Shown: positions 1-64,000 of the stretch, one piece after another
How positions within the stretch are numbered: position 1 is the first letter of the stretch
How the letters are laid out: each line of letters begins with the position of its first letter
Program-made: the position numbers and the translations under genes
Notes under the pieces: generated by a model
What the model was told of the DNA's origin: nothing
Database searches by the model: none
Seen by the model: only the letters and a program-made list of their open reading frames with translations
DNA from: Gonatopus flavifemur
Taxonomy: Eukaryota > Arthropoda > Insecta > Hymenoptera > Dryinidae
Assembly: GCA_018340375.1 (NCBI GenBank)
Contig: JAFFJZ010000007.1
Location: 1,984,001-2,048,000, forward strand
DNA length: 64,000 nucleotides
Direction of reading: 5' to 3'

Positions 1-388
1 AACCCGGATAGGACTTCCGGGTCTTCATCCGGGTGTATCCGGATGCGCATACGGATTTTCCGGTGATTCTTCACCCGGTTTTATCCGGATCCTTTCCGGA
101 TTCCAATACTGGATATTTTTTGAAATCTCACATCAAATTTGAAAAGAACTCATTCGATTCTTAGTCCCTGTTTTATTCGGGGTTCCAAAAAATTTCTGGT
201 CCAAAAACCCAGATAGAATCCGGATGGAACCGGATGAAGAATCACCGCAAAATCCGTAACCGTGCCCGGATATACCCGGATGTCATCCCGGAACGTTCCA
301 TCCGGGTTTAATTCGGTTTGTTATCCGGTTTCTATCCGGATCGTTATCCGCATGTCATCCGGTTTTCTATCCGGTTTTTTTACCAGGG
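1..388. repeat. Palindromic MITE rich in ATCCGG, left end cut by window
   Basis: The left arm (1-100) and right arm (about 205-310) are inverted copies: each reads through CCCGGAT blocks, then GGATTTTNCGGTGATTCTTC, then a CCGGTT block. The right side ends in ACCAGGG near 388, the same terminal motif as the elements at 8489 and 36485, so it may belong to that family. It is non-coding and non-autonomous. The true left end may lie before base 1. Confidence 0.7.
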
Positions 389-1604
389 ATGGATTCTCCC
401 AATTGAAATAGGGAAATAACCTGATATTCGTAAAATATGCTAGTCTAAAATGTAAACCATCACGGTACTAATTATTTTCACTTCCTGCAATTATAAATTG
501 TACTCATTGCTATCGTGAACTTTGTCAAAATTGTACTTGAATTCATAACCTATCATAATTGAACATCATTTCACATAATATGCATGTAGAGTTTAGCTGA
601 AACTCATTTGTTCATTGGAAAATTTTATTATGAACTTTTAATTCCATACATTGATGAAAAATACAGTAATATATATATACAATATCAGGATAGCTAATTA
701 AAATTCGTTCCTACATTTAGATGCGTCGATTTACCTTGTCAGCGAATAAGAAAAGTGGATTAACACGTAGTGTTGGACAAATATTCCGCACATACATATC
801 ACGGGATTTAGCAATATTATTCACTTCTTCTAAACCAGTGGCCGGGAAAAAAATACTGAGTGATTTCAAGTTTTATCACTGCTTGAAAGGTGAATTATTC
901 ATTATATTAATGAGATTTTCAATGAGAAATTTGTTTGCAACATTAATCGTATCATACGTTTATTCGAATAACAGATGCCATGTCAACAATATTCAAAGAA
1001 AATGACGGTACTGATTTGAAAGACCATACTTTCAAAGAATCGGTGAGGTCTATTTTAGGCAATGCTAAAGACTGGGATGGACAAGGCAGCATTCGGAAGA
1101 AAACTCCAAAACAATGAAACAAAATTCCAATATAGCGAAAATATCAGTTTTTTTATGTTCAAGTTCGTTCCCATAGTATACATATGCAATAAAGTACTGC
1201 GCTATATACTGTGGCACTGATAATTGAGATTAAATTCGTGAAATCCGTACAAAAAATTGGAAAGTAACCATATAACTATTCGTATTGAATTTTGTATACT
1301 TTGGTTGAAATGCCAGTACAATTTCATTTGAAAACAATTTTTGCGTAGCCTTGTTCCAACTTGTATAAACTTATATAATTTGTGTATCGTAAACTAAGTA
1401 CAAAGCATGGACATTAACTGCTTCAAGATTTCTTGCTAGGAATTTATGAATTTATACCAATAGTTTCATTGCCTATGAAAACATAAACAACAATTTATGT
1501 AAGAAACAGATTGTCAACAAGTAATTCAATTCCGATTGGACATATTCATTTTATGTCCCACGTGTGAATTCACAACTTATCCATTGGATTCTTGTGTTCA
1601 ATGT
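389..1604. other. AT-rich interval, no gene recognised
   Basis: About 1.2 kb of AT-rich sequence. The longest ATG frame (721-1005, 94 codons) has no recognisable motif and low-complexity composition; I do not support it as a gene. No repeat structure was seen. Confidence 0.5.
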
Positions 1605-1780
1605 ACACCCTAGCAAGATTAGGGTCGCCCCAGTCACAAACGCGTATAGATGCGAATACAAATTTCAAGATGGATACCAAAATAGGATTGAAATGGATAG
1701 AAATACAACCCAATTTTGTCCATTTCAATCCGATTTCCGTATCCATCTTCAAATTTCTATGCGAATCTATCTGAGTTCGT
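1605..1780. repeat. Palindromic MITE of the CCCTAG-terminal family
   Basis: The core (about 1649-1776) is an inverted repeat: GATGCGAATACAAATTTC and the GGATTGAAATGG block return in reverse complement in the right half. The same GGATTGAAANGG core recurs at 8489-8638 and 36485-36654. The left end carries ACCCTAGCAAG; the right terminus is less clear than in the other copies. Confidence 0.65.
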
Positions 1781-3000
1781 AACAGGACTATATAAAAATA
1801 TTCATTCAGATATAAACACAAGAAAGATTTTCTATTTATATAAGAAAGATATTTATTCCCATAAATTTCATTCAAGCTTGCAACTTGATTCTGGACCATA
1901 TGGTGTGCTGAGACCAAAAAGGACACAAACACACACACACACACGAGAGGAGTTTCAGTCGCTTGAATGTATATCGTTCATTGGATTTTATGAAACGACT
2001 TGGAGAAAAAGAGTTCCGAGATATATCAGAATTCTTTTTCAAGTAGAGTTCATCCTTCAAACATTGAGGATGTTTCAGTAATATTTGTACTTTATGTTAT
2101 GACAACGACCCTAGAAAACTGATACATCTTGACGAATTGGTTTTAAATATTTTAAAGTCAGTACTTAGATATTTAATACGTTCAAGGTTTGGAATTATCA
2201 TTAAAAGTTATTGTGTGAGAAAAGACTGAAATGAGACGACTAAATTGTGAAACCTCAGTTTCGAAGACGCATAACCTAACTGTCGTATCTTACCCTTCGT
2301 TACTTCACATTTCTGTTCACTATATCTGTAAGGATTTAATTGCCCTGATCATCATTTACTTTCATTTTTTCATTCAAAGATTTATTTGTTATAGATAGAA
2401 ATTAATGTTTGCTATAGTTGAAAGATTGTATTAATATTCAAATTTTATTTCAATTTATATTCACAAACTCTTATGTATGTTTTATGTTTCTCACCAAAGA
2501 TGTTTCATACTCATTTTTATCAAACAATTGTTAGTCATATAAGAACTCGATTAAGAATACATATTATATTGTAATACAAATATTGTTTAGTATCACATAG
2601 ATTGAATGAATGAAATAGGTTCGGTCTCATGGCGAGTTCAAGTGTAATCAATGCATAGAAATGTAGTTTTCTTATGTTCACATTTACATAGTACAATAAA
2701 GAATTCACCAAGCAACAGACATTCTTCAGTTCTTTTTGAAGAGAATTTCGGTGACACTCATCGGGGGTATTTCTGTTTTCCCCAAACTTAACAACAAGCA
2801 TACTCTGATTGATAAACAATTTCCAACCACATTCGTTAAAAACCTACGGAGTGCCAAAAGTTTCCGCGCTCCAGGTACAGGCATAGTCCAAAACCACATC
2901 TTGAGCAGAGAAATGTTTTGATTTTGTGTGTGGTTTCGTGAGAAATTGGGCAAGGAATTACTTTAGTGTAAGTAAATTTTTTCCCATCAATTTATGATAA
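1781..3000. other. AT-rich interval with a short (CA)n tract, no gene recognised
   Basis: A (CA)n microsatellite lies at about 1923-1944. The remaining ~1.1 kb has only short overlapping frames on both strands with no motif. Nothing else was identified. Confidence 0.5.
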
Positions 3001-3290
3001 CCCAGGTAGCATACAAGAACTTCAAATGAATTCTGAAAAAAGAATTCTTGAAAAACTCTTTCAAGATACAAAAAGTTCTCAAACAGATTCAAAAAGAATT
3101 CGATTCCTTAGACATTTGGGCGAGTTCCATTGAACTTCTCAAAGAGGTCTCATAGAAGTTCAAAAGACCTCACCAATGTCTCACGAATCAAAAAATTTTT
3201 GGGACTCTATAAGAACTTTCTGTATTCCAAAAGATTTCTTGAAGATTTCTTTCTGTAGAATTTATTTGGGATTCATGTGTGCTGTCTGGG
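3001..3290. repeat. Palindromic MITE with CCCAGNTAGCANAC-type ends
   Basis: The left end CCCAGGTAGCATACAAG and the right end (reverse complement CCCAGACAGCACACATG) form imperfect terminal inverted repeats, continued inward by ATGAATTCT-type sequence on both sides. No coding capacity. The same terminal motif appears at 17656-18419 and, more weakly, at 43262-43618. Confidence 0.7.
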
Positions 3291-3502
3291 AACATCACAG
3301 GTGACCCGAATGAAATCCCGACCGAAATTAATCGAGGATTCATGTTGGAATTCCTCATAAGGTCCGGATTTGGTCTTCCTGACCGGGTTTTGATCGTAGT
3401 GAAGCGTTACGAGACTGATCAGGTCCAGATAAGGCAACCTTGTCTGGTCCTATGCGGGATCGAGGATTACCTGGCCAGGTCCATGGGATAAATTTCTAGT
3501 CG

Positions 3503-4747
3503 GGTATAAAAGCTCAATTTTATTTACGTTACTTGAGTGACTATTATAAGATGGTTTCCCAGTAGCCAGACAGTTTCACATTTCTAACACCTGGACAAAG
3601 ACAAATATATAGAAAACACTGGAAAAAAGTAGTGGAGCCAATCTGACGGCAATTTTAAATAAGACTAATCTCGCTGCAAGGTTACTTTCCAGTACTTTTT
3701 TTCAGTGCAGCTATGGATGCAAGTGCGAGGCAATATCAAATGATCAAGTGAATATCTTGATTTGGATCAAAGTGGTCCAAATTTCCATGATGTTTTTTTT
3801 CTATGGTGCGCCATCGGATCATAAAAGTTCATGATGAGAGACACACTCTGTTTTTTCAGAACTGTTGGAAGAAATCCAGAGGTCACTGACATTGCGAGAA
3901 AGTAATAATTGAAATGTACATGACTTTGATTTTTTTTTTCATATGTTGCGAGAGTATTCAGGTGTTGAATTCTGCGGAATATCATAGCTGCAGTGTTGGA
4001 ATGTATTCATGAATTCTCACAATGGGGAAGAAAGTTCGATTCAATTGATGTTCAAACCTTGATTCGTTTAAACATGTTGCTGAAATTTGAATCGTTTATT
4101 GAAACGAAATAATAATCGAATAACGGAATACTCGGATCTAATTACAGTTAAAGATCTAAAATCTTGCAGCACATACTTCAAATGATGTTTCCAATTCTAA
4201 AGGGTTGAAACCAGAAGATAAATAACGATCATAACTCAGATTTTATGAATTCAAATTTACGTTTCGTTCTTATAAACGATTCAAACTTCTACAACATGTT
4301 TACACATCAACTAAATTGAACTTTTCTTTTCCATTGTAAAAATTCATGGGTACAGTCCAACAATGCAGCTATAATATTCCATATAATTCAACATCAGAAT
4401 ACTCTCGCATTACATAGAAACAAATCAAACTCATGTCTATTTCAATTCTCACCTTCTCGCGATGTCAGCAACCTTGAGATCTTTTCTAAACATTCTGTAA
4501 AAAATTCAGGATATGTTTTTTATCATGAATTTTCATAATCCGGTGGTACAAAGGAAGAAAAAACATCATGGAAATCTAGACTATCCTACATTGCTTCGCA
4601 CTCGCATCCACAGCTACTATATGGTCTCTACGCTCTATACTCTATTTGTCTGGCCAGGTGTTAAAACTGTCAGAACTGTCTGGCTACTGAGAAATCATCT
4701 TATAATAGTTACTCAAGTGAGGTGAATAAAATGCAGCTTTGATACTA
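3503..4747. mobile_element. Fold-back (long-TIR) non-autonomous DNA element
   Basis: About 1.2 kb with long inverted arms. Left: AGCTCAATTTTATTTACG, ACTTGAGTGACTATTATAAG, then CAGTAGCCAGACAG and ACACCTGG. All four blocks recur in reverse complement and mirrored order at 4640-4745. Inner blocks also pair, for example GGATGCAAGTGCGAGGCAAT near 3716 with its partner near 4595, and CATGATGTTTTTT near 3786 with its partner near 4565. No transposase was seen; it probably moved with an enzyme supplied in trans. Decay is moderate. Confidence 0.75.
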
Positions 4748-5400
4748 TAACGTGAATACAGTGACGATTTATCAAAGTTTCAAGATGTCTGGTGAGGGGT
4801 TGCCACGATACTAAATGTTTGGTAATGAATGACATGATTTCTAATATTATTCCGTAGCAAAATTGAGAAAATTATGCTTTATACTTTTATGAATTCAAGT
4901 GGCTATTTTACACACCTTTGCTCCCTGTTACCTGCCAAAATCACGATGATCCAAACTTCATTGTAGCCCATCATTCCTACTTATGTTGGGGGCATCCGTT
5001 GAGAAACTTCCAACTTTTATCAAATAAACAAAGTCTAACATTCACAGGCTCTTACTCTATGTAGAATCATTCAAAACAATTTTATTAAAACAGAAATTTC
5101 CGTTAATATAACTTCTAAAGGCAATACAGGACTAATTCACGATAATTTTGTGAAATAATTACGTATTTCAAGGAAATACAAGCGCCGGGAAATGAGCCAG
5201 ATTCATTCTGACGTTTTGTTCGAAAATCAAGTGAAATAATCAAAATATCGCTCTGTACAGTGGGTTCACTTGATTCCGTTCCTTCCCTCCGAAAAAAGCT
5301 TGTTGGAAATTGAGTGTTGTTTAACTGACAACATTTATGGTCAGTTTTCCATGTCCAGAATATTATTCTTCAATTTTATGAGAATATTATAAAAATGTCT
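4748..5400. other. Interval without gene; contains a dispersed repeat fragment
   Basis: About 650 bp. The segment 5102-5146 (AATATAACTTCTA, then ACTAATTCACGATAA) resembles 17866-17911 inside another fold-back element, so it is probably a repeat fragment. No coding motif. Confidence 0.45.
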
Positions 5401-5401
5401 C

Positions 5402-6228
5402 GTGTTACTTGGGTACGATATATACGGAAAAAGGTACGCACGCATAACGCAAAGGCACCGTTTTCCGACCATCATTCCCACTATCCGACCACCTGATACT
5501 TTTTCGAATAATTATTTGAATACGTATGTAAATGAATCAAATCTACTCGCAATGTGCAGACTAGATGTCTCACCCTCACCCTTATTCATTAAATACAAAC
5601 GCGTGCGATCAATTTTTCTCAAAATATGAAATGGACGGATTTAGGACAGTGGTCGGAAACTGGTGCCGTTGCGTTAAGACGATGCTACCGCCAGCAATGC
5701 ATTCTATCTTCACCTGGCCGTATACACCACATTACAACCTGTGGTCAAACGCTGTTTTGACGAGATTGCATTCGAAAACAACGTGCAAACTCGTTAAAAT
5801 AGCATGTGAGCGTAGGTTATAAAATACCGTGTATACGTACACGGAAAAAAGACATGCGTGCGCACAATGAAATGCGATTTAGACACGCCACTTCGTAGAG
5901 TAGATGAGCACTGTGTTTTCTGTAGGGACCCTCAAGTAAGGGACAAGACAATCATCTTTGCTCTTGCCGTCATTAATGGGATAGGGGTTATTTTACGCGT
6001 CATTCAGCAAATAAAACTGAATAATTCATTTAAAATATAACTGAAAAGTAAGATTCATATTGTATTTTCAATAGATAACTCAATTTTATCCATTGGATGA
6101 CGCACAAATTGAGTTTCTTTCTTTTAGGTTATCCCATTAATGGCGGCTTTGTCTTATCCCTCACTAGAGGATCCCTAGTTTTCTGCCGTTGGCAACACCA
6201 TCTAACGTAGTGCCTAACTTTTCCCGTG
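5402..6228. repeat. Degenerate palindromic element interrupted by a hAT MITE
   Basis: GCATAACGCAAAGGCACCG near 5447 pairs with an inverted copy near 5660-5675, and TTCCGACCA near 5462 with TGGTCGGAA near 5651. Short frames cross this stretch but look like by-products of the palindrome. A precise MITE insertion (5923-6177) splits its right part. Boundaries are uncertain. Confidence 0.45.
5923..6177. mobile_element. hAT-type MITE with perfect 8-bp target duplication
   Basis: 255 bp. The ends TAGGGACCCTCAAGTAAGGG and (reverse complement) TAGGGATCCTCTAGTGAGGG are followed on both sides by GACAAGACA/GATAAGACA and CCATTAATGGGATA-type sequence, giving terminal inverted repeats of roughly 50-60 bp. 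It is flanked by identical GTTTTCTG at 5915-5922 and 6178-6185. An 8-bp duplication is the hAT signature. No coding capacity. Confidence 0.9.
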
Positions 6229-6230
6229 TA

Positions 6231-7101
6231 CACCACCGGTCAAAAGTTTGGCATCACTTCGTGCCAAACAGAGATCACTTCAAAGTCGAATATCTCAAGG
6301 AAAAATTATCGTAGAAGAACGATTGAAAAAGCGGTTCGACGAACAAAGTTTGCTCTTTGAATATCATTAGACCTTTCTAGTCTATCATGATTTTTCAACA
6401 ACCTACATGGAATTGAAAGTGAGTATTTTTGCCGGTATTTTTTTAGTTTTTCAACAGATGCAGTTCGGATGGAAATTATGATACGGGAATACAAGAATGG
6501 ACATTTTGTTGCGAATTTTCTCAGCTTCAAAATGCTTCTTTTTTGTTTTTTTGATAGTCATTTTTAGCATAGTTACGTCATGTTTTGTGTCTTGTAATTT
6601 TGAGACGGTTAAGGAAATAAAGAGTTTCCAGAGGTTCACGATTGGCCCCAAAAGTATTTGCTTCGTATGATACATGTCAAAACTGAACATTTTCCTTTCT
6701 GGAAACTTTCTACTCCCTCAACCGTCTCAAAATTACAAGTTATAAATAATTATGTAACTCTGCTAAAAATGACTCTATTGAAAGAACAGAATAAGAGCGT
6801 TCGAAGCTGAGTAAATTCGCAACAAAATGTCCGTCTTCATATTCCCATATCATAATTTCCCTCCGAGCTGCATATGTTGAGAAACTAAAAAGAATATCGG
6901 CAAAAATACTCACTTTCAATTCCATGTAGGTTGTTGGGAAATTATAACAGACTAAAAAGGTCTATTGATATTCAAAGAGCAGACTTTGCCCGTTGAATTG
7001 CTTTTTTTAATCCTGATTCTACGATAATTTTTCCCTGAGACATTGAACTCTGACTCATCTCTGTTTGGCACGAAGTGATGCCATATTTCTGACCGGTAGT
7101 G
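6231..7101. mobile_element. Tc1/mariner-type fold-back element, 871 bp
   Basis: Terminal inverted repeats begin CACCACCGGTCAAAAGTTTG (left) and CACTACCGGTCAGAAATATG (right, reverse complement) and continue almost to the centre near 6660. TA dinucleotides lie immediately outside both ends (6229-6230, 7102-7103), as expected for Tc1/mariner targets. Matching inner blocks include TTTGGCACGAAGTGATG and CATGGAATTGAAAGTGAGTA. The arms are 300-400 bp; no transposase is present. The frames on both strands are mirror images of each other, so they are not independent genes. Confidence 0.85.
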
Positions 7102-7478
7102 TATGCACCAGATGCTACTACAGAAATAATGAGTTCTTTTCAATTTAAACGATGTAATACAACTGAATTAATTCAAACGTATTTAATTCAATATCGTTTT
7201 CTAGAGAACAATTCAAAATGGTGGAGGTCCAAGAAAACAATGATGAAAATGAAGAAACACTACCAGCTGTTGATTTTGAGGAGTCATGAGATGGAGTGAT
7301 CCTGGCTCTGAAATTTATATTTTCAATGATTGAGTAATATAATAAATCTACATAACTAATTTCAAAGGAGAATGCACGACTTTCATTTATTCTGTGACGA
7401 AACAAAACACAATATCTTACACTTCAGCATTATTCTGCTTAACACTTCTGATTTGAATCTATTAAATTCATTAATCAG
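7102..7478. other. Interval without gene
   Basis: About 380 bp between two MITEs. It holds short overlapping frames on both strands without motifs. Nothing recognised. Confidence 0.45.
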
Positions 7479-7688
7479 TTGAGGGCATTTCGAAGCCCCA
7501 AGAAATCCCAAATGTCTCCCCTCATTTTTCTCGAAAACGACTGAATGAAATGCAAAATAATGAGTCGATGCATCTTCCCTATGATTTACAGAAGATACGT
7601 CAACTCATTATTTTTTGTTTTATTCAGTCATTTTCGAGAAAAGTGGGGGAGAGATTTGGGATCTCTCGGGACTTCGGAATGTCCTTAA
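7479..7688. repeat. Palindromic MITE, 210 bp
   Basis: Left TTGAGGGCATTTCGAAGCCC and right (reverse complement) TTAAGGACATTCCGAAGTCC are mirrored ends. Inside, AATCCCAAAT and TTTCTCGAAAA are also repeated in inverse. The centre is near 7585. The target duplication is unclear. Confidence 0.75.
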
Positions 7689-7950
7689 TATGATATTTAT
7701 GTCCTGCAATTCACCTTATATCTTATTTGATCGCAAACAAGTCTAGTAAAAATAAATCTGAAATGTTCCATTCGATTCAATATTAATATTTCATAATAGT
7801 CAAGCAAGGTATTGAATATTGTACATTTGTTATTCTCCAAACAATCATTGGGCAAGAACATATGAAGAAACTAGTGTCTCAGTAGTAACTTTGGAATAGA
7901 AAAGAATAGAAAAAATTTCATTCTTGTTACATTTTTTGAATTCTTTTCAA

Positions 7951-8235
7951 CCCTCTAACCGTAACCCCGGTCTCACAGACCGCTATCAAAATTGTATTTG
8001 CTCGTAATTCGAACTTTTTTGGTTAAATTGTTTGACATTTCATTCCTCCTCTGCACAGAATTGCTCACTAAGTTCTGTACATAAGCCCACTATCCTACCT
8101 CGTAGACATTTCTAATGATCTAAAAAATGTTTTCTTCACTTCTAACAACTTTGAATGTCTAGAAGAAGGTGATAGCGATCTGTTAGACCTGGTGTTACGG
8201 TTGACGTGATTTTGAGCAGGGTGACGGTTTGAGGG
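7951..8235. mobile_element. piggyBac-type MITE
   Basis: Ends are CCCTCTAACCGTAAC (left) and CCCTCAAACCGTCAC (right, reverse complement). A second, subterminal inverted repeat follows: GGTCTCACAGACCGCTATCA on the left and a close mirror of it at about 8170-8195. The right flank is TTAA (8236-8239) and the left is TCAA, a one-base decay of TTAA. TTAA targets plus paired terminal and subterminal repeats are typical of piggyBac. No coding capacity. Confidence 0.75.
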
Positions 8236-8365
8236 TTAAGGAGATACCAGCGGAATCTTTTCTGACAAATTATGCAAAAATGGAGCGATATTTTGATTAT
8301 ATTACTCCACTTTCGCGTAATTTGTCAGAGAAGATTTGGTTGCTACCACGCCGCTGATATCTCCT
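8236..8365. repeat. Short palindromic MITE next to the piggyBac MITE
   Basis: AAGGAGATACCAGCGG near 8238 is mirrored by CCGCTGATATCTCCTTT ending near 8367. GACAAATTATGC and GCGTAATTTGTC pair inside. It sits directly against the TTAA of the preceding element. Confidence 0.65.
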
Positions 8366-8488
8366 TTGAAAGAATTTAAAAAATGTAAAAAGAATAGAAA
8401 TATTTAGATTTCGATCTTTAGTATGCAATTGAGTTGCTATTCTATATTGCAGTTGTGTAGTGAAATTGAAGATTTTTGAACTCAAATT

Positions 8489-8638
8489 CCCTAGTACAAA
8501 TTTCGGATAGATTTAGGTAAGAATTCAGAAAAAAATCAGATTGGAACGGATTATGCGATTGAATTTCATTCGTTTCGATCCTATTTTTGTATACATTCTC
8601 AAGTTTTCATTCGAATCCATCCAACATTTGTACTAGGG
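8489..8638. repeat. CCCTAG-terminal palindromic MITE
   Basis: 150 bp, starting CCCTAGTACAAATTTCGGAT and ending in the mirror CCCTAGTACAAATGTTGGAT. The core GGATTNNAACGGATT is shared with copies at 1605 and 36485. No coding capacity. Confidence 0.8.
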
Positions 8639-8999
8639 TTGTTACCAACATTCGACGAAAACATATCAGTTGTGTTCTGTCTTTAATATTAGAGAAATTG
8701 AGATGGGATGGCAAATTTGGACTTGGATTCCACTGTGACGTGGCTGGGAACTGAAAAAAGAGGAGAATTTCTTTGGAATGGATTCTATGACTTCAAAATC
8801 CGAATTCAGATTCTCATTTCTCAATTCCTTTTTATTCTTTTCTGTTCCAGACTTGCTAGTTAGGTACTTTTGAAAAAACATCTGTAATTCTCTATTTCTT
8901 GTATTATATATAAATGATGACCTAAAAGTTATGTGCAGTTCTTTATCAGGGTGTCTAGCAATTACCAACATCGAAATTCTCGTACAATTCCCGGATAGG

Positions 9000-10195
9000 A
9001 TTCAATTTCCCCGAATTTACCAAAGAGTAATATACAAGTCAACATTTCCTTTTGTAAAACATATGTTTTCACAATATATGATCTCTGAACATGATTTCAA
9101 CTTTGCCTCTCTATTATTACAATTTTTTGAATATCGAACAACAATTCATGAACTCAGAAACGGCAAAGCACTATAATTGAAACATAAAACTTCATAATTG
9201 GGACACTGACTTCAGGTGAGAAGGAAATGAAAATAAACTCCATGTTATCTTTGGAATGGATGTATTTATTGATTTTGTTCTGATGAATTCAACTCATCGA
9301 TAACAACTATAAAATTCAACATGTTCATTTCTTTCTTGATAAATATAGGTTATTGAAAAGCACTTTACGAAAAATTGTGTGTTCACCTCCAGCTAAGAGT
9401 ACCTTAGCTGTTAATTAATTTCACCGGTGATTCGGAGAGTGATTAGTGGAATCGGAACAAGTCAAATAATTGTAAAACCGTGAAAATTAGACTCAATCAT
9501 TTATTCCGAAAGGAAATTCATTTTCAATTGAGGTACCCGCACTGCACACGTTCACAACAGAACTAATCTTCTATGAGCTAATAACTATGCAATACGCGAT
9601 CTGCAACTGTATATTACGGAAGTTTGCATAGAATGCCGTATAATGCGTGAATAATTGGAATAAACTCCAAGTAAATATCGTTATGAGGAAAACGACAAGC
9701 ACTTCCATTGAAAGTGAAACAAATTCGATGATCGGGATGTCACACCGAAGTAGATCGAGACGATAAGTGACGGCTTCGCGGGCCTCACCGATGCTAGTAA
9801 CATGTACGCATGATCATAGGAGATCAGGTGAATTAATTCGCAATGCCTCATTGGCAGAGATTTATCATACGATCGTTTACCCAATTACGGATTTCAGACG
9901 GTACACGACCCACACACTCGGTGTGTCAAAGGTCAGGTCCTTCAACACACCGGGTGTTCCATAAGTACATATTTTACAATTTTAATTAAATGAATACATT
10001 CGGGAACAGTTATTGAAATTGAAGTGGTTTTCCGAATTGGTCAACGATTACATAAATATTTTCAACGATAACAAAGCTTATGAAACCCACTTTACAATCG
10101 AAACTCAATTTGAGGAATAAATCACCAATATCACAATAAATATCGGAGAAGAGTATCTGCAACTATAAGAAGCTGAATGCAACTATATAATGCAA
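9000..10195. other. Left non-coding part of the composite hAT element
   Basis: About 1.2 kb between the left terminus and the stop of the transposase gene. No motif-bearing frame. The stretch 10135-10200 holds short direct repeats of the type GCAACTATA.AAGCTGAATG. Confidence 0.45.
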
Positions 10196-11827
10196 CTATA
10201 AAAAGCTGAATGACACGCCAACACTTCTTTGGTTTTTCAAACTTTTCAATTCCTCATTTATGCTGGGTATTTGCTCTTGCATACTTTCCATTAATTTACG
10301 TTTCTTCACTTCTAATTCTTTTGTTTTCATTACATTTTTTTTCTTTTCTAGAGCAGCTTTTTTAACTTTCTCATCTGCTTCTTTACGTGACTGTGAAGCT
10401 TCTTTACACCTTGAATAAGCATTCCTAAATGATAATAGCAGCAATTTCGGAATTTCAAGTTCAAAGACCCCACCACTAACAGTAACAGCTTCAAAAACAC
10501 GACGTTGTGCTATGAGAGATTGTTCTCGCAAGTTATCAACAAGGATTTCTTTATTCACAGAAAATCCTTTTTCCAATCCCACATTTCCATGAGATGAAAT
10601 CAGAAATATTTTTATAATTTTTTGAAGATTTTCCATTTTTGTATTTTCAAGTTCTAGAGTTTCCATCCAAAAAGTGTCAAGCCTTGATTCATTCCCTGTA
10701 AAAGTTTTCATTTCCTCTCTCACGCGTGGATTCTCGTAGAAAGCTCTAAATCCTCGATCTCCGTTTTGAATTACAGAGGCTGGTAGTAAATTTGCATCCA
10801 ACAGAATATCCGGAGCTGACTTGAGTCGTTCCAAAACGTGGTTACTATATGCTATTGTACTCGGATTCAAAAAAGTCAACGCTTTCGTAAGACGAAATTT
10901 TAGAGGTGATCTTTGTACAAGTGGTGAAACAAAATATTGTAGAAATGTTCGACAATCTCGTTTGAAGAAAGGAACATCTTTGTCAGAGACACCTTTACAC
11001 TTAACAAGTGCAGCTCGTGTGGCATACCCAAGATCAACATCCTTCATATCCTTTAAGTTGACGTATCTAATTTTGTTTTTATCTTGTTCAAGAACATTGA
11101 TTTGATAAAAAGATGAATTGTCTTCAATCATATTTTCCTTTACAAAACGCATCATCGTTGTTTCCAAAATTTGAGTAAGACTATCATAAAGAAATGGTGC
11201 CATGGGAGCATCAGTCTGATATTCGACTAAGAACGATTGAATATCATTTGCTAAAGCTTCGAAAAAAGCTTGTTTAGCAGGGAGAAGTCGATCTTTGACT
11301 GCTTTTTCTACAATTTTGAAACTGTTACACAATGGTTCTCGATCAGTTCCTTTGACAGAATCTACGTAAGTTATTCAATGAGGTAAAATGCTTAAGGCCC
11401 GTGCTGATACTGAATTATTTTCTACCTACCGAATGGCACAGAATTTGATGGGAGATATACAGGGTTGGCATCTGTGGGTCCAACCCAATTGGACCCAGTG
11501 GGTTTTTTCGGGTGGGTACGGATTGAAAAAACCCTCAAAAACCCACATGGTGCTCAATTGAATGGTTATTTCATACAATGTATTTTTTCATGTTGTTCTT
11601 CTTTCTAAATTTGAATCAGTAGCATTTCATTGATTCTACAGTTATAAGTATCCCACTGGTTAGAATCGGATGAATTTTACTACGTTATCAATTGATACTC
11701 ACTATCTAGTGAGTGAAAGCTTACCTAAAGCTCGAAATGAGTCATATTTCATTGGGAAACTTAACACCGAAAAAAATTATTTATTTGATCGAATGAACTG
11801 AAGTTAGTTGTGGAAATGAGTTCCGAG

Positions 11828-12196
11828 CACGATGTAAGAAGAATAGGTGTGTTATCTTCCCTGTCGATGTGAACATTTTTTGATGCAGGCTTTGTCCTAG
11901 TTCCAATTTCGCCACCAGTTGGCGAAAGTGTCGTGGAGGCCAGATAAATTTCGATTTTTTAAAATAAAATTAAGTTTAAATGGAAAATAACTTCCCTCTG
12001 TAAATGTTATGTCTTATAATACGATTTTAATTTCTGTCTTGATCAATTTGGATTAGTATTTCTAACATCTAATTTGAATTCACCGCTTTTTTTTGGCCTT
12101 AGCTACTCGAATTTCGTAGTGGCAAAATCAAGAACTAGGACAGAAAAATCTCACAACACATACAAAAGATAACACACCTATTCTTCTTACATCGTG
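11828..12196. mobile_element. hAT-type MITE nested in the hAT element
   Basis: 369 bp with terminal repeats CACGATGTAAGAAGAATAGG (mirrored at 12177-12196) extending through GTGTGTTATCTT. A perfect 8-bp duplication GTTCCGAG lies at 11820-11827 and 12197-12204. GTCCTAGTTC near 11898 is mirrored near 12130. No coding capacity. Confidence 0.88.
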
Positions 12197-12379
12197 GTTC
12201 CGAGTAATAAAAGAATAGAAGCCGGTAATAACAGCTGTAGTAAAGGCAACTTCAAATTAGTAACAGCAACTAAAGTCAGAGAAATTAAATTTGAATTTAG
12301 TTGAGCCAACGCCCGTTTTAGTTATCCAAATATCAACAACTGTATCTAGTTGCTGGAACTAATTTGGAGTAAGGGTAAC

Positions 12380-12602
12380 CAGGGGGCATAATCTCAAATG
12401 CAACATTCTCAAACGGATTTCAGCGCTGCCGTCCGGTAATACAGTGAATCATTCACCATAGATATAACTAACACAAACAATGAACAAATCACACCGATTT
12501 TCGAATTAGTGTTAGTGTATAAATGTAAAATAGTTCACTGTACTACCGTATGGTGGCGCTGAAATCCGTTTGAAAATTTTCTATTCGAGATTATGCCCCC
12601 TG
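12380..12602. mobile_element. hAT-type MITE nested in the hAT element
   Basis: 223 bp with ends CAGGGGGCATAATCTC mirrored exactly, followed by AAACGGATTTCAGCGC on both sides. Flanks AGGGTAAC (12372-12379) and AGAGTAAC (12603-12610) match at 7 of 8 bases, consistent with an aged 8-bp target duplication. Confidence 0.85.
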
Positions 12603-13245
12603 AGAGTAACTAATAATTTTTTTCGGTGGATGGATATTCACCAATGCAGTGCATTGGGGTGAAATACTAATAATCGCGGTCCAGTGGAATTCCACTGATC
12701 TGAATACAGGAAGTTATTTAATTGAGATTTATTCAAATGTTGCTCGAATACCGTTGAAAGACTTATTCATTAAAGTGTAATTTTTTTTATGAAAACGAAT
12801 CCGTGAAAATTGCCCAAAACTCTTCATGCATATGTGGTATGACTAGCCATTGTTTTGGATCGTCGTTTTGTATTCTCGAAACCTTCCGAAGCATCGCCTA
12901 GCCAGATTATAAACGCTTGAGGAATGTTGGAAAATTTCAAAAAACACGTTTCCACTGAAAACCACACCTCCACTTATTAGTCAATAGAATGTGATAGCTT
13001 CCTTCAAGTACAGAAAAATATGGGAGATGAACATTAATAATTAAAAATGACTTCAATGGAAAACAATTTGTACAATGTAGATTTTAATTATGACGAAACA
13101 GCATTTAATATGATTCAATAAAATAGCATAAAATTATAATTTGAATATGAATGATCATGTTTCGGTACAAATACAACGGTACATATTCATTCTTCATTTC
13201 TACATAATAAATGAGTTTGATAACTCTATTTGTTTATTTTTTATA

Positions 13246-13486
13246 CACTGAGGAAAGGAATTCATTGGGACAAAAAATATTACATCCAATGGTATTTATA
13301 AAATATTTCTTGAGATCAATGAAATTTTACTCCAATGGATGGAATGGTTTTTCAGTTGAAGAAATACTTCATGCGGTCAAAAACCATTTCATTCATTCGA
13401 ATAATATTCAATTGGTTCAAATAAATATTTTATAGATACCATTGGATGAAATATTTCCTTGCCGCAATGACTTTTTCCCGTCAGTG
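13246..13486. mobile_element. TA-flanked palindromic MITE
   Basis: 241 bp. The ends CACTGAGGAAAGGAA and CACTGACGGGAAA are flanked by TA on both sides (13244-13245, 13487-13488). ATCCAATGGTAT is mirrored within. Tc1/mariner type by target site. Confidence 0.75.
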
Positions 13487-13544
13487 TACTTATATGGGGT
13501 TTTTGTATTTTTTTCATTCAAGAAAAATATCACAATAAAAATTA

Positions 13545-13754
13545 GGGTGAACTACCTAGTAAATGAACGATGGCCTAATGGAATAAAGATTCATAAAAGA
13601 AGTAACTATTAGAAATTTCTACTACGTTAAAATAATTCGGTTGTTTTCAAAATAGTAACAACTTCTTATGGAAACAATCAAATTACTTCAATGTAGCAGA
13701 AATTTTTAATGATTACTTCTTTCATAAATCGTTCATCTACTGGGTAGTTCACCC
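13545..13754. mobile_element. TA-flanked palindromic MITE
   Basis: 210 bp. Ends GGGTGAACTACCTAGTAAAT and GGGTGAACTACCCAGTAGAT, then GAACGAT on both sides; TA lies outside each end. Inner blocks AAGAAGTAA and TTTCTACTACGTT are mirrored. Confidence 0.8.
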
Positions 13755-14319
13755 TATTTTAGAAAGTCATAGTTGTAGTTGATCATCGTGTTGTTCATTT
13801 TGATGAAATTCATATAGTTTAACTAACTCAGTGGCCCTTTCTGGAACTAGTCTATTCCTCAGACTATTCTAAATGTGCCCGAATGAAGAAGAAATTCTTT
13901 CAATCCCAGCACTGCTAGGTGGACACCTTAACAATTTGGCGAAGAACATGCAAAACCGCTTGGTAGATTGTTTTGATGTGCAGTGTGGTCTTGCATCAAA
14001 ATTAGAATGGACACAAAATACAAGGATTTGTAACGTCCAATTTGAATTGTGGCGATGCTAATCGAATTGCACTAAAGTGCGTTAACGGTTGGAGTGAATT
14101 TCACTTGGAAATTTCACTAGTTTCAAACTTGATTTCAGCTCATGTAAACACAAATCTTGGTCCAATTCCAATCTGATCGAGGCCCAACTTTGGAAGCTCA
14201 GGCCAAAGTCGAACAAAAATTGATTCCAGATTGGTGCTCACATGAGAGATTATATAAAAAGTAACTCTTCACTTTATTCGGTATTTCTTGGTGACAATAT
14301 GAAGTAAAATGGAATATGG

Positions 14320-14716
14320 TAGGGAGTCTTTTGGCAGAATCGACATGATTTGACAATCACTAGTCGCTTTCAGAGAACACTAGGGAATGACTAGCGGTGG
14401 TCAAATCATGTTCATTCGGCCAAAAGACCGCTTACCATGAAATATACATATATAAATATATTATTCTATATCATCATATACGAAGAATGGTAACATAGTA
14501 CGATAAAAATGAAGATTAGTAGGTCATACTAAGAATCATCAGAGAAAACCAATGCCAATCAGCATTGCCAGTATTCCCTAGAAAAATCTTCAGCATCTGA
14601 TGATTGGTCATTTCTTGTACGACTGGCCAATCATATTTTCAATTTGGAAAGAAATGACCAATGACAAAAAACCTGAAGATTTTTCTAGGAAATACTGGCA
14701 TCACTGATGCCAATTT
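14320..14716. repeat. Two adjacent palindromic repeats in the right part of the hAT element
   Basis: The first (about 14330-14435) pairs GGTAGGGAGTCTTTTGGC with GGCCAAAAGACCGCTTACC and CATGATTTGAC with GTCAAATCATG. The second (about 14555-14716) pairs CCAGTATTCCCTAGAAAAAT with its mirror near 14675-14695 and TGGTCATTTCTT with AAGAAATGACCA. Both are MITE-like and non-coding. Confidence 0.6.
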
Positions 14717-16087
14717 GATGAAACCCGAAAAAACCCGAAAAAGCCCGAAAAACCCCGAAAAAACCCGAAAAAACCTGATTGTACCCAGTGGGGGGGGGGG
14801 GGGTTTTAAAGGAAAAACCCGGGTTTTTTCCAACCCTGGAGATATATTAGCTCCAGTAATGCGAATGAAATCTCCTCGGCGTGTAGGTGTATCTTTAAAT
14901 AAATTATAGGACGCTCTGAAAAATTCTACTAATTCCCAACCTGTCTTGATAGCGCCAGTCTTGAATGCGCCATGAACTACATGAAGTCCACAAGAACCAA
15001 TATCTAAAAGATCGTGAGGATCTGGATCCGTTTCTAGTTTAATCTGCTCTTTTATAGAACGTAATACTTCCAAATTTACATTGGGCCCATCCATTGATAT
15101 TTGGAGCAAACGTTTGAAGTCAAGGCCATTTGTTTTCAATTCATCTTGCAGAGCAGATACAATATCTTCAGCTGTACACCTACTTAGAGAAGAGGACGTG
15201 AAATATCTAACTTTAACCCGATGACAATCACTACTCCAAAAACGAATATACAAATCCATTTGCGACTTCTGAGCTACTTGATTGAGGCTCTCATCATAAG
15301 CAATAACAAACCAATTGCAAGCTTTCACTTCTTTGCATAGCTCATTGTGAAAATAAGGGGCGATTCCCCATACAATACCATAAGATATTTTATCTTTTTG
15401 AAGTCTCATATTTTGAGCGATTTCGCAATTTGGAAACATCCGTTTGAAAAGTAAAACACTACTGGCGGGACTTCGAAGGGAATCATGATTCATAACACTT
15501 TGAATGCACCATAACACTTCCGTCGTGGTAACTTCATCTTTTTCAAGAAAATTTTTAAGAGCGCCAGCTCCCGAAAGACGTCGATTTGGAAGTCCTGAGG
15601 AGATCAAGGAAGCAGAAGTTGTTGGTGGAGATGTTGGGAGAGAAGCAGGAAATGATATTGCAGGTGTAGGAGTAGATGATTGATGACCAGAATTAGGACG
15701 TGGAATCCACGTGTCAATTGGTGCAGTGTGTTCAACATATTGTGCTTTTGCCTTATGTTTCTTCCCTTTCATGTGGCTGGTTAAAGCAGAACCTCCCATG
15801 GTTTCGAATGAAAATTCAGTATTGCATGAAGTACAAATTGCATAGTACTTTTGCTTTATATTCTTTTTGACCCATGGAAAATCTGACTTCCACGATGCTT
15901 GGAAACATATATGTCCGCTAATACGTCGTGAACCCATCGCCAATGATCATTTAGGAATAACAATATGGATCTGAAATAAATCTGCATAGATTAATATTTT
16001 ACTGAATATATATTATATAATAAAATGTGAAAAAATTATCAAAATAATTATAATGTCTGAGCAAGAACAAAATTGTGGTAGAATATA

Positions 16088-17603
16088 CAGGGTGTCCCAT
16101 TTTAATCTGTCACTCAGAATATTTCGAAAACGAATAGATTCAGAAGAAAATGTTCCAGGAAAAAATGTAAGAATCTGAGGGGGACATCCGTTGGTGAACT
16201 TGGCTTCGGCCTCGGATCCCACTTTCAAGGTCATCCTGAGGTCAACTCATGTTTTTTAAATGGAATCCCCTATTTTTTACTACCGGTTTAGATTCTACGC
16301 TAAAAACCAAGGAACTTTTATCTCAAACGTTTTTTCGAACCGTATCTTTTTTCACCGTATCTTGGAATCGTTGGATTATCATCCGTACCATATCACTTTG
16401 GTGCAATGTCTAACAGCTGAGGATTTCATAATAAGATTGAACTTCTGCACGTGGGCCCAACGGACAATTGGAGAAGATCCTACTTTCTCTCATCACATTA
16501 TGTTTTCTGATGAGGCAATATTTCACCATGTTGGAATTCTCAATAGGCACAATTGCCATTATTGGAGTGCTCAGAATCCTTACTGGGTCCGTACAATTAA
16601 TCATCAACACCGTTGGAGTGTGAACGTTTGGTGCGGAATTGTAGATTCCAGGATCATAGGGCCGTATTTTTCTGGAGGAAACCTGACTGGCGTGGAGTAT
16701 CTTCGTTTTTTGCATTTTGAACTCCCTGCTCTTATAGAAGACGTAAGTCTTGACATGAGATCAAGGATGTGGTTCCAACAGGATGGAGCACCTCCTCATT
16801 ACATGCGAATTGTTCGAAAATTTCTGGACGAGAAGTTTCCCAGAAGGTGGATTGGCCGTGGAGGACCTGTGCGATGGCCACCTAGGTCGCCAGATCTGAC
16901 GTCACCTGATTTTTTCTTGTGGGGTGACATAAAAAATGTTGTATTCCGTGAACCTCCAACAACACGCGATGACATGAAAGATCGAATAAGAAGAGCATGC
17001 ACAGCAATAACACCTGCTACGTTGCAAGCAACTGTAGAAACCTTTCATAAAAGAATTGCGCTTTGTCAAAGGCAAAACGGCGCTCATTTTGAACCTCTTT
17101 TGAATGCCTAATGCGTCCCCGAAGAAACACCTCCAGTTCAGACAATCGGCCCTTTTCAGGGCCACAATGATGTGTAAAGTCCGATCGCGCAACCGCAACT
17201 CCTCGTGGTGCACATTGGGTAACGCTGATGCCGACGGCAATTTCCGGGAGATGAGAAACACTCAAGAGTTGAGCATTATGTTAGACAGAATACAATCCGA
17301 GGGTTGGAGAATTCTCATTTTCTCATCAATTAGAGCGCCATCTATGGGGATTTCGAAAAAACGTTTGAGACAAAAGTTCCTTGGTTTTTAGCGTAGAATC
17401 TAAACCGGTAGTGAAAAATAGGGGATTCCATTTAAAAAACATGAGTTGACCTCAGAATGACCTTGAAAGTGGGATCTGAGGTCAAAGCCAAGTTCATCAT
17501 CGGATGTCCCCCTCAGATTCTTACATTTTTTCCCGGAACATTCCATTCTGAATCTATTCGTTTTCGAGATATTCTAAGTGACAGATTAAAATGGGACACC
17601 CTG
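16088..17603 (+). mobile_element. rosa-type (DD41D) mariner, internally deleted
   Basis: 1,516 bp, TA-flanked (16086-16087, 17604-17605). Terminal inverted repeats start CAGGGTGTCCCATTTTAATC and run for about 255 bp on each side with few mismatches, which is unusually long for mariner. It carries a transposase remnant at 16260-17111. A lone end with the same first 19 bases lies at 48774-48987, so the family has been active elsewhere in this genome. Confidence 0.88.
16260..17111 (+). pseudogene. Mariner-family transposase, DD41D, N-terminus deleted
   Basis: The 283-codon frame starts inside the left terminal repeat; only from about residue 30 (RILESLDYHPYH) is it real protein. The catalytic core is present: MFSDEAIFH (Asp84), WFQQDGAPPHY (Asp175) and SPDLTSPDFFLWG (Asp217), with 41 residues between the last two Asp, the spacing of rosa-type elements. 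The N-terminal helix-turn-helix that binds the terminal repeats is missing, apparently through an internal deletion that joined the left repeat to mid-gene. It encodes the cut-and-paste nuclease domain only, so is presumably inactive. The stop at 17109-17111 is followed by the right repeat about 240 bp later. Confidence 0.85.
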
Positions 17604-17655
17604 TATATATAGAATGATGTAAGATTCAATCAGTCTATGAGTGGGAAGAAATTCC

Positions 17656-18419
17656 CCCAGCTAGCACACGCATATTCTGAGAATGTACTGAGAATATATG
17701 TTAAGGATTTTCGAATATTCTATGGAGATTCTTATTACGTGCGAATATATTCTATGCACATTCTCAGAATATTTGAATGAGACTGTTTCAAATATTCTCA
17801 GAATATGATGCCACGAACATTGTGGGAATATTGGAAAGAAATTCTGTTAGAATATAAATTCTCGTCAATATAACTTCTACGTGTGATAGGAAACTAATTC
17901 ACGATAAATTTCATTAATCATCACATCTGGAATCATGAATTCTGAGCAATATTATGGATGCACAAGGACAGATGGAATACTTATGATCGCCACAGACACT
18001 CACAATATACACGATATTTTTCATTACTTTATTACACTTTTGATGATTATTTTTCACACATGGCACGCTCAAAGAACATTTGGAATATTGAAATGCACAT
18101 TTATAAATCCATTATCCTTCGAATACAAATGAAACTCATATTTCTTCCGTGAGTCTGTAATCTGTCAACAACATTGTCCGCCATTACTGTATTTATGTCA
18201 TTATGATATTTGCGCATGCGCTGCTCATCAATCTCCCTACAAACTTTGTACGCATATTGTACGAACGTGCCTAGAATATTCGAAACAGTCCCATTCAGAT
18301 AATCTGAGAGTCTTCTGAGAATATTTATGAATCTTCTATGTTCTTTGTGAGAATTTTCGATAGAGTACATTTTACGGATGTTATGAGAATATTCTCAGAA
18401 TATTCTGTGTTACATGGGC
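17656..18419. mobile_element. Fold-back element rich in GAATATTCTCAGAATA
   Basis: Ends CCCAGCTAGCACACG and (reverse complement) GCCCATGTAACACAG, followed by ATATTCTGAGAAT blocks repeated in both orientations on both sides (for example 17669, 17760, 17798, 18318, 18390). The centre (17900-18170) is unique AT-rich sequence. The short frames at 17935-18152 carry no recognisable motif. The termini resemble the CCCAGNTAGCANAC family at 3001. Confidence 0.7.
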
Positions 18420-18675
18420 CTTGTGCCAACAACTCAGACCAAGAATATTGTAATTCGAGTTACAATATTTCAACGAATCGTTGGAACAATATTTGCATTG
18501 TTGATGTCAAAAAGCATACTGAGTGTATATTTGCGATTTTTACAATCAATTTTTCAAAGAGATTTTGGAGAAAAATGATAATCATAATCCAATAACCCAT
18601 ACTGCACAGGAGCTTCGAAAAAGTTCATAAAGAACTCAATTGGAATTCAAAGAATGCAATATCCTGTACAGCACA

Positions 18676-18812
18676 TATGACCAGCGTTGCCAGATACGGA
18701 CTGAAGTCCGTATTGTACGGACTTTTCATGTTTTCTTATTGGCAGTTCCATTTAATGGTGTCTCACGATTCGTGATCCATGGAACGAAAGTCCGTACACC
18801 TGGTCACGTTGC
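18676..18812. repeat. Short palindromic repeat with GTCCGTA blocks
   Basis: ACCAGCGTTGCCAGATACGG near 18681 is loosely mirrored by CCGTACACCTGGTCACGTTG near 18791; ACTGAAGTCCGTATTGTACGGAC forms an inner hairpin. MITE-like but degraded. Confidence 0.45.
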
Positions 18813-19179
18813 ATACGACGGAGAAAAGTGTTTTCCTCCTGCCTAGCATATTCAAATATATTTTCATGTAGCGAGAATGTGAGAAGAAGATGACAATGAC
18901 CGCGAATGTGCCATTCACATGATTTTACATTCTAGGCGTATTATTTTTCCCACCTGTGCTGTATGGGATGGATCTTCAAAAATTCTTACACCAAGATGAT
19001 TCTGGAAAATATGATTTATAAAGTTGAACTTTTTCTAATAATTATTGTGCATCTTCGAAACTTTTCTCATTTGATTTTATAGGGGATGTATGCATTTTTT
19101 TGTGATTCTGTGACGAAATGCCTATTCGTCAACCCATAAAACATAGTTTTAAACTCCTTTTTATCTACATCCCCATGAA

Positions 19180-19201
19180 TATATATATATATTCATACTC
19201 C

Positions 19202-19272
<71 letters not shown>

Positions 19273-19277
19273 TACAT

Positions 19278-19326
<49 letters not shown>

Positions 19327-19388
19327 CATATATATGGATGTAGAATATATATATATATTCTACATCCTTATACATATATATATATATA
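19180..19388. repeat. (TA)n microsatellite array with interspersed TACATCC units
   Basis: Long AT/TA tracts interrupted by ATTCTACATCCCTATATA units. The frames through it (Ile-Tyr repeats) are artefacts. The 1.85-kb element that follows used a TA in this array as its target. Confidence 0.9.
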
Positions 19389-21238
19389 CAGGGTGATTCA
19401 AAATTCCCGCACTCTTTTTTGGGAGTAGATCCCTGATGAGATTCTAAAACGATTTGTCCTTTTGCACAATGCTCTCCGACGCATGATTTTCGAGATATAA
19501 TTAATTGAAGTTGACTAATTATGAGGTGGATCCATCGGTCATTCAGGAACGTCATAACAGAACAAGAGAGGAAGGTGCTTGCAGAGGGCGTTCATACGAT
19601 CAGCTGATCGGTATAATCGATACGATTTACCAACATACAAATTGGTAAATTTTCTATGTAGAACGATTGAATTCGTCGACACTGTGGAAAAATTGATTAT
19701 TGTCATGAACTCTTATCACGATATGCTGTAGGTGAAAGTTGTAATTTCAGTAATGATTTTTATTACGCAGACAAATGTAAAATAGTGTTATTTCGTAGGG
19801 ATAGAGATTCAAGTGGGAGAAAAAAGTATAACTACTTGTTTTCAATCAGAATTTTCATGCAAAGAAGAAAACATGAGAATTTTCATTCATCCGATACCCA
19901 ATTTGAACGGTTTGATTAGTAAGTTTAACACAAGAGATTGGATTCCGAATCCTGTATTCTGATTGGTCGAGAATCAATGTATGTTAGATCAATCCTCGGC
20001 CGTTTCGAATGATTCTTCTGGAGAATGTGTTTTCGACTCATCCCAACCACAACATTGAACAATGATGAATTCATTCGAATTCACCCTTTTTACATCATTC
20101 GATGATTATAAAGGGTTTATCGAACGTTAATAACTTACTTGAGATCACTCAAGATCATTCATGTTTAAATCAAAATCTAATTCAAATTGTGTGCAAGTTC
20201 GAGCGCGTTTCTACATTGAGAAAATGTATTCGTCCTAAAAAGGACGGAGTTGGTTGATCTTCAAAGACAATTCTTTTTCCATTTGAAATAACAATATGCC
20301 CTTTGAAGTCATATGTGCTTTAAATGAAACTGTTTCGAACTGTCACCTGATTTTGATCGTATCACGAATGGTTGATTCAAGCTAAACAAACCGTATGTGA
20401 TTACAATGTCAATCAAGTGCAATGATTGGGTCGTATACGATGTCACACCTTGTATTTTCGTCAAAATTGATGGATTCTGCAAGTTGAAGTAAGTTATTAA
20501 CGTTCGATAAACCCTTTATAATCATCGAATGATGTAAAAAGGGTGAATTCAAATAAATTCATCATTGTTCAATGTTGTGGTCGGGATGAGTCGAAAACAC
20601 ATTCTCCAGAAGAATCATTTGAAACGGCCGAGGATTGATCTAACATACATTGATTCTCGACCAATCAGAATACAGGATTCGGAATCCAATCTCTTGTGTT
20701 AAACTTACTAATCAAACCGTTCAAATTGGGTATCGGATGAATGAAAATTCTCATGTTTTCTTCTTTACATGAAAATTCTGATTGAAAACGAGTAGTTATA
20801 CTTTTTTCTCCCACTTGAATCCCTATCCCTACGAAATAACACTATTTTACATTTGTCTGCGTATTAAAAATCATTACTGAAATTACAACTTTCACCTACA
20901 GCATATCGTGATAAGAGTTCATGACAATAATCAATTTTTCCACATTGTCGACGAATTCAATCGTTCTACATAGAAAATTTACCAATTTGTATGTTGGTAA
21001 ATCGTATCGATTATACCGATCAGCTGATCGTATGAGCGCCCTCTGCAAGCACCTTCCTCTCTCGTTCTGTTATGACGCTCCTGAATGACCGATGGATCCA
21101 CCTCATAATTAGTCAACTTCAATTAATTATATCTCGGCAATTATGCGTCGGAGAGCATTGTGCAAAAGGACAAATCGTTTTAGAATTTCATCAGGAATCT
21201 ACTCCCAAAAAAGAGTGCGGGAATTTTGAATCACCCTG
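19389..21238. mobile_element. 1.85-kb element with ~745-bp terminal inverted repeats
   Basis: Begins CAGGGTGATTCAAAATTCCC at 19389 and ends with its exact mirror at 21238, with TA on both sides. The arms (about 19389-20135 and 20492-21238) are near-identical inverse copies with scattered single-base differences. The spacer is about 350 bp (20136-20491) and non-coding. The 91- and 78-codon frames at the two ends are mirror copies of each other. A transcript through it would form a very long hairpin. TA target and CAGGG end suggest Tc1/mariner-type mobilisation in trans; no transposase is present. Confidence 0.88.
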
Positions 21239-21299
21239 TATATATAAATATATACATAATCATACGTATAGTTTTAAACTTTTTTTTTTCATATATATA

Positions 21300-21810
21300 C
21301 ATATATAAGATCTTTACTGTAAAACCTTCTTCCTTAACATGTTAGTAAACCATTAGTAGGAACAACAATAAGATATCTAATATAAAACTAGAATAAAACG
21401 CGAATCAAACCATCACGACGAGGAAATCTCGATGTGAAGAAAACGGCACCAAGAGAAGGGATAAGAAAACCCAAACGGACGAATTTACCGTTTGAGAAAG
21501 GATGGTCAACGAGAAGTAATTACATGTACTTCTACCCTTAAAGGGTACAAATAAAAAGAAGCATTCCGATTGGTGAATTGGAGAATCGAGAAAAGACATA
21601 AAAAGGCGAAAACCATAGCCAAATTCGATTCACTAAGAATTCTGCTTCTAAGCCATCATCTTCTCTCAAGAAGAACTTCCCTTCTCTTAAGGAGAACTAT
21701 TCTTCTCTCAAGAAGAATAATCTTTACTCTCCAGTAAAGAACTACGCCTGTGCTGATTTTAAATTTGAGACCTCAAATGATTTCTGAACATTAGGAGAAA
21801 AATTGTAAAC
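21300..21810 (+). repeat. Possible solo LTR or promoter-bearing repeat
   Basis: A TATA-like CATAAAAAGG near 21597 is followed about 30 bp later by ATTCACTAAG, then three near-repeats of the type CTTCTCTCAAGAAGAAC at 21660-21715. The start near 21338 (TGTTAG) and end near 21808 (GTAAACA) would give a TG..CA unit, but no flanking duplication or second copy is seen. It could equally be a fragment of another repeat. Confidence 0.3.
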
Positions 21811-22588
21811 AAAATAACCTACAAACGTCAGAGGTTGTCATAATTTGTTGGTTTATGTTTCAAAATCACTTACAAATCTAAATTTGTATTTACCAGATCA
21901 TCTTGACAATACATACTTTTTTTACTGTATATTCAAAATTCTATAAATGAATGAGGACATAATCTCACCTGATTGCACCTATCTCTCGGCTTTTGTACAA
22001 CAATGGACGCGATCACTCCAGTATGCACACAGAGCTCAATGATTGCGTCTCCGTGCTGCTGCCTCTAGTGACGAATTCAGAGAGGTAAAACTCATACGAA
22101 TCATTTCGACAACGTTTTCAGTTCAGATCATCGTGGCGTTAGCAGTCGTCGTGTGTCAGAGTGGATACGAGGACAGTGGTGCCACACATGTAGAAGCCGC
22201 CATTAAAGATAAAAAAACACGCGCGCCGTGGGTTAACTCAAATCGAATTTCATTTCAAATTGATGTTTATTCAAAAATCTTTGCATATAAATACTTTCAA
22301 ATAACAAAATAATTTCCCCAGTACCGTCTTCAACAATTTCCCTTCTCTCTCTTCGTCCATTCAAACGTGCAGGTTGGTGAATTAATAATTAAAGCATACA
22401 GATTTCACTAATTCGCAGTATGGTCAGAGTTCGTAACTCAATTATCGTAGACGACATTTATTGGTTCATTCTTTTGAATTAGCCAATCATATTTCCAATT
22501 CTATGGGAATTGACCATTGAACAAAGTGTACGACAATTTTATGACAAACCCTGAGTATATGGTGTGAAAATTACTTCATAGGTGAATA
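21811..22588. other. Interval without recognised gene
   Basis: About 780 bp. The stretch 21990-22240 is richer in GC than its surroundings and holds an 89-codon frame (22043-22312) with a hydrophobic run (IIVALAVVVCQSG). No family is recognised, and no partner exon or promoter was identified. Confidence 0.4.
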
Positions 22589-22815
22589 CCCTAGTTTAAA
22601 AATTCTATTGAATTCAATCGATTAATGAAATTTGATACAAACTTTGCACCGGTGAATAACCATTCACACTTGTGCAAACCCGGTGAAACCCATTGGAACC
22701 GATTTAATTAATGAGGTTCAATGAAAATTCGATAAATTTGAATAACCACTTACCATTGCAAAGTTTGTATTAAATTCAATTAATCAATGAGTTTCAATAG
22801 AGTTTGAGCACCAGG
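22589..22815. repeat. Palindromic MITE
   Basis: CCCTAGTTTAAAAATTCTATTGA on the left is loosely mirrored by the right end (reverse complement CCTGGTGCTCAAACTCTATT). ATACAAACTTTGCA is repeated in inverse on both sides of the centre near 22690. Confidence 0.65.
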
Positions 22816-22944
22816 ATAGATGGATGAAAAATATGCAAGTGTTTTTGAAGAAATCTTAAATTCAAAGGACATGAAAAATTAACCAACTCTTAAATATTCG
22901 TCTAATGCATATTGATATTATAAGTTTTATAAGTATGTTCTAAT

Positions 22945-23294
22945 CAAGGAGTATCAGGAGGGACCATCAGACGTGGAAGGGGTGAAATATTCGAAACGAA
23001 AATGGAAGGACCAGGGCCGAAGAGGGATGCCGAGTAGGGAAAGTATCTACAAATGGCGGCCCATGTATTTTAGGTTCTATGTAAGAACTCCGAATTGTGA
23101 ATTGTTCAAAACCTTAGTTGAATAAAGAGTTGTATATTGCTATTGTTTTCAATGAAAGTTCTGAACTATTTACAATTCGAAGTTTTTACATTGATCTGTA
23201 TTTCTTAAGGAGATCAGGTGATATCCTGTCGCCATATCGAGATACATTTTATTCCACCTCCACTCTACCTAATGCCGCCTCCTGATACTCCTTG
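22945..23294. mobile_element. MITE with 8-bp target duplication
   Basis: 350 bp with perfect 17-bp ends CAAGGAGTATCAGGAGG. Flanks GTTCTAAT (22937-22944) and GTTCTAAC (23295-23302) match at 7 of 8 bases. Inner AAGAACTCCGAATTGTGAA (near 23083) is mirrored near 23170. The 8-bp duplication fits hAT or P-type mobilisation. Confidence 0.82.
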
Positions 23295-23384
23295 GTTCTA
23301 ACTCAACTTATCCAAATATCAGATTTTGTGGGATTAGAGGTTTTGTTTTGTTCATATATTCATCTCAATCATTTCCCTAGTGGA

Positions 23385-23645
23385 AATGCACCATATATGA
23401 CCCATATATGACCCATATATGGCCCATATACATAGGGGAATGAAAAAAGTCTCTCCTACGAGAATTGAAATTGGGACCGGACTCCATCCCCCTTTCAATG
23501 GAGCCACCGCCGGTGGCTTGAAAGAAGCGACTTCTTTCACGTATATGAACTCCCGCTTATTCTTGAAAACCATATATGGCTCATATATGAACTCCAAATT
23601 GGTAGATCAACAATTGTGGATCACATATAAAACATATATGAGTTA
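23385..23645. repeat. CATATATG-rich repeat region
   Basis: CATATATGACC/GGCCCATATA units cluster at 23389-23430 and, inverted, at 23570-23640, enclosing a GC-richer core (23460-23530, containing CCACCGCCGGTGG). It looks like a degenerate palindromic element. The overlapping frames on both strands are not supported as genes. Confidence 0.45.
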
Positions 23646-24055
23646 TTGCAGGTCAGATTCACAATGAGTTCCTCAATATTTTTAGAATAATTATTCTTGA
23701 ATTCTTCGTTGAAAAATATGAGATATTTGTCAAATTTGTTTGTTTGCTCTTTTTTATTTTATTGTGTTCACCGGTTTACAATGTGTCAAAGCTTTTAGTT
23801 TTGACAAATCCGGTTTTCTTTGAATGCGTGTATCTCCAAAAGGTCTCAACACACAGAATTACTAATCAGGCATAAAAGTTGGGATTTTTTCTGAACTTTT
23901 CAAAAATTCGAGTGAAATTTTTTTTTCCAATTTGTGTCTAGTGGAATTCCTACGGTGGAAGTAAAAATGGTAGTTCATTCGAATTTGGACATTTTCAGCC
24001 CTTTGAGATCACCAGGAGTCCGACAGACTCTAGGGGGAGTCTGTGGTTCCGTACC

Positions 24056-24198
24056 CTGACGAAAATTTTTGTCATAATTTCTCATAATTTCTCATTGTCC
24101 CAATTTATGGAGAAAATATGAGGAATTCTATTGTTCTTTCTCATATTTTCTCCATGAATTGGGACAATGAGAAATTATGACAAAAATTTTCGTCAGGG
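24056..24198. mobile_element. Near-perfect palindromic MITE, 143 bp
   Basis: CCCTGACGAAAATTTTTGTC at the left is mirrored exactly at the right; the inverted arms cover roughly 60 bp each with TTTCTCATTGTCCCAATT and AGAAAATATGAG continuing inward. TA flanks both ends (24054-24055, 24199-24200). High arm identity implies a recent insertion. Confidence 0.85.
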
Positions 24199-24200
24199 TA

Positions 24201-25199
24201 ACTTACAGTGCTTGTCGTGAATTTTAATTTGTGCTGCCTTCTGTTGTTGTCAAAGACGCCGAGATGTGAATTTTGCCGAGAAATCTGCAACAATATTTGA
24301 AAGACTGCGTGAATGACATCTGTTGCTTTGGTTTGGGGTCCGAAAGACCCTATGTAACCTTCACGTAAGTACTTTGAAGTGTGACCTCAACGGGTCAATG
24401 TTTTTATTTAACGAACACGATCGATCTATGGTGCATAGCAATACTTTTGGTTCAGTTCTGAAAATGGTAATTTTCTACGACATTCAAGAAATATAAATAA
24501 AACAAGACACAATGCATAATGATAAATGGCAACATTTCCGCCAAAAATTTCCGATAACAACTGATAAGTTTTTTTACCGTCTTCTATAGTATGCAACAAT
24601 TGTTGCTCAATTCGGAATGTTTTTATCAGAACATTTGTCTACAAACAGATTCAGTATGTCAGATATGTCTCAATTTTATTCAGGAATTCCTTAAAAGTAT
24701 TTTCATTAGAATAGAAACAAACGTTTCCCCAAGAAAACACAATCATCGTAGGTCAATTTCAGATTGATTTTGAGTTGTTGTACATTTAATGAAGGGTAAT
24801 CGAACGTTTGAATGTCTGCATGCCTAATCTGCACTCGTGGAGTGTTTTTTAGAGCTTCGTGTTCTCTTGGAATTTTCACTGCTGATGCAGTTCTTATAAT
24901 ATTACTACCCCTGAGAAACATAATTATCGTAGATAAAACAGAGTTTGTGGAAAATTCTACAATAACTTCATTTCAACTCTGGAGTTTTTGAAGAGTTCTT
25001 CTAGAATTTATCCACAAATTCTGTGCAATCTGGTAACCGTCCTTGAATTCCCTGATGAAAATCGGAGCGGAAAGGAAAAGTAACCAAAGCGTATGCTGGA
25101 ACGTAACAAAAACGTTAATGAAAATTATCCGGAACTTGAACGGAAAGGATACAAAGAATTTGTGAAGCGGGAATTGAAACAAAGGAAGCGTTTACGATT
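24201..25199. other. Interval without gene
   Basis: About 1 kb, AT-rich. The 71-codon (24706-24921, minus) and 69-codon (24973-25182, minus) frames have no motif. Nothing recognised. Confidence 0.4.
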
Positions 25200-25295
25200 G
25201 AAAAAAAAATTTAAGTTCTTTGTGAGAATCGATCCGGTGAGTACCGCCATGGTAGACGATGGTCTTCTCCACTGAGCTATGGATCGTCGTTGGTA
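25200..25295 (-). repeat. tRNA-like SINE head or tRNA pseudogene
   Basis: On the minus strand, TAGCTCAGTGGAGAAG (25265-25280) matches a Pol III A box and GGATCGATTCTC (25223-25235) a B box, about 35 bp apart. A run of T (mirror of the A run at 25200-25209) follows about 15 bp after the B box, like a Pol III terminator. No complete cloverleaf can be drawn, so I call it tRNA-derived rather than a functional tRNA. Confidence 0.5.
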
Positions 25296-25333
25296 TTGCC
25301 GGGTTAAAAATATTATTTGCAGTCAGAATATTA

Positions 25334-25640
25334 CTGTTAGAAAAATCTGTCTTGAATTTCACAAGAATATTATGAAGTTTTTTACATAAACATTTTAATC
25401 AATTTCATACGAAATTTTGTATGAAATGTCATATTTTCATATTGAATTTAATAATTAATTATTAATTCAATAATTAATTCTCAAATTCAATATTCAATAT
25501 TATTGAATTGATAATTAATTATTGAATTGAGTATGAAAGTATGACATTTTATACAAAATTTTGTATGAAATTTAATAAAATGTTTATGTAAAAAACTTCA
25601 TGATATTCTTATGAAATTTAAGACAGATTTTTCTATCAGT
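25334..25640. mobile_element. Palindromic MITE, about 307 bp
   Basis: ACTGTTAGAAAAATCTGTCT on the left is mirrored by ACTGATAGAAAAATCTGTCT on the right. The arms continue through AAGTTTTTTACATAAACATT and ACAAAATTTTGTATGAAAT almost to the centre, where AATAATTAATT forms further hairpins. No coding capacity. Confidence 0.85.
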
Positions 25641-25666
25641 GTAGATATGATTCGCACACGCTTGAT

Positions 25667-25774
25667 CAGGGCTCCCACTTGGTCACTTTTTTAAACGGAA
25701 CCACCCAATCACGTAATCTTGTTGGTTGGAATGACCAATCAGAAATAAAAGAAATAGTGACGGTGGGAGCCCTG
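25667..25774. mobile_element. hAT-like mini-MITE, 108 bp
   Basis: Ends CAGGGCTCCCAC mirrored exactly. The flanks share CTTGAT directly outside both ends (seven bases, GCTTGAT, if the terminal G is counted as target). TGGTCA and CCAATCA blocks pair inside. Confidence 0.7.
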
Positions 25775-26038
25775 CTTGATGTAACTTACGGTTACGTCAC
25801 ATGAAGTGTGTGTGAGACGGGATCGAAAGTTTATGAAGCGTATATAGAACGTATGATTCCATAACTTCACAGCAAGCGGACATCATACGACTTAGGAAGA
25901 GGGAATTAAAACATTTTTCGCTCCGTATGCGCTTCCTTTGCGCTTTGTGTAACGCTTCATTTTCACCAGGGTTACGCAACGCTTTTTTTCTGTCATTCCT
26001 TGTCACCCCAACTTCAGATATGATGAGTGAGGTAGAGA

Positions 26039-26204
26039 ACCCTGCTGAAAATGCCAGGCAAATCCTAATAAAAACAAGCAGATCCTGAGACAAACACCGG
26101 ACAGAGCCGAGCAGAAACTTGCCCAATTCGGCCCGATTCTGCTCGGTTTTTGTCCTAGCATCTGCTGGTTTTCATCCGTTCTTGCCAGGCATTTTCCGCA
26201 AGGG
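26039..26204. repeat. Palindromic MITE
   Basis: CCCTGCTGAAAATGCCAGGC is mirrored by CCCTTGCGGAAAATGCCTGG; CAGATCCTGAGACAAA and CCGAGCAGAA pair inside with their mirrors. The region just before it (25905-25985, ending TTTTCACCAGGGTTACG) resembles 42810-42895, so it too is a dispersed repeat. Confidence 0.65.
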
Positions 26205-27929
26205 AGGGAATAGTAAATAGCGTTACGTAATTGATGGAATGGTCTCCTGGGATTTAGAACGCGATGTCGTTCCTATTTGTCTGGAAAAAATAAAGAAACT
26301 CTTGAGAACTCTCATAAACTGGGAAGATGGTTGTACAAAATTTCTCAAATTTGTCAGATTTTTCATCAAAATTTTATAAATTCTCAGAGTTTTTCAGATT
26401 TTTGCAGAGAAAATGGTATGTTTCTCAGAGATTATTCATGATTTTCCAGGAATTTTTCGAGCCATTCGTGTCAAATTGAGGGCACTCAAGTATCAGGAGA
26501 AGTGGGTGAAATCTTGCATCAACTTTTTTCATAAATCACTTGATAAATTTGAATTTAAAACAGATAATGATTAAGTGCATACCTGGGATTTGACTCCAAA
26601 TATAAATTTGGGTTCCCTCACAATTTGTAGATTTTGGGAGAAGAAATTCTACATTTTTGACAGTTGAAGATTATTAATTTCAAAATCTTTTTATACTCAC
26701 CAGGAAATGAATAAAAGACTGAAACTCATATTTAGAGTCTAATCCTGGTCACGGATTTTATTATTATGCACTGAAAATTCCCGTTGAACGGATAATTTAT
26801 GAAAAACGTTGGCGCAAAATTTGGCTCGTCTCTTCCGGGGCTTGAATGGTCTTAAGTGATCGCTGATGTTATAGTTTCTCCGTGTACAAAATTTAAAAAA
26901 TATTCCTCCAAAGTTTCAAAGCAATCGGAGTACAGGTCTAGAAGAGAAAACCTTTTGAAATGTCCATCTCCTTCACCGTCTGATGCACATTTGAGATTTT
27001 GAATGCGTTTTTCTCGAAATCATGTTTGTGAAGTCAGTGGGCACGATTTGTAAAAAACATATTGCACCGGTTTTGAAATTTTGTCCACTTCTCCTAGATA
27101 GGATTGACTAGTGATTAACTAAAGCATTTTTGATTTTATCAATTACCGCTTACTAATTTAACGGAAATCGGACATTTTTTTAATTGTGCGAGAAACTCAA
27201 GTGACATTTTTTCCCAAATTCGCTCGTTTAATCACGAGCTTAGGTCTTCCACTAACAGAAAATTTTTGGTCTTTTGAATTCGGACGAAACTGTCATGAGT
27301 TATCCTGTCTACCGTGAAGACACCTTTTTTCGTCGAGTATCCAAAAATCAAGTCCCATTGGCTAAGTTTTCAACATTTTTACTTGAAAATTAAGAAAAAA
27401 ATATTATCCTAATAATACTTTTTAGATGTCTAAAAGTTTGAATGAAAAATTGTTTTATACTATTAAAAAGAAAGATATCCAGAAAATGGGTGTTCTTTTG
27501 CCTCTAAAACCTATGTAATCCCTTAGCATAAGTTGATAGTTTAACTGCACGGAATAACAGTAAAACTATCAAATTCCAGTATTTTCATCACGAAATTTTG
27601 ATTATCTCAATGCGAATATTTTTCAGCGAGGCTCTTTTTCCCTGAATCGACAGCCACTTTTATAAGAATTAATGACTTCTCCGAGTACGAAATTATCATT
27701 CATTTCAGTTGCCATTCCTTTTTTTTTTCAAGTAATTTCCAATGACGATTTCATATTTTCAAATGGGATCTTGACAAATGTTCAATGATTTATATCAAAA
27801 GATTGTATTCGTTTTTAACTCATAATACTGTTTGAAAAAATATATGAAGATTTCTGATAAATATCATCAAAAATAAGACTGAAAATATATTTAGAGAGAT
27901 TTATTACAAAAATTTTTAATATACTTTGG
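26205..27929. other. Right non-coding part of the composite hAT element
   Basis: About 1.7 kb of AT-rich sequence with no motif-bearing frame. ATCAGGAGAAGTGG near 26493 is mirrored loosely near 27095 (CCACTTCTCCTAGAT), possibly an old fold-back element. Subterminal TTCCCG blocks begin near 27948. Confidence 0.4.
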
Positions 27930-28217
27930 TTCCGATATCTCAAAAAATTCCCGTACATTTCCCGGGTTTTTCCCGAGTAAACGAAATTCCCGTACAACTC
28001 CCGGATTTCCCGGGTGCTAGACACCCTGTTTATGTGACAATTTCATTCCTAATTATCCTAAATCATTGCCAGTCGATTATAAAATGATTAGGAGCGCATC
28101 CACAATTGGTTATTATTAACTGCTTATTCCAATACACATACTGTAAATTATTTGCTTGACAAATGTACAGTCATTTTGTAAGTTTCTGAAAAAATAGATT
28201 ATCCCAATTGTCGACTG

Positions 28218-28581
28218 CACCCTAAAAAATCCATATACATTTATATAAGCTTGTATTCCTCAGAATACAATATTTCATCATAAATCATAACAATTTTACA
28301 ATTTTGTGTATAATTTCATTATAAATCATAGCCATCTTACCAGATTTGGAAAATTTACATGACAAATCATTGGTAATATTTATCATGAGCATATTACCAT
28401 TGATTCATTATTTAAATTCTCCGAATCTGGTAAAATTACTGTGATTTATAATGGAATTATACAGAAAATTGTAAAATTGTCATGATTTATGATGAAATAT
28501 TGTAATGATTTATTGTGTGATTTTACATTCAGAGGAATACAAGCCTATGTAATTTTACATAGATTTTTTAAAGTGTGTAAT
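28218..28581. mobile_element. Palindromic MITE, about 364 bp
   Basis: The left CACCCTAAAAAATCCATATA block and right (reverse complement) CACACTTTAAAAAATCTATG block are mirrored ends. GGCTTGTATTCCTCTGAAT, CATCATAAATCAT and CAATTTTAC all recur in inverse. The centre is near 28390. Confidence 0.8.
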
Positions 28582-28599
28582 AAGAATTTTCTAGACAAA

Positions 28600-28985
28600 A
28601 ATTGCAAATCACATTTTTTGTGGAATCAGTATGCTCGACATAGGAGATGTGCATTAAAACTTGAAATAGTTCTATGCTCAGAGTGGTGATATCCACATCA
28701 ACTTCTACATTATTCACACACAGTAAAGGAAAAAAATGACTCTTAGCATAGGACTTTCTCAAGTTTGCATGCATTCCTTTCATGCTGAGCATAGTGATTT
28801 CACGAAACCTTGTAAGTTCCAATTTTCGTACAGGAAATTTGAACAAAATTCTTTAAACAGTGCACATTTTGAGAATATTTCACAATTTTATGTTGCAACA
28901 AAATCATGCTCAGCACAGGGAATTTACAAACATACTGTGAAAGTGTTACGCTGAGCACAGTGACTTTTATTATCCCTTCAAGATA
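28600..28985. repeat. Repeat cluster with TGCTNAGCATAGTGA units
   Basis: At least six degenerate copies of TGCTSAGCAYAGTGA in both orientations (28628, 28672, 28742, 28786, 28905, 28951). No frame through it is supported. Probably a fold-back element with repeated subterminal motifs. Confidence 0.5.
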
Positions 28986-28989
28986 GTAA

Positions 28990-30275
28990 AATTAGAGAAA
29001 TTTTTTACAGCGTGTACTTGAATAATAATGAAGTATGATAATATTAATGTTTGAAGAGCTTCAATTACTGAAATATAGGATGGAGGTTTGTATTTTTCTT
29101 TGTATTTTATCCTTCAAAGTACGTTATTGATCACATCAAAATAACATTCCATTAGAATCAAATGACATGCTGTTGTAAGATATATTTATATCCATAAGAG
29201 AATATATCTACTTTGTGGATATGGTACATGGAATTTAATAATATCGATTATACACGTGCACACTGGATTTCAATTCATTTATACACAAAGTAAACTCCGA
29301 GCAAAATTAAGAGAATGTTAAAAGTGTCAGAATCCTAACCTCTAAATCAAGGAATTGTATATCAATAAACGCATCACATCATAGATAGAAAATTATCATT
29401 TATAAATAATAAAAACGAGTTGAATTTGAATTTATGTTGAACTTGTAGTTTGATATCAGATTAAGTTGAAGTTTTTTTTTTAATAGTTCAATACTAAGCA
29501 CTGTAAAATGGAATAAGTTTGAATCTGTTCATATATTTCACTCTCACTGAATTTCAGTTATTCTAAAATATTTTAAGGTTTTCCATATAATTTGAAATGA
29601 ACATAATTCATTTATAGATGTGATTCAATTTCATTATTTCTTATTTTGTACTTCAATTGACAAAAGATATTGCAATATCAAAATTCAACTACAAATGTGA
29701 CATGTTCAGAAAACCCTTTTCACGAGGTACATATTAAAATCACTATGGATTGTTAATAGAATATCTATAGGAGGGACGTATTTGGGACGTTTCGTGAGGA
29801 ATGTACCCAGTATCTCCAACAGGAATATAGTTGGTACTAACCCGGACATTTGCATGTCTCTGGTAAGTCCATGGGACGTTTCTAGGACATCCTGAAACAT
29901 TTTTAGGATATTCCAATGTTTCAGAAGACGTTCCGTGCATGTTGACAGTACCTCCCGATGCTGTATGGGATATAATGTCCTGGCATTCAGTTTATTGGAA
30001 GATTAGTAGGATCGAATGTTTTTTTCTCAGCGGTATAACAAACCACGATACCAGTCAAGGGTTAATAGTACGAAATTAAAAGGCACAAGTAACACACGAA
30101 TGTTCATAGCACGTTTTACGGGCCTTCTTAGCACATGGAATTTCCTTTGCATGTCCTATGGATATTCTCCACACACCGTGGGAATGCTGTGTTACTAAGG
30201 GTATTGTTGAAAAGTAATGACTTGGAAAACAGTATCATTTGGTATGATGTGAACATAAATCACGTTGAACCAACG
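28990..30275. other. Interval without gene
   Basis: About 1.3 kb. The stretch 29780-29940 contains several GGGACGTTTC and AGGACATTCC-like direct motifs. Short frames overlap on both strands with no motif. Nothing else recognised. Confidence 0.4.
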
Positions 30276-31215
30276 GACATTTTTCGTGCGGTGTACGTAT
30301 ATCTTATTGGGTTTTCTTGTAGTTTTTTTTGCCGTATAAACTGATGTCATAGCATGTTTGCGAAATCAGGAACCATTGCATGCCGGAAATATTCCAGAGA
30401 ATAATTCTGTGCAATTATATAAGGATACCGATATACACGGAACAACAAAGACCCATAGCAACTACTCACGTAGTCAATTTTCGATCATGTACGAAGATTA
30501 GTTACGGCAACTATTTAGTGCTTAGAGCAAATACCACGTTAGTTTAGATAAGTAATACAGTAGTCGCGCTAATTGGCATCGTATTTGTCCGGAGTCCTAA
30601 GTAGTTGCCGTAACTGCTTTTCGTAGATGGTCAAAAATCAAGTAAGTGAGTAGTTGCTGCAAGTATGTTCTTCCTCTTTAGTACACTCTTTGAAAATCTA
30701 GTGTACATTGTTAGAAAGAAGTGAAGTTAAATATGAAGTGCAAAGCACGATCCACATGTGAGGGACAGACACTTTTCATGCGCTGTTTGTACGTCTTGTT
30801 GCTTCGCTCGTATTTTTGTTGCACAATAAACTGATATCGTTGCATGTTTACGAAATCAGAAAACGGAATATTGCATGACAAAAATATACCAGACAGTAAT
30901 TATGCTCAGATATTCCACTAAACGAAAAGCGCTTTTAGAATGCATTTCTTCCAAGCATTTGGAACATATCCTCAATACACTATCTAATGTGTTCAGATAA
31001 ATTTGAAATACTCCCAATGCATTTCAACTGCATTCAAAGAAACTGTTCATGTTTATTCTTATTTCCAAAACTGATTCCAAATCCATTTGGTGCATTCAGA
31101 AGGTATGTTTAAAGTTCTTATGGTTACATGGATATAACCATACTGAAGTGGTATACTTTTTGGAAATCAAGTGTACATTATTAGAAAAGAATATGGAGTG
31201 CGAAGCATGATGCAC
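30276..31215. repeat. Imperfect tandem duplication of a ~470-bp unit, with a MITE between
   Basis: 30276-30405 recurs at 30766-30905 (shared TAAACTGAT, GCATGTTTNCGAAATCAG, then ATATTCCAGA-type blocks). 30695-30755 recurs at 31155-31215 (shared GTGTACATT.TTAGAAA and AAGCACGAT). Between them, 30458-30665 is a palindromic MITE with arms TAGCAACTACTCACGTAG and GTTACGGCAACTA. Non-coding. Confidence 0.6.
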
Positions 31216-31798
31216 GAACTGAGAACCCAATTTCTTAGACTGAAAGAAACTTTTCTTGAACCTAATTCTAATAGGTTTTTTTTCAATGGAAAAGAAATCA
31301 GTTTTATACGTGATCATTTAATATGTTTTTCTCTGTCTCATCTCACAACTGTGCAAGGGTACATCACAAATTTTTGTGAGTAGCGTAAGAAGCACCACTC
31401 GTGAATGGAACGAGAAAGATAAGAACAATGTGTTCATAGAGTGATGTGTAAACATATTTACACATCTCTACTTACGACTTAATGCGAGCTCTCAGTTTCA
31501 TTGCCACCAAGCGTGGTTTCACACGCTGGTCCCTCTGACTGGATGATGTTAATCACACTATCAAGTAACGTGGACAGAGCACAAACCACGGAAGACAATT
31601 GCCACTAACCGGTTGTTTCAATTGAACAAATTGTTTTCCTAGCCAAATAAATGAGCGTCTTCCTTCGTGTTTACAATGCCGCAAGTTTGTCGTTTTTCCT
31701 TCTGGTTCGTCATGAACTTACTACACAGAGTATTTAGTTACAAATAACAACGTAAGGTTACCCGTTATTATGATCCATTATATTTTTTTGGAGTTCTA
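31216..31798. other. Interval without gene
   Basis: About 580 bp directly 3' of the zinc-finger transposase gene's terminus. It may include the still unidentified left end of that element. Nothing recognised. Confidence 0.4.
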
Positions 31799-31806
31799 CT
31801 TACAAC

Positions 31807-31968
31807 CAGGGCCAGCGGTTAACGTGGGTAGTATAGGTAGCACTACCCACTCGAAATTTCCAAGCATTATTCCTTTATATAAGTCCATTGTGAAAAATGA
31901 TTTGGCATTAACCCCACCCCCCTCCAAACTCGCTACCCACTCTGAAAAAAAGTCTGACGCCGGCCCTG
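31807..31968. mobile_element. hAT-type MITE with perfect 8-bp duplication
   Basis: 162 bp. Ends CAGGGCCAGCG and (reverse complement) CAGGGCCGGCG, flanked by identical CTTACAAC at 31799-31806 and 31969-31976. GTGGGTAG/CTACCCAC pair inside. It lies about 60 bp 3' of the stop of the minus-strand transposase gene and leaves that frame intact. Confidence 0.9.
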
Positions 31969-32029
31969 CTTACAACATTGTATCAGATTCTACAGAGTTC
32001 GATTTGAAAATCGGCCTGATGAAGGGAAA

Positions 32030-34375
32030 TCATTCATATGGTATTAGAATATATGTGTGTTCAATCACATTAATTACTGGAGAATTTTCACAAAAAGTAA
32101 TCAAAATCGTACCCTTTTTTATCGTATTTCCCATATGATTCACCCATTTAACACATGTTATTTTATGTGAAAAATCGACAGGTAACACAGATATTAGATT
32201 TTCAAAGTATTCCAATTTGTCAGCTTGCACTGTATATGTTGGACCAAGTGTAACATATTCGTATTTTTTGAAACAAAGAAATCGATAATTAAGTAAAAGT
32301 TGATGTCGTATAGCTATCGTCTTACACATGTCCACTCTGCTCATACTGGCACGTGACATTTGTCGTCCCTCGCGATTCTTACTTTCGAAGCGTAGACACG
32401 AAATTTTCCAAAGGGGACCTACTGCTTTCATAACTTGATGATAATGAATTAAAAGATGATGTTTCGGTTTAAGACTGTTTGGAAAAATTTCAATCAAAGA
32501 CGATGAATAATCTTCCACGAAAGTTTCAAGCACACCAGGAGTATCACTTGTAATATTGATCTTTCGAGTAATTTGAACAACCTGTCGCAACAATAAAACT
32601 AATTTCCATACATCATCTTCTTGTGGTATTGTATCGCCAATAATAAGATTGATATTCATAATTAAATGTAACATTTCGGATGAAGTAATAATCAAATACT
32701 TATTTTTCAATTGTGATTCAATTATTTCGGGAGGTCGATTAATGCTTGCATTATTACCGAAAGAAAAACCTTGAATACGTGTATTTAGATTTCTCAGCGT
32801 AGTATATTTTTTAACATAAATGAAATAATGCAAAAACATTGCTAAATCATACCGGCAAACTCCCTCCAGCAAGTCATGCATTACGTCAACTGAGACATTT
32901 TTTGTGACATGGAATCCTTGTATTTCATGAAATAAACAAGATTCGGTAATTCCACTCATTTGCGAATTATTCAAAGCTACTGAAGACACATAATTATTAA
33001 CATTCCGTAGGGTGCATTGACTTTCATCGAATATTTCGTTTTTATGATCTCTGTTAACTAAACAAAACCTACAAAAGTATTTGCTATTAAAACTCTCGGT
33101 GAATCCAAGAATCGAGTGTGAGCCTAAATTGTCACCTACAATCAATTTCAATTCAAAATACAATTTCTTTTTTCCTTCGGGAAGAGAAATAAGGATGCCT
33201 TCTTTCTGTAAATATTGAAGCTCTTCGATAGCTTTTGTAGAGATTGAACGATTTTGGAAGACCTTTCGGTCCAAAGTGTTGAACAAGATGAACAAAGATA
33301 TATTTTCAATCTTAGATTGAAAAATCGGAGGTAAGCAAGGAATACTGATGTATACTGCACCGCACTTCGAGACTCCTTTGTGGCTACCAAGTGGGTTGTT
33401 CGTTTCGTAATCGTCAAAGTACATGATAATTGGAAACACAGTTTTGTGCCCATGTTGACTAGTAACGTCTTGCCATAAGGAACCTTGCACAAAATTTGAT
33501 TTAATCGCCTGACAAGTCTTAAGACTGAATAAGTAATTCATTGTTTCGTTGAAAACACCTGGAAGTTCCAAAAATTGTTGTAACACTGATCTAATTGGAA
33601 TGAACTGAGTTACGACTGGAATATATCCTAAATATTGATCTCCTTTTCTTTGTTTCATTTCTTCTCGTTCTCCTAATTTATAAGACTGTGGAGAAATGAA
33701 TGTTCCAAGTTCCTTAAGTATACGTAAACGTTTATATTCTGTATTGAATTCTGTATATAAGGCCAAAATATCTTCGTGCTTACTTTTTAGTGCGATTAAG
33801 CATTCCTCGCTTGCTCCTAATATTTTAAGTTCATGTTCCGCACTTTTTTCTAGGCAATGAAATGTCTTGGCAATAAGTGAAATAACATTTTTGATAATTT
33901 CATCAATGGTTTTTCTAGATATATCAGTATACTGATACAATTGAGCAATAAATTGTAAATTATTCAGACGTGTTTGTTTCAAGAATTCATTTTTTGTCGT
34001 AAAAGTCTTATCACTTTGTTCAAAGAACTCATTTTCATATTCCAAGAGCGCCGCATCATCATCGTCTATAAGAAAATCATTGTCCTTTTGCCAATCATCA
34101 TTGAAATTATCTACCAGAATTTCTGATTCTGAACCTACTGTATCAATATCATCAGTCCTGCGATCATATGAAGATGGGATTTTTTCAAAATTTGTGATAT
34201 TTGATCCATGGACATTCTTTCTATGTCGAATGAAAGAATTTAATATGGAAAAACTTCTAATACAATAGTTATCCTTGCATTCAAATAATTGTAAACTTGA
34301 ATGGAAATTTCTTACATGGGTAATTAACATATTGTTATCTAAGAACACATTGTTGCAAGCGGAACACGTAAACAT
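32030..34375 (-). CDS. Zinc-finger transposase-like protein, 781 aa, apparently intact
   Basis: The N-terminus has two C2H2-like fingers (Cys4-x2-Cys7 to His20/His25, and a second at about 33-56), then an acidic stretch (about 95-120) including four consecutive Asp. Candidate acidic catalytic sites are Asp320-Asp321 in MYFDDYETNNPLGSHKG, Asp415 in VGDNLGSHS and Glu663 in CLRFESKNREGR; CRFC (435-438) and DVMHDLLEGV (497-506) are further conserved-looking blocks. The layout recalls RNase H-like transposases of the CMC/KDZ kind found as repeated proteins in insects and cnidarians, but I cannot assign a superfamily. There is no internal stop across 781 codons, unlike every other transposase in the window. 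Start: first ATG before the fingers. The minus-strand companion exon at 34449-34778 lies just upstream. Not a host gene, by inference. Confidence 0.7.
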   Translation of the reverse strand: MFTCSACNNVFLDNNMLITHVRNFHSSLQLFECKDNYCIRSFSILNSFIRHRKNVHGSNITNFEKIPSSYDRRTDDIDTVGSESEILVDNFNDDWQKDNDFLIDDDDAALLEYENEFFEQSDKTFTTKNEFLKQTRLNNLQFIAQLYQYTDISRKTIDEIIKNVISLIAKTFHCLEKSAEHELKILGASEECLIALKSKHEDILALYTEFNTEYKRLRILKELGTFISPQSYKLGEREEMKQRKGDQYLGYIPVVTQFIPIRSVLQQFLELPGVFNETMNYLFSLKTCQAIKSNFVQGSLWQDVTSQHGHKTVFPIIMYFDDYETNNPLGSHKGVSKCGAVYISIPCLPPIFQSKIENISLFILFNTLDRKVFQNRSISTKAIEELQYLQKEGILISLPEGKKKLYFELKLIVGDNLGSHSILGFTESFNSKYFCRFCLVNRDHKNEIFDESQCTLRNVNNYVSSVALNNSQMSGITESCLFHEIQGFHVTKNVSVDVMHDLLEGVCRYDLAMFLHYFIYVKKYTTLRNLNTRIQGFSFGNNASINRPPEIIESQLKNKYLIITSSEMLHLIMNINLIIGDTIPQEDDVWKLVLLLRQVVQITRKINITSDTPGVLETFVEDYSSSLIEIFPNSLKPKHHLLIHYHQVMKAVGPLWKISCLRFESKNREGRQMSRASMSRVDMCKTIAIRHQLLLNYRFLCFKKYEYVTLGPTYTVQADKLEYFENLISVLPVDFSHKITCVKWVNHMGNTIKKGTILITFCENSPVINVIEHTYILIPYE

Positions 34376-34448
34376 GTTTAGATTATGGAATAACTCATCA
34401 ACAGCAAATATGTAACTTAACTAGTATGAATTATACAGATGGGACTGA

Positions 34449-34778
34449 TTATTTTTTTATGTATCCCAGTACCGCATTCATATTAGTTGTGAGTTTATCA
34501 TGCTCCAGATAAATATCAAATCCTGCTTTTTGTAAGAACAGCCACAGAGTATTAGAATTTTCTGGATACTGACAATCCAATGCAAAATATAGTTTCATAG
34601 CCAAATCAAAAGCTTCAACGCAGTTCTTTGATTCATACTTTACATCATCGAACAGCACAAAATACTGTTGCGTTCGAAGCAGGGGTCCTGTAGTTACTAC
34701 AAAAATCTGTAATGTTTTCCGCTCCTTACGTGCGTTTTCCTTCAATATTTCCGTTGTTTTGTCAATATCTGCAGCATT
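34449..34778 (-). CDS. Companion exon upstream of the 781-aa transposase-like gene
   Basis: An open minus-strand exon of about 108 codons ending VLGYIKK-stop. There is no ATG at its head; instead a splice acceptor (TCCTTTTTGTAG, at 34779-34790 on this strand) precedes it, so the start must be in an exon further right, which I could not find before the fold-back element at 34858. The protein has FVVTTGPLLRTQQYFVLFDD and a Leu/Phe-rich tail, and no known catalytic motif. In TEs of this kind a second protein is often encoded beside the transposase, so a role as accessory protein is inferred only. Confidence 0.5.
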   Translation of the reverse strand, partial: NAADIDKTTEILKENARKERKTLQIFVVTTGPLLRTQQYFVLFDDVKYESKNCVEAFDLAMKLYFALDCQYPENSNTLWLFLQKAGFDIYLEHDKLTTNMNAVLGYIKK

Positions 34779-35532
34779 CTACAAAAAGGAAAATTCTCAT
34801 CAAACACTTATTGATAATTATTATTGAACTGACACATTTAACTATTACATTGAACATTAAGGCTCATGCTACGTACTTGTACGTAATTTTGCTACGTACT
34901 TTTTCAAGAACTAAGCGATAAATAACAATTTTTAATATGCAGTGATGAAGCGCATTTACAAGATTGAACTTTGAATATTAGATTAAATCTGGAAAAGATT
35001 CCTGAAAATCATAAAAACAATTATAAACATAATAAACTCCAAATGTCAATGACTTTCATAAACTGTTTTCTTTCATATTAAGATATTACTGTGGACTTTC
35101 AATTAAAATTCAGAGCGGAATCCTAGCACTATATTTGAACGTTGTATATTCAAAATTTTTCTTCAGCACTCGATTATGAAGAAAATATATAGCAAAGTTT
35201 TGTCCGGCCTTATAGAGCTCCATGGGCCTCAAGGCCCATAGAACTTTACGAAAATGGGTGAAACTTCGCTACATACTTTCTTCACAATTAAGTAATGAAT
35301 GGAAATTTTACATGTGTAGCGTTCAAATACACCGCTGAGATTCGGCTCTAAATATAAATTGAAAGTCCAAAGTAATATCTAAACATGAAAGAAAACAATT
35401 CATAAAAATCGTTGATATTTGTAGGTTATGTTTATAATTGTGTACATGATTTTCAAGAATCTTTTTCACATTCAATCTAATATTCAGAGTCTAATCTTAC
35501 GAATGTGCTTCATCACCGCCTATGAACATTTT

Positions 35533-35894
35533 GGAGCCTTCCGAAGTAGCTGGTCAAGACCAGGCGATCTGGACCACGAACTTTTGATTGGTTGAGAAAA
35601 CTTTTTGGACCAATCAAAAGGTCGTGGTCCAGACCGCTTGGTTTTGACCAGCTACCCAATAAACATTCCGATTCTTAAGATATGTTTAAGAAAAGTCTCA
35701 AATTGTCTTATGCAACACTATTAGATATCTTTAAGATCTCTTAAAGTGTTCTTACATCTGAAAGATATCTTTTAGATGTAAAAACACTTTGAGAGATCTT
35801 ATAGATATCCAATAGTGTTGCATAAGACAATTTGAGACTTTCCTTAAACATATCTCAAGAATCGGAATGTTTATTGGGTACTTCGGAAGGCTCC
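35533..35894. mobile_element. GGAGCCTTCCGAAGTAGC-ended MITE, itself split
   Basis: Ends GGAGCCTTCCGAAGTAGCTG are mirrored, then GGTCAAGACC and GTGGTCCAGA blocks pair inside. The second copy of AGCTACTTCGG is interrupted by a TA-flanked MITE (35655-35878). Other copies of this family lie at 43017-43092 and 43848-43921. Confidence 0.8.
35655..35878. mobile_element. TA-flanked palindromic MITE nested two levels deep
   Basis: 224 bp. CCCAATAAACATTCCGATTC is mirrored at the right end; the arms continue through CTCAAATTGTCTTATGCAAC to a centre near 35767. TA at 35653-35654 and 35879-35880. Removing it with one TA restores the outer element's AGCTACTTCGG end. Arms are nearly identical, so it is young. 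Confidence 0.88.
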
Positions 35895-36102
35895 TTTTTA
35901 TTCATCGCTTAATTGTTGGAAAAGTATATATAAAAATTTAGCCTGTTTTTTTTAGAGTTCCATGGGTCTTAATTTCGGTGTAAATCCATATGGAATAATT
36001 GTTCCACACATATCTTACAAATCAACAGATTAGAAATATTTCAAGGTTATGTGAAACATACACGAAGAAAAAGGAATAGTGATAATCACTAAGCGAATAG
36101 TA

Positions 36103-36369
36103 CACTGAGAAAACAGATATCCTGAGAATTACCATAATTTATGGATTTTCAGCGCTGGTCCGACCCGAGTCGGAATATTCACTTGCACGAATATCTAAAA
36201 GTACCATAATTTCTTGGACTTTTCAGAATAAGTATGGTACCTTCCTTATAAAAGTCCCAGATATTATGGTACTTTTAGAGGTTTGTTCAGGTAAATATTG
36301 AGACTCGGGTCAGACCAGCGCTAAAAATCCATGAATTATGGTACTTTTTAAGATACCTTTTTCTCCGTG
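36103..36369. mobile_element. TA-flanked palindromic MITE with CACGGAGAAAA-like ends
   Basis: 267 bp. Left CACTGAGAAAACAGATATC, right mirror CACGGAGAAAAAGGTATC; TTACCATAATT and GGATTTTCAGCGCTGGTC are repeated in inverse. TA on both sides. The related CACGGAAAAA end recurs at 52709-52827. Confidence 0.8.
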
Positions 36370-36484
36370 TAATATATGAACAGACCAGACTGCCCAATTA
36401 TAAGAACCAAACGGCTCAATTGAAATTACGATACGCTTAGTTAAACTAACGATACGTTCAGTTAGAATAACGATGCGATTGATC

Positions 36485-36654
36485 CCCTAGTGCAAACGCG
36501 GATGGATTCGGATAGAAATATGGAAATGGATACAGAAATAGGATTGAAACGGATTGAATTCGGATTGCATTTCTATCCATTTCAATCCTATTTTTGATCC
36601 CTCTTAAAATTTTTATCTGAATCCATCCGAATCCATCCACATTTTTTACCAGGG
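36485..36654. repeat. CCCTAG-terminal palindromic MITE
   Basis: 170 bp; starts CCCTAGTGCAAACGCGGATG and ends in the mirror CCCTGGTAAAAAATGTGGAT. The core AATAGGATTGAAACGG pairs with CATTTCAATCCTATTT. Third member of the family at 1605 and 8489. Confidence 0.78.
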
Positions 36655-36849
36655 TTGTACTGACCAAATTTTTGGTCTGTCCATATTTTACTATACCAGT
36701 TTTCTCCGTGTATTTTACGTTCCAATATGTTCCGTATTATCACATATTGAAAATCTGTTTCGAATATTTTGATCAAGCGAAAGAATATGAAAAACATGAC
36801 TAAAACAGTGGTGTAGAATATCTTTTACCTATATGTCAAACATTGAAAC

Positions 36850-37171
36850 TATCCCTGCTAAAAATTCTCAATGCAAAACGATAAAAAACAATAGATTTTT
36901 CCTATCGTTTTCAACGAGGTTTCTGAATACGGAATTCTTGAATTTATATCGTTGTTACAGGATAGAACCTTATCGGTTTTCATCGTGTTCTATAGGATCT
37001 AACAAAATTTTAGGATAAGACCACATATAATTTCGTTAAATCCTATAGAACACGATGAAAACCGATAAGGTTCTATCGTTGAACAACGATATAACATCAG
37101 GAATTCCGTGACCTCATTGAGACCGATAGGAAAAATCTATCGTCTTGTATTGGGGATTCTTCAGCAGAGAT
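36850..37171. mobile_element. Palindromic MITE, about 320 bp
   Basis: Mirrored ends near TATCCCTGCTAAAAATTC and GAATTCTTCAGCAGAGATA-type sequence; ATAGATTTTTCCTATCG and GAACCTTATCGGTTTTCATC are mirrored closely around a centre near 37015. No coding capacity. Confidence 0.8.
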
Positions 37172-37339
37172 ATGATTAAGGGGATACTAGCGTTCGTGAT
37201 TTGCATCATTAGTTGGAAGAAATGCAATCATAAGATAGAAAGACGGATCTGATACCGATACTAGGATCATCTTAACCTTTAGAGGACGGGACTGGTCCCA
37301 AAAGGGACCACCCGGGGAAAGAGGATTCTGAGTGTTTTT

Positions 37340-37835
37340 CAAGGGTGAATTTTTGTGCTGAGAACGAAAAAAATAATGAAATAGATCCAGGATGCGTCCT
37401 TGACCTTGAAAAAAGTCAATTCAAGGTCAAATTTTTTTTTCTCCATATATTGAACTCAAACTGTGTATAACCACGTTTTTTGATGCGCTGAGTACGAAAA
37501 AAATAATGAAAAGAATCCTGAATGCGTCCTGGACCTTGACAGAGGTTAATTCGAGGTCAAATTTTTTGCTCTCCATATATTGAACTCAAACTGTGTATAT
37601 CTCCGTCCTTTTATGTGCTGAGTACGAAAAAAATAGTGAAAAAAAATTCTGGATCCGTCTTTGACCTTGAAAAAGGTCGATTCGAGGTTGAATTTTCTTT
37701 TCTCTATTTTTTGCACTCGAACTGTGTATATTTACGTTTTTCGATGTGCTGAGTACGAGAAAAATGGTGAGAAAAAATTCTGGATACGTCCTTCACTTTG
37801 GAAGAGGTAATTCCACGATCCAATTAACTTATTTC
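37340..37835. repeat. Left subterminal repeat array of the piggyBac (about 4 units)
   Basis: Units of ~120 bp with GTGCTGAGTACGAAAAAAAT, then CGTCCTTGACCTTGAAAAA, TCAAGGTCAAATTTTT, CTCCATATATTGAACTC and TGTGTAT..ACGTTTTTTGATG. Each unit holds AGGTCA-type motifs in both orientations. The same unit appears inverted at 41340-42600. Confidence 0.85.
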
Positions 37836-37836
37836 T

Positions 37837-39035
37837 TCCATATTTTGACTATTCTGAAAAGGACCGTCCAAGATATGATCACCGTACCTTAGATGAATGA
37901 ACGCGAAATTTGTATATATGTATGTGGATATATATATATATATATACAGGGTGTCCCAGAACACATGTCTGACCTTTTGAGAGCATATTCTGCAACCAAA
38001 ATGCAATTTTTTCCCGTTTGGAAAGAAATTTTTGGAGGCTTCGTTCTTGAGATATGAGCATTTTTAGATTTTTTCAAAAATCCAAATAACTCAGAAGCAT
38101 TGTATACTACATACTTCAGTCTGATACAATTCGCTGAGTTGGAAAACGGCGGATCTCTAGGAAAGAAAATCAAACTATTATATCCCTATTCGTTCCGGAG
38201 CTACAGTGATTTGAAATTTTTGAGCTTCCAGCCAATCAGAATTCAGCAACTTCAAATCGCTGTAGCTCCGGAACAAATAGAGATATAATAGTTCAATTTT
38301 TTTTCTAGAGATCCGCCGTTTTCCAACTTGGCGAATGGTATTAGACTGAAGTATGTAACATACGATGCTTCTGAGTTATTTGGATTTTCAAGAAAATCTG
38401 AAAATGCTCATATTTCAAGAACGGAGCCTCCAAAAATTTTTTTTCAAACGGAAAACAATTGCATTTCGGTTGCGGGATATGCTCTCAAAAGGTCGGACAT
38501 GTGTTCTGGGACATATGCATACGTACTCAAGATGTCAAACGAACACGGGATGGGTAATTTACTTCACACACTGAACTTCTTAGGAATCCAATGTGACAGA
38601 CCCAGTAGAGCATGGAAGGTAATCGGAGCACGGCTATGAAAACCTCAAATAGTAGGTTATGCAGCTGAGGAGCGTTACCTACTACATACTAATAGCGCCT
38701 TTAGTGTGAGTATGAACGTATATGTGGTATCGTTGTATGTGTGAGCTTTAGTTCCCGACCAAGTTGTAGGCGGCGCTGGAACTCGTGTTTTTGTTTCTAC
38801 ATTATACTTTGGGTACCCTGCGGATTCATCCTTGAACCGGGTGCGCCTAATGGCAAAGAAGGGATTCCTGAGAAAATCAGTGTTTGAAGTAAATTATCCA
38901 CTCTGTGTTCGTTTGAAATCTTGGGTACATATACATATATAAATATAAATATATCCATATGAACATACAAATTTCGCGTTCATTCATCTCAGGTACGGTG
39001 ATCATAACTTGGACGGTCCTTCTCAGGATAGTTCA
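37837..39035. repeat. Inverted repeat pair around a nested MITE in the piggyBac left half
   Basis: 37837-37935 (GAAAAGGACCGTCCAAG, ATGATCACCGTACC, AATGAACGCGAAATTTG) is mirrored at 38927-39035. Further in, GTACTCAAGATGTCAAACGA near 38522 is mirrored near 38910. Between lies a palindromic MITE, 37947 to about 38512: left end CAGGGTGTCCCAGAACACAT, right end lacking the last bases, with paired AACGGCGGATCTCTAG and CTACAGTGATTTGAAATT blocks. Confidence 0.75.
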
Positions 39036-39263
39036 AGAGCATTCTCATTCGGCGGTGGTTATTTGATCAACATCCTTCTTTAGGATATTTCGCGGTTCCT
39101 CTCCACAGGTCCGGCGATAGTACCTCACGCAGGCTTTTCCAAGATATTTCGAACGGATCCTCATTTGGCTGTGGTTATTTCACCAACAGTTCCTATTAGA
39201 ACATTTGACGGTCTTCCTTCTCAGGTGCAGATCCTATTTATTCAGTAGCTGCTGTTCTATAAG

Positions 39264-40801
39264 ATGACTGACAGAGAGGCTTGGAGTAGCGGTGAATCCG
39301 AACCAGAAGAACAAGATCCTGGGAATGAAGAATTTGAAGCCATTAATTTGGAAGACCCCACCTATGACCGAACTCAAATTTTTCATGATGCGAATTTTCA
39401 CCCATCAATCAGAGATTTCGAAGGGAACTCCAGAATGAATCCTAACGCTCTTATAACGGGAAATTTGCCAATAGATTTTTTCAATTATTTTTCCGATTCT
39501 TCCCTGGTTCAAAGGATTGTAGACGAGACAAATCGTTACCATGCCCAGAATCCTCAAAGTTCATCTTCCCATATGAAAGACTGGTGCCCTTTGACCAAAG
39601 ATGAATTTGAAATGTTTCTCAGTCTCTCAATTCTCATGGGCCATGTTCGGAAAGGTGATTTGAAAGATTATTGGTCTACGGATCCTTTGCTTCATACTCC
39701 GATTTTTCGAGAAAGAATGCATCGTGATAGATATTTGCAAATTCTGCGACAATTACACTTCCAAGATAATGAAGATGATTCAGAATTTGTCAATCATCCT
39801 TCACGGAGAATGAAACCAGTGATAGACCACCTACAAAGTAAATTTTCGGCAGCTCTCATACCAGGCAAAAACCTGTGTATAGAGTATAGACGAAAGTCTG
39901 TTATTGTGGAAAGGTAGGCTTCGATTCAAACAATATATTCCGTTGAAAAGGAATCGTTTCGGCATCAAGTTGTTTGAGTTGGTAGACTGCGATACTGGAT
40001 TCATTCTAGGCTTTATTGTTTACACCGGATCAGATACTGAGTATCAAAAGTTCGGTTTAGGTGTTATTTTCATGAGGGTCATGTTATATATGTAGACAAT
40101 TGGTACACATCCCCTAGTTTGGCTGAATTTCTGCATGATCGTGATACGGGAATTTGTGGAACAGTCAAAGCAAATGGAAAGGGAATGCCAAAGCTGGAAA
40201 ACAAATTACAGCGAGGTGAAATAAAAGTCGCTCATAATTATGCTTGGATGGCAATGAAATGGGAAGATAAACGAAGTGTTCGCATGCTTACAAGTGCACA
40301 CGAACCAGAATTCTGTGTAACTGAGAAAAAAAATTATAAAACAAAGGAAGACATTATAAAGCCAACGTGTATTCATGAATACAATAAGAATATGAGCGGC
40401 ATTGATAATATTGATAGACAGCTCTCGATAACGGAAACAGTGCGAAAAACAATGAAGTGGTATAGGAAGCTTTTTTCCACCTTATCGATTCATGCCTGTG
40501 TAATGCTCATGCTTTATACGGACTGAAAAATCAAGAACAAACATCTTTTCCTTCATTTTGTTCACAAGTAGCTGGGGGATTAATGAAACTGGAGTCTCCT
40601 GAAAACATTCCACGTGACGAACTCTGTGCCACTCGATTACTTGGTCGCCACTTCCCCCAATGAACTACAAAACGAAGGTGCCAATTGTGTAGTGTGCGTA
40701 AAAAAACATCTCGAACGAACTACATATGCTCCATTCACGATATACCTCTATGCATAACGCCATGCTTTGAAGAGTACCACACTAAAGTGACATTGCCATG
40801 A
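39264..40801 (+). pseudogene. piggyBac transposase, frameshifted
   Basis: The start is a good ATG (MTDREAWSSGESEPEEQD, acidic head). The catalytic region follows the piggyBac pattern. The segment C-I-D-E-S is disrupted by a 7-bp duplication (AGTATAG at about 39883-39889) just before the first catalytic Asp (39889-39891). A second shift between about 40050 and 40094 precedes D-N-W-Y-T-S (second Asp). The third acidic site lies in MSGIDNIDRQLS. Two more shifts, near 40526 and near 40665, precede a cysteine-rich C-terminal tail (CQLCSVRKK, then ICSIHDIPLC) ending at 40801. Expected full length is about 510 residues, close to the family. At least four disruptions make it inactive. Confidence 0.85.
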
Positions 40802-40817
40802 GATTGATTGATTCAAG

Positions 40818-41101
40818 ATCACATGAGGGGCAAGGGGATTCACGGTGATGAAGCACCCCGATGTGAGAGGCAAGGGGACTCACGGTAATGAAGCACCCCG
40901 ACGTGGGAGGCAAGGGGACTCACGGTAATGAAGCACCCCGTCGTGAGAGGCAAGGAGACTCACGGTAATAAAGCACCCCGACGTGAGAGGCAAGGGGACT
41001 TACGGTAATGAAGCACCCCGACGTGAGAGGCAAGGGGACTCACGTAAATCGAGCACCCCAACGTGAGAGGTAAGGGGACTCACGAAAAACAAGCACCCCG
41101 A
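40818..41101. repeat. 40-bp minisatellite, about 7 copies
   Basis: The unit is ACGTGAGAGGCAAGGGGACT followed by CACGGTAATGAAGCACCCCG, with few differences between copies, directly after the transposase stop. Copies abut without spacers, so it is not a CRISPR-like array. Confidence 0.9.
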
Positions 41102-41339
41102 AGGGATCAAATTTCCGCCGCGTCCACGTCGCTGGTCCTGGGTCATGCTGAGAGCGAACAGTCATATAATTGCTTTGGTTTCTTGATAAACTGTATCTGC
41201 AGCTGAAATATATTTTCCGAATTTTGTACTGTTTTTGTCGTACCCAGATCCTCAACGAACTTCAAGATGTCTTGGGTCGAAATGAGGGAAACAATATCCC
41301 ACCTTGGAGTGTTTCCATGTAGAATCAATAATACTTCCA

Positions 41340-42600
41340 GGACTTTTCACAATTTTTTCCTCACTCAGCACATCAAAAAACATAGATGTAAGAGGTGAGA
41401 GTTCAAAATATGAAATAAATGAATAAATTGGATCTTGGAATTACCTTTTTCAAGGTCAAGGACGCTTTCAGGATTTCTTTCCTAATTTTTGTCGTACTCA
41501 GCATTTCAAAAAAACTACGTACACAAAATGTGAGTTCAATATAAGAAGAAAAAGGACCTCGACCTTGAATTGACCTTTTACAAGGTCAAGGCTGCATCCA
41601 GGATCTTTTTCATCATTATTCTCGTACTCGACAAATCAATGAACGTCGATGTACACAATTTGAGTTGAATATATGAAGAGAAAAAAAATTCGACCTTAAA
41701 TCGACCTTCTTCAAAGTCGAGGCTGCATCCAGGATTTCTTTCATCATTATTCTCGTACTCAGCACATCAAAAAACGTCGATCTACACCGTTTGAGTCGAA
41801 TATATGGGGAAAAAAAATTCGACTTCAAATCGACCTTTTTCAAGGTCAAGGACGCATCTTTGATTTTTTCCACCATTTTTCTTGTACTCAGAACATCAAA
41901 AAACGTGGAGATGCACAGTTTGAGTTCAATATATGGAGAAAAAATAAATTCGACCTTGGATCGACTTTTTTCAAGGTCAAGGACGCATCCTCGATTCTTT
42001 CCACCATTTTTCCCTGACTCAGCACATCAAAAAACGTAGATACGCACAGTTTGATTTCAATATATGGAGAAAAAACAAATTCGACCTTGGATCGACCTTT
42101 TTCAAGGTGAAGGACGCATCCTGGATTTTTTTCACCATTTTTTTTGTACTCAGCACATCAAAAAACGTGGATATGCACATTTTGTGTTCAATATATGGGG
42201 GAAAAAAAATTTGACCTTGAATTGACCTTGGATCGACCTTTTTCAAGGTCAAGGACGCATCTTTGATTCTTTCCACCATTTTTTCCGTACTCAGAACATC
42301 AAAAAACGTATATATGCACAGTTTGAGTTCAATATATGGAGAAAAAACAAATTCGACCTTGGATCGACCTTGGATCGACTTTTTTCAAGGTCAAGGACGC
42401 ATCCTTGATTTTCTTCACCATTTCTCTCTTATTCAGCACATCAAAAAACGTAGTTATGCACAGTTTGAGTTCAATATATGGAGAAAAAACAAATTCGACC
42501 TTGGATCAACCTTGGATCGACTTTTTTCAAGGTCAAGGACCCATCCTGGATTTTTCCCACTATTTTTTTCGTTTTCAGCGCAAAGAATTATGATGAAAAA
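41340..42600. repeat. Right subterminal repeat array of the piggyBac (about 10 units)
   Basis: Units of ~126 bp (later ones ~143 bp through an extra GACCTTGGATC block) in the opposite orientation to the left array: CACCATTTTTCTTGTACTCAG, CATCAAAAAACGT, GTTTGAGTTCAATATATGGA, TTCGACCTTGGATCGA, TTTTTCAAGGTCAAGGACGC. The frames of 80-158 codons running through this stretch are products of the repeat. Confidence 0.88.
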
Positions 42601-42784
42601 CACCCAAAAATCATTTCACACATTTTTTTGCATTGACCTTTCTCTTCCGGACGGGACTGGTCCCAAAAGGGACCACCTGTTTGGTCGGAGGTTGGTCGTG
42701 AGTTATATATTTGATTTATGCATCAAATACACGATTTGAAAGAGGTCGATTTGTACTGAAAATCCCCCGTCCTCTAAAGGCTAA

Positions 42785-43261
42785 GCGTGACAAAGAGACA
42801 TCTAAGAGTAATTCAGGAGGGAATCGAAACATTTCCACGCCTCATTTGTTCCAATACCCGCTTGCTTCACTTTTGGATTTTCACCAGGGTTACGTTTATT
42901 CCGAGACGACTTGCGTTTGAAGCATGAACTTTGTGCTATAAACGCTCAGTCGTTGCCATGGGTTATCTGTTCAGAACTCTACATGCGAAAAACCCACGAT
43001 TTTCTCTCTGTGTAGGTGATCCGGGTCAGTTTTCAACCTTTTTGATTGGTTGAGAAGCTGATCTGATCTAGATCAGCTACTTCAGAAGCCTCCTAGAAGT
43101 CGTCTGGCAGTGACCTGAATGAACTTGATGGGTGTGAAGAATTTTATATTCGAGCACGTAACGAATGTAATTTGATAAAACCTGTTACATACTTGAGTGT
43201 AAATTCATCGTAACCAGCATATTATCTACATGCAACTTCCTTCGTTACAAAGACTGTAACA
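42785..43261. other. Repeat-derived interval, no gene
   Basis: 42810-42895 resembles 25905-25985 (shared TTTTCACCAGGGTTACG). 43017-43092 is a copy of the GGAGCCTTCCGAAGTAGC MITE family (right end AGCTACTTCAGAAGCCTCC). The remainder holds no recognisable feature; a THAP-domain exon of the P element was looked for here and not seen. Confidence 0.5.
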
Positions 43262-43618
43262 TGCTGGGTGGAATTATATATACTAATAATACATGTAGCC
43301 TTTGAGATATGTTGATGAACAATTGAGAGCAGTTCAAAAAATCTTATACAATATGAAAAGATATTCTCCAGGAGTTTTAAACTGTTTTTACCTGTAAGAC
43401 ATATCTCCAAGAACATTTGTAGGCATTTCATGGAAGTCTCTCAAAGATATGTTCAAAATAATTCTAAGAGATTTCTGAGAAACGTTCCTGGAACCATCAT
43501 TCAGAAGTGAGAACAGTTTAAGACATCTGAAATATTTCTTTCATGTTGCATACAACTTCTTGAACTTGAACAATCGTTTCTCAACGATATCTTGAGAATC
43601 ACATGTACTGTGTGGGAT
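43262..43618. repeat. Palindromic repeat, MITE-like
   Basis: The right end (reverse complement CCCACACAGTACATGTGATTC) and left ATACATGTAGCCTTTGAGAT are loosely mirrored; AACAATTGAGA/TCTCAACGAT and CAGTTTAAGACAT/AAACTG blocks pair. The terminal sequence resembles the CCCAGNTAGCANAC family. Boundaries are approximate. Confidence 0.5.
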
Positions 43619-43637
43619 ATATGTAGGTTATTGAAAC

Positions 43638-44148
43638 CAGAGCTTCCAAATGCCGGAATTTTTTAATACCGGTATTGATATCGAAGTTACTGTGAGTGAT
43701 CCCATCATTCCCGGTATTGGAAGGGTGTTTTTTTAAACACGTTTTATAATGAAAAATGAAGTCAAATAACATACCAATGCATTATTATGAATATGTTTTA
43801 TTTTTGATGATGAACGAGCTGAGGAAATAAGTATGAATTAGGATAGAGGAGCCTTCCACAGTAGCTGATCTGATCATCTGGTCATGACCAGATGATCAGG
43901 TCAGCTACTTCGGAAGGCTCCAGAATCAGACTTTCAGATCCCATATCTTTGTACTCACAATTATTTATATTAATGATGCCATGTCATACGCATAACCCAG
44001 AAGCGCGCGTAAATTGAAATTTATATTACGTTTTCATAATAATCGAGATCCCGGTATCAGTTAGTGAATATCGGTATTCAAAAAAGTTTCTAATGCTTTC
44101 AGGATTACGGTATTACGGGATTTCGGAATCCCGGGATTGGGAGCCCTA
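43638..44148. mobile_element. hAT-type element with perfect 8-bp duplication
   Basis: 511 bp between ATTGAAAC at 43630-43637 and 44149-44156. The left end CAGAGCTTCCAAATGCCGG and right (reverse complement) TAGGGCTCCCAATCCCGG keep the hAT CAGGGCTYCCAA shape, with subterminal CGGTATT/CCGGAAT repeats. Non-coding. It carries a nested 74-bp copy of the GGAGCCTTCC family at 43848-43921, with ATGATC hairpins. It interrupts the 5' side of the P-element gene. Confidence 0.88.
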
Positions 44149-44156
44149 ATTGAAAC

Positions 44157-46366
44157 AAACAAAACTCCCAACTGTCCGTTATTAATGACAGTAACATCAA
44201 ATTTGAAACATATTGTTAATATTCTACTTGTATACACAGATGATTCACTTTCGATCTTGAAAATGCTAAATCTGAAGAATACAAAACAACTCAAGCCTCA
44301 CGAATTAGAAACTTATAGTGCAATATGCAAATTAAAGCGTACGGTTGAACGTTGCCAAAGAAGGAATGTGGATCTACAGAATAGGTTGAAGGGGGTACGG
44401 AAATTTATTGATAGTAATCATTTCGAGGCATTTTTAAACCTTCCAGATCCAGTGAAGAACTCTTTTATTTGTCAAATCCGCAATAGTAAACTCAATAAAT
44501 ATGGTAGAAACTTTACAAGACAAGATAAGATATTAGCGTTAGCTCTTTAACGAAGTCCGGGTGCTTTTAAGTTTTTCTCTCAAATATCTATCCTTCTCTC
44601 GATTGAAACATCAAGAAAGTTTATGAAACTCGTACCTCTGAAACCAGGAATTTGTGATAACATTTTCAACGATTTGAAAACTCGCGTTTCACTTTTCGAA
44701 GACGAAGAAGATAAGTATTGGCGTTCTTCTCGTAGATGTAATGGCTTTGAGTCCTTTCTTACATTATAATTCAGCTGCTGATTGTATTGAGGGATTTGTT
44801 GATCACGGTTTTGGTGTTCAACCACAAATTGCTGACCATGCAGCCGTATGGATGCTAAGAGGCATGATTGGTACAAAACCGTGGAAACAACCAATTGCTT
44901 ATACATTTTCAGAAGGTACCACCCCTTGGTGGGATACTTGTAACATGTTCAAAACTATTGTTAGGAAAAGTCGCGAGATAGGATTAAATATCATTGCATT
45001 TGTTTGTGATCAAGGGGCAACCAATGTTGAAGCGGTAAATACTTTAACTTCGAATTCTAAGCGTAATGCACTTCGTGAAGATGTTATACTCAAAGACGAT
45101 ATCATTGTTATTGATAATCAAGAAATTATTCCTATTTTCGATCCTCCTCATCTGCTCAAATGTATTTGGAATAATTTATTGACTAAAGATTTAAAATTTG
45201 TATATCAAAATATAAAACGTCTTGCGAAATGGACTCATGTCGAAGAGGCTTATGCCATTGTTCGGAGTCACAGTGCTATGTTCAAACCTTTGATGAGTGA
45301 ATTAACAGATTTTTACGTGATTCCTAATGAAATTAAAAAAATGGAAGGTCAATTATGTACTCAAGTATTTAGTAATACAGTTTCAACTTATATATATCAA
45401 AAGGCATTTGATCGCGCTAAAAGTCTTTGTGGAACGAAGCAGTTACCAGCTGAAGCTCTAGACACTGCAATTTTATTCAAATTGTTTAATGATTCATTTG
45501 ATTCCGTGAATGGAGGATTTATAACAAAAGATGAAAGAACTTCAAATAAGAACACAATTGAAACCACAGATGAAGGAAAGATTCGGGATGAAGGTATCAA
45601 AGTCATTTCTAGCATGGAATACGTGCGTAGGAAAGAAAGAGATAATCCAAATCCAATTGTCTTTAGAAATTGGATTCTCACTTCAAAAACTTTCAAAATC
45701 CTCAAATCGCGTTTAAAAGAATTAGATTTCAGAACATTTGTTGGTAGACATTTTAATCGGGATCCATTAGAAAATTTCTTTGGGCAAATTCGACAACACC
45801 GCGTTCGTAATATGCGTTGCACTGCACAACAATTTTCAGGATTTTACAAGACTGCTCCTTAATGCATTTTCAAACGGAAGAATTCTTGGATCTGATTGCG
45901 AAACAGATCCTTCTGGATATTTAATGGGCTTGGGAAATTTCATCACAATTCCTGTTGAAGAAATGAATCAGAATAAAGTATATTGCTCAGTTGATTTAAA
46001 ATTAAAATTTGATAGGAATGCTCCTCTAGGCGAGGCAGATTTAAACGATTTGAAGAACTTCCTCACTCAAGATCATGAAATTGAGGAATTTTGTTCAAGC
46101 TGTCATATATGTGCACATAATGCAAAAGTCCACGATGGAGATATGCTATATAGTATGGTTCAATTAACTAATTTATTTTTTCATGCTATGCCTCATATAC
46201 GTCATATGCAGTCTTTATCAAATTTATTACATGATTTAATCATTCCAAACGAAGTCACAAAGATACGTTTTGATTTCGAAAATTGTGCACATAGTGACAT
46301 ATTGAAACAAACAATAATAAAAAATTACGTTCATTTGGTAAGCATTAGATACATGTTGAAAGGTTA
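44157..46366 (+). pseudogene. P-element (THAP9-type) transposase pseudogene
   Basis: From the coiled segment (ICKLKRTVERCQRRNVDL) through RQDKILALALYKRSPG-type sequence, KLVPLKPGICDNIF, MALSPFLHYNSAADCIEGF, FVCDQGATN, IFDPPHLLKCIWNN and DPLENFFGQIRQHR to the C-terminal region, motifs follow P-element order. Decay: TAA at 44548-44550 where Tyr is expected, a one-base insertion near 44717, and a frameshift near 45845 after which the protein continues to 46366. The N-terminal THAP DNA-binding domain is not seen; the hAT element at 43638-44148 and other repeats occupy the place where it should be. No P terminal repeats were identified. Confidence 0.82.
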
Positions 46367-46803
46367 AAGATCTATTCTCCAAAATGCAGACTTCGTAATT
46401 AAAAAAAGCTGTGAAATCGTAAATTTCTATTCAAAAGTAATTTATTGTTTCAGTGATATATGTGGGATTTCATCAGTTACCCAACAAACATTTCTGCGAA
46501 TTCATGAACAATTTATGATCAGCTTCTATTTTTTAAAATTACATGTACATTTTGGTATAAGATTTGCTTTTTCCTACTAATTATTTCAGAAGAATTTCGT
46601 AACTCTCTGTGAAACTTATACGTAGGAATTTATTTTGATGTATCTCATTTTCATTTGTGCGTTCAATTTCGATAAGCTATGCATTTTGGATCATTTCAAG
46701 AATTTTCCTATGATATAAATTGAATTCACTGGAACTGGGTGATGCCGAAGTTATAAAGTTCAGTTTGGTAGAAAGAAGTGTTTTGTTGAATTAGAACATC
46801 ATA
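46367..46803. other. Interval without gene, 3' of the P-element remnant
   Basis: About 430 bp, AT-rich. ACCCAACAAACATTTCTGCG near 46481 resembles the CCCAATAAACATTCC end of the MITE at 35655. Nothing else recognised. Confidence 0.4.
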
Positions 46804-48615
46804 TGAAGGCTGAGAGTTCAAAAGAGCCTAACCCACATCGAAATAATTTTTCAGGAGGTGATAAAAACGCTCTCATCTTTCCTATTCGTCAAAATCAACA
46901 GATTCATGAATGATTTTACAATTAATCTGACCCATTCTGTTACCCTGTATGAATTTTTTCGGGATTTATGCATTCTTCTTCATTTTATGAGTACTTCAAT
47001 TATTCAGGGGCTTAACCCAAGGGGGTTTGAGAGTTCAAAAGGGCCTAACCCACAAAGTCATGATCTTGATCTTGCCTTGTCACGCTTGTAATATTCGTTT
47101 CGCTTTGAACTCGATACACCATCAGTACAGCGTGTTATCATTAACTTTTATATGTTTGAATAATACTCATTTATGAATACTTCCTCATAATTCGTAATTC
47201 TTTTGAAAATAAATATGTTAAGATATAGTCGAAACATTCGTAGAGAGTTATAATTAGAGGATTTCGAAATCAAAACTCACATTTGCCAACGAAATTACTT
47301 TGAGGGGGGTGTTTTTGGTCGCCGATTACAAATTCGTTGTAAAAATTTACAAATTCAAAATTCTGCATCTAACATGGTGGACCAAAATTAACAATCCATC
47401 GGATTTTCTTTAACCTGAATATCTTTGAGTTTTTGGGGTCGCTGATTACGAATCTGAAGTCACAAGTTCAAAATTCATAACGGCGGATCTAACATGTTAG
47501 ACGTGAATTTCAAAATCACTCGCATCCCCTCGGAGGTTTTGGGGTTTACTAAATTCGAATCCGAAGTGAAAAATCCAAAATTCAAATGCATGGTTCAAAT
47601 ACCAAAAGGGTAGTCGACGAAACTCAAGAACTCACCTACTTTTGCTTGGAAGTATTCAGTTGTTGACTTTCACGGTTATTGACTCCACTTTCGAAGTGGA
47701 AAGTAAACCACTTTGGAATCCGACCATTTATTGTCCACCATATTGAATCCGCCATTTCGAATTTGTCCATTATATCAACGGATTCGTAATCAGCGACCCA
47801 TAAAAGCCCCGAATGACGAGTTTCAAGCTAATCCAGTGAGTTTCAAACTTCTCGTCAGCCATATATTGCATCCGTCATCTTGAATTTGTCAATTCTGTTG
47901 ACGGATTCGTAATCAGCGACCATGTTGAACGCGTCATGTTGGATTCTGAACCGAGGCAAAATAATATTGAACCATCTCCATCGTACCTGTTCGGCAGGAG
48001 GAGCTTTCGCACGTACAATTTCACCTCTGATTGTGGTATACTCTTCCCCTTTGCGACGTAAGTCCCGACGCTTTTTGTGCTTTTCGCTCATACTTCACTG
48101 TTTTATGAGTTTCGCTTATGGATAAAACGCCGTAATGCTCAAAATAACTTGAGCAGTAACACCTCGTTTGCAATTTTTAGAATCAATTTTCAGCGAAACA
48201 GATAAACACACTGAAAGTCGTCAACACTTATACCATTCAGAACATTCCGATCAATAGGGTAGGTGAATTTTACAATATCAACTAAAAGCGATCGCCAAGT
48301 TGTTGACTGAACACTCAAGTATGCACCACTTTTGATAGATGACATTCTCAAACAAAGGATTTCGTGCAAACCTACCCGAAACGATGAAAAACGTCATTTT
48401 TCCATGACACTACGAATGGGGTTAGGCCCCTTTGAATTCTCAGGACCATTCGGGTTAGGATCTTAGAAATTTTGACTCTTGGTTACAAGAAAACTACGTC
48501 GAAATTGAAAGTTTTGATAACACCTCGATATAAAGGCTTAGAATGACAATCCGAAAATGAATTAAAAGCAATTTCGAATTTTGTGTGGGTCAGGCCCTTT
48601 CGAACTCTCAGCCTT
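46804..48615. mobile_element. Fold-back element with GGCTGAGAGTTC ends
   Basis: TATGAAGGCTGAGAGTTCAA at 46803 is mirrored at about 48598-48618, followed on both sides by AGRGCCTAACCCACA-type sequence. A second, inner pair (AAAAGGGCCTAACCCACA near 47037; GGTTAGGCCCCTTTGAAT near 48420) suggests duplication of the terminus. The middle (47290-47930) holds four copies of a GGGTCGCTGATTACGAATC motif, two in each orientation. The frames at 47855-48125 are mirror shadows and not supported. Confidence 0.65.
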
Positions 48616-48773
48616 CATATATATTCCACTTTCAACAAATTGAAGACTCATCACAATAACATTCTGATTTTTTCAATCCATCTGTCATGAATTCCCGAGA
48701 ATCTTGTTTCATCATCTCTAAGAATTGAGATGTAACTTTTATTTTGATAATCTATGCATGAGAAGCGGTTTTT

Positions 48774-48987
48774 TGCGTAGATCCGAGATATGCAATAAGA
48801 AGTGGGGGTTCCCGTTTAAAAAATGATGTTGACCCCATTTCAATCGATCATAACGCCATCTATGATGAAACGGATATCGTAGTTCCGTGGCCCCCTCTTT
48901 GTATAACAACTTTGGAATAAAGTACTTTTGGTTGAGGATGCATGTTTTCGAGATATTTGCATTGAAAGATTAAAATGGGACACCCTG
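48774..48987. mobile_element. Solo right end of a rosa-like mariner
   Basis: The last bases ATTAAAATGGGACACCCTG match the end of the element at 16088-17603. Upstream, GTTTAAAAAATGATGTTGACC and TTTTCGAGATATTTGC occupy the same relative places as in that element. No left partner or transposase is present. Confidence 0.7.
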
Positions 48988-49414
48988 TTCATGCCCTATG
49001 TATAATTATCGGATGTTTTATAAGTATTATTGGAATCCATATATTGTCAAACAGTTATATATGTGACTGTATATAAAATCGAAAGTGACTATGTAAAGTA
49101 AAAATAACTTTTCATGTATAGCCACATATCTAACTATATCTGACTATAGATGAATTCCAATGAAACTTAAATGAAATCTGATGACTATATACAGGACATA
49201 TATAACTCTTCTTTACTAGTGTAATGTAAATAAGTCAGTCATTATTCACATGTCCTATCTCATCCTCATAAAGTGTTTTATCATCTTCTCTTGTCCTCGT
49301 TCCTATTTCTATCTACATTTCCATCCTTCACTTCCTATTTCCATGGGACTGTTAATTATTCACACAGGTCAACATTTGATCTACGCTGGACCGCCGGGAA
49401 CTGAGTGGGTATCT
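48988..49414. other. Interval without gene
   Basis: About 430 bp. 49030-49220 has short ATATATGTGACTATA-like direct and inverted motifs, possibly a degraded MITE. Nothing else recognised. Confidence 0.4.
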
Positions 49415-50240
49415 ATAGGTTTTTGGGGTCTTGAATCGAAAAATATAATTTTTTTGACCCCAGATTATGAGCGAGCGGGAAATTTCACATCCAGATATAC
49501 TTCCACGTTTTAATCAAAGTCATATCTGCAGGTCATATGGAGGTCATCTGTAGGTCAAATCCTTCTTTTGAATGTTTTGTCTGATATTAGGTTGGGAAGT
49601 CTCTTGGATTAGGTGAGTTTTGTGTTTTTGGGGTCGCTGATCACGATGTAGGGATCTATATGACCCCATCACATCTGCATCAAGGTCAAATGAAGGTCAA
49701 ACATCTTGCATCGAAAAATATAATTTTTTTGATCCCAGATTATGAACGAGCGGGAAATTTTACATCCGGATATACTCTCAACTTTTTACCAAAGTCATAT
49801 CTGCAGGTCATATGGAGGTCATCTGTAGGTCAAATCCTTCTTTTGAATGTGTTGTCTGATATTAGGTTGGGAAGTCTCTTGGACTAGGTGACTTTTATGT
49901 TTTTGGGGTCGCTGATCACGATAAAGGGGTCTATATGACCCCATCACATCAGGATCAAGGTCATTTGAACGTCAAGTGGAGAAAAAACCATCGAAAAAAA
50001 CTGAAAACATTCATGCACATGTTTTTGAGGTCGCTGAATCCGAATCAGGCATTCATCCACACTTTGGATCTATCCTAGAGGTCATTGACGGTCATTTCAA
50101 GGTCATCTTGAAGTGTTCTTGAGATAAAAATGTGAAGTATGGTTCGAAAAACCTGGAAAAATTCCTGCCTATGTTTCCGAGGTCTACGAATCGGAATATG
50201 AGCTCGGGTCACCTACATCAGGTCAGGTTCAAGGTCATTC
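49415..50240. repeat. ~275-bp tandem repeat with AGGTCA arrays
   Basis: 49436-49710 is repeated at 49711-49985, and a diverged third copy starts near 49988. Each unit contains ATATAATTTTTTTGA.CCCAG, three AGGTCA motifs spaced by five bases (AGGTCATATGGAGGTCATCT then GTAGGTCA), and TTTTGGGGTCGCTGATCACG. The third copy keeps AGGTCATT and CAAGGTCAT units. The frames at 49250-49887 run through the repeat and are not supported. Confidence 0.85.
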
Positions 50241-50290
50241 GATGATCAAATCGAGTGGGGACTACCAAAATATCCATAAAAATACATACA

Positions 50291-52575
50291 CATTAGGGTG
50301 GGCCGAAAAAACTCAACTTTTTCTTCTTGAGTCGCTATACCGCGGAAAAGTTGCGATTTGGAATGACAAAAAATATAAAAAAAAATCAATCAAAAATATT
50401 GATGTCTTCCGGTCGTGCAAAGCCCCCAAAGTTCATAAAAATCGTTAAAAATCCACAATCTCACGTGAATTTTCGGAATAAGTAGAGATATTAGGATTCG
50501 AACGCTATAGCTGTAATTGATCAATGATGAAATCATCGTGAACAATTGTGGACAATCACCGAAATCATTCAATGCATTCAGTTCACCCATTAGCATGAAA
50601 TTCATGCGGAATATTGAGGAAGCAAGTGCGTGCGTGCACTGAAAAAAACAATGTAGCTGAATTTGAGTCCGAGTCCATTCTGTAGTTACTATAACTGTAT
50701 TATGACCATAAGAATGTGCGATAGATATGACCGAACTCGTGTGGATCCCTCAGAGAGAGAAGAAAAATGGAATTAGGGATGGGGCCGAATCAACGAAAGA
50801 ACAAGTCAACTAAAACATTGGTTGAAAAGGAAGAGATGTATAATGTATGATGTCTTATTCTTTCCAACTAATGGTTTCGTACATTTGGTTTTCCGTTGAT
50901 TTGGCCTTCATCCGGAATTAGTATTCCTTTCTTCATTTAATACAATGTATAGAATGAAGAAACCTTTATTAGTCTGAGTGTTTTCTGTTAAAATATTTTA
51001 TCTCTTTCCTACATGGCTCTTTTCATCTCTCTTATTTATTGCCTTCATTTACTCAATTCTAATTGATTGTCTCTGTTCTATGTCTTTGGGATTATGAATG
51101 TTGCACTCACTTCCACAGTAACCTCAATGAGAACATGACTTCCGCTACTACAAAACTCAAATTCGATTGCATTCTCTTCTCAATGTGTGATTGCCGTGTT
51201 TATTAATCTGAAAATCATAAGAAATTCCTGTTTTGTTACTACATAATATAAATATATTACTCCGTGAAAAAATTGAGAATATTGACCCAGCTCGGGTTGA
51301 GGATGGTAAAATATGATTGACCCCTGGGCGCCAAAAATGTACAAACGTCCTTGCTCCTGCCTTCTTTTGTTATCATTATGCCATTTTTGCAGAAGCTCTC
51401 ATGCGTTCACATCTTCATGTTATTTTACGTTTAGTGTTGTGCAGTGTTGTGTTGTGAAGTTTTTGAGATACATAATGGCAGCCTCAAAGGAAATGATCAC
51501 AAGAAATGTCTTTGAGTGCCCTATATTTGATAAACCCAGAGATTTTGTGCAAAATATACTTCCCACGCATGAAGACGTGATTCGATGCTGTTTCCAAGAA
51601 CAGTATAATTTATCTGTAAGGTTAATAACAAAAGTGTCAGTTTTTCAAACGTGGCTGATAAAGTAGCTGATAAAATGAAAAGTTTGTTCGAGAAAGCATG
51701 TATAGTATAGATGCTTTTTCAAACGAACTTTTTATTTTATTTTTTATTTCATCTATAGTATTTTACCATCCTCAACCTGAGCTGGGTCAATATTCTCAAT
51801 TTTTTCACGTAGTAATATATTTATATCATGTAGTAACAAAACAGGAATTTCTTATAATTTTCAGATTATTAAAAACGGCAATCACACATTGAGAAGAGAA
51901 TGCAATCGAATTTGAGTTTTGTAGTTACGGAAGTCATGTTCTTATTGAGGTTACTGTGGAAGTAAGTGCAACATTCATGATCATGAAGACATAGAACAGG
52001 GACAATGAATTAGAATTGAGTAAATGAAGGCAATAAATAAGAGAGATGAAAAGAGCCATGTAGGAAAGAGATAAAATATTTTAACAGAAAACACTCAGAC
52101 TAATAAAGGTTTCTTTATTCTATACATTGTATTGAATTAAGAAAGTAATACTAATTCCATTTTCCTTCTCTCTCTGAGGGATCCACACGAGTTCGGTCAT
52201 ATCTATTGCACATTTTTATGGTCATAATACAGTTACAGTAACTACAGAATGGACTCGGACTCAAATTCAGCTACATTGTTTCTTTCAGTGCACGCACGCA
52301 CTTGCTTCCTCAATATTCCGCATGAATTTCATGCTAATGGGTAAACTGAATGCATTGAATGATTCCGGTGATTTTCCACAATTGTTTACGATGATTTCAT
52401 CATTGATTAATTGCAGCTATAGCGTTCGAATCATGATATCTCTACTCATTTCGAGAATTCACGTGGAATTGTGGATTTTTACTTATTTTTATGAACTTTG
52501 GGGGCTTCGCGCGACCGAAAGACATCGATATTTTCTATTGATTTTTTTTGTATATTTCTTGTCATTCTAAATCAT
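50291..52575. mobile_element. 2.2-kb palindromic element carrying an exon-like frame
   Basis: The left end CATTAGGGTGGGCCGAAAAA is a typical DNA-TE terminus; the mirrored right terminus seems lost after 52575. The arms (about 50362-51310 and 51760-52572) are near-identical inverse copies, for example GAATTCACGTGGAATTGTGG near 52456 against its mirror near 50452 and CTCAATTTTTTCACG near 51795 against its mirror near 51265. The left arm alone has a further MITE (about 50776-50912, ends GGCCGAATCAACGAAA). The 450-bp centre (51310-51760) holds the exon-like frame. Confidence 0.82.
51475..51707 (+). CDS. Exon-like fragment in the centre of the palindrome
   Basis: ATG at 51475 opens 47 codons (MAASKEMITRNVFECPIFDK to EQYNLS) and ends exactly at a splice-donor-like GTAAGG (51616-51621), phase 0. 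In another frame, 51633-51707 reads VSFSNVADKVADKMKSLFEK and stops, as if a second exon or a frameshift followed. The pattern (NILPTHEDV, then VADKV..LFEKA) resembles, from memory, the N-terminus of a repeated insect protein family whose function I do not know. Only the 5' part is present, so it is a captured or truncated fragment. Confidence 0.4.
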
Positions 52576-52708
52576 GAAGTAGGAGCTGTCGGCCGCGAGC
52601 TGTCGACCGCAGGGGTTATGTTTTGGCTGGGACTGTACCTGAACAAAATGACCGAACTATTCGGATATTTTTTCCATAAAAACATGCTAAAATGAGATAA
52701 TGATGATA

Positions 52709-52827
52709 CACGGAAAAAAAAATGATGTTGGATTTACAACATTTCGTTCGATCACCATAGAAACCCCTAATGTTTCTATGGAGATCGAACGAAACATTGT
52801 AAATCCAACATCATCTTTTTTTCCGTG
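52709..52827. mobile_element. Near-perfect palindromic MITE, 119 bp
   Basis: CACGGAAAAAAAAATGATGT is mirrored at the right end; the arms continue through TGGATTTACAAT.TTTCGTTCGATC to a loop near 52765. TA at 52707-52708 and 52828-52829. Related by its end to the MITE at 36103. Confidence 0.88.
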
Positions 52828-55800
52828 TATCTAAAGATATGAATTTGCAGTATTCAAGACGAGGAATTCGAAAATGGAATATTTTTCACGATACGAGGTC
52901 GTTTTCATAGGATTTTTTGCAGGAAAACGAGGAGTTATATATTGGTTCTAACGAATTTCATCACCTACTGATGACACGACGTCCGATTCGGAGGATAAAA
53001 TACATTAATTCTTATAGGATTTTGTCTGAGGAATCCGATGGTATATGATTCATTTTGGTACGCGGCCGTTCTCATGGAGTTTACGTCGAGAGAAGGGGAG
53101 ATTTTTGTCAATTTCCACAGAATTTGCATGAATTTCGTTATTTAAAGACAAGTCGACGTCTGATTCTTGAGGTAAAATCTATGGATTCTCATGAGGAATT
53201 GTCTGCAGAATCCAGTGATATACAGCTCATTCCGGTACGCGGCCGTGTTCTTGATTTTTCACGCCAAAAGTCGTTGCATGGTATTTGACGGAATTATCAA
53301 TACATATGCGAATTCTACCATTAGCTGCAGGGTTCTCGTTCGAATGGAAGAATGGGATGCATCAATTCTCATAGTAAATCCCCCAAGGAATCCAATAGTG
53401 TATGGCTCATTCCGGTACGCGGCCGTTTTCATGGAGTTTCCGTCGAGAGAAGGGGAGATTTTTGCCAATCTCCACAGAATTCGCATGAATTCCGTTATTC
53501 AAAGACAAGTCGACGTCCGATTCTGGGGTAAAATCTATGGATTCTTATGAGGAATTGTCTGCAGAATCCAATGATATACGGCTCATTCCGGTACGCTGTC
53601 AGGCTCTTGATTTTCCACGCCAAATGTCGTTGACTGGTATTTGACGGAATAATCGAGATAATGCAAATTCTTTCAATGGCTGCAGGGTTCTTGTTCGATT
53701 GGAAGAATGAGACGCATCAATTCTTATAGTGAATTTTTCAAGGAAACCAACGGTGTATGGCTTATTCCGGTACGCAGCCGTTCTCATGGAGTTTCTGTCG
53801 AGAGAAGGGCAGATTTTTGTCAATGTCCACAGAATTTGTATGAATTTCGTTATCTAACGACAAGTCGACATCCGATTCTTGGGGTAAAATCTATGGATTC
53901 TTATGAGGAATTGTCTGCAGAATCCAGTGATATACGGCTCATTCCGGTACGCGGCCGTGTTCTTGATTGTTCACGCCAGAAGTCGTTGACTGGTATTTGA
54001 CGGAATTATCAATACATATGCAAATTCTTCCATCGGCTGCAGGGTTCTCGTTCACTTGGAAGAATGAGATGCATCAATTAATATAGTGAATTTTCCAAGG
54101 AATCCAATGGTGTACGGCTCATTCCGGTACGCGGCCGTTTTCATGGAGTTTCCCTCGAGAGAAGGGGAATTTTTTGTCAATTTCCACAGAATTCGCATGA
54201 ATTTCGTTATTTGAAGTACAATCTATGTATTTTGATGAGACTTTTGGCATGAAAAATCAAGAACATCGCATCGTACTGGAATGAGCCGTATATCACTGGA
54301 TTCCTTGGACGATGTCCTATAAGAATTGATGCATCAGATTCTCCCAATCGAGCGACAACCTTGCGGCCGATGGAAGAATTCGCATACGTATCAATAATTC
54401 CGTCAAATACCAGTCAACGACTTTTGGCGTGAAAAATCAAGAACACCGCGGCGTACCGGAATAAGCAGTATATCGCTGGATTCCGCAGACAATTCCTCAT
54501 AAGAATCTACAGATTTCACTCCAAGAATCGGACGTCGACTTGGCTTTGAATAACGAAATTCATGCAAACTCTGTGCAAATTGACAAAAATCTTGCCTTCT
54601 TCCCACGGAAACTGCATGAAACCGGCCGCGTACCGGAATGAGCCGTACACCATTGGATTCCTTGGACGATTTCCTATAAGAATTGATGCATCTCATTCTC
54701 TCAATCGAACGAGAACCCTGCAGCCGATGGAAGAATTTGCATAATCTCGATTATTCCCCCAAATACCAGCTAACGCGTTACGTGAAAAATCACGAACCTG
54801 ACAGCGTACCGGAATGAGCCGTATATCACTGAATTCTGCGGCCAATTCCTCATAAGAATCCATAGATTTTACTCCAAGAATCGGACGTCGACTTGTCTTC
54901 GAATAACGAAATTCATGCAAATTCTGTGCAAATTGACAAAAATGTCCCCTCCTGTCGACGAAAACCCCATGGAAACGGCCGCGTACCGGAATGAGCGATA
55001 CACCATTGGATTCCTCGGACAATTTCCTATAAGAATTGTTGCATCAGATTCTCCCGATCGAACGACAACCTTGCGGCCGATGGAAGAATTCGCATATGTA
55101 TTGATAATTCCGTCAAATCCCAGTCAACCACTTTTGGCGTGGAAAATCAAGAACACGCCCGCGTACCGGAATGACCCGTACACCATTGGATTCCTTGATA
55201 AATTCACTATAAGAATTGATGCATCTCATTCTTCCAATCGAACGAGAACTCTGCAGCCGATGGAAGAATTTGCATATGTATTGATTATTCCGTCAAATCC
55301 CAGTCAACCACTTTTGGCGTGAAAAATCAAGAGCCTGACAGCGTACCGGAATGAGCCGTATATCATTGGATTCTGCAGACAATTCCTCATAAGAATCCAT
55401 AGATTTTGCTCCAAGAAGCGGACGTCGACTTGTCTTTAAATAACGAAATTCATGCAAATTCTGTGCAAATTGCCAAAAATCTCCCCTTCTCTCTACGGAA
55501 ACTCCATAAAAACGGCCGCGTACCGGAATGAGCCATACACCATTGGATTCCTTGTACAATTTCCTATAAGAATCGATGCATCTCATTCTTTCAAACGAAC
55601 GAGAACCCTGCAGCCGATGGAAGAATTTGCATTATCTCGATTATTCCGTCAAAAACCAGTCAACGACATTTGGCGTGAAAAATCAAGAACCTGACAGCGT
55701 ACCGGAATGAGCCGTATATCACTGGATTTTGCGGCCAATTCCTCATAAGAATCCATAGATTTTGCTCCTAAAAGCGGACGTCGACTTGTCTTCAAATAAC

Positions 55801-56212
55801 GAAATTCATGCAAATTCTGTGCAAATTGACAAAAATTGATCAACAAGACGCCATGCGAGTTTGACGTGCATTTGCTGCTCCGACAATTTTTTCATCCGTT
55901 GCTTTTAATAGTGTCTATTTAACTGCTATTCAGTTTGCTCGGTATAGTGTTTTTTACTGCGCATCTCGTGTAGTATTTCACTTTCCGGCTCGTGCCTTAT
56001 CTTCCACGTTTTCAATGATTTGAAATCATCATTTGTCGAAAAGTTTCGTCTCACGGATACAGTAGCCTAACATACATAGTGTCACTTCCATTGCCGTTTC
56101 GTTGTGTGAAACGAAAACAATAAACAGACCATTTCTCGTGTATGTGTGTTGTGTGTTACTAGTACCAGTGATTATCATCTGCTCTACGTTTTGATCTTTT
56201 CATATATTTAAA

Positions 56213-57049
56213 ATGTCCCAACAAGATAAGAAAATCTGTGAAGGTTGTACTGAACCTGTCTCTCATCCTGTGAGCTGTCATACGTGTAATATTCATTCGC
56301 ATCCAGGATGTGTGCACAGATGTAATCACCCGTGGAGTGTGAACAAACTCATCGATTGTTCAGATGCTTCTTCACATCAAATTGATTCTTCTTTGGCAGA
56401 AGACTCGTCTCTGCTGGTGAATATAAAGGAGCTCATCCATGAAGAATTTTCGAAATTTCGTTATGAAATGGCTCGGGTTTACGAGGACAAAATAGTTTCT
56501 CTTAGTCAAACTATTCTTTCCCTTACTGCGAGATTGACTGAAGTTGAGAACAAACTCGACATTCCGAAACAAGACCGCGATTCTCGTGATCTTGGAACGA
56601 TTATTCATGAAGTCAACGAGCGACAGAAGCGATCTCGCAATATTATTATTGTTGGTATTGATGAGACGCCGGACAATCAACAGCGAAATGATGCAGCGAA
56701 GGTGAAAACACTGCTCCGAAATATTAATCCTTCCGTTCATGATAATATTAGGTTGCATAGAATCGGTGAAAAGGTTGCGAACAAACACAGACCTATTTGT
56801 GTTCCTTTTCCATCATCTCAGGATGTTATAAATATCTTGAAACGTAAATCTAATCACAATGGACCGTTTAAAATTTATCAAGATCGAACTGTTCAAGAAA
56901 GAAATTATTTAACCACGTTACGTGCGGAACTCAAGAATCTGATCGATGGTGGTGATTGCAACAAAACAATCAAGTATATTAATGGATTGCCAACGATTGT
57001 TGACACGCGTACTGTGCCCCAGAAAAAAAACCTATACCTCACCCTTTGA
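56213..57049 (+). CDS. LINE ORF1 protein, 278 aa
   Basis: The N-terminal PHD-like zinc finger (CEGC at 9-12, CHTC, H-x2-H-x2-GC, HRC) is followed by a predicted coiled coil (about 85-120, KIVSLSQTILSLTARLTEVE). After it comes an RRM-like segment beginning RSRNIIIVGI and containing LHRIGEK and RPICVPF. This is the ORF1 layout of CR1/Jockey-group LINEs, an RNA-binding chaperone that packages the element's RNA. The frame is intact. It overlaps the start of ORF2 by four bases (ORF2 opens at 57046; ORF1 stop TGA at 57047-57049), so ORF2 may be made by termination-reinitiation. Confidence 0.8.
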   Translation: MSQQDKKICEGCTEPVSHPVSCHTCNIHSHPGCVHRCNHPWSVNKLIDCSDASSHQIDSSLAEDSSLLVNIKELIHEEFSKFRYEMARVYEDKIVSLSQTILSLTARLTEVENKLDIPKQDRDSRDLGTIIHEVNERQKRSRNIIIVGIDETPDNQQRNDAAKVKTLLRNINPSVHDNIRLHRIGEKVANKHRPICVPFPSSQDVINILKRKSNHNGPFKIYQDRTVQERNYLTTLRAELKNLIDGGDCNKTIKYINGLPTIVDTRTVPQKKNLYLTL

Positions 57050-59889
57050 TATACTATCAGAATGTTCGTGGTCTTCGTACTAAACTTCAAGATTTGCAAA
57101 TTTCACTTTCATCTCTTACTTCCACGTATGATGTCATTATCTTCTCTGAAACCTGGTTAACGGATAACATATCTGATGAAGAATTGTCCTTCAATGATTA
57201 TGTCTTGTATCGGTTGGACAGGAGCAGGCGCACCAGTGTTTTTTCTCGAGGAGGTGGTGTGCTGATTGCGGTCAAAAAGTATTTGAATAGTGCATTGGTT
57301 GATTTGCCGCCTACTAGCGTGGAACATATTCTTGTCAAGTTGCAGTTTAATTCGAAGTCTGTTTTGATTGGAGCAAGTTACTTCCCCCCTGCCTCATCAT
57401 CATCTCTTTACCTTGAACATTGTGTTTCTCTGGCCGAGGTACTGTGTCAGGATTATGATTCTTCAATTTTCCTCTTCGGTGACTACAATCTTCCGCATGT
57501 GGTTTCGCGCAATGACGACTCTTCTCTAACGGCATCGTTTCGTCCTGGTGTGACACTGAATGAAAGGTCTTCGGTGGAGATTTTGACTCACTATTTCAAC
57601 TACTTTGGTTTATATCAAAAAAACAATATTCACAATGATTTCAATGGTATGCTGGATTTGATTTTTACCACCGATGAGTATGTTGAAACTATTAGTCCGG
57701 TTGATTACCTCCTACATTGTGATGCTTATCATCCCCCTATTGAAATTAGATTGTATTCTCTTTCATTGAGATCTTTGTCTTGTACCGACACGTCCCGGTA
57801 TAGTTATAAATTGGCTGATTTTTTTTCTATACGGCAGCATTTGAATCAAATTGATTGGGATTTGGAGTTGGAATGCATGGATGTAAATAATGCTATTAGT
57901 TTTTTGTATGATCAACTTTCTGTGGCTATTGAATTGTACGTTCCGAAAACATTGATCAAAAGATCTATTCATCCTCTTTAGTTTACTCCTGAGCTCAAAA
58001 AATTAATTAGAAGAAAGAAAGTTGCCCATATGATTTACAAATCGTCTTATAGTCGCGGCGATTATTCAGCGTTCTCTTTCTTGCGTGCTCAATGTAAATC
58101 ACGAGCTCGGGCTTGTGATTCGAATTACATTCGCCAAGTTGACACTAATATTCAAAAGGATGTTAAATCTTTTTGGAATTTCGTCAACAGTAAGCGTTCA
58201 TTTAATGACTTACCCAGTACTATCATGTTAAATAATGTAGTTGCTGACTCTACAGCTGGAATGGCTAACCTTTTTGCTGATCACTTTCCATCGGTTTTTG
58301 CTTCACATAACTCGGTTAATGTTAATCATTCTAGACATGATGTGTCATTTAACATGCTTTCTGATTCGGCTATTACCATAGGAGAGATCTACTCTGTTCT
58401 CGATTCGTTAGATACGAGCAAGGGCCCAGGATTTGATGGCCTTCCGCCGTTGCTGTTCAAGTCTTGCAAATTTATTCTTTCTCGAGCGCTTTGGATTATC
58501 TTTAATAAATCTCTTTCTTCTGGATGTTTCCCTGCTGAATTGAAAACGAGCCTGATCTCTCCTATTTTCAAGCATGGTAATAAACGGGATGCTAATAATT
58601 ATAGACCTATAAGTATTTCAAATGTTATGTCTAAGATTTTTGAGCGCGTGGTTGTTGGCAAGATTACTCCTTTGTTGTCGCCTCTTATTATCTCGGAACA
58701 ACATGGTTTCATGTCGATGAGGTCTACTACTACGAATTTGGCTGCTTTCTGTAATTACACCGCCATTGCGCTGGAGAATAACTCACAAGTTGATGTTATT
58801 TACACTGATTTCAGTAAAGCGTTTGATACTGTATCTCACAGCGTTCTTCTATCTAAGTTGAGTAGCTTTGGAATATCTGGTAATCTAAAACTTTGGTTCC
58901 AGAGGTACTTAACTGATCAAGTGCAGATGGTAAAAGTTCGGAACTTTTTTTCTGAACCGATTATACCTTCTTCGGGAGTGCCTAAGGGATCCCACCTTGG
59001 TCCACTTTTATTTTTGCTATTCATAAATGACATTGGGCAGGTTCTTAATGATTGTGATTCCCTGGTATTTGCTGATGATCTAGAAAGCTTCAAGAACATA
59101 AAATGTCTTGCGGATGTTGATTACTTACAGTCAGTATTATCGACATTAGGTTCTTGGTGCACCCGTAATTCTCTGCATCTGAACTTAGAAAAATGCTGTG
59201 TAATGAGAATCTCGCGGTCAAGGAATCCTCTCATATTCTCCTACAAGATTGCAAATGTTACATTGAATACTGTTAAATCTTATGTTGATCTCGGTGTAAC
59301 TATAAATGATGAATTGGATTTTTCTGAGCATTCTGTGAAAGCTTGTGGTACTGCGCTGAGGAATCTCGGCTTCGTCAAAAGATTTTCTAGTGATTTCAAA
59401 GATGTTAGGTCATTAAAAGTACTATATTCCTCTTCAATTTGACCACATCTTGAATATGCATCCCCTATCTGGTCTCCGTACTTGAAGAAGGATATTAGAA
59501 TGATTGAGAGTGTGCAACACAAGTTTCTACGCTTTGCTGCTCTTAGAATAGGCTGCCCTATGAGATATTCTGACCATGATTACTCCAGAATTCTTCACAG
59601 AATGAATTTAACTACCCTCGAAGAGCGGAGACGAATGAATGATCTCCTATTCCTTTTTAAATTGATTAATGGTTTTCTTGATTGCGAGTCATTGCTGAGT
59701 AAAGTAAATTTTAACATCCCCGGTAGACCAGTTAGGAGAGCGCTTCTATTTGAACCTGTACAATTCAATTCTAGATTTGGAAATTATGATCCGATTTCTC
59801 GCATTTGTGAATTAGCAAATAATTTCGATCGGTCGGTGGAATTGTTTGGTGTTTCCTTGAATCGGTTCAAACTGTCGGTCAATGCATGA
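57046..59889 (+). pseudogene. LINE ORF2: endonuclease and reverse transcriptase, two nonsense codons
   Basis: One continuous frame of 947 codons. The endonuclease (about 1-235) has YYQNVRGLRTK, IIFSETWL, LFGDYNLPH and CDAYHPP. The reverse transcriptase has NNYRPISISN, YTDFSKAFDTVSH, GVPKGSHLGPLLFLLFINDI and FADD (the FADD box at about 59079). It ends LNRFKLSVNA. There is no ATG at the head; the first codons start where ORF1 stops. TAG at 57979-57981 and TGA at 59440-59442 interrupt it and there are no frameshifts, so this copy died recently. It would nick target DNA and prime reverse transcription in the nucleus. Confidence 0.87.
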
Positions 59890-61243
59890 CCATATTGTGA
59901 TTGTATTTCATGCGTCTTTGGACGCTGTCTTGTATTGACTCTGTATTTACTTCTCATATCAAAGGGTGCTAACCCGTGTTTTGCAATAAAAAAAAAAAAA
60001 AAATCTCCCCTACTGTCGACGAAAACTCCATGGAAACGGCTGCGTACTGGAATGAGCCATACACCATTGGATTCCTTGGACAATTTCCTATAAGAATTGT
60101 TCCATCAGATCCTCCCGATCGAACGACAACCTTGCGGCCGATGGAAGAATTCGCATATGTATTGATAATTCCGTCAAATACCAGTCAACGACTTTTCGCG
60201 TGGAAAATCAAGAACACGGCCGCGTACCGGAATGGACCGTATATCACTGGATCCTGTAGACAATTCCTCATAAGGATCTATAGATTTTACCCCAAGAATC
60301 GGACGTCGACTTGTCTTCAAATAACGAAATTCATGCAAATTCTGTGCAAATGGACAAAAATCTCCCCTCCTGTCGACGAAAACTCAATGGAAACGGCCGC
60401 GTACTGGAATGAGCCATACACCATTGGATTCCTTGGACAATTTCCTATAAGAATTGATGCATCTCATTCTTTAAATCGAACGAGAACCCTGCAGTCGAAG
60501 GGAGAATTTGCATATGTATTGATTATTCCGTCGAATACCAGTCAACCACTTTTGGCGTGGAAAATCAAAAACACGCCCGCGTACTGGAATGAGCCGTATA
60601 TCACTGGATTCTGCAGACAATTTCTCATAAGAATCTATAGATTTCACTCCAAGAATCGGACGTCGACTTGTCTTCAAATCACGAAATTCATGCAAATTGT
60701 GTGCAAGTTGACAAAAATCTCGCCTTCTTTCGACGAAAACTGCATGAAAACGGCCGCGTACCGGAATGAGTCGTACACTATTGAATTCTTTGGACAATTT
60801 CCTTCAGGAATTGATGAATTTCAATCTCTGACTCGGACGACGTCCTATCATGAGATAACAATATTCACCGAAATCATGTAGAAGTTGTTAGGAATGTCGC
60901 TTTTTATTGACAAAAAACCCACGAAAACGGCCGCGTACCAAAATGAATCATATAACATCGGATTCCTCAGACAAAATCCTATAAGAATTGACGCATTTTA
61001 TCTTCCGAATCGGACGTCGTCTCATCAGTAGGTGATGAAATTCGTTAGAACCAATATATAACTCCTCGTTTCTCTGCAAAAAACGAACTTCCACTCAAAC
61101 TTCACGTGATAGATAAGACATCGTCGAGTGAACACCATGTACTTGTGATGCGTCATAAGGGCAGTTCATGGACTCATCATCGATAGACCAAAGCACACTT
61201 TTCTAATCTACCAAAACAAGTCCACCATGATGGATTTTCATGG

Positions 61244-61280
61244 TATAAAAACCCATGCATTGGGCCCAAAAGTCAGTTCT
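61244..61280 (+). promoter_or_regulatory. Core promoter: TATA box plus initiator
   Basis: TATAAAA at 61244-61250 and TCAGTT at 61273-61278, with the initiator A at 61275, 31 bp after the first T of the TATA box. TCAGT is the arthropod initiator consensus and the spacing is near ideal. It points to the small Cys4 genes downstream. It could instead belong to an LTR; no partner LTR is seen. Confidence 0.6.
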
Positions 61281-61584
61281 GCTCCTGCTCTTCAACTTCA
61301 ATTCCTCTTCAGCTCCACAAGTGTTCGCGTGTTTAAAATCATTTTGCCTATTCAAGTGTTGGAAATTATTTTGTCTTTCCCAAGTGTCTGGAATCATCTT
61401 GTTTTTGGGTGTTTGAAATATCGAAAGTGTTTCGTTATAAGTGTTAAAGTCCACTTCAAAGTGTTATAAATGATTTCTATTTCAAGGCTTAGTGACTTTT
61501 TGTTAGTTGAACTTTGAGTGTTTAAACTATAAGTGCAAAATAATTGGTTATTTTGGATGATACTTATTCTACGCAGTATCAGCT

Positions 61585-61990
61585 GTAAGTGCAAATCGTT
61601 TGTCTCTACACCCTTCATTAGTAGAAGTAACTTTGTTGTGAATATATAAGGGAAATACATATATAGCCTTCGTCAAAACCCCAAAAGGACAAGTTGAAGA
61701 TTAATAATCTTAGGGAATTCGGAGGGCTGGAACCCGACAGATGTTAATTGGAGAATTTGTCATTGATTAACTGAGAGAAATTCAGAGAGCTGGGATCTCT
61801 CAGATTTTCAACTGAAAACCCAAACCTACGAGTTGAAGATTAATCATCTCAGGGAATTCAGAGGGCTGGAACCCGACAGACGTTGATTGAAGACTTTGTC
61901 GTTGAGTGACTGAGAGAAATCCAGAGGGTTGGAATCACTCAGATTTTAAATTAAAAACCTTTATTGAAGAAGATATACATGTATTTTCAG
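61585..61990 (+). other. Candidate 5' intron, 406 bp
   Basis: The donor GTAAGT (61585-61590) follows AGCT, and the acceptor TTTTCAG ends at 61990, immediately before ATGAATAATG. Splicing would join a ~310-nt untranslated first exon (from 61275) to the first Cys4 module. The intron contains a ~137-bp repeat in two copies (61688-61828, 61829-61965), each built of two related halves around GGGCTGGAACCCGACAG and CTGAGAGAAATTCAGAGAGC. Inferred only. Confidence 0.4.
61688..61965. repeat. ~137-bp tandem repeat of hairpin-forming halves
   Basis: Two copies, each with AGTTGAAGATTAATNATCT, GGGCTGGAACCCGACAG and a CTGAGAGAAATTCAGAGAGC half that can fold with TCTCTCAG. The ~70-bp sub-period suggests an older four-fold array. 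Confidence 0.65.
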
Positions 61991-61997
61991 ATGAATA

Positions 61998-62356
61998 ATG
62001 AAAGAATCGATATCTAAAATTGATCTTTTGAAAACTTGTATCAAATCGAGTGAAACAAAGTTACTTCAAAATAACTTAGATTCTAAAACCCGTGATAAAA
62101 TCCGGAACGGACTCAAAAGGGATAAAAAAACCTACATCCTTCGGAGAAAATTTATGAACAATAAAAGGAGGAATTAGAGAAATCTCAAATTAATAGATGT
62201 CGCATTTGTAAGTTAACCAAGGTAGAATTTTTCAAGTGTGAACGTTGTGTAAATTTATTGGAAACATACACTCAATTCCACAGTGACGAATCAGAACAGA
62301 TGAATTTGACACGTAAGGAATTGCTGCACATTCATATGAATGAACAATTGTTCTAA
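61998..62356 (+). pseudogene. Small Cys4 protein, copy 1, frameshifted
   Basis: ATG at 61998 (a 7-base offset from an earlier ATG at 61991 whose frame stops after eight codons). About 119 codons: a basic, helix-prone N-terminus (MKESISKIDLLKTCIKSS to YILRRKFMNN), one frameshift near 62175, then CRIC..(9 residues)..CERC followed by NLLETYTQFHSDESEQMNL and a stop at 62354-62356. The C-x2-C-x9-C-x2-C pattern would bind zinc. It is clearly homologous to copy 2. I do not recognise the family. The upstream promoter and possible intron suggest it was once expressed. Confidence 0.5.
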
Positions 62357-62394
62357 TTTTATTCTTCCTCTCCTTCTCTTCATTTTTTCTCTCG

Positions 62395-62790
62395 ATGTTG
62401 GATCTAGAGATATTCAAGAGACTCATTTCCGTGAATGAAAAGATTAAATTGATTAACAGATCAATAGAAAAGAATAAGTCCAATAATAGGGTTTCGAATC
62501 GACTCCGCGAATCTTTGAAAAGGAATACCGCTGGATCCAATCGACTCCAAACATATATATTGAAGAAAATACAGAAATTGGAGGAATATTAAGCTAGATT
62601 AATCAAGAAATTCTATCATATCAGTAAATGCAATAGTTGTCAAATAAGTAACAAGGAGTTTTTCGATTGCATAAATTGTATTTCATTACTAGGAAAATAT
62701 ACCGAAATCTCAGACTCTGATTTGAAATTGTTGAGTTTGACGGAAAACGAACGATCTTATATCGATTTATTCAAATGTCTGTCTGAATAA
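62395..62790 (+). pseudogene. Small Cys4 protein, copy 2, one nonsense codon
   Basis: 131 codons from ATG 62395 with one internal TAA (62590-62592) in otherwise open frame. The basic N-terminus (KIKLINRSIEKNKSNNRV, LQTYILKKIQKLEEY) is followed by CNSC..(9 residues)..CINC and LLGKYTEISDSDLKLLSLTENE. The alignment with copy 1 covers YIL(K/R), EFF-C-x2-C, LL-x2-YT and the acidic SD motif. The stop at 62788-62790 overlaps an AATAAA signal (62787-62792), and a T-rich downstream stretch follows. Tandem duplication of one gene is the simplest reading. Confidence 0.55.
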
Positions 62791-63155
62791 AATTGTTTTT
62801 ATTGTAATTCACTGTTGGTATTTCAACTTTCCTTCTTCAACCGTTCTGTTTCTCCCCATCCTTGTCCATGACGTAAAATAGGGCAACTCACATTTTTAGG
62901 TATCGATATTTTATATTAATCCCTTCCATATGTCATTGAAAGAAATATTTCTCGAATATCTCTGGACGTGACAAATGATTAAAACATGAAATATTTCAAT
63001 TCGAGATTTGAATAAATCAATGAACCACATATCATCAACATGCGATGAATGAAGGAGAAAGTAATTACAAAGTATAATAAATGAAAAAGTCAATTACATT
63101 ATTTCCCAATTTACATTGGATGAGAGGAAGGAAGCAAAATTATTATGAAAAAAAA
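62791..63155. other. Interval without gene
   Basis: About 370 bp, AT-rich, with no repeat structure or motif-bearing frame. Confidence 0.4.
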
Positions 63156-63235
63156 AAATATATATTCCCAGGGATATGAACTCGTGTCCATAATGTCGCA
63201 GTCGCTCACCTTGACCGCTCAGCGACTAAGGTTCG
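63156..63235 (-). repeat. tRNA-derived SINE head
   Basis: On the minus strand, TCGCTGAGCGGTCAAGG (63210-63226) is a strong tRNA-Ser/Leu-like A box and GAGTTCATATCC (63173-63184) a B-box-like sequence, about 30 bp apart. An A/T-rich tail with a T run follows (mirror of 63149-63165). A paired anticodon stem cannot be drawn, so it is tRNA-derived rather than a working tRNA. Confidence 0.55.
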
Positions 63236-63845
63236 CTTGCGTACGGTAGGATTACAGCCTTACTTTAAGAACGTCAGATGTTTGGAATGCTCCATTTCGA
63301 AAGGTTTTCTTCAGTTCTATGAAGTAAATTAGTTTTATCAACTAAGTTAGTTTTATAAATTGAGTTAGTTCCATAAACTAACTCTTACTATTTACTCAGA
63401 TCCATATACTTGAAAAGTTTCTTCAAAATCTTTGTACCCTGTTTGGAAACCTCCCGTTGTAAGCTGCCGAAGCTGGAATCTGTCGCGGCACGTTTTGAGG
63501 GGGCGGTATACAGATGTCATGTGACATTGAGACATGCAAAGAGAATCCTACTCATCCGTCAATCTAAATTTCAAAGTTTTATGAAATTTCTTTGGATTAT
63601 TTGTTTGTAGGGTTAGGGTGGCACCTCCCCGAAATCCGGCCCTGTAAATCACGTCGAATAAAACAAAAGACGTGCGAACAACGAATGTTGACTCCGTCGC
63701 CGCAAGCAGTAAGTGATAGAAAACATTTGGAGTATTACTCTGCTCTATTGCACATATCGCTTCCACCGTTTATTTCCAGTATAATTTGAGTTGTTAAGAT
63801 CTCATTATCAAACGCTTCTGAGAGGTGCAAGGTAGCTTCATAATC
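63236..63845. other. Interval without recognised gene
   Basis: About 600 bp. 63320-63390 has a TTAGTT/AACTAA-rich stretch. 63600-63650 (GGGTTAGGGTGG, GGCCCTG) resembles MITE termini but no partner was found. The remainder may be the 5' untranslated region of the frame that opens at 63846. Confidence 0.35.
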
Positions 63846-64000
63846 ATGACGCCTAAACGTGGACGGCCACGGCAAGTTGATCGTGATTTTTTGTTTGAAG
63901 TCATTTCCAAATATAAAAATCAAATTATTAATGGTGGAGGGATTTTGGTTTCTAAATCCAATGAACTTTGGTGTGATATCGCGAATGACATGGAGGGCAC
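63846..64000 (+). CDS. AT-hook-like protein, 5' end only (cut by window edge)
   Basis: ATG at 63846 opens 51 codons still open at the window end: MTPKRGRPRQVDRDFLFEVI, then KYKNQIINGGGILVSKSNELW and CDIANDMEG. K-R-G-R-P-R is an AT-hook; the following helix and Trp resemble a Myb/MADF-like DNA-binding start seen, from memory, in several insect TE proteins. The codon use and the Kozak-like context (TCATG ACG) are unremarkable. It could be a TE gene or a host gene; nothing more can be said without the sequence beyond 64000. Confidence 0.4.
   Translation, partial: MTPKRGRPRQVDRDFLFEVISKYKNQIINGGGILVSKSNELWCDIANDMEG

Follow-up and report, generated by a model that had tools for sequence, protein, structure and literature searches.

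Organization of the locus

The analysed window, a stretch of 64,000 nucleotides of the Gonatopus flavifemur assembly GCA_018340375.1 (contig JAFFJZ010000007.1, positions 1,984,001 to 2,048,000), contains an element built from repeated monomers in two inverted arms (Table 1). Twenty-two monomers of two types, A (~180 nt) and B (~177 nt), alternate in a 357-nt unit, 7 in the left arm and 15 in the right arm, and the 357-nt period was also recovered independently by Tandem Repeats Finder. Identity between A and B monomers averages 55%, and within-type identity is 77-95%. The direction of the monomers switches between 54221 and 54239 (~54.23 kb). The inverted arms are 90% complementary over up to 621 nt, and they cannot have arisen by chance. 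They are unequal in length, 1.3 kb and about 2.7 kb with the retrotransposon insert left out, and the A/B alternation slips once, where two A monomers (54981 and 55161) are consecutive. Identity between the two end monomers (53063 and 60933) is 94%, and it is 56-64% when they are compared with the remaining 20; the monomer at 60756 is of a divergent type without partner in the left arm.

Table 1. Features of the window copy and its surroundings (positions in the window).
Feature	Position	Strand	Remarks
P/THAP9-like transposase remnant	44678..45859		PF21787
Nine bases TTCTAAATC	52565..52573	.	Candidate left target duplication, flush with tip; right partner lost with truncated right end
Outer left end, tip ATGAAGTAGGAGCTGTCGGCCGCGAGCTG	52574..52708	+	2 mismatches to family tip; stops at TA holding MITE
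Nested palindromic MITE CACGGAAAA...CCGTG	52709..52827	.	TA duplications 52707-52708 and 52828-52829
Remainder of outer left end	52828..52952	+	Leads into end monomer; 69 end matches of other copies begin at 52828
Left arm	52913..54221	-	7 monomers; from outside E, B, A, B, A, B, A
Left-arm monomer starts	53063, 53240, 53420, 53596, 53775, 53952, 54132	-	
Centre GTACAATCTATGTATTTTGATGAGACTTTTGGCATGAAAAATCAAGAACATCGCA	54216..54270	.	Cut B monomer joins A-monomer tail; without unique loop; junction matched in 23/27 other copies
Right arm, inner part	54239..55836	+	9 monomers, starts 54271 to 55697; last one broken by retrotransposon
Nested non-LTR retrotransposon	55837..59998	+	PF03372, PF00078, poly-A tail; monomer resumes at 59999
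Retrotransposon ORF1	56213..57046		
Retrotransposon endonuclease	57004..57978		PF03372
Retrotransposon reverse transcriptase	57982..59439		PF00078
Right arm, outer part	59999..61083	+	6 more monomer starts: 60042, 60222, 60399, 60579, X 60756, E 60933

The retrotransposon carries in-frame stops after the endonuclease and after the reverse transcriptase parts, with the poly-A at its 3' end. Homology in 69 end matches from other fetched copies extends outwards to 52828, and beyond the 119-nt MITE the left-end homology resumes and reaches 52574, which is the true left end of the window copy (the outer left end was aligned by eye with other copies). The MITE is self-inverse at 52705-52831 and 97.5% identical over 119 nt to a MITE in another copy (L052); none of the other 69 ends compared carries it at this place. 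The right end is cut off at 61083, the outer ~0.2 kb and the tip being gone. Judged from these alignments, 52913 and 61083 are not the ends of the element, because in other copies the true tip lies 0.34 kb beyond them; a possible TGCA duplication of 4 bp within the TTTTTTGCA/TGCAAAAAA palindrome, suggested by a view of the ends from the window only, was dropped for the same reason.

A sequence-only reading made earlier on this DNA had described about twenty alternating monomers of two types in a ~357-bp unit, with a flip near 54.22 kb, and both descriptions agree with the present data. Its head-to-tail arrangement across 52900..61085 holds for the tandem arms, but about half of that interval is the retrotransposon, and the alternation is broken by the slip. 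The unique mirrored ends that it proposed exist as a pair of like and distinctive end monomers, but not as the limits of the element. The retrotransposon, the left end, the MITE and the loss of the right tip had been overlooked. Its remark that the monomer length is near the nucleosome repeat length is not needed for lengths of 180 and 177 nt, and nucleosome phasing was rejected on a weak dinucleotide autocorrelation in the right arm.

A coding origin of the monomers, whose lengths are multiples of three, was rejected on the lack of a consistent third-position excess (A 54/45/60, B 40/33/27; one frame split counted). Scans of the window with Rfam (gathering threshold) and for tRNAs gave nothing, and exact matches to the monomer pattern were 0 in viral contigs and 0 in prokaryote genome contigs.

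A dispersed family in the host genome

The window copy belongs to a dispersed family. Its members show target duplications of 8-9 bp, arms of varying length, a central junction in common and nested insertions, and private variants are shared between the arms of one copy. The 23-nt family tip, ATGAAGTGGAAGCTGTCGGCCGC, has 448 matches in the genome with up to 2 mismatches (223 forward and 225 reverse), and the reversed-tip control has 0 in each direction. Judged by this tip count, which duplicate contigs (those of L027 and L028, for example) may inflate, the family comprises roughly 200 copies. The copy search yielded 291 candidates, 40 of which were scored, and copies without the outer end are under-sampled since the query began there. 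The family tip is found in the window once, at 52574; having one tip and a lost right target-duplication partner, the window copy is itself a counter-point to the family reading.

Each copy consists of a tip of ~23 nt (in which a GC-rich 14-nt repeat occurs once or twice), a unique terminal repeat of ~0.25 kb, an end monomer and B-A dimers whose number per arm varies. Two-tipped copies read tip, end monomer, B-A dimers inward, junction and then the mirror image outward. Target duplications of 9 bp flank 17/28 two-tipped copies (14 exact, 3 with 8 of 9 bases) and exact 8-bp duplications another 6/28, with none in 5/28; the cross-copy null gave 0/756 pairs. The arms hold 1-14 monomers or pieces, with no correlation between the two arms of a copy (r = -0.05, n = 22), and lengths range from 1369 to 3747 bp. 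The central junction, where neither loop nor gene is present, is common to 23/27 copies (up to 7 of 43 mismatches); in the remaining four (L038, L049, L050 and L051) the junction could not be read, and the arm-lineage means do not include them. Departures from the regular monomer order (slips, partial monomers or additional types) are seen in L011, L026, L027, L029, L035, L038, L041, L045 and L046.

L028, the duplicate of L027 on another contig, was dropped from the arm-length, junction/arm-copying, monomer-identity, target-duplication, CGGCCGC and tip-repeat counts, and was kept among the 69 end matches (two from L028) and in the 25 of the tip mapping. L029 was also dropped from the arm-length, junction/arm-copying, monomer-identity and CGGCCGC counts, and L019 from the arm, monomer-identity and CGGCCGC counts.

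The foldback class is marked by long terminal inverted repeats in which the number of internal tandem repeats varies, and by dispersed copies with constant tips and short target duplications; all of these features were found. The foldback-like and possibly mobile character proposed from sequence alone is thus supported by the tip matches and by target duplications in 23/28 two-tipped copies. The check named there was for dispersed copies that share the ends and carry short duplications; these exist, and the window copy is neither single nor one of simple arrays without mirrored ends.

The transposase

The family is very probably a non-autonomous foldback DNA transposon, of which the window copy is an interrupted and truncated member. 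The observed duplications match the length of 9 bp (8-10 bp) that characterizes Mutator elements, which suggests a transposase of Mutator/Foldback type working in trans, and depart from the 7-8 bp that is the rule in the P superfamily. A transposase partner was not found in 7 ORFs scanned from four long tip pairs (3/17 in L049, 2/10 in L051, 2/11 in L050 and 0/6 in L052, where all six look like monomer frames); these ORFs gave retroelement or Tc1-type domains, or nothing. As autonomous partners, the four candidates were rejected: L049 carries a pol of Ty3/gypsy type (integrase, RT, RNase H); L050 holds a non-LTR element with an endonuclease and a Tc1-type fragment that scores under the Pfam cut-off, and is without target duplication; L051 has an unidentified 3-kb insert, also without target duplication; and L052 contains a non-coding inverted-repeat element.

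Movement by another superfamily, P-type or hAT, instead of a Mutator-type transposase is considered rather unlikely. Duplications of 8 bp are also produced by hAT or P-type transposases, and they represent 6 of the 23 found here, whereas the other 17 are of 9 bp. The presence of the P/THAP9-like remnant in the window speaks for this alternative, but the remnant is not flanked by the family tip. Galileo, in the available parts of its descriptions, is a foldback form riding on a P-type transposase (PMC3688188, PMC2775673), although with duplications of 7 bp (PMC2775673).

Likeness of the two arms

Partner tips are 0.958 identical, a value reached in 0/1000 permutations, versus 0.943 for permuted partners. 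Among doubleton variants, 28/68 are found in both arms of a single element, versus ~1.3 expected (27/1431 pairs), and these same-element doubletons occur across 12/27 elements. In the copy L052 both arms carry the same MITE, inserted at the mirrored TA, with 138/138 bases equal, a direct marker indicating arm-to-arm copying. Its arms are 98.0% identical over 1484 nt (30 differences), differ in tip length and in monomer number further in, and are flanked outside by an exact 9-bp target duplication.

On average, the sharing between arms is modest. K-side tips of different copies are 0.956 alike, nearly as much as partners, and the arm-lineage means are 0.947 (JJ), 0.956 (KK) and 0.951 (JK). The partner is the nearest tip (ties counted) for 20/54 tips, the tip repeat number is unequal between the two ends in 10/27 copies, and the two tips of L035 are only 87% alike. 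For whole monomers, identity with the opposite arm barely exceeds that with other elements, at 0.913 versus 0.907 (A) and 0.942 versus 0.937 (B).

L052 suggests how mirror-image arms may persist. It seems fairly probable that the arms are actively kept mirror-image by copying one onto the other, insertions included, so that the element would be a self-templating palindrome and not two independently decaying repeats, the L052 MITE and its tract of ~1.5 kb being an intermediate caught in the process. If this is true, the repeat arrays would supply the material for exchange, and perhaps also a series of transposase-binding sites.

Palindromes tend toward read fold-back and mis-mapping, and the mirrored MITE and the shared variants might be artefacts of assembly (palindromic read chimeras or cross-arm polishing). 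This explanation is judged improbable, given the exact duplication at the outer flanks of L052, the differences between its arms at 30/1484 sites, in tip length and in inner monomer numbers, and the occurrence of same-element doubletons in 12/27 elements.

Distribution of the monomers

A 20-nt monomer core has 989 matches in 636 Mb (up to 1 mismatch). The 100 of these 989 places that were listed, exact matches on the first contigs only, form 32 small clusters, each of up to 9 hits and up to 3.7 kb. Both orientations occur in 20 of these clusters, every time with minus before plus, which is the foldback order. Long satellite arrays were absent from the assembled sequence among these 100 of 989 places, and the satellite alternative of the sequence-only reading finds no support. 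A locally inverted satellite array, not mobile by itself, would fit the tandem monomers with a dimeric higher-order unit and a window copy that shows no target duplication, its right tip being gone, but it is extremely improbable for a family whose dispersed copies have common tips and 8-9 bp duplications, by which it is refuted, and whose listed clusters are short and in foldback order.

Relation to known foldback elements and proposed history

The family is a new one of a known kind, the foldback transposons. FB elements of Drosophila melanogaster share the foldback form and likewise have tandemly repetitive arms, but their repeats are far shorter than the present monomers. A close comparison is with Tetris of Drosophila virilis, in the part of its description that is available: a foldback transposon for which no partner transposase was found there, placed in Mutator by duplication length (PMC4079207). 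Both are non-autonomous, and in both the long terminal inverted repeats combine a unique outer domain with tandem repeats of varying number (~220 bp in Tetris); their target duplications are similar too (8-9 bp, and up to 10 bp, in Tetris). In contrast to Tetris, the present family has an alternating 180/177-nt dimer, arms that meet at a fixed junction without middle domain, and, in the 100 listed places out of 989, no sign of expansion into long satellite arrays (PMC4079207). Galileo of Drosophila, as far as its available descriptions go, shares the long, internally repetitive and variable arms and the rearrangements at copies, and exchange and conversion among arms have been proposed for it; it differs in its 7-bp duplications and its assignment to the P superfamily by transposase, whereas duplications here are mostly of 9 bp and no coding copy was found among the four long tip pairs (PMC3688188, PMC3573991, PMC2775673). 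Tm1, a Mutator/Foldback element of root-knot nematodes, resembles the family in its foldback-like composite arms with tandem motifs, its duplications mostly of 9 bp (8-10) and its many non-autonomous copies, and differs, in the accessible part of the source, by a ~14-bp tandem motif, asymmetric 7-bp terminal motifs and a known coding member with a Phantom-type MULE transposase (PMC3169594).

A Mutator/Foldback-type transposase made elsewhere would cut at the tips and insert the copies. As the same central junction is present in 23/27 copies, a single founder is likely, and all copies may derive from one inverted dimer. Unequal exchange of the 357-nt dimer would then lengthen and shorten the arms, and their likeness could be upheld by copying one arm onto the other via a snap-back hairpin or intra-element gene conversion.

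The Tetris study, in its available part, had three structurally complete copies (PMC4079207), whereas one long-contig assembly holds here about 200 by tip count. In many of these copies the target duplications are clean, the centre is common and the order of the monomers can be read, which opens two questions to testing: by what means long palindromic arms remain similar, and whether satellites arise from foldback repeats. For annotation, a block labelled as satellite may hide a transposon masked by nested insertions.

The motif CGGCCGC is found 237 times in 22 elements (51 kb; shuffled mean 1.75) versus 2 times in 81 kb of flanks, an enrichment that is in part one ancestral motif multiplied by the repeats. 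Present in both tips and monomers, this GC-rich motif may be a repeated putative transposase-binding site.

Structure and extent of the foldback element

The repeat pattern described in the sequence-only reading, monomers arranged in inverted arms, has been confirmed by Tandem Repeats Finder, an inverted-repeat search and monomer dissection. With the conserved core as the cutting point, the two arms resolve into 22 monomers: the left arm has 7, in minus-strand orientation, and the right arm has 15. The mean identity between the A (~180 nt) and B (~177 nt) types is 55%, versus 77-95% within each type, and the two end monomers (type E) match each other at 94% identity and the remaining monomers at 56-64%. 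The monomer at 60756, in the outer right arm, belongs to an additional, divergent type; the alternation slips once in the same arm, with consecutive A monomers at 54981 and 55161. The central junction is that of the family, lacking part of the B monomer.

About half of the span previously attributed to the element is not repetitive, because a non-LTR retrotransposon sits in the right arm. The left limit had been set too short: homology in other copies extends outwards into the adjoining left flank and, since the sole match to the tip (the outermost ~23 nt) in the window also lies there, the element starts at 52574. The right end was lost beyond 61083, so this copy has a single tip. Because the start coincides exactly with the end of the right arm of a separate inverted-repeat element, the foldback element was probably inserted into that arm, the far side being lost later.

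Features of the window
Feature	Position	Description
Foldback element	52574-61083	Single tip, at the left
Palindromic MITE		119 nt, TA duplications; interrupts the left-end homology of the foldback element
Non-LTR retrotransposon	55837-59998	Endonuclease and reverse transcriptase domains, poly-A end
Long inverted-repeat element	50355-52573	Arms 93-95% alike
Tandem repeat	49429-49975	275-bp unit in two copies
THAP9/P-like transposase remnant	44678-45859	TNP-like RNase H domains PF21787 and PF21789
Decayed piggyBac-type element	37276-42780	DDE_Tnp_1_7 fragments at 39249-39914 and 40041-40523; ends CCTTTAGAGGACGGG...CCCGTCCTCTAAAGG, adjoining TTAA/CTAA; each arm with an array of ~130-bp tandem repeats, the two arrays inverted relative to each other (37354-37813, 41344-42579)
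Open frame of 283 aa	16083-17608	Between 257-bp inverted repeats, 94.6% alike

Copies in the genome and target duplications

The host assembly (636 Mb, 402 contigs) was searched with a 601-nt query, which gave 291 candidates; 40 were scored and 40 stretches (L numbers) were fetched, including the window copy and a single insertion present on two contigs (L027 and L028). The tip, ATGAAGTGGAAGCTGTCGGCCGC, showed 223 forward and 225 reverse matches in the genome with up to 2 mismatches, and the reversed-pattern control showed none. With two tips per copy, the family comprises roughly two hundred copies, a figure that may be inflated by duplicate contigs and that excludes copies with lost or diverged tips.

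Two tips were present in 28 copies, 24 from the first fetch (L028 dropped) and L049-L052. Target duplications of 9 bp were found in 17 of them (14 exact, 3 with one mismatch) and exact 8-bp duplications in 6, and none was detected in the other five (L019, L022, L029, L050 and L051). L019 and L029 adjoin or lie within other copies, and the flanks of L022 agree at 7 of 9 positions. A cross-copy control, the left flank of one copy against the right flank of another, yielded 0 duplications in 756 comparisons. Dispersed copies with the same ends and short target duplications, proposed beforehand as the test of mobility, were thus found (duplications in 23/28 two-tipped copies), and the family is mobile.

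The alternative reading as a satellite found no support among the monomer matches listed. The 20-nt monomer core has 989 matches in the genome with at most 1 mismatch; the 100 listed (exact, first contigs) form 32 short clusters, none exceeding 9 hits or 3.7 kb. In each of the 20 clusters containing both orientations, minus-strand hits precede plus-strand hits, and no long array occurs among these 100, unassembled arrays being invisible to such a search.

Some copies are compound. L019 apparently includes a copy inside the arm array of another, and L029 consists of two copies tail to tail with the tip region in common. Two consecutive left-facing ends were observed in L040, with tips at 1850 and 4498, and also in L017, where the ends lie near 2005 and 4071. 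The two flanks in L040, CATTGATTC at the first tip and GAATCAATG at the second, are reverse complements of each other, a relation that would fit an inversion of half the element together with ~1.5 kb of flank.

Organization of the family

Profile reading of the two-tipped copies placed the tip first, then a unique end, an E monomer, B-A dimers running inwards and the junction, beyond which the series recurs in mirror image. Slips, incomplete monomers or additional types occur in L011, L026, L027, L029, L035, L038, L041, L045 and L046. Copies vary in length: each arm holds 1 to 14 monomers or pieces, left and right numbers are uncorrelated (r = -0.05, n = 22), and these 22 copies measure 1369 to 3747 bp in total. 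The centre is common and loop-free: a truncated B monomer abuts the tail of an A monomer. Of 27 copies, 23 have this junction, in either orientation, with no more than 7 mismatches in 43 positions. In the other four the centre is rearranged (L038) or there are inserts (L049, L050, L051). Counted from the end, first-rank monomers are more alike across copies than their type overall (0.957 vs 0.937 for B, 0.927 vs 0.907 for A), as expected if the copies descend from a single founder and their arrays have undergone little internal homogenisation. The tip contains a 14-nt unit, GAGCTGTCGGCCGC, either single or doubled, and in 10 of the 27 copies measured the two ends differ in this number.

Sequence sharing between arms

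The two arms of an element share sequence. In 27 elements, tip regions of partner arms were 0.958 alike, versus a mean of 0.943 and a highest value of 0.950 for permuted partners (0/1000 as high), and 28 of 68 doubleton variants fell in both arms of one element, with ~1.3 expected by our own arithmetic. Across copies, arms on the same junction side were 0.947 and 0.956 alike and those on opposite sides 0.951; as same-side arms are no closer, the two sides are not separate lineages. However, the 0.956 of one side almost equals the partner value, the partner was the nearest tip for only 20 of 54 tips, tip-unit number is unequal in the 10 copies noted above, the L035 tips are 87% alike, and the partner effect is almost nil at the whole-monomer level. 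Judged from these comparisons, arm-to-arm sharing is real, yet patchy.

The clearest case of arm-to-arm sharing is L052, in which each arm has the MITE type of the window's left end inserted at the mirrored TA of its end monomer. The two MITEs are identical in sequence, their site differs from that in the window copy, and they lie within 1484 nt that are 98.0% identical between the arms; L052 is flanked by an exact target duplication of 9 bp. A single insertion copied across would account for them, two independent insertions at mirrored bases being far less likely. The idea is not new, as conversion between long arms has been proposed for Galileo (PMC3573991); the mirrored MITE is an unusually direct marker of it. 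L052 also contains a nested non-coding element (3061-5810) whose ends are CCCAAGTAGAAA...TTTCTACTTGGG and whose inner arms are long and inverted, and related pieces occur in L017, L025 and L041.

Classification and candidate transposase-binding site

Architecture and duplications identify the element as a foldback DNA transposon. Duplications of 9 bp are in keeping with the Mutator/Foldback group, and the element probably belongs to the Mutator group; the authors of Tetris (PMC4079207) and Tm1 (PMC3169594) also assign the group from duplication length. The dimeric 180/177-nt repeat, the loop-free fixed centre and the copy number set the new family apart from Tetris, Galileo and Tm1. No earlier description was found in open-licence literature, mostly titles and abstracts, either in searches on foldback elements with higher-order repeats, gene conversion or Hymenoptera or in general ones.

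Copies would be moved by a trans-acting transposase. The four ~7-kb tip pairs fetched (L049-L052) contain nested elements or another insert, and no MULE domain was detected in seven ORFs scanned from them. Counts of the motif CGGCCGC were 237 in 22 copies (51 kb), with 63 in tips and 174 in the remainder, versus 2 in 81 kb of flanking sequence. Additional transposase-binding sites are present in the arm repeats of Galileo (PMC3688188), and by analogy CGGCCGC is a candidate transposase-binding site.

Other repeats in the window

The element at 37276-42780, which we take to be of piggyBac type from its domain and TTAA, represents a second superfamily with foldback-like arms in the window. The 283-aa frame is presumably mariner-like, and a Pfam scan of it gave no domain match. 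Many AGGTCA-like sites were seen by eye in the 275-bp tandem units, with further sites downstream.
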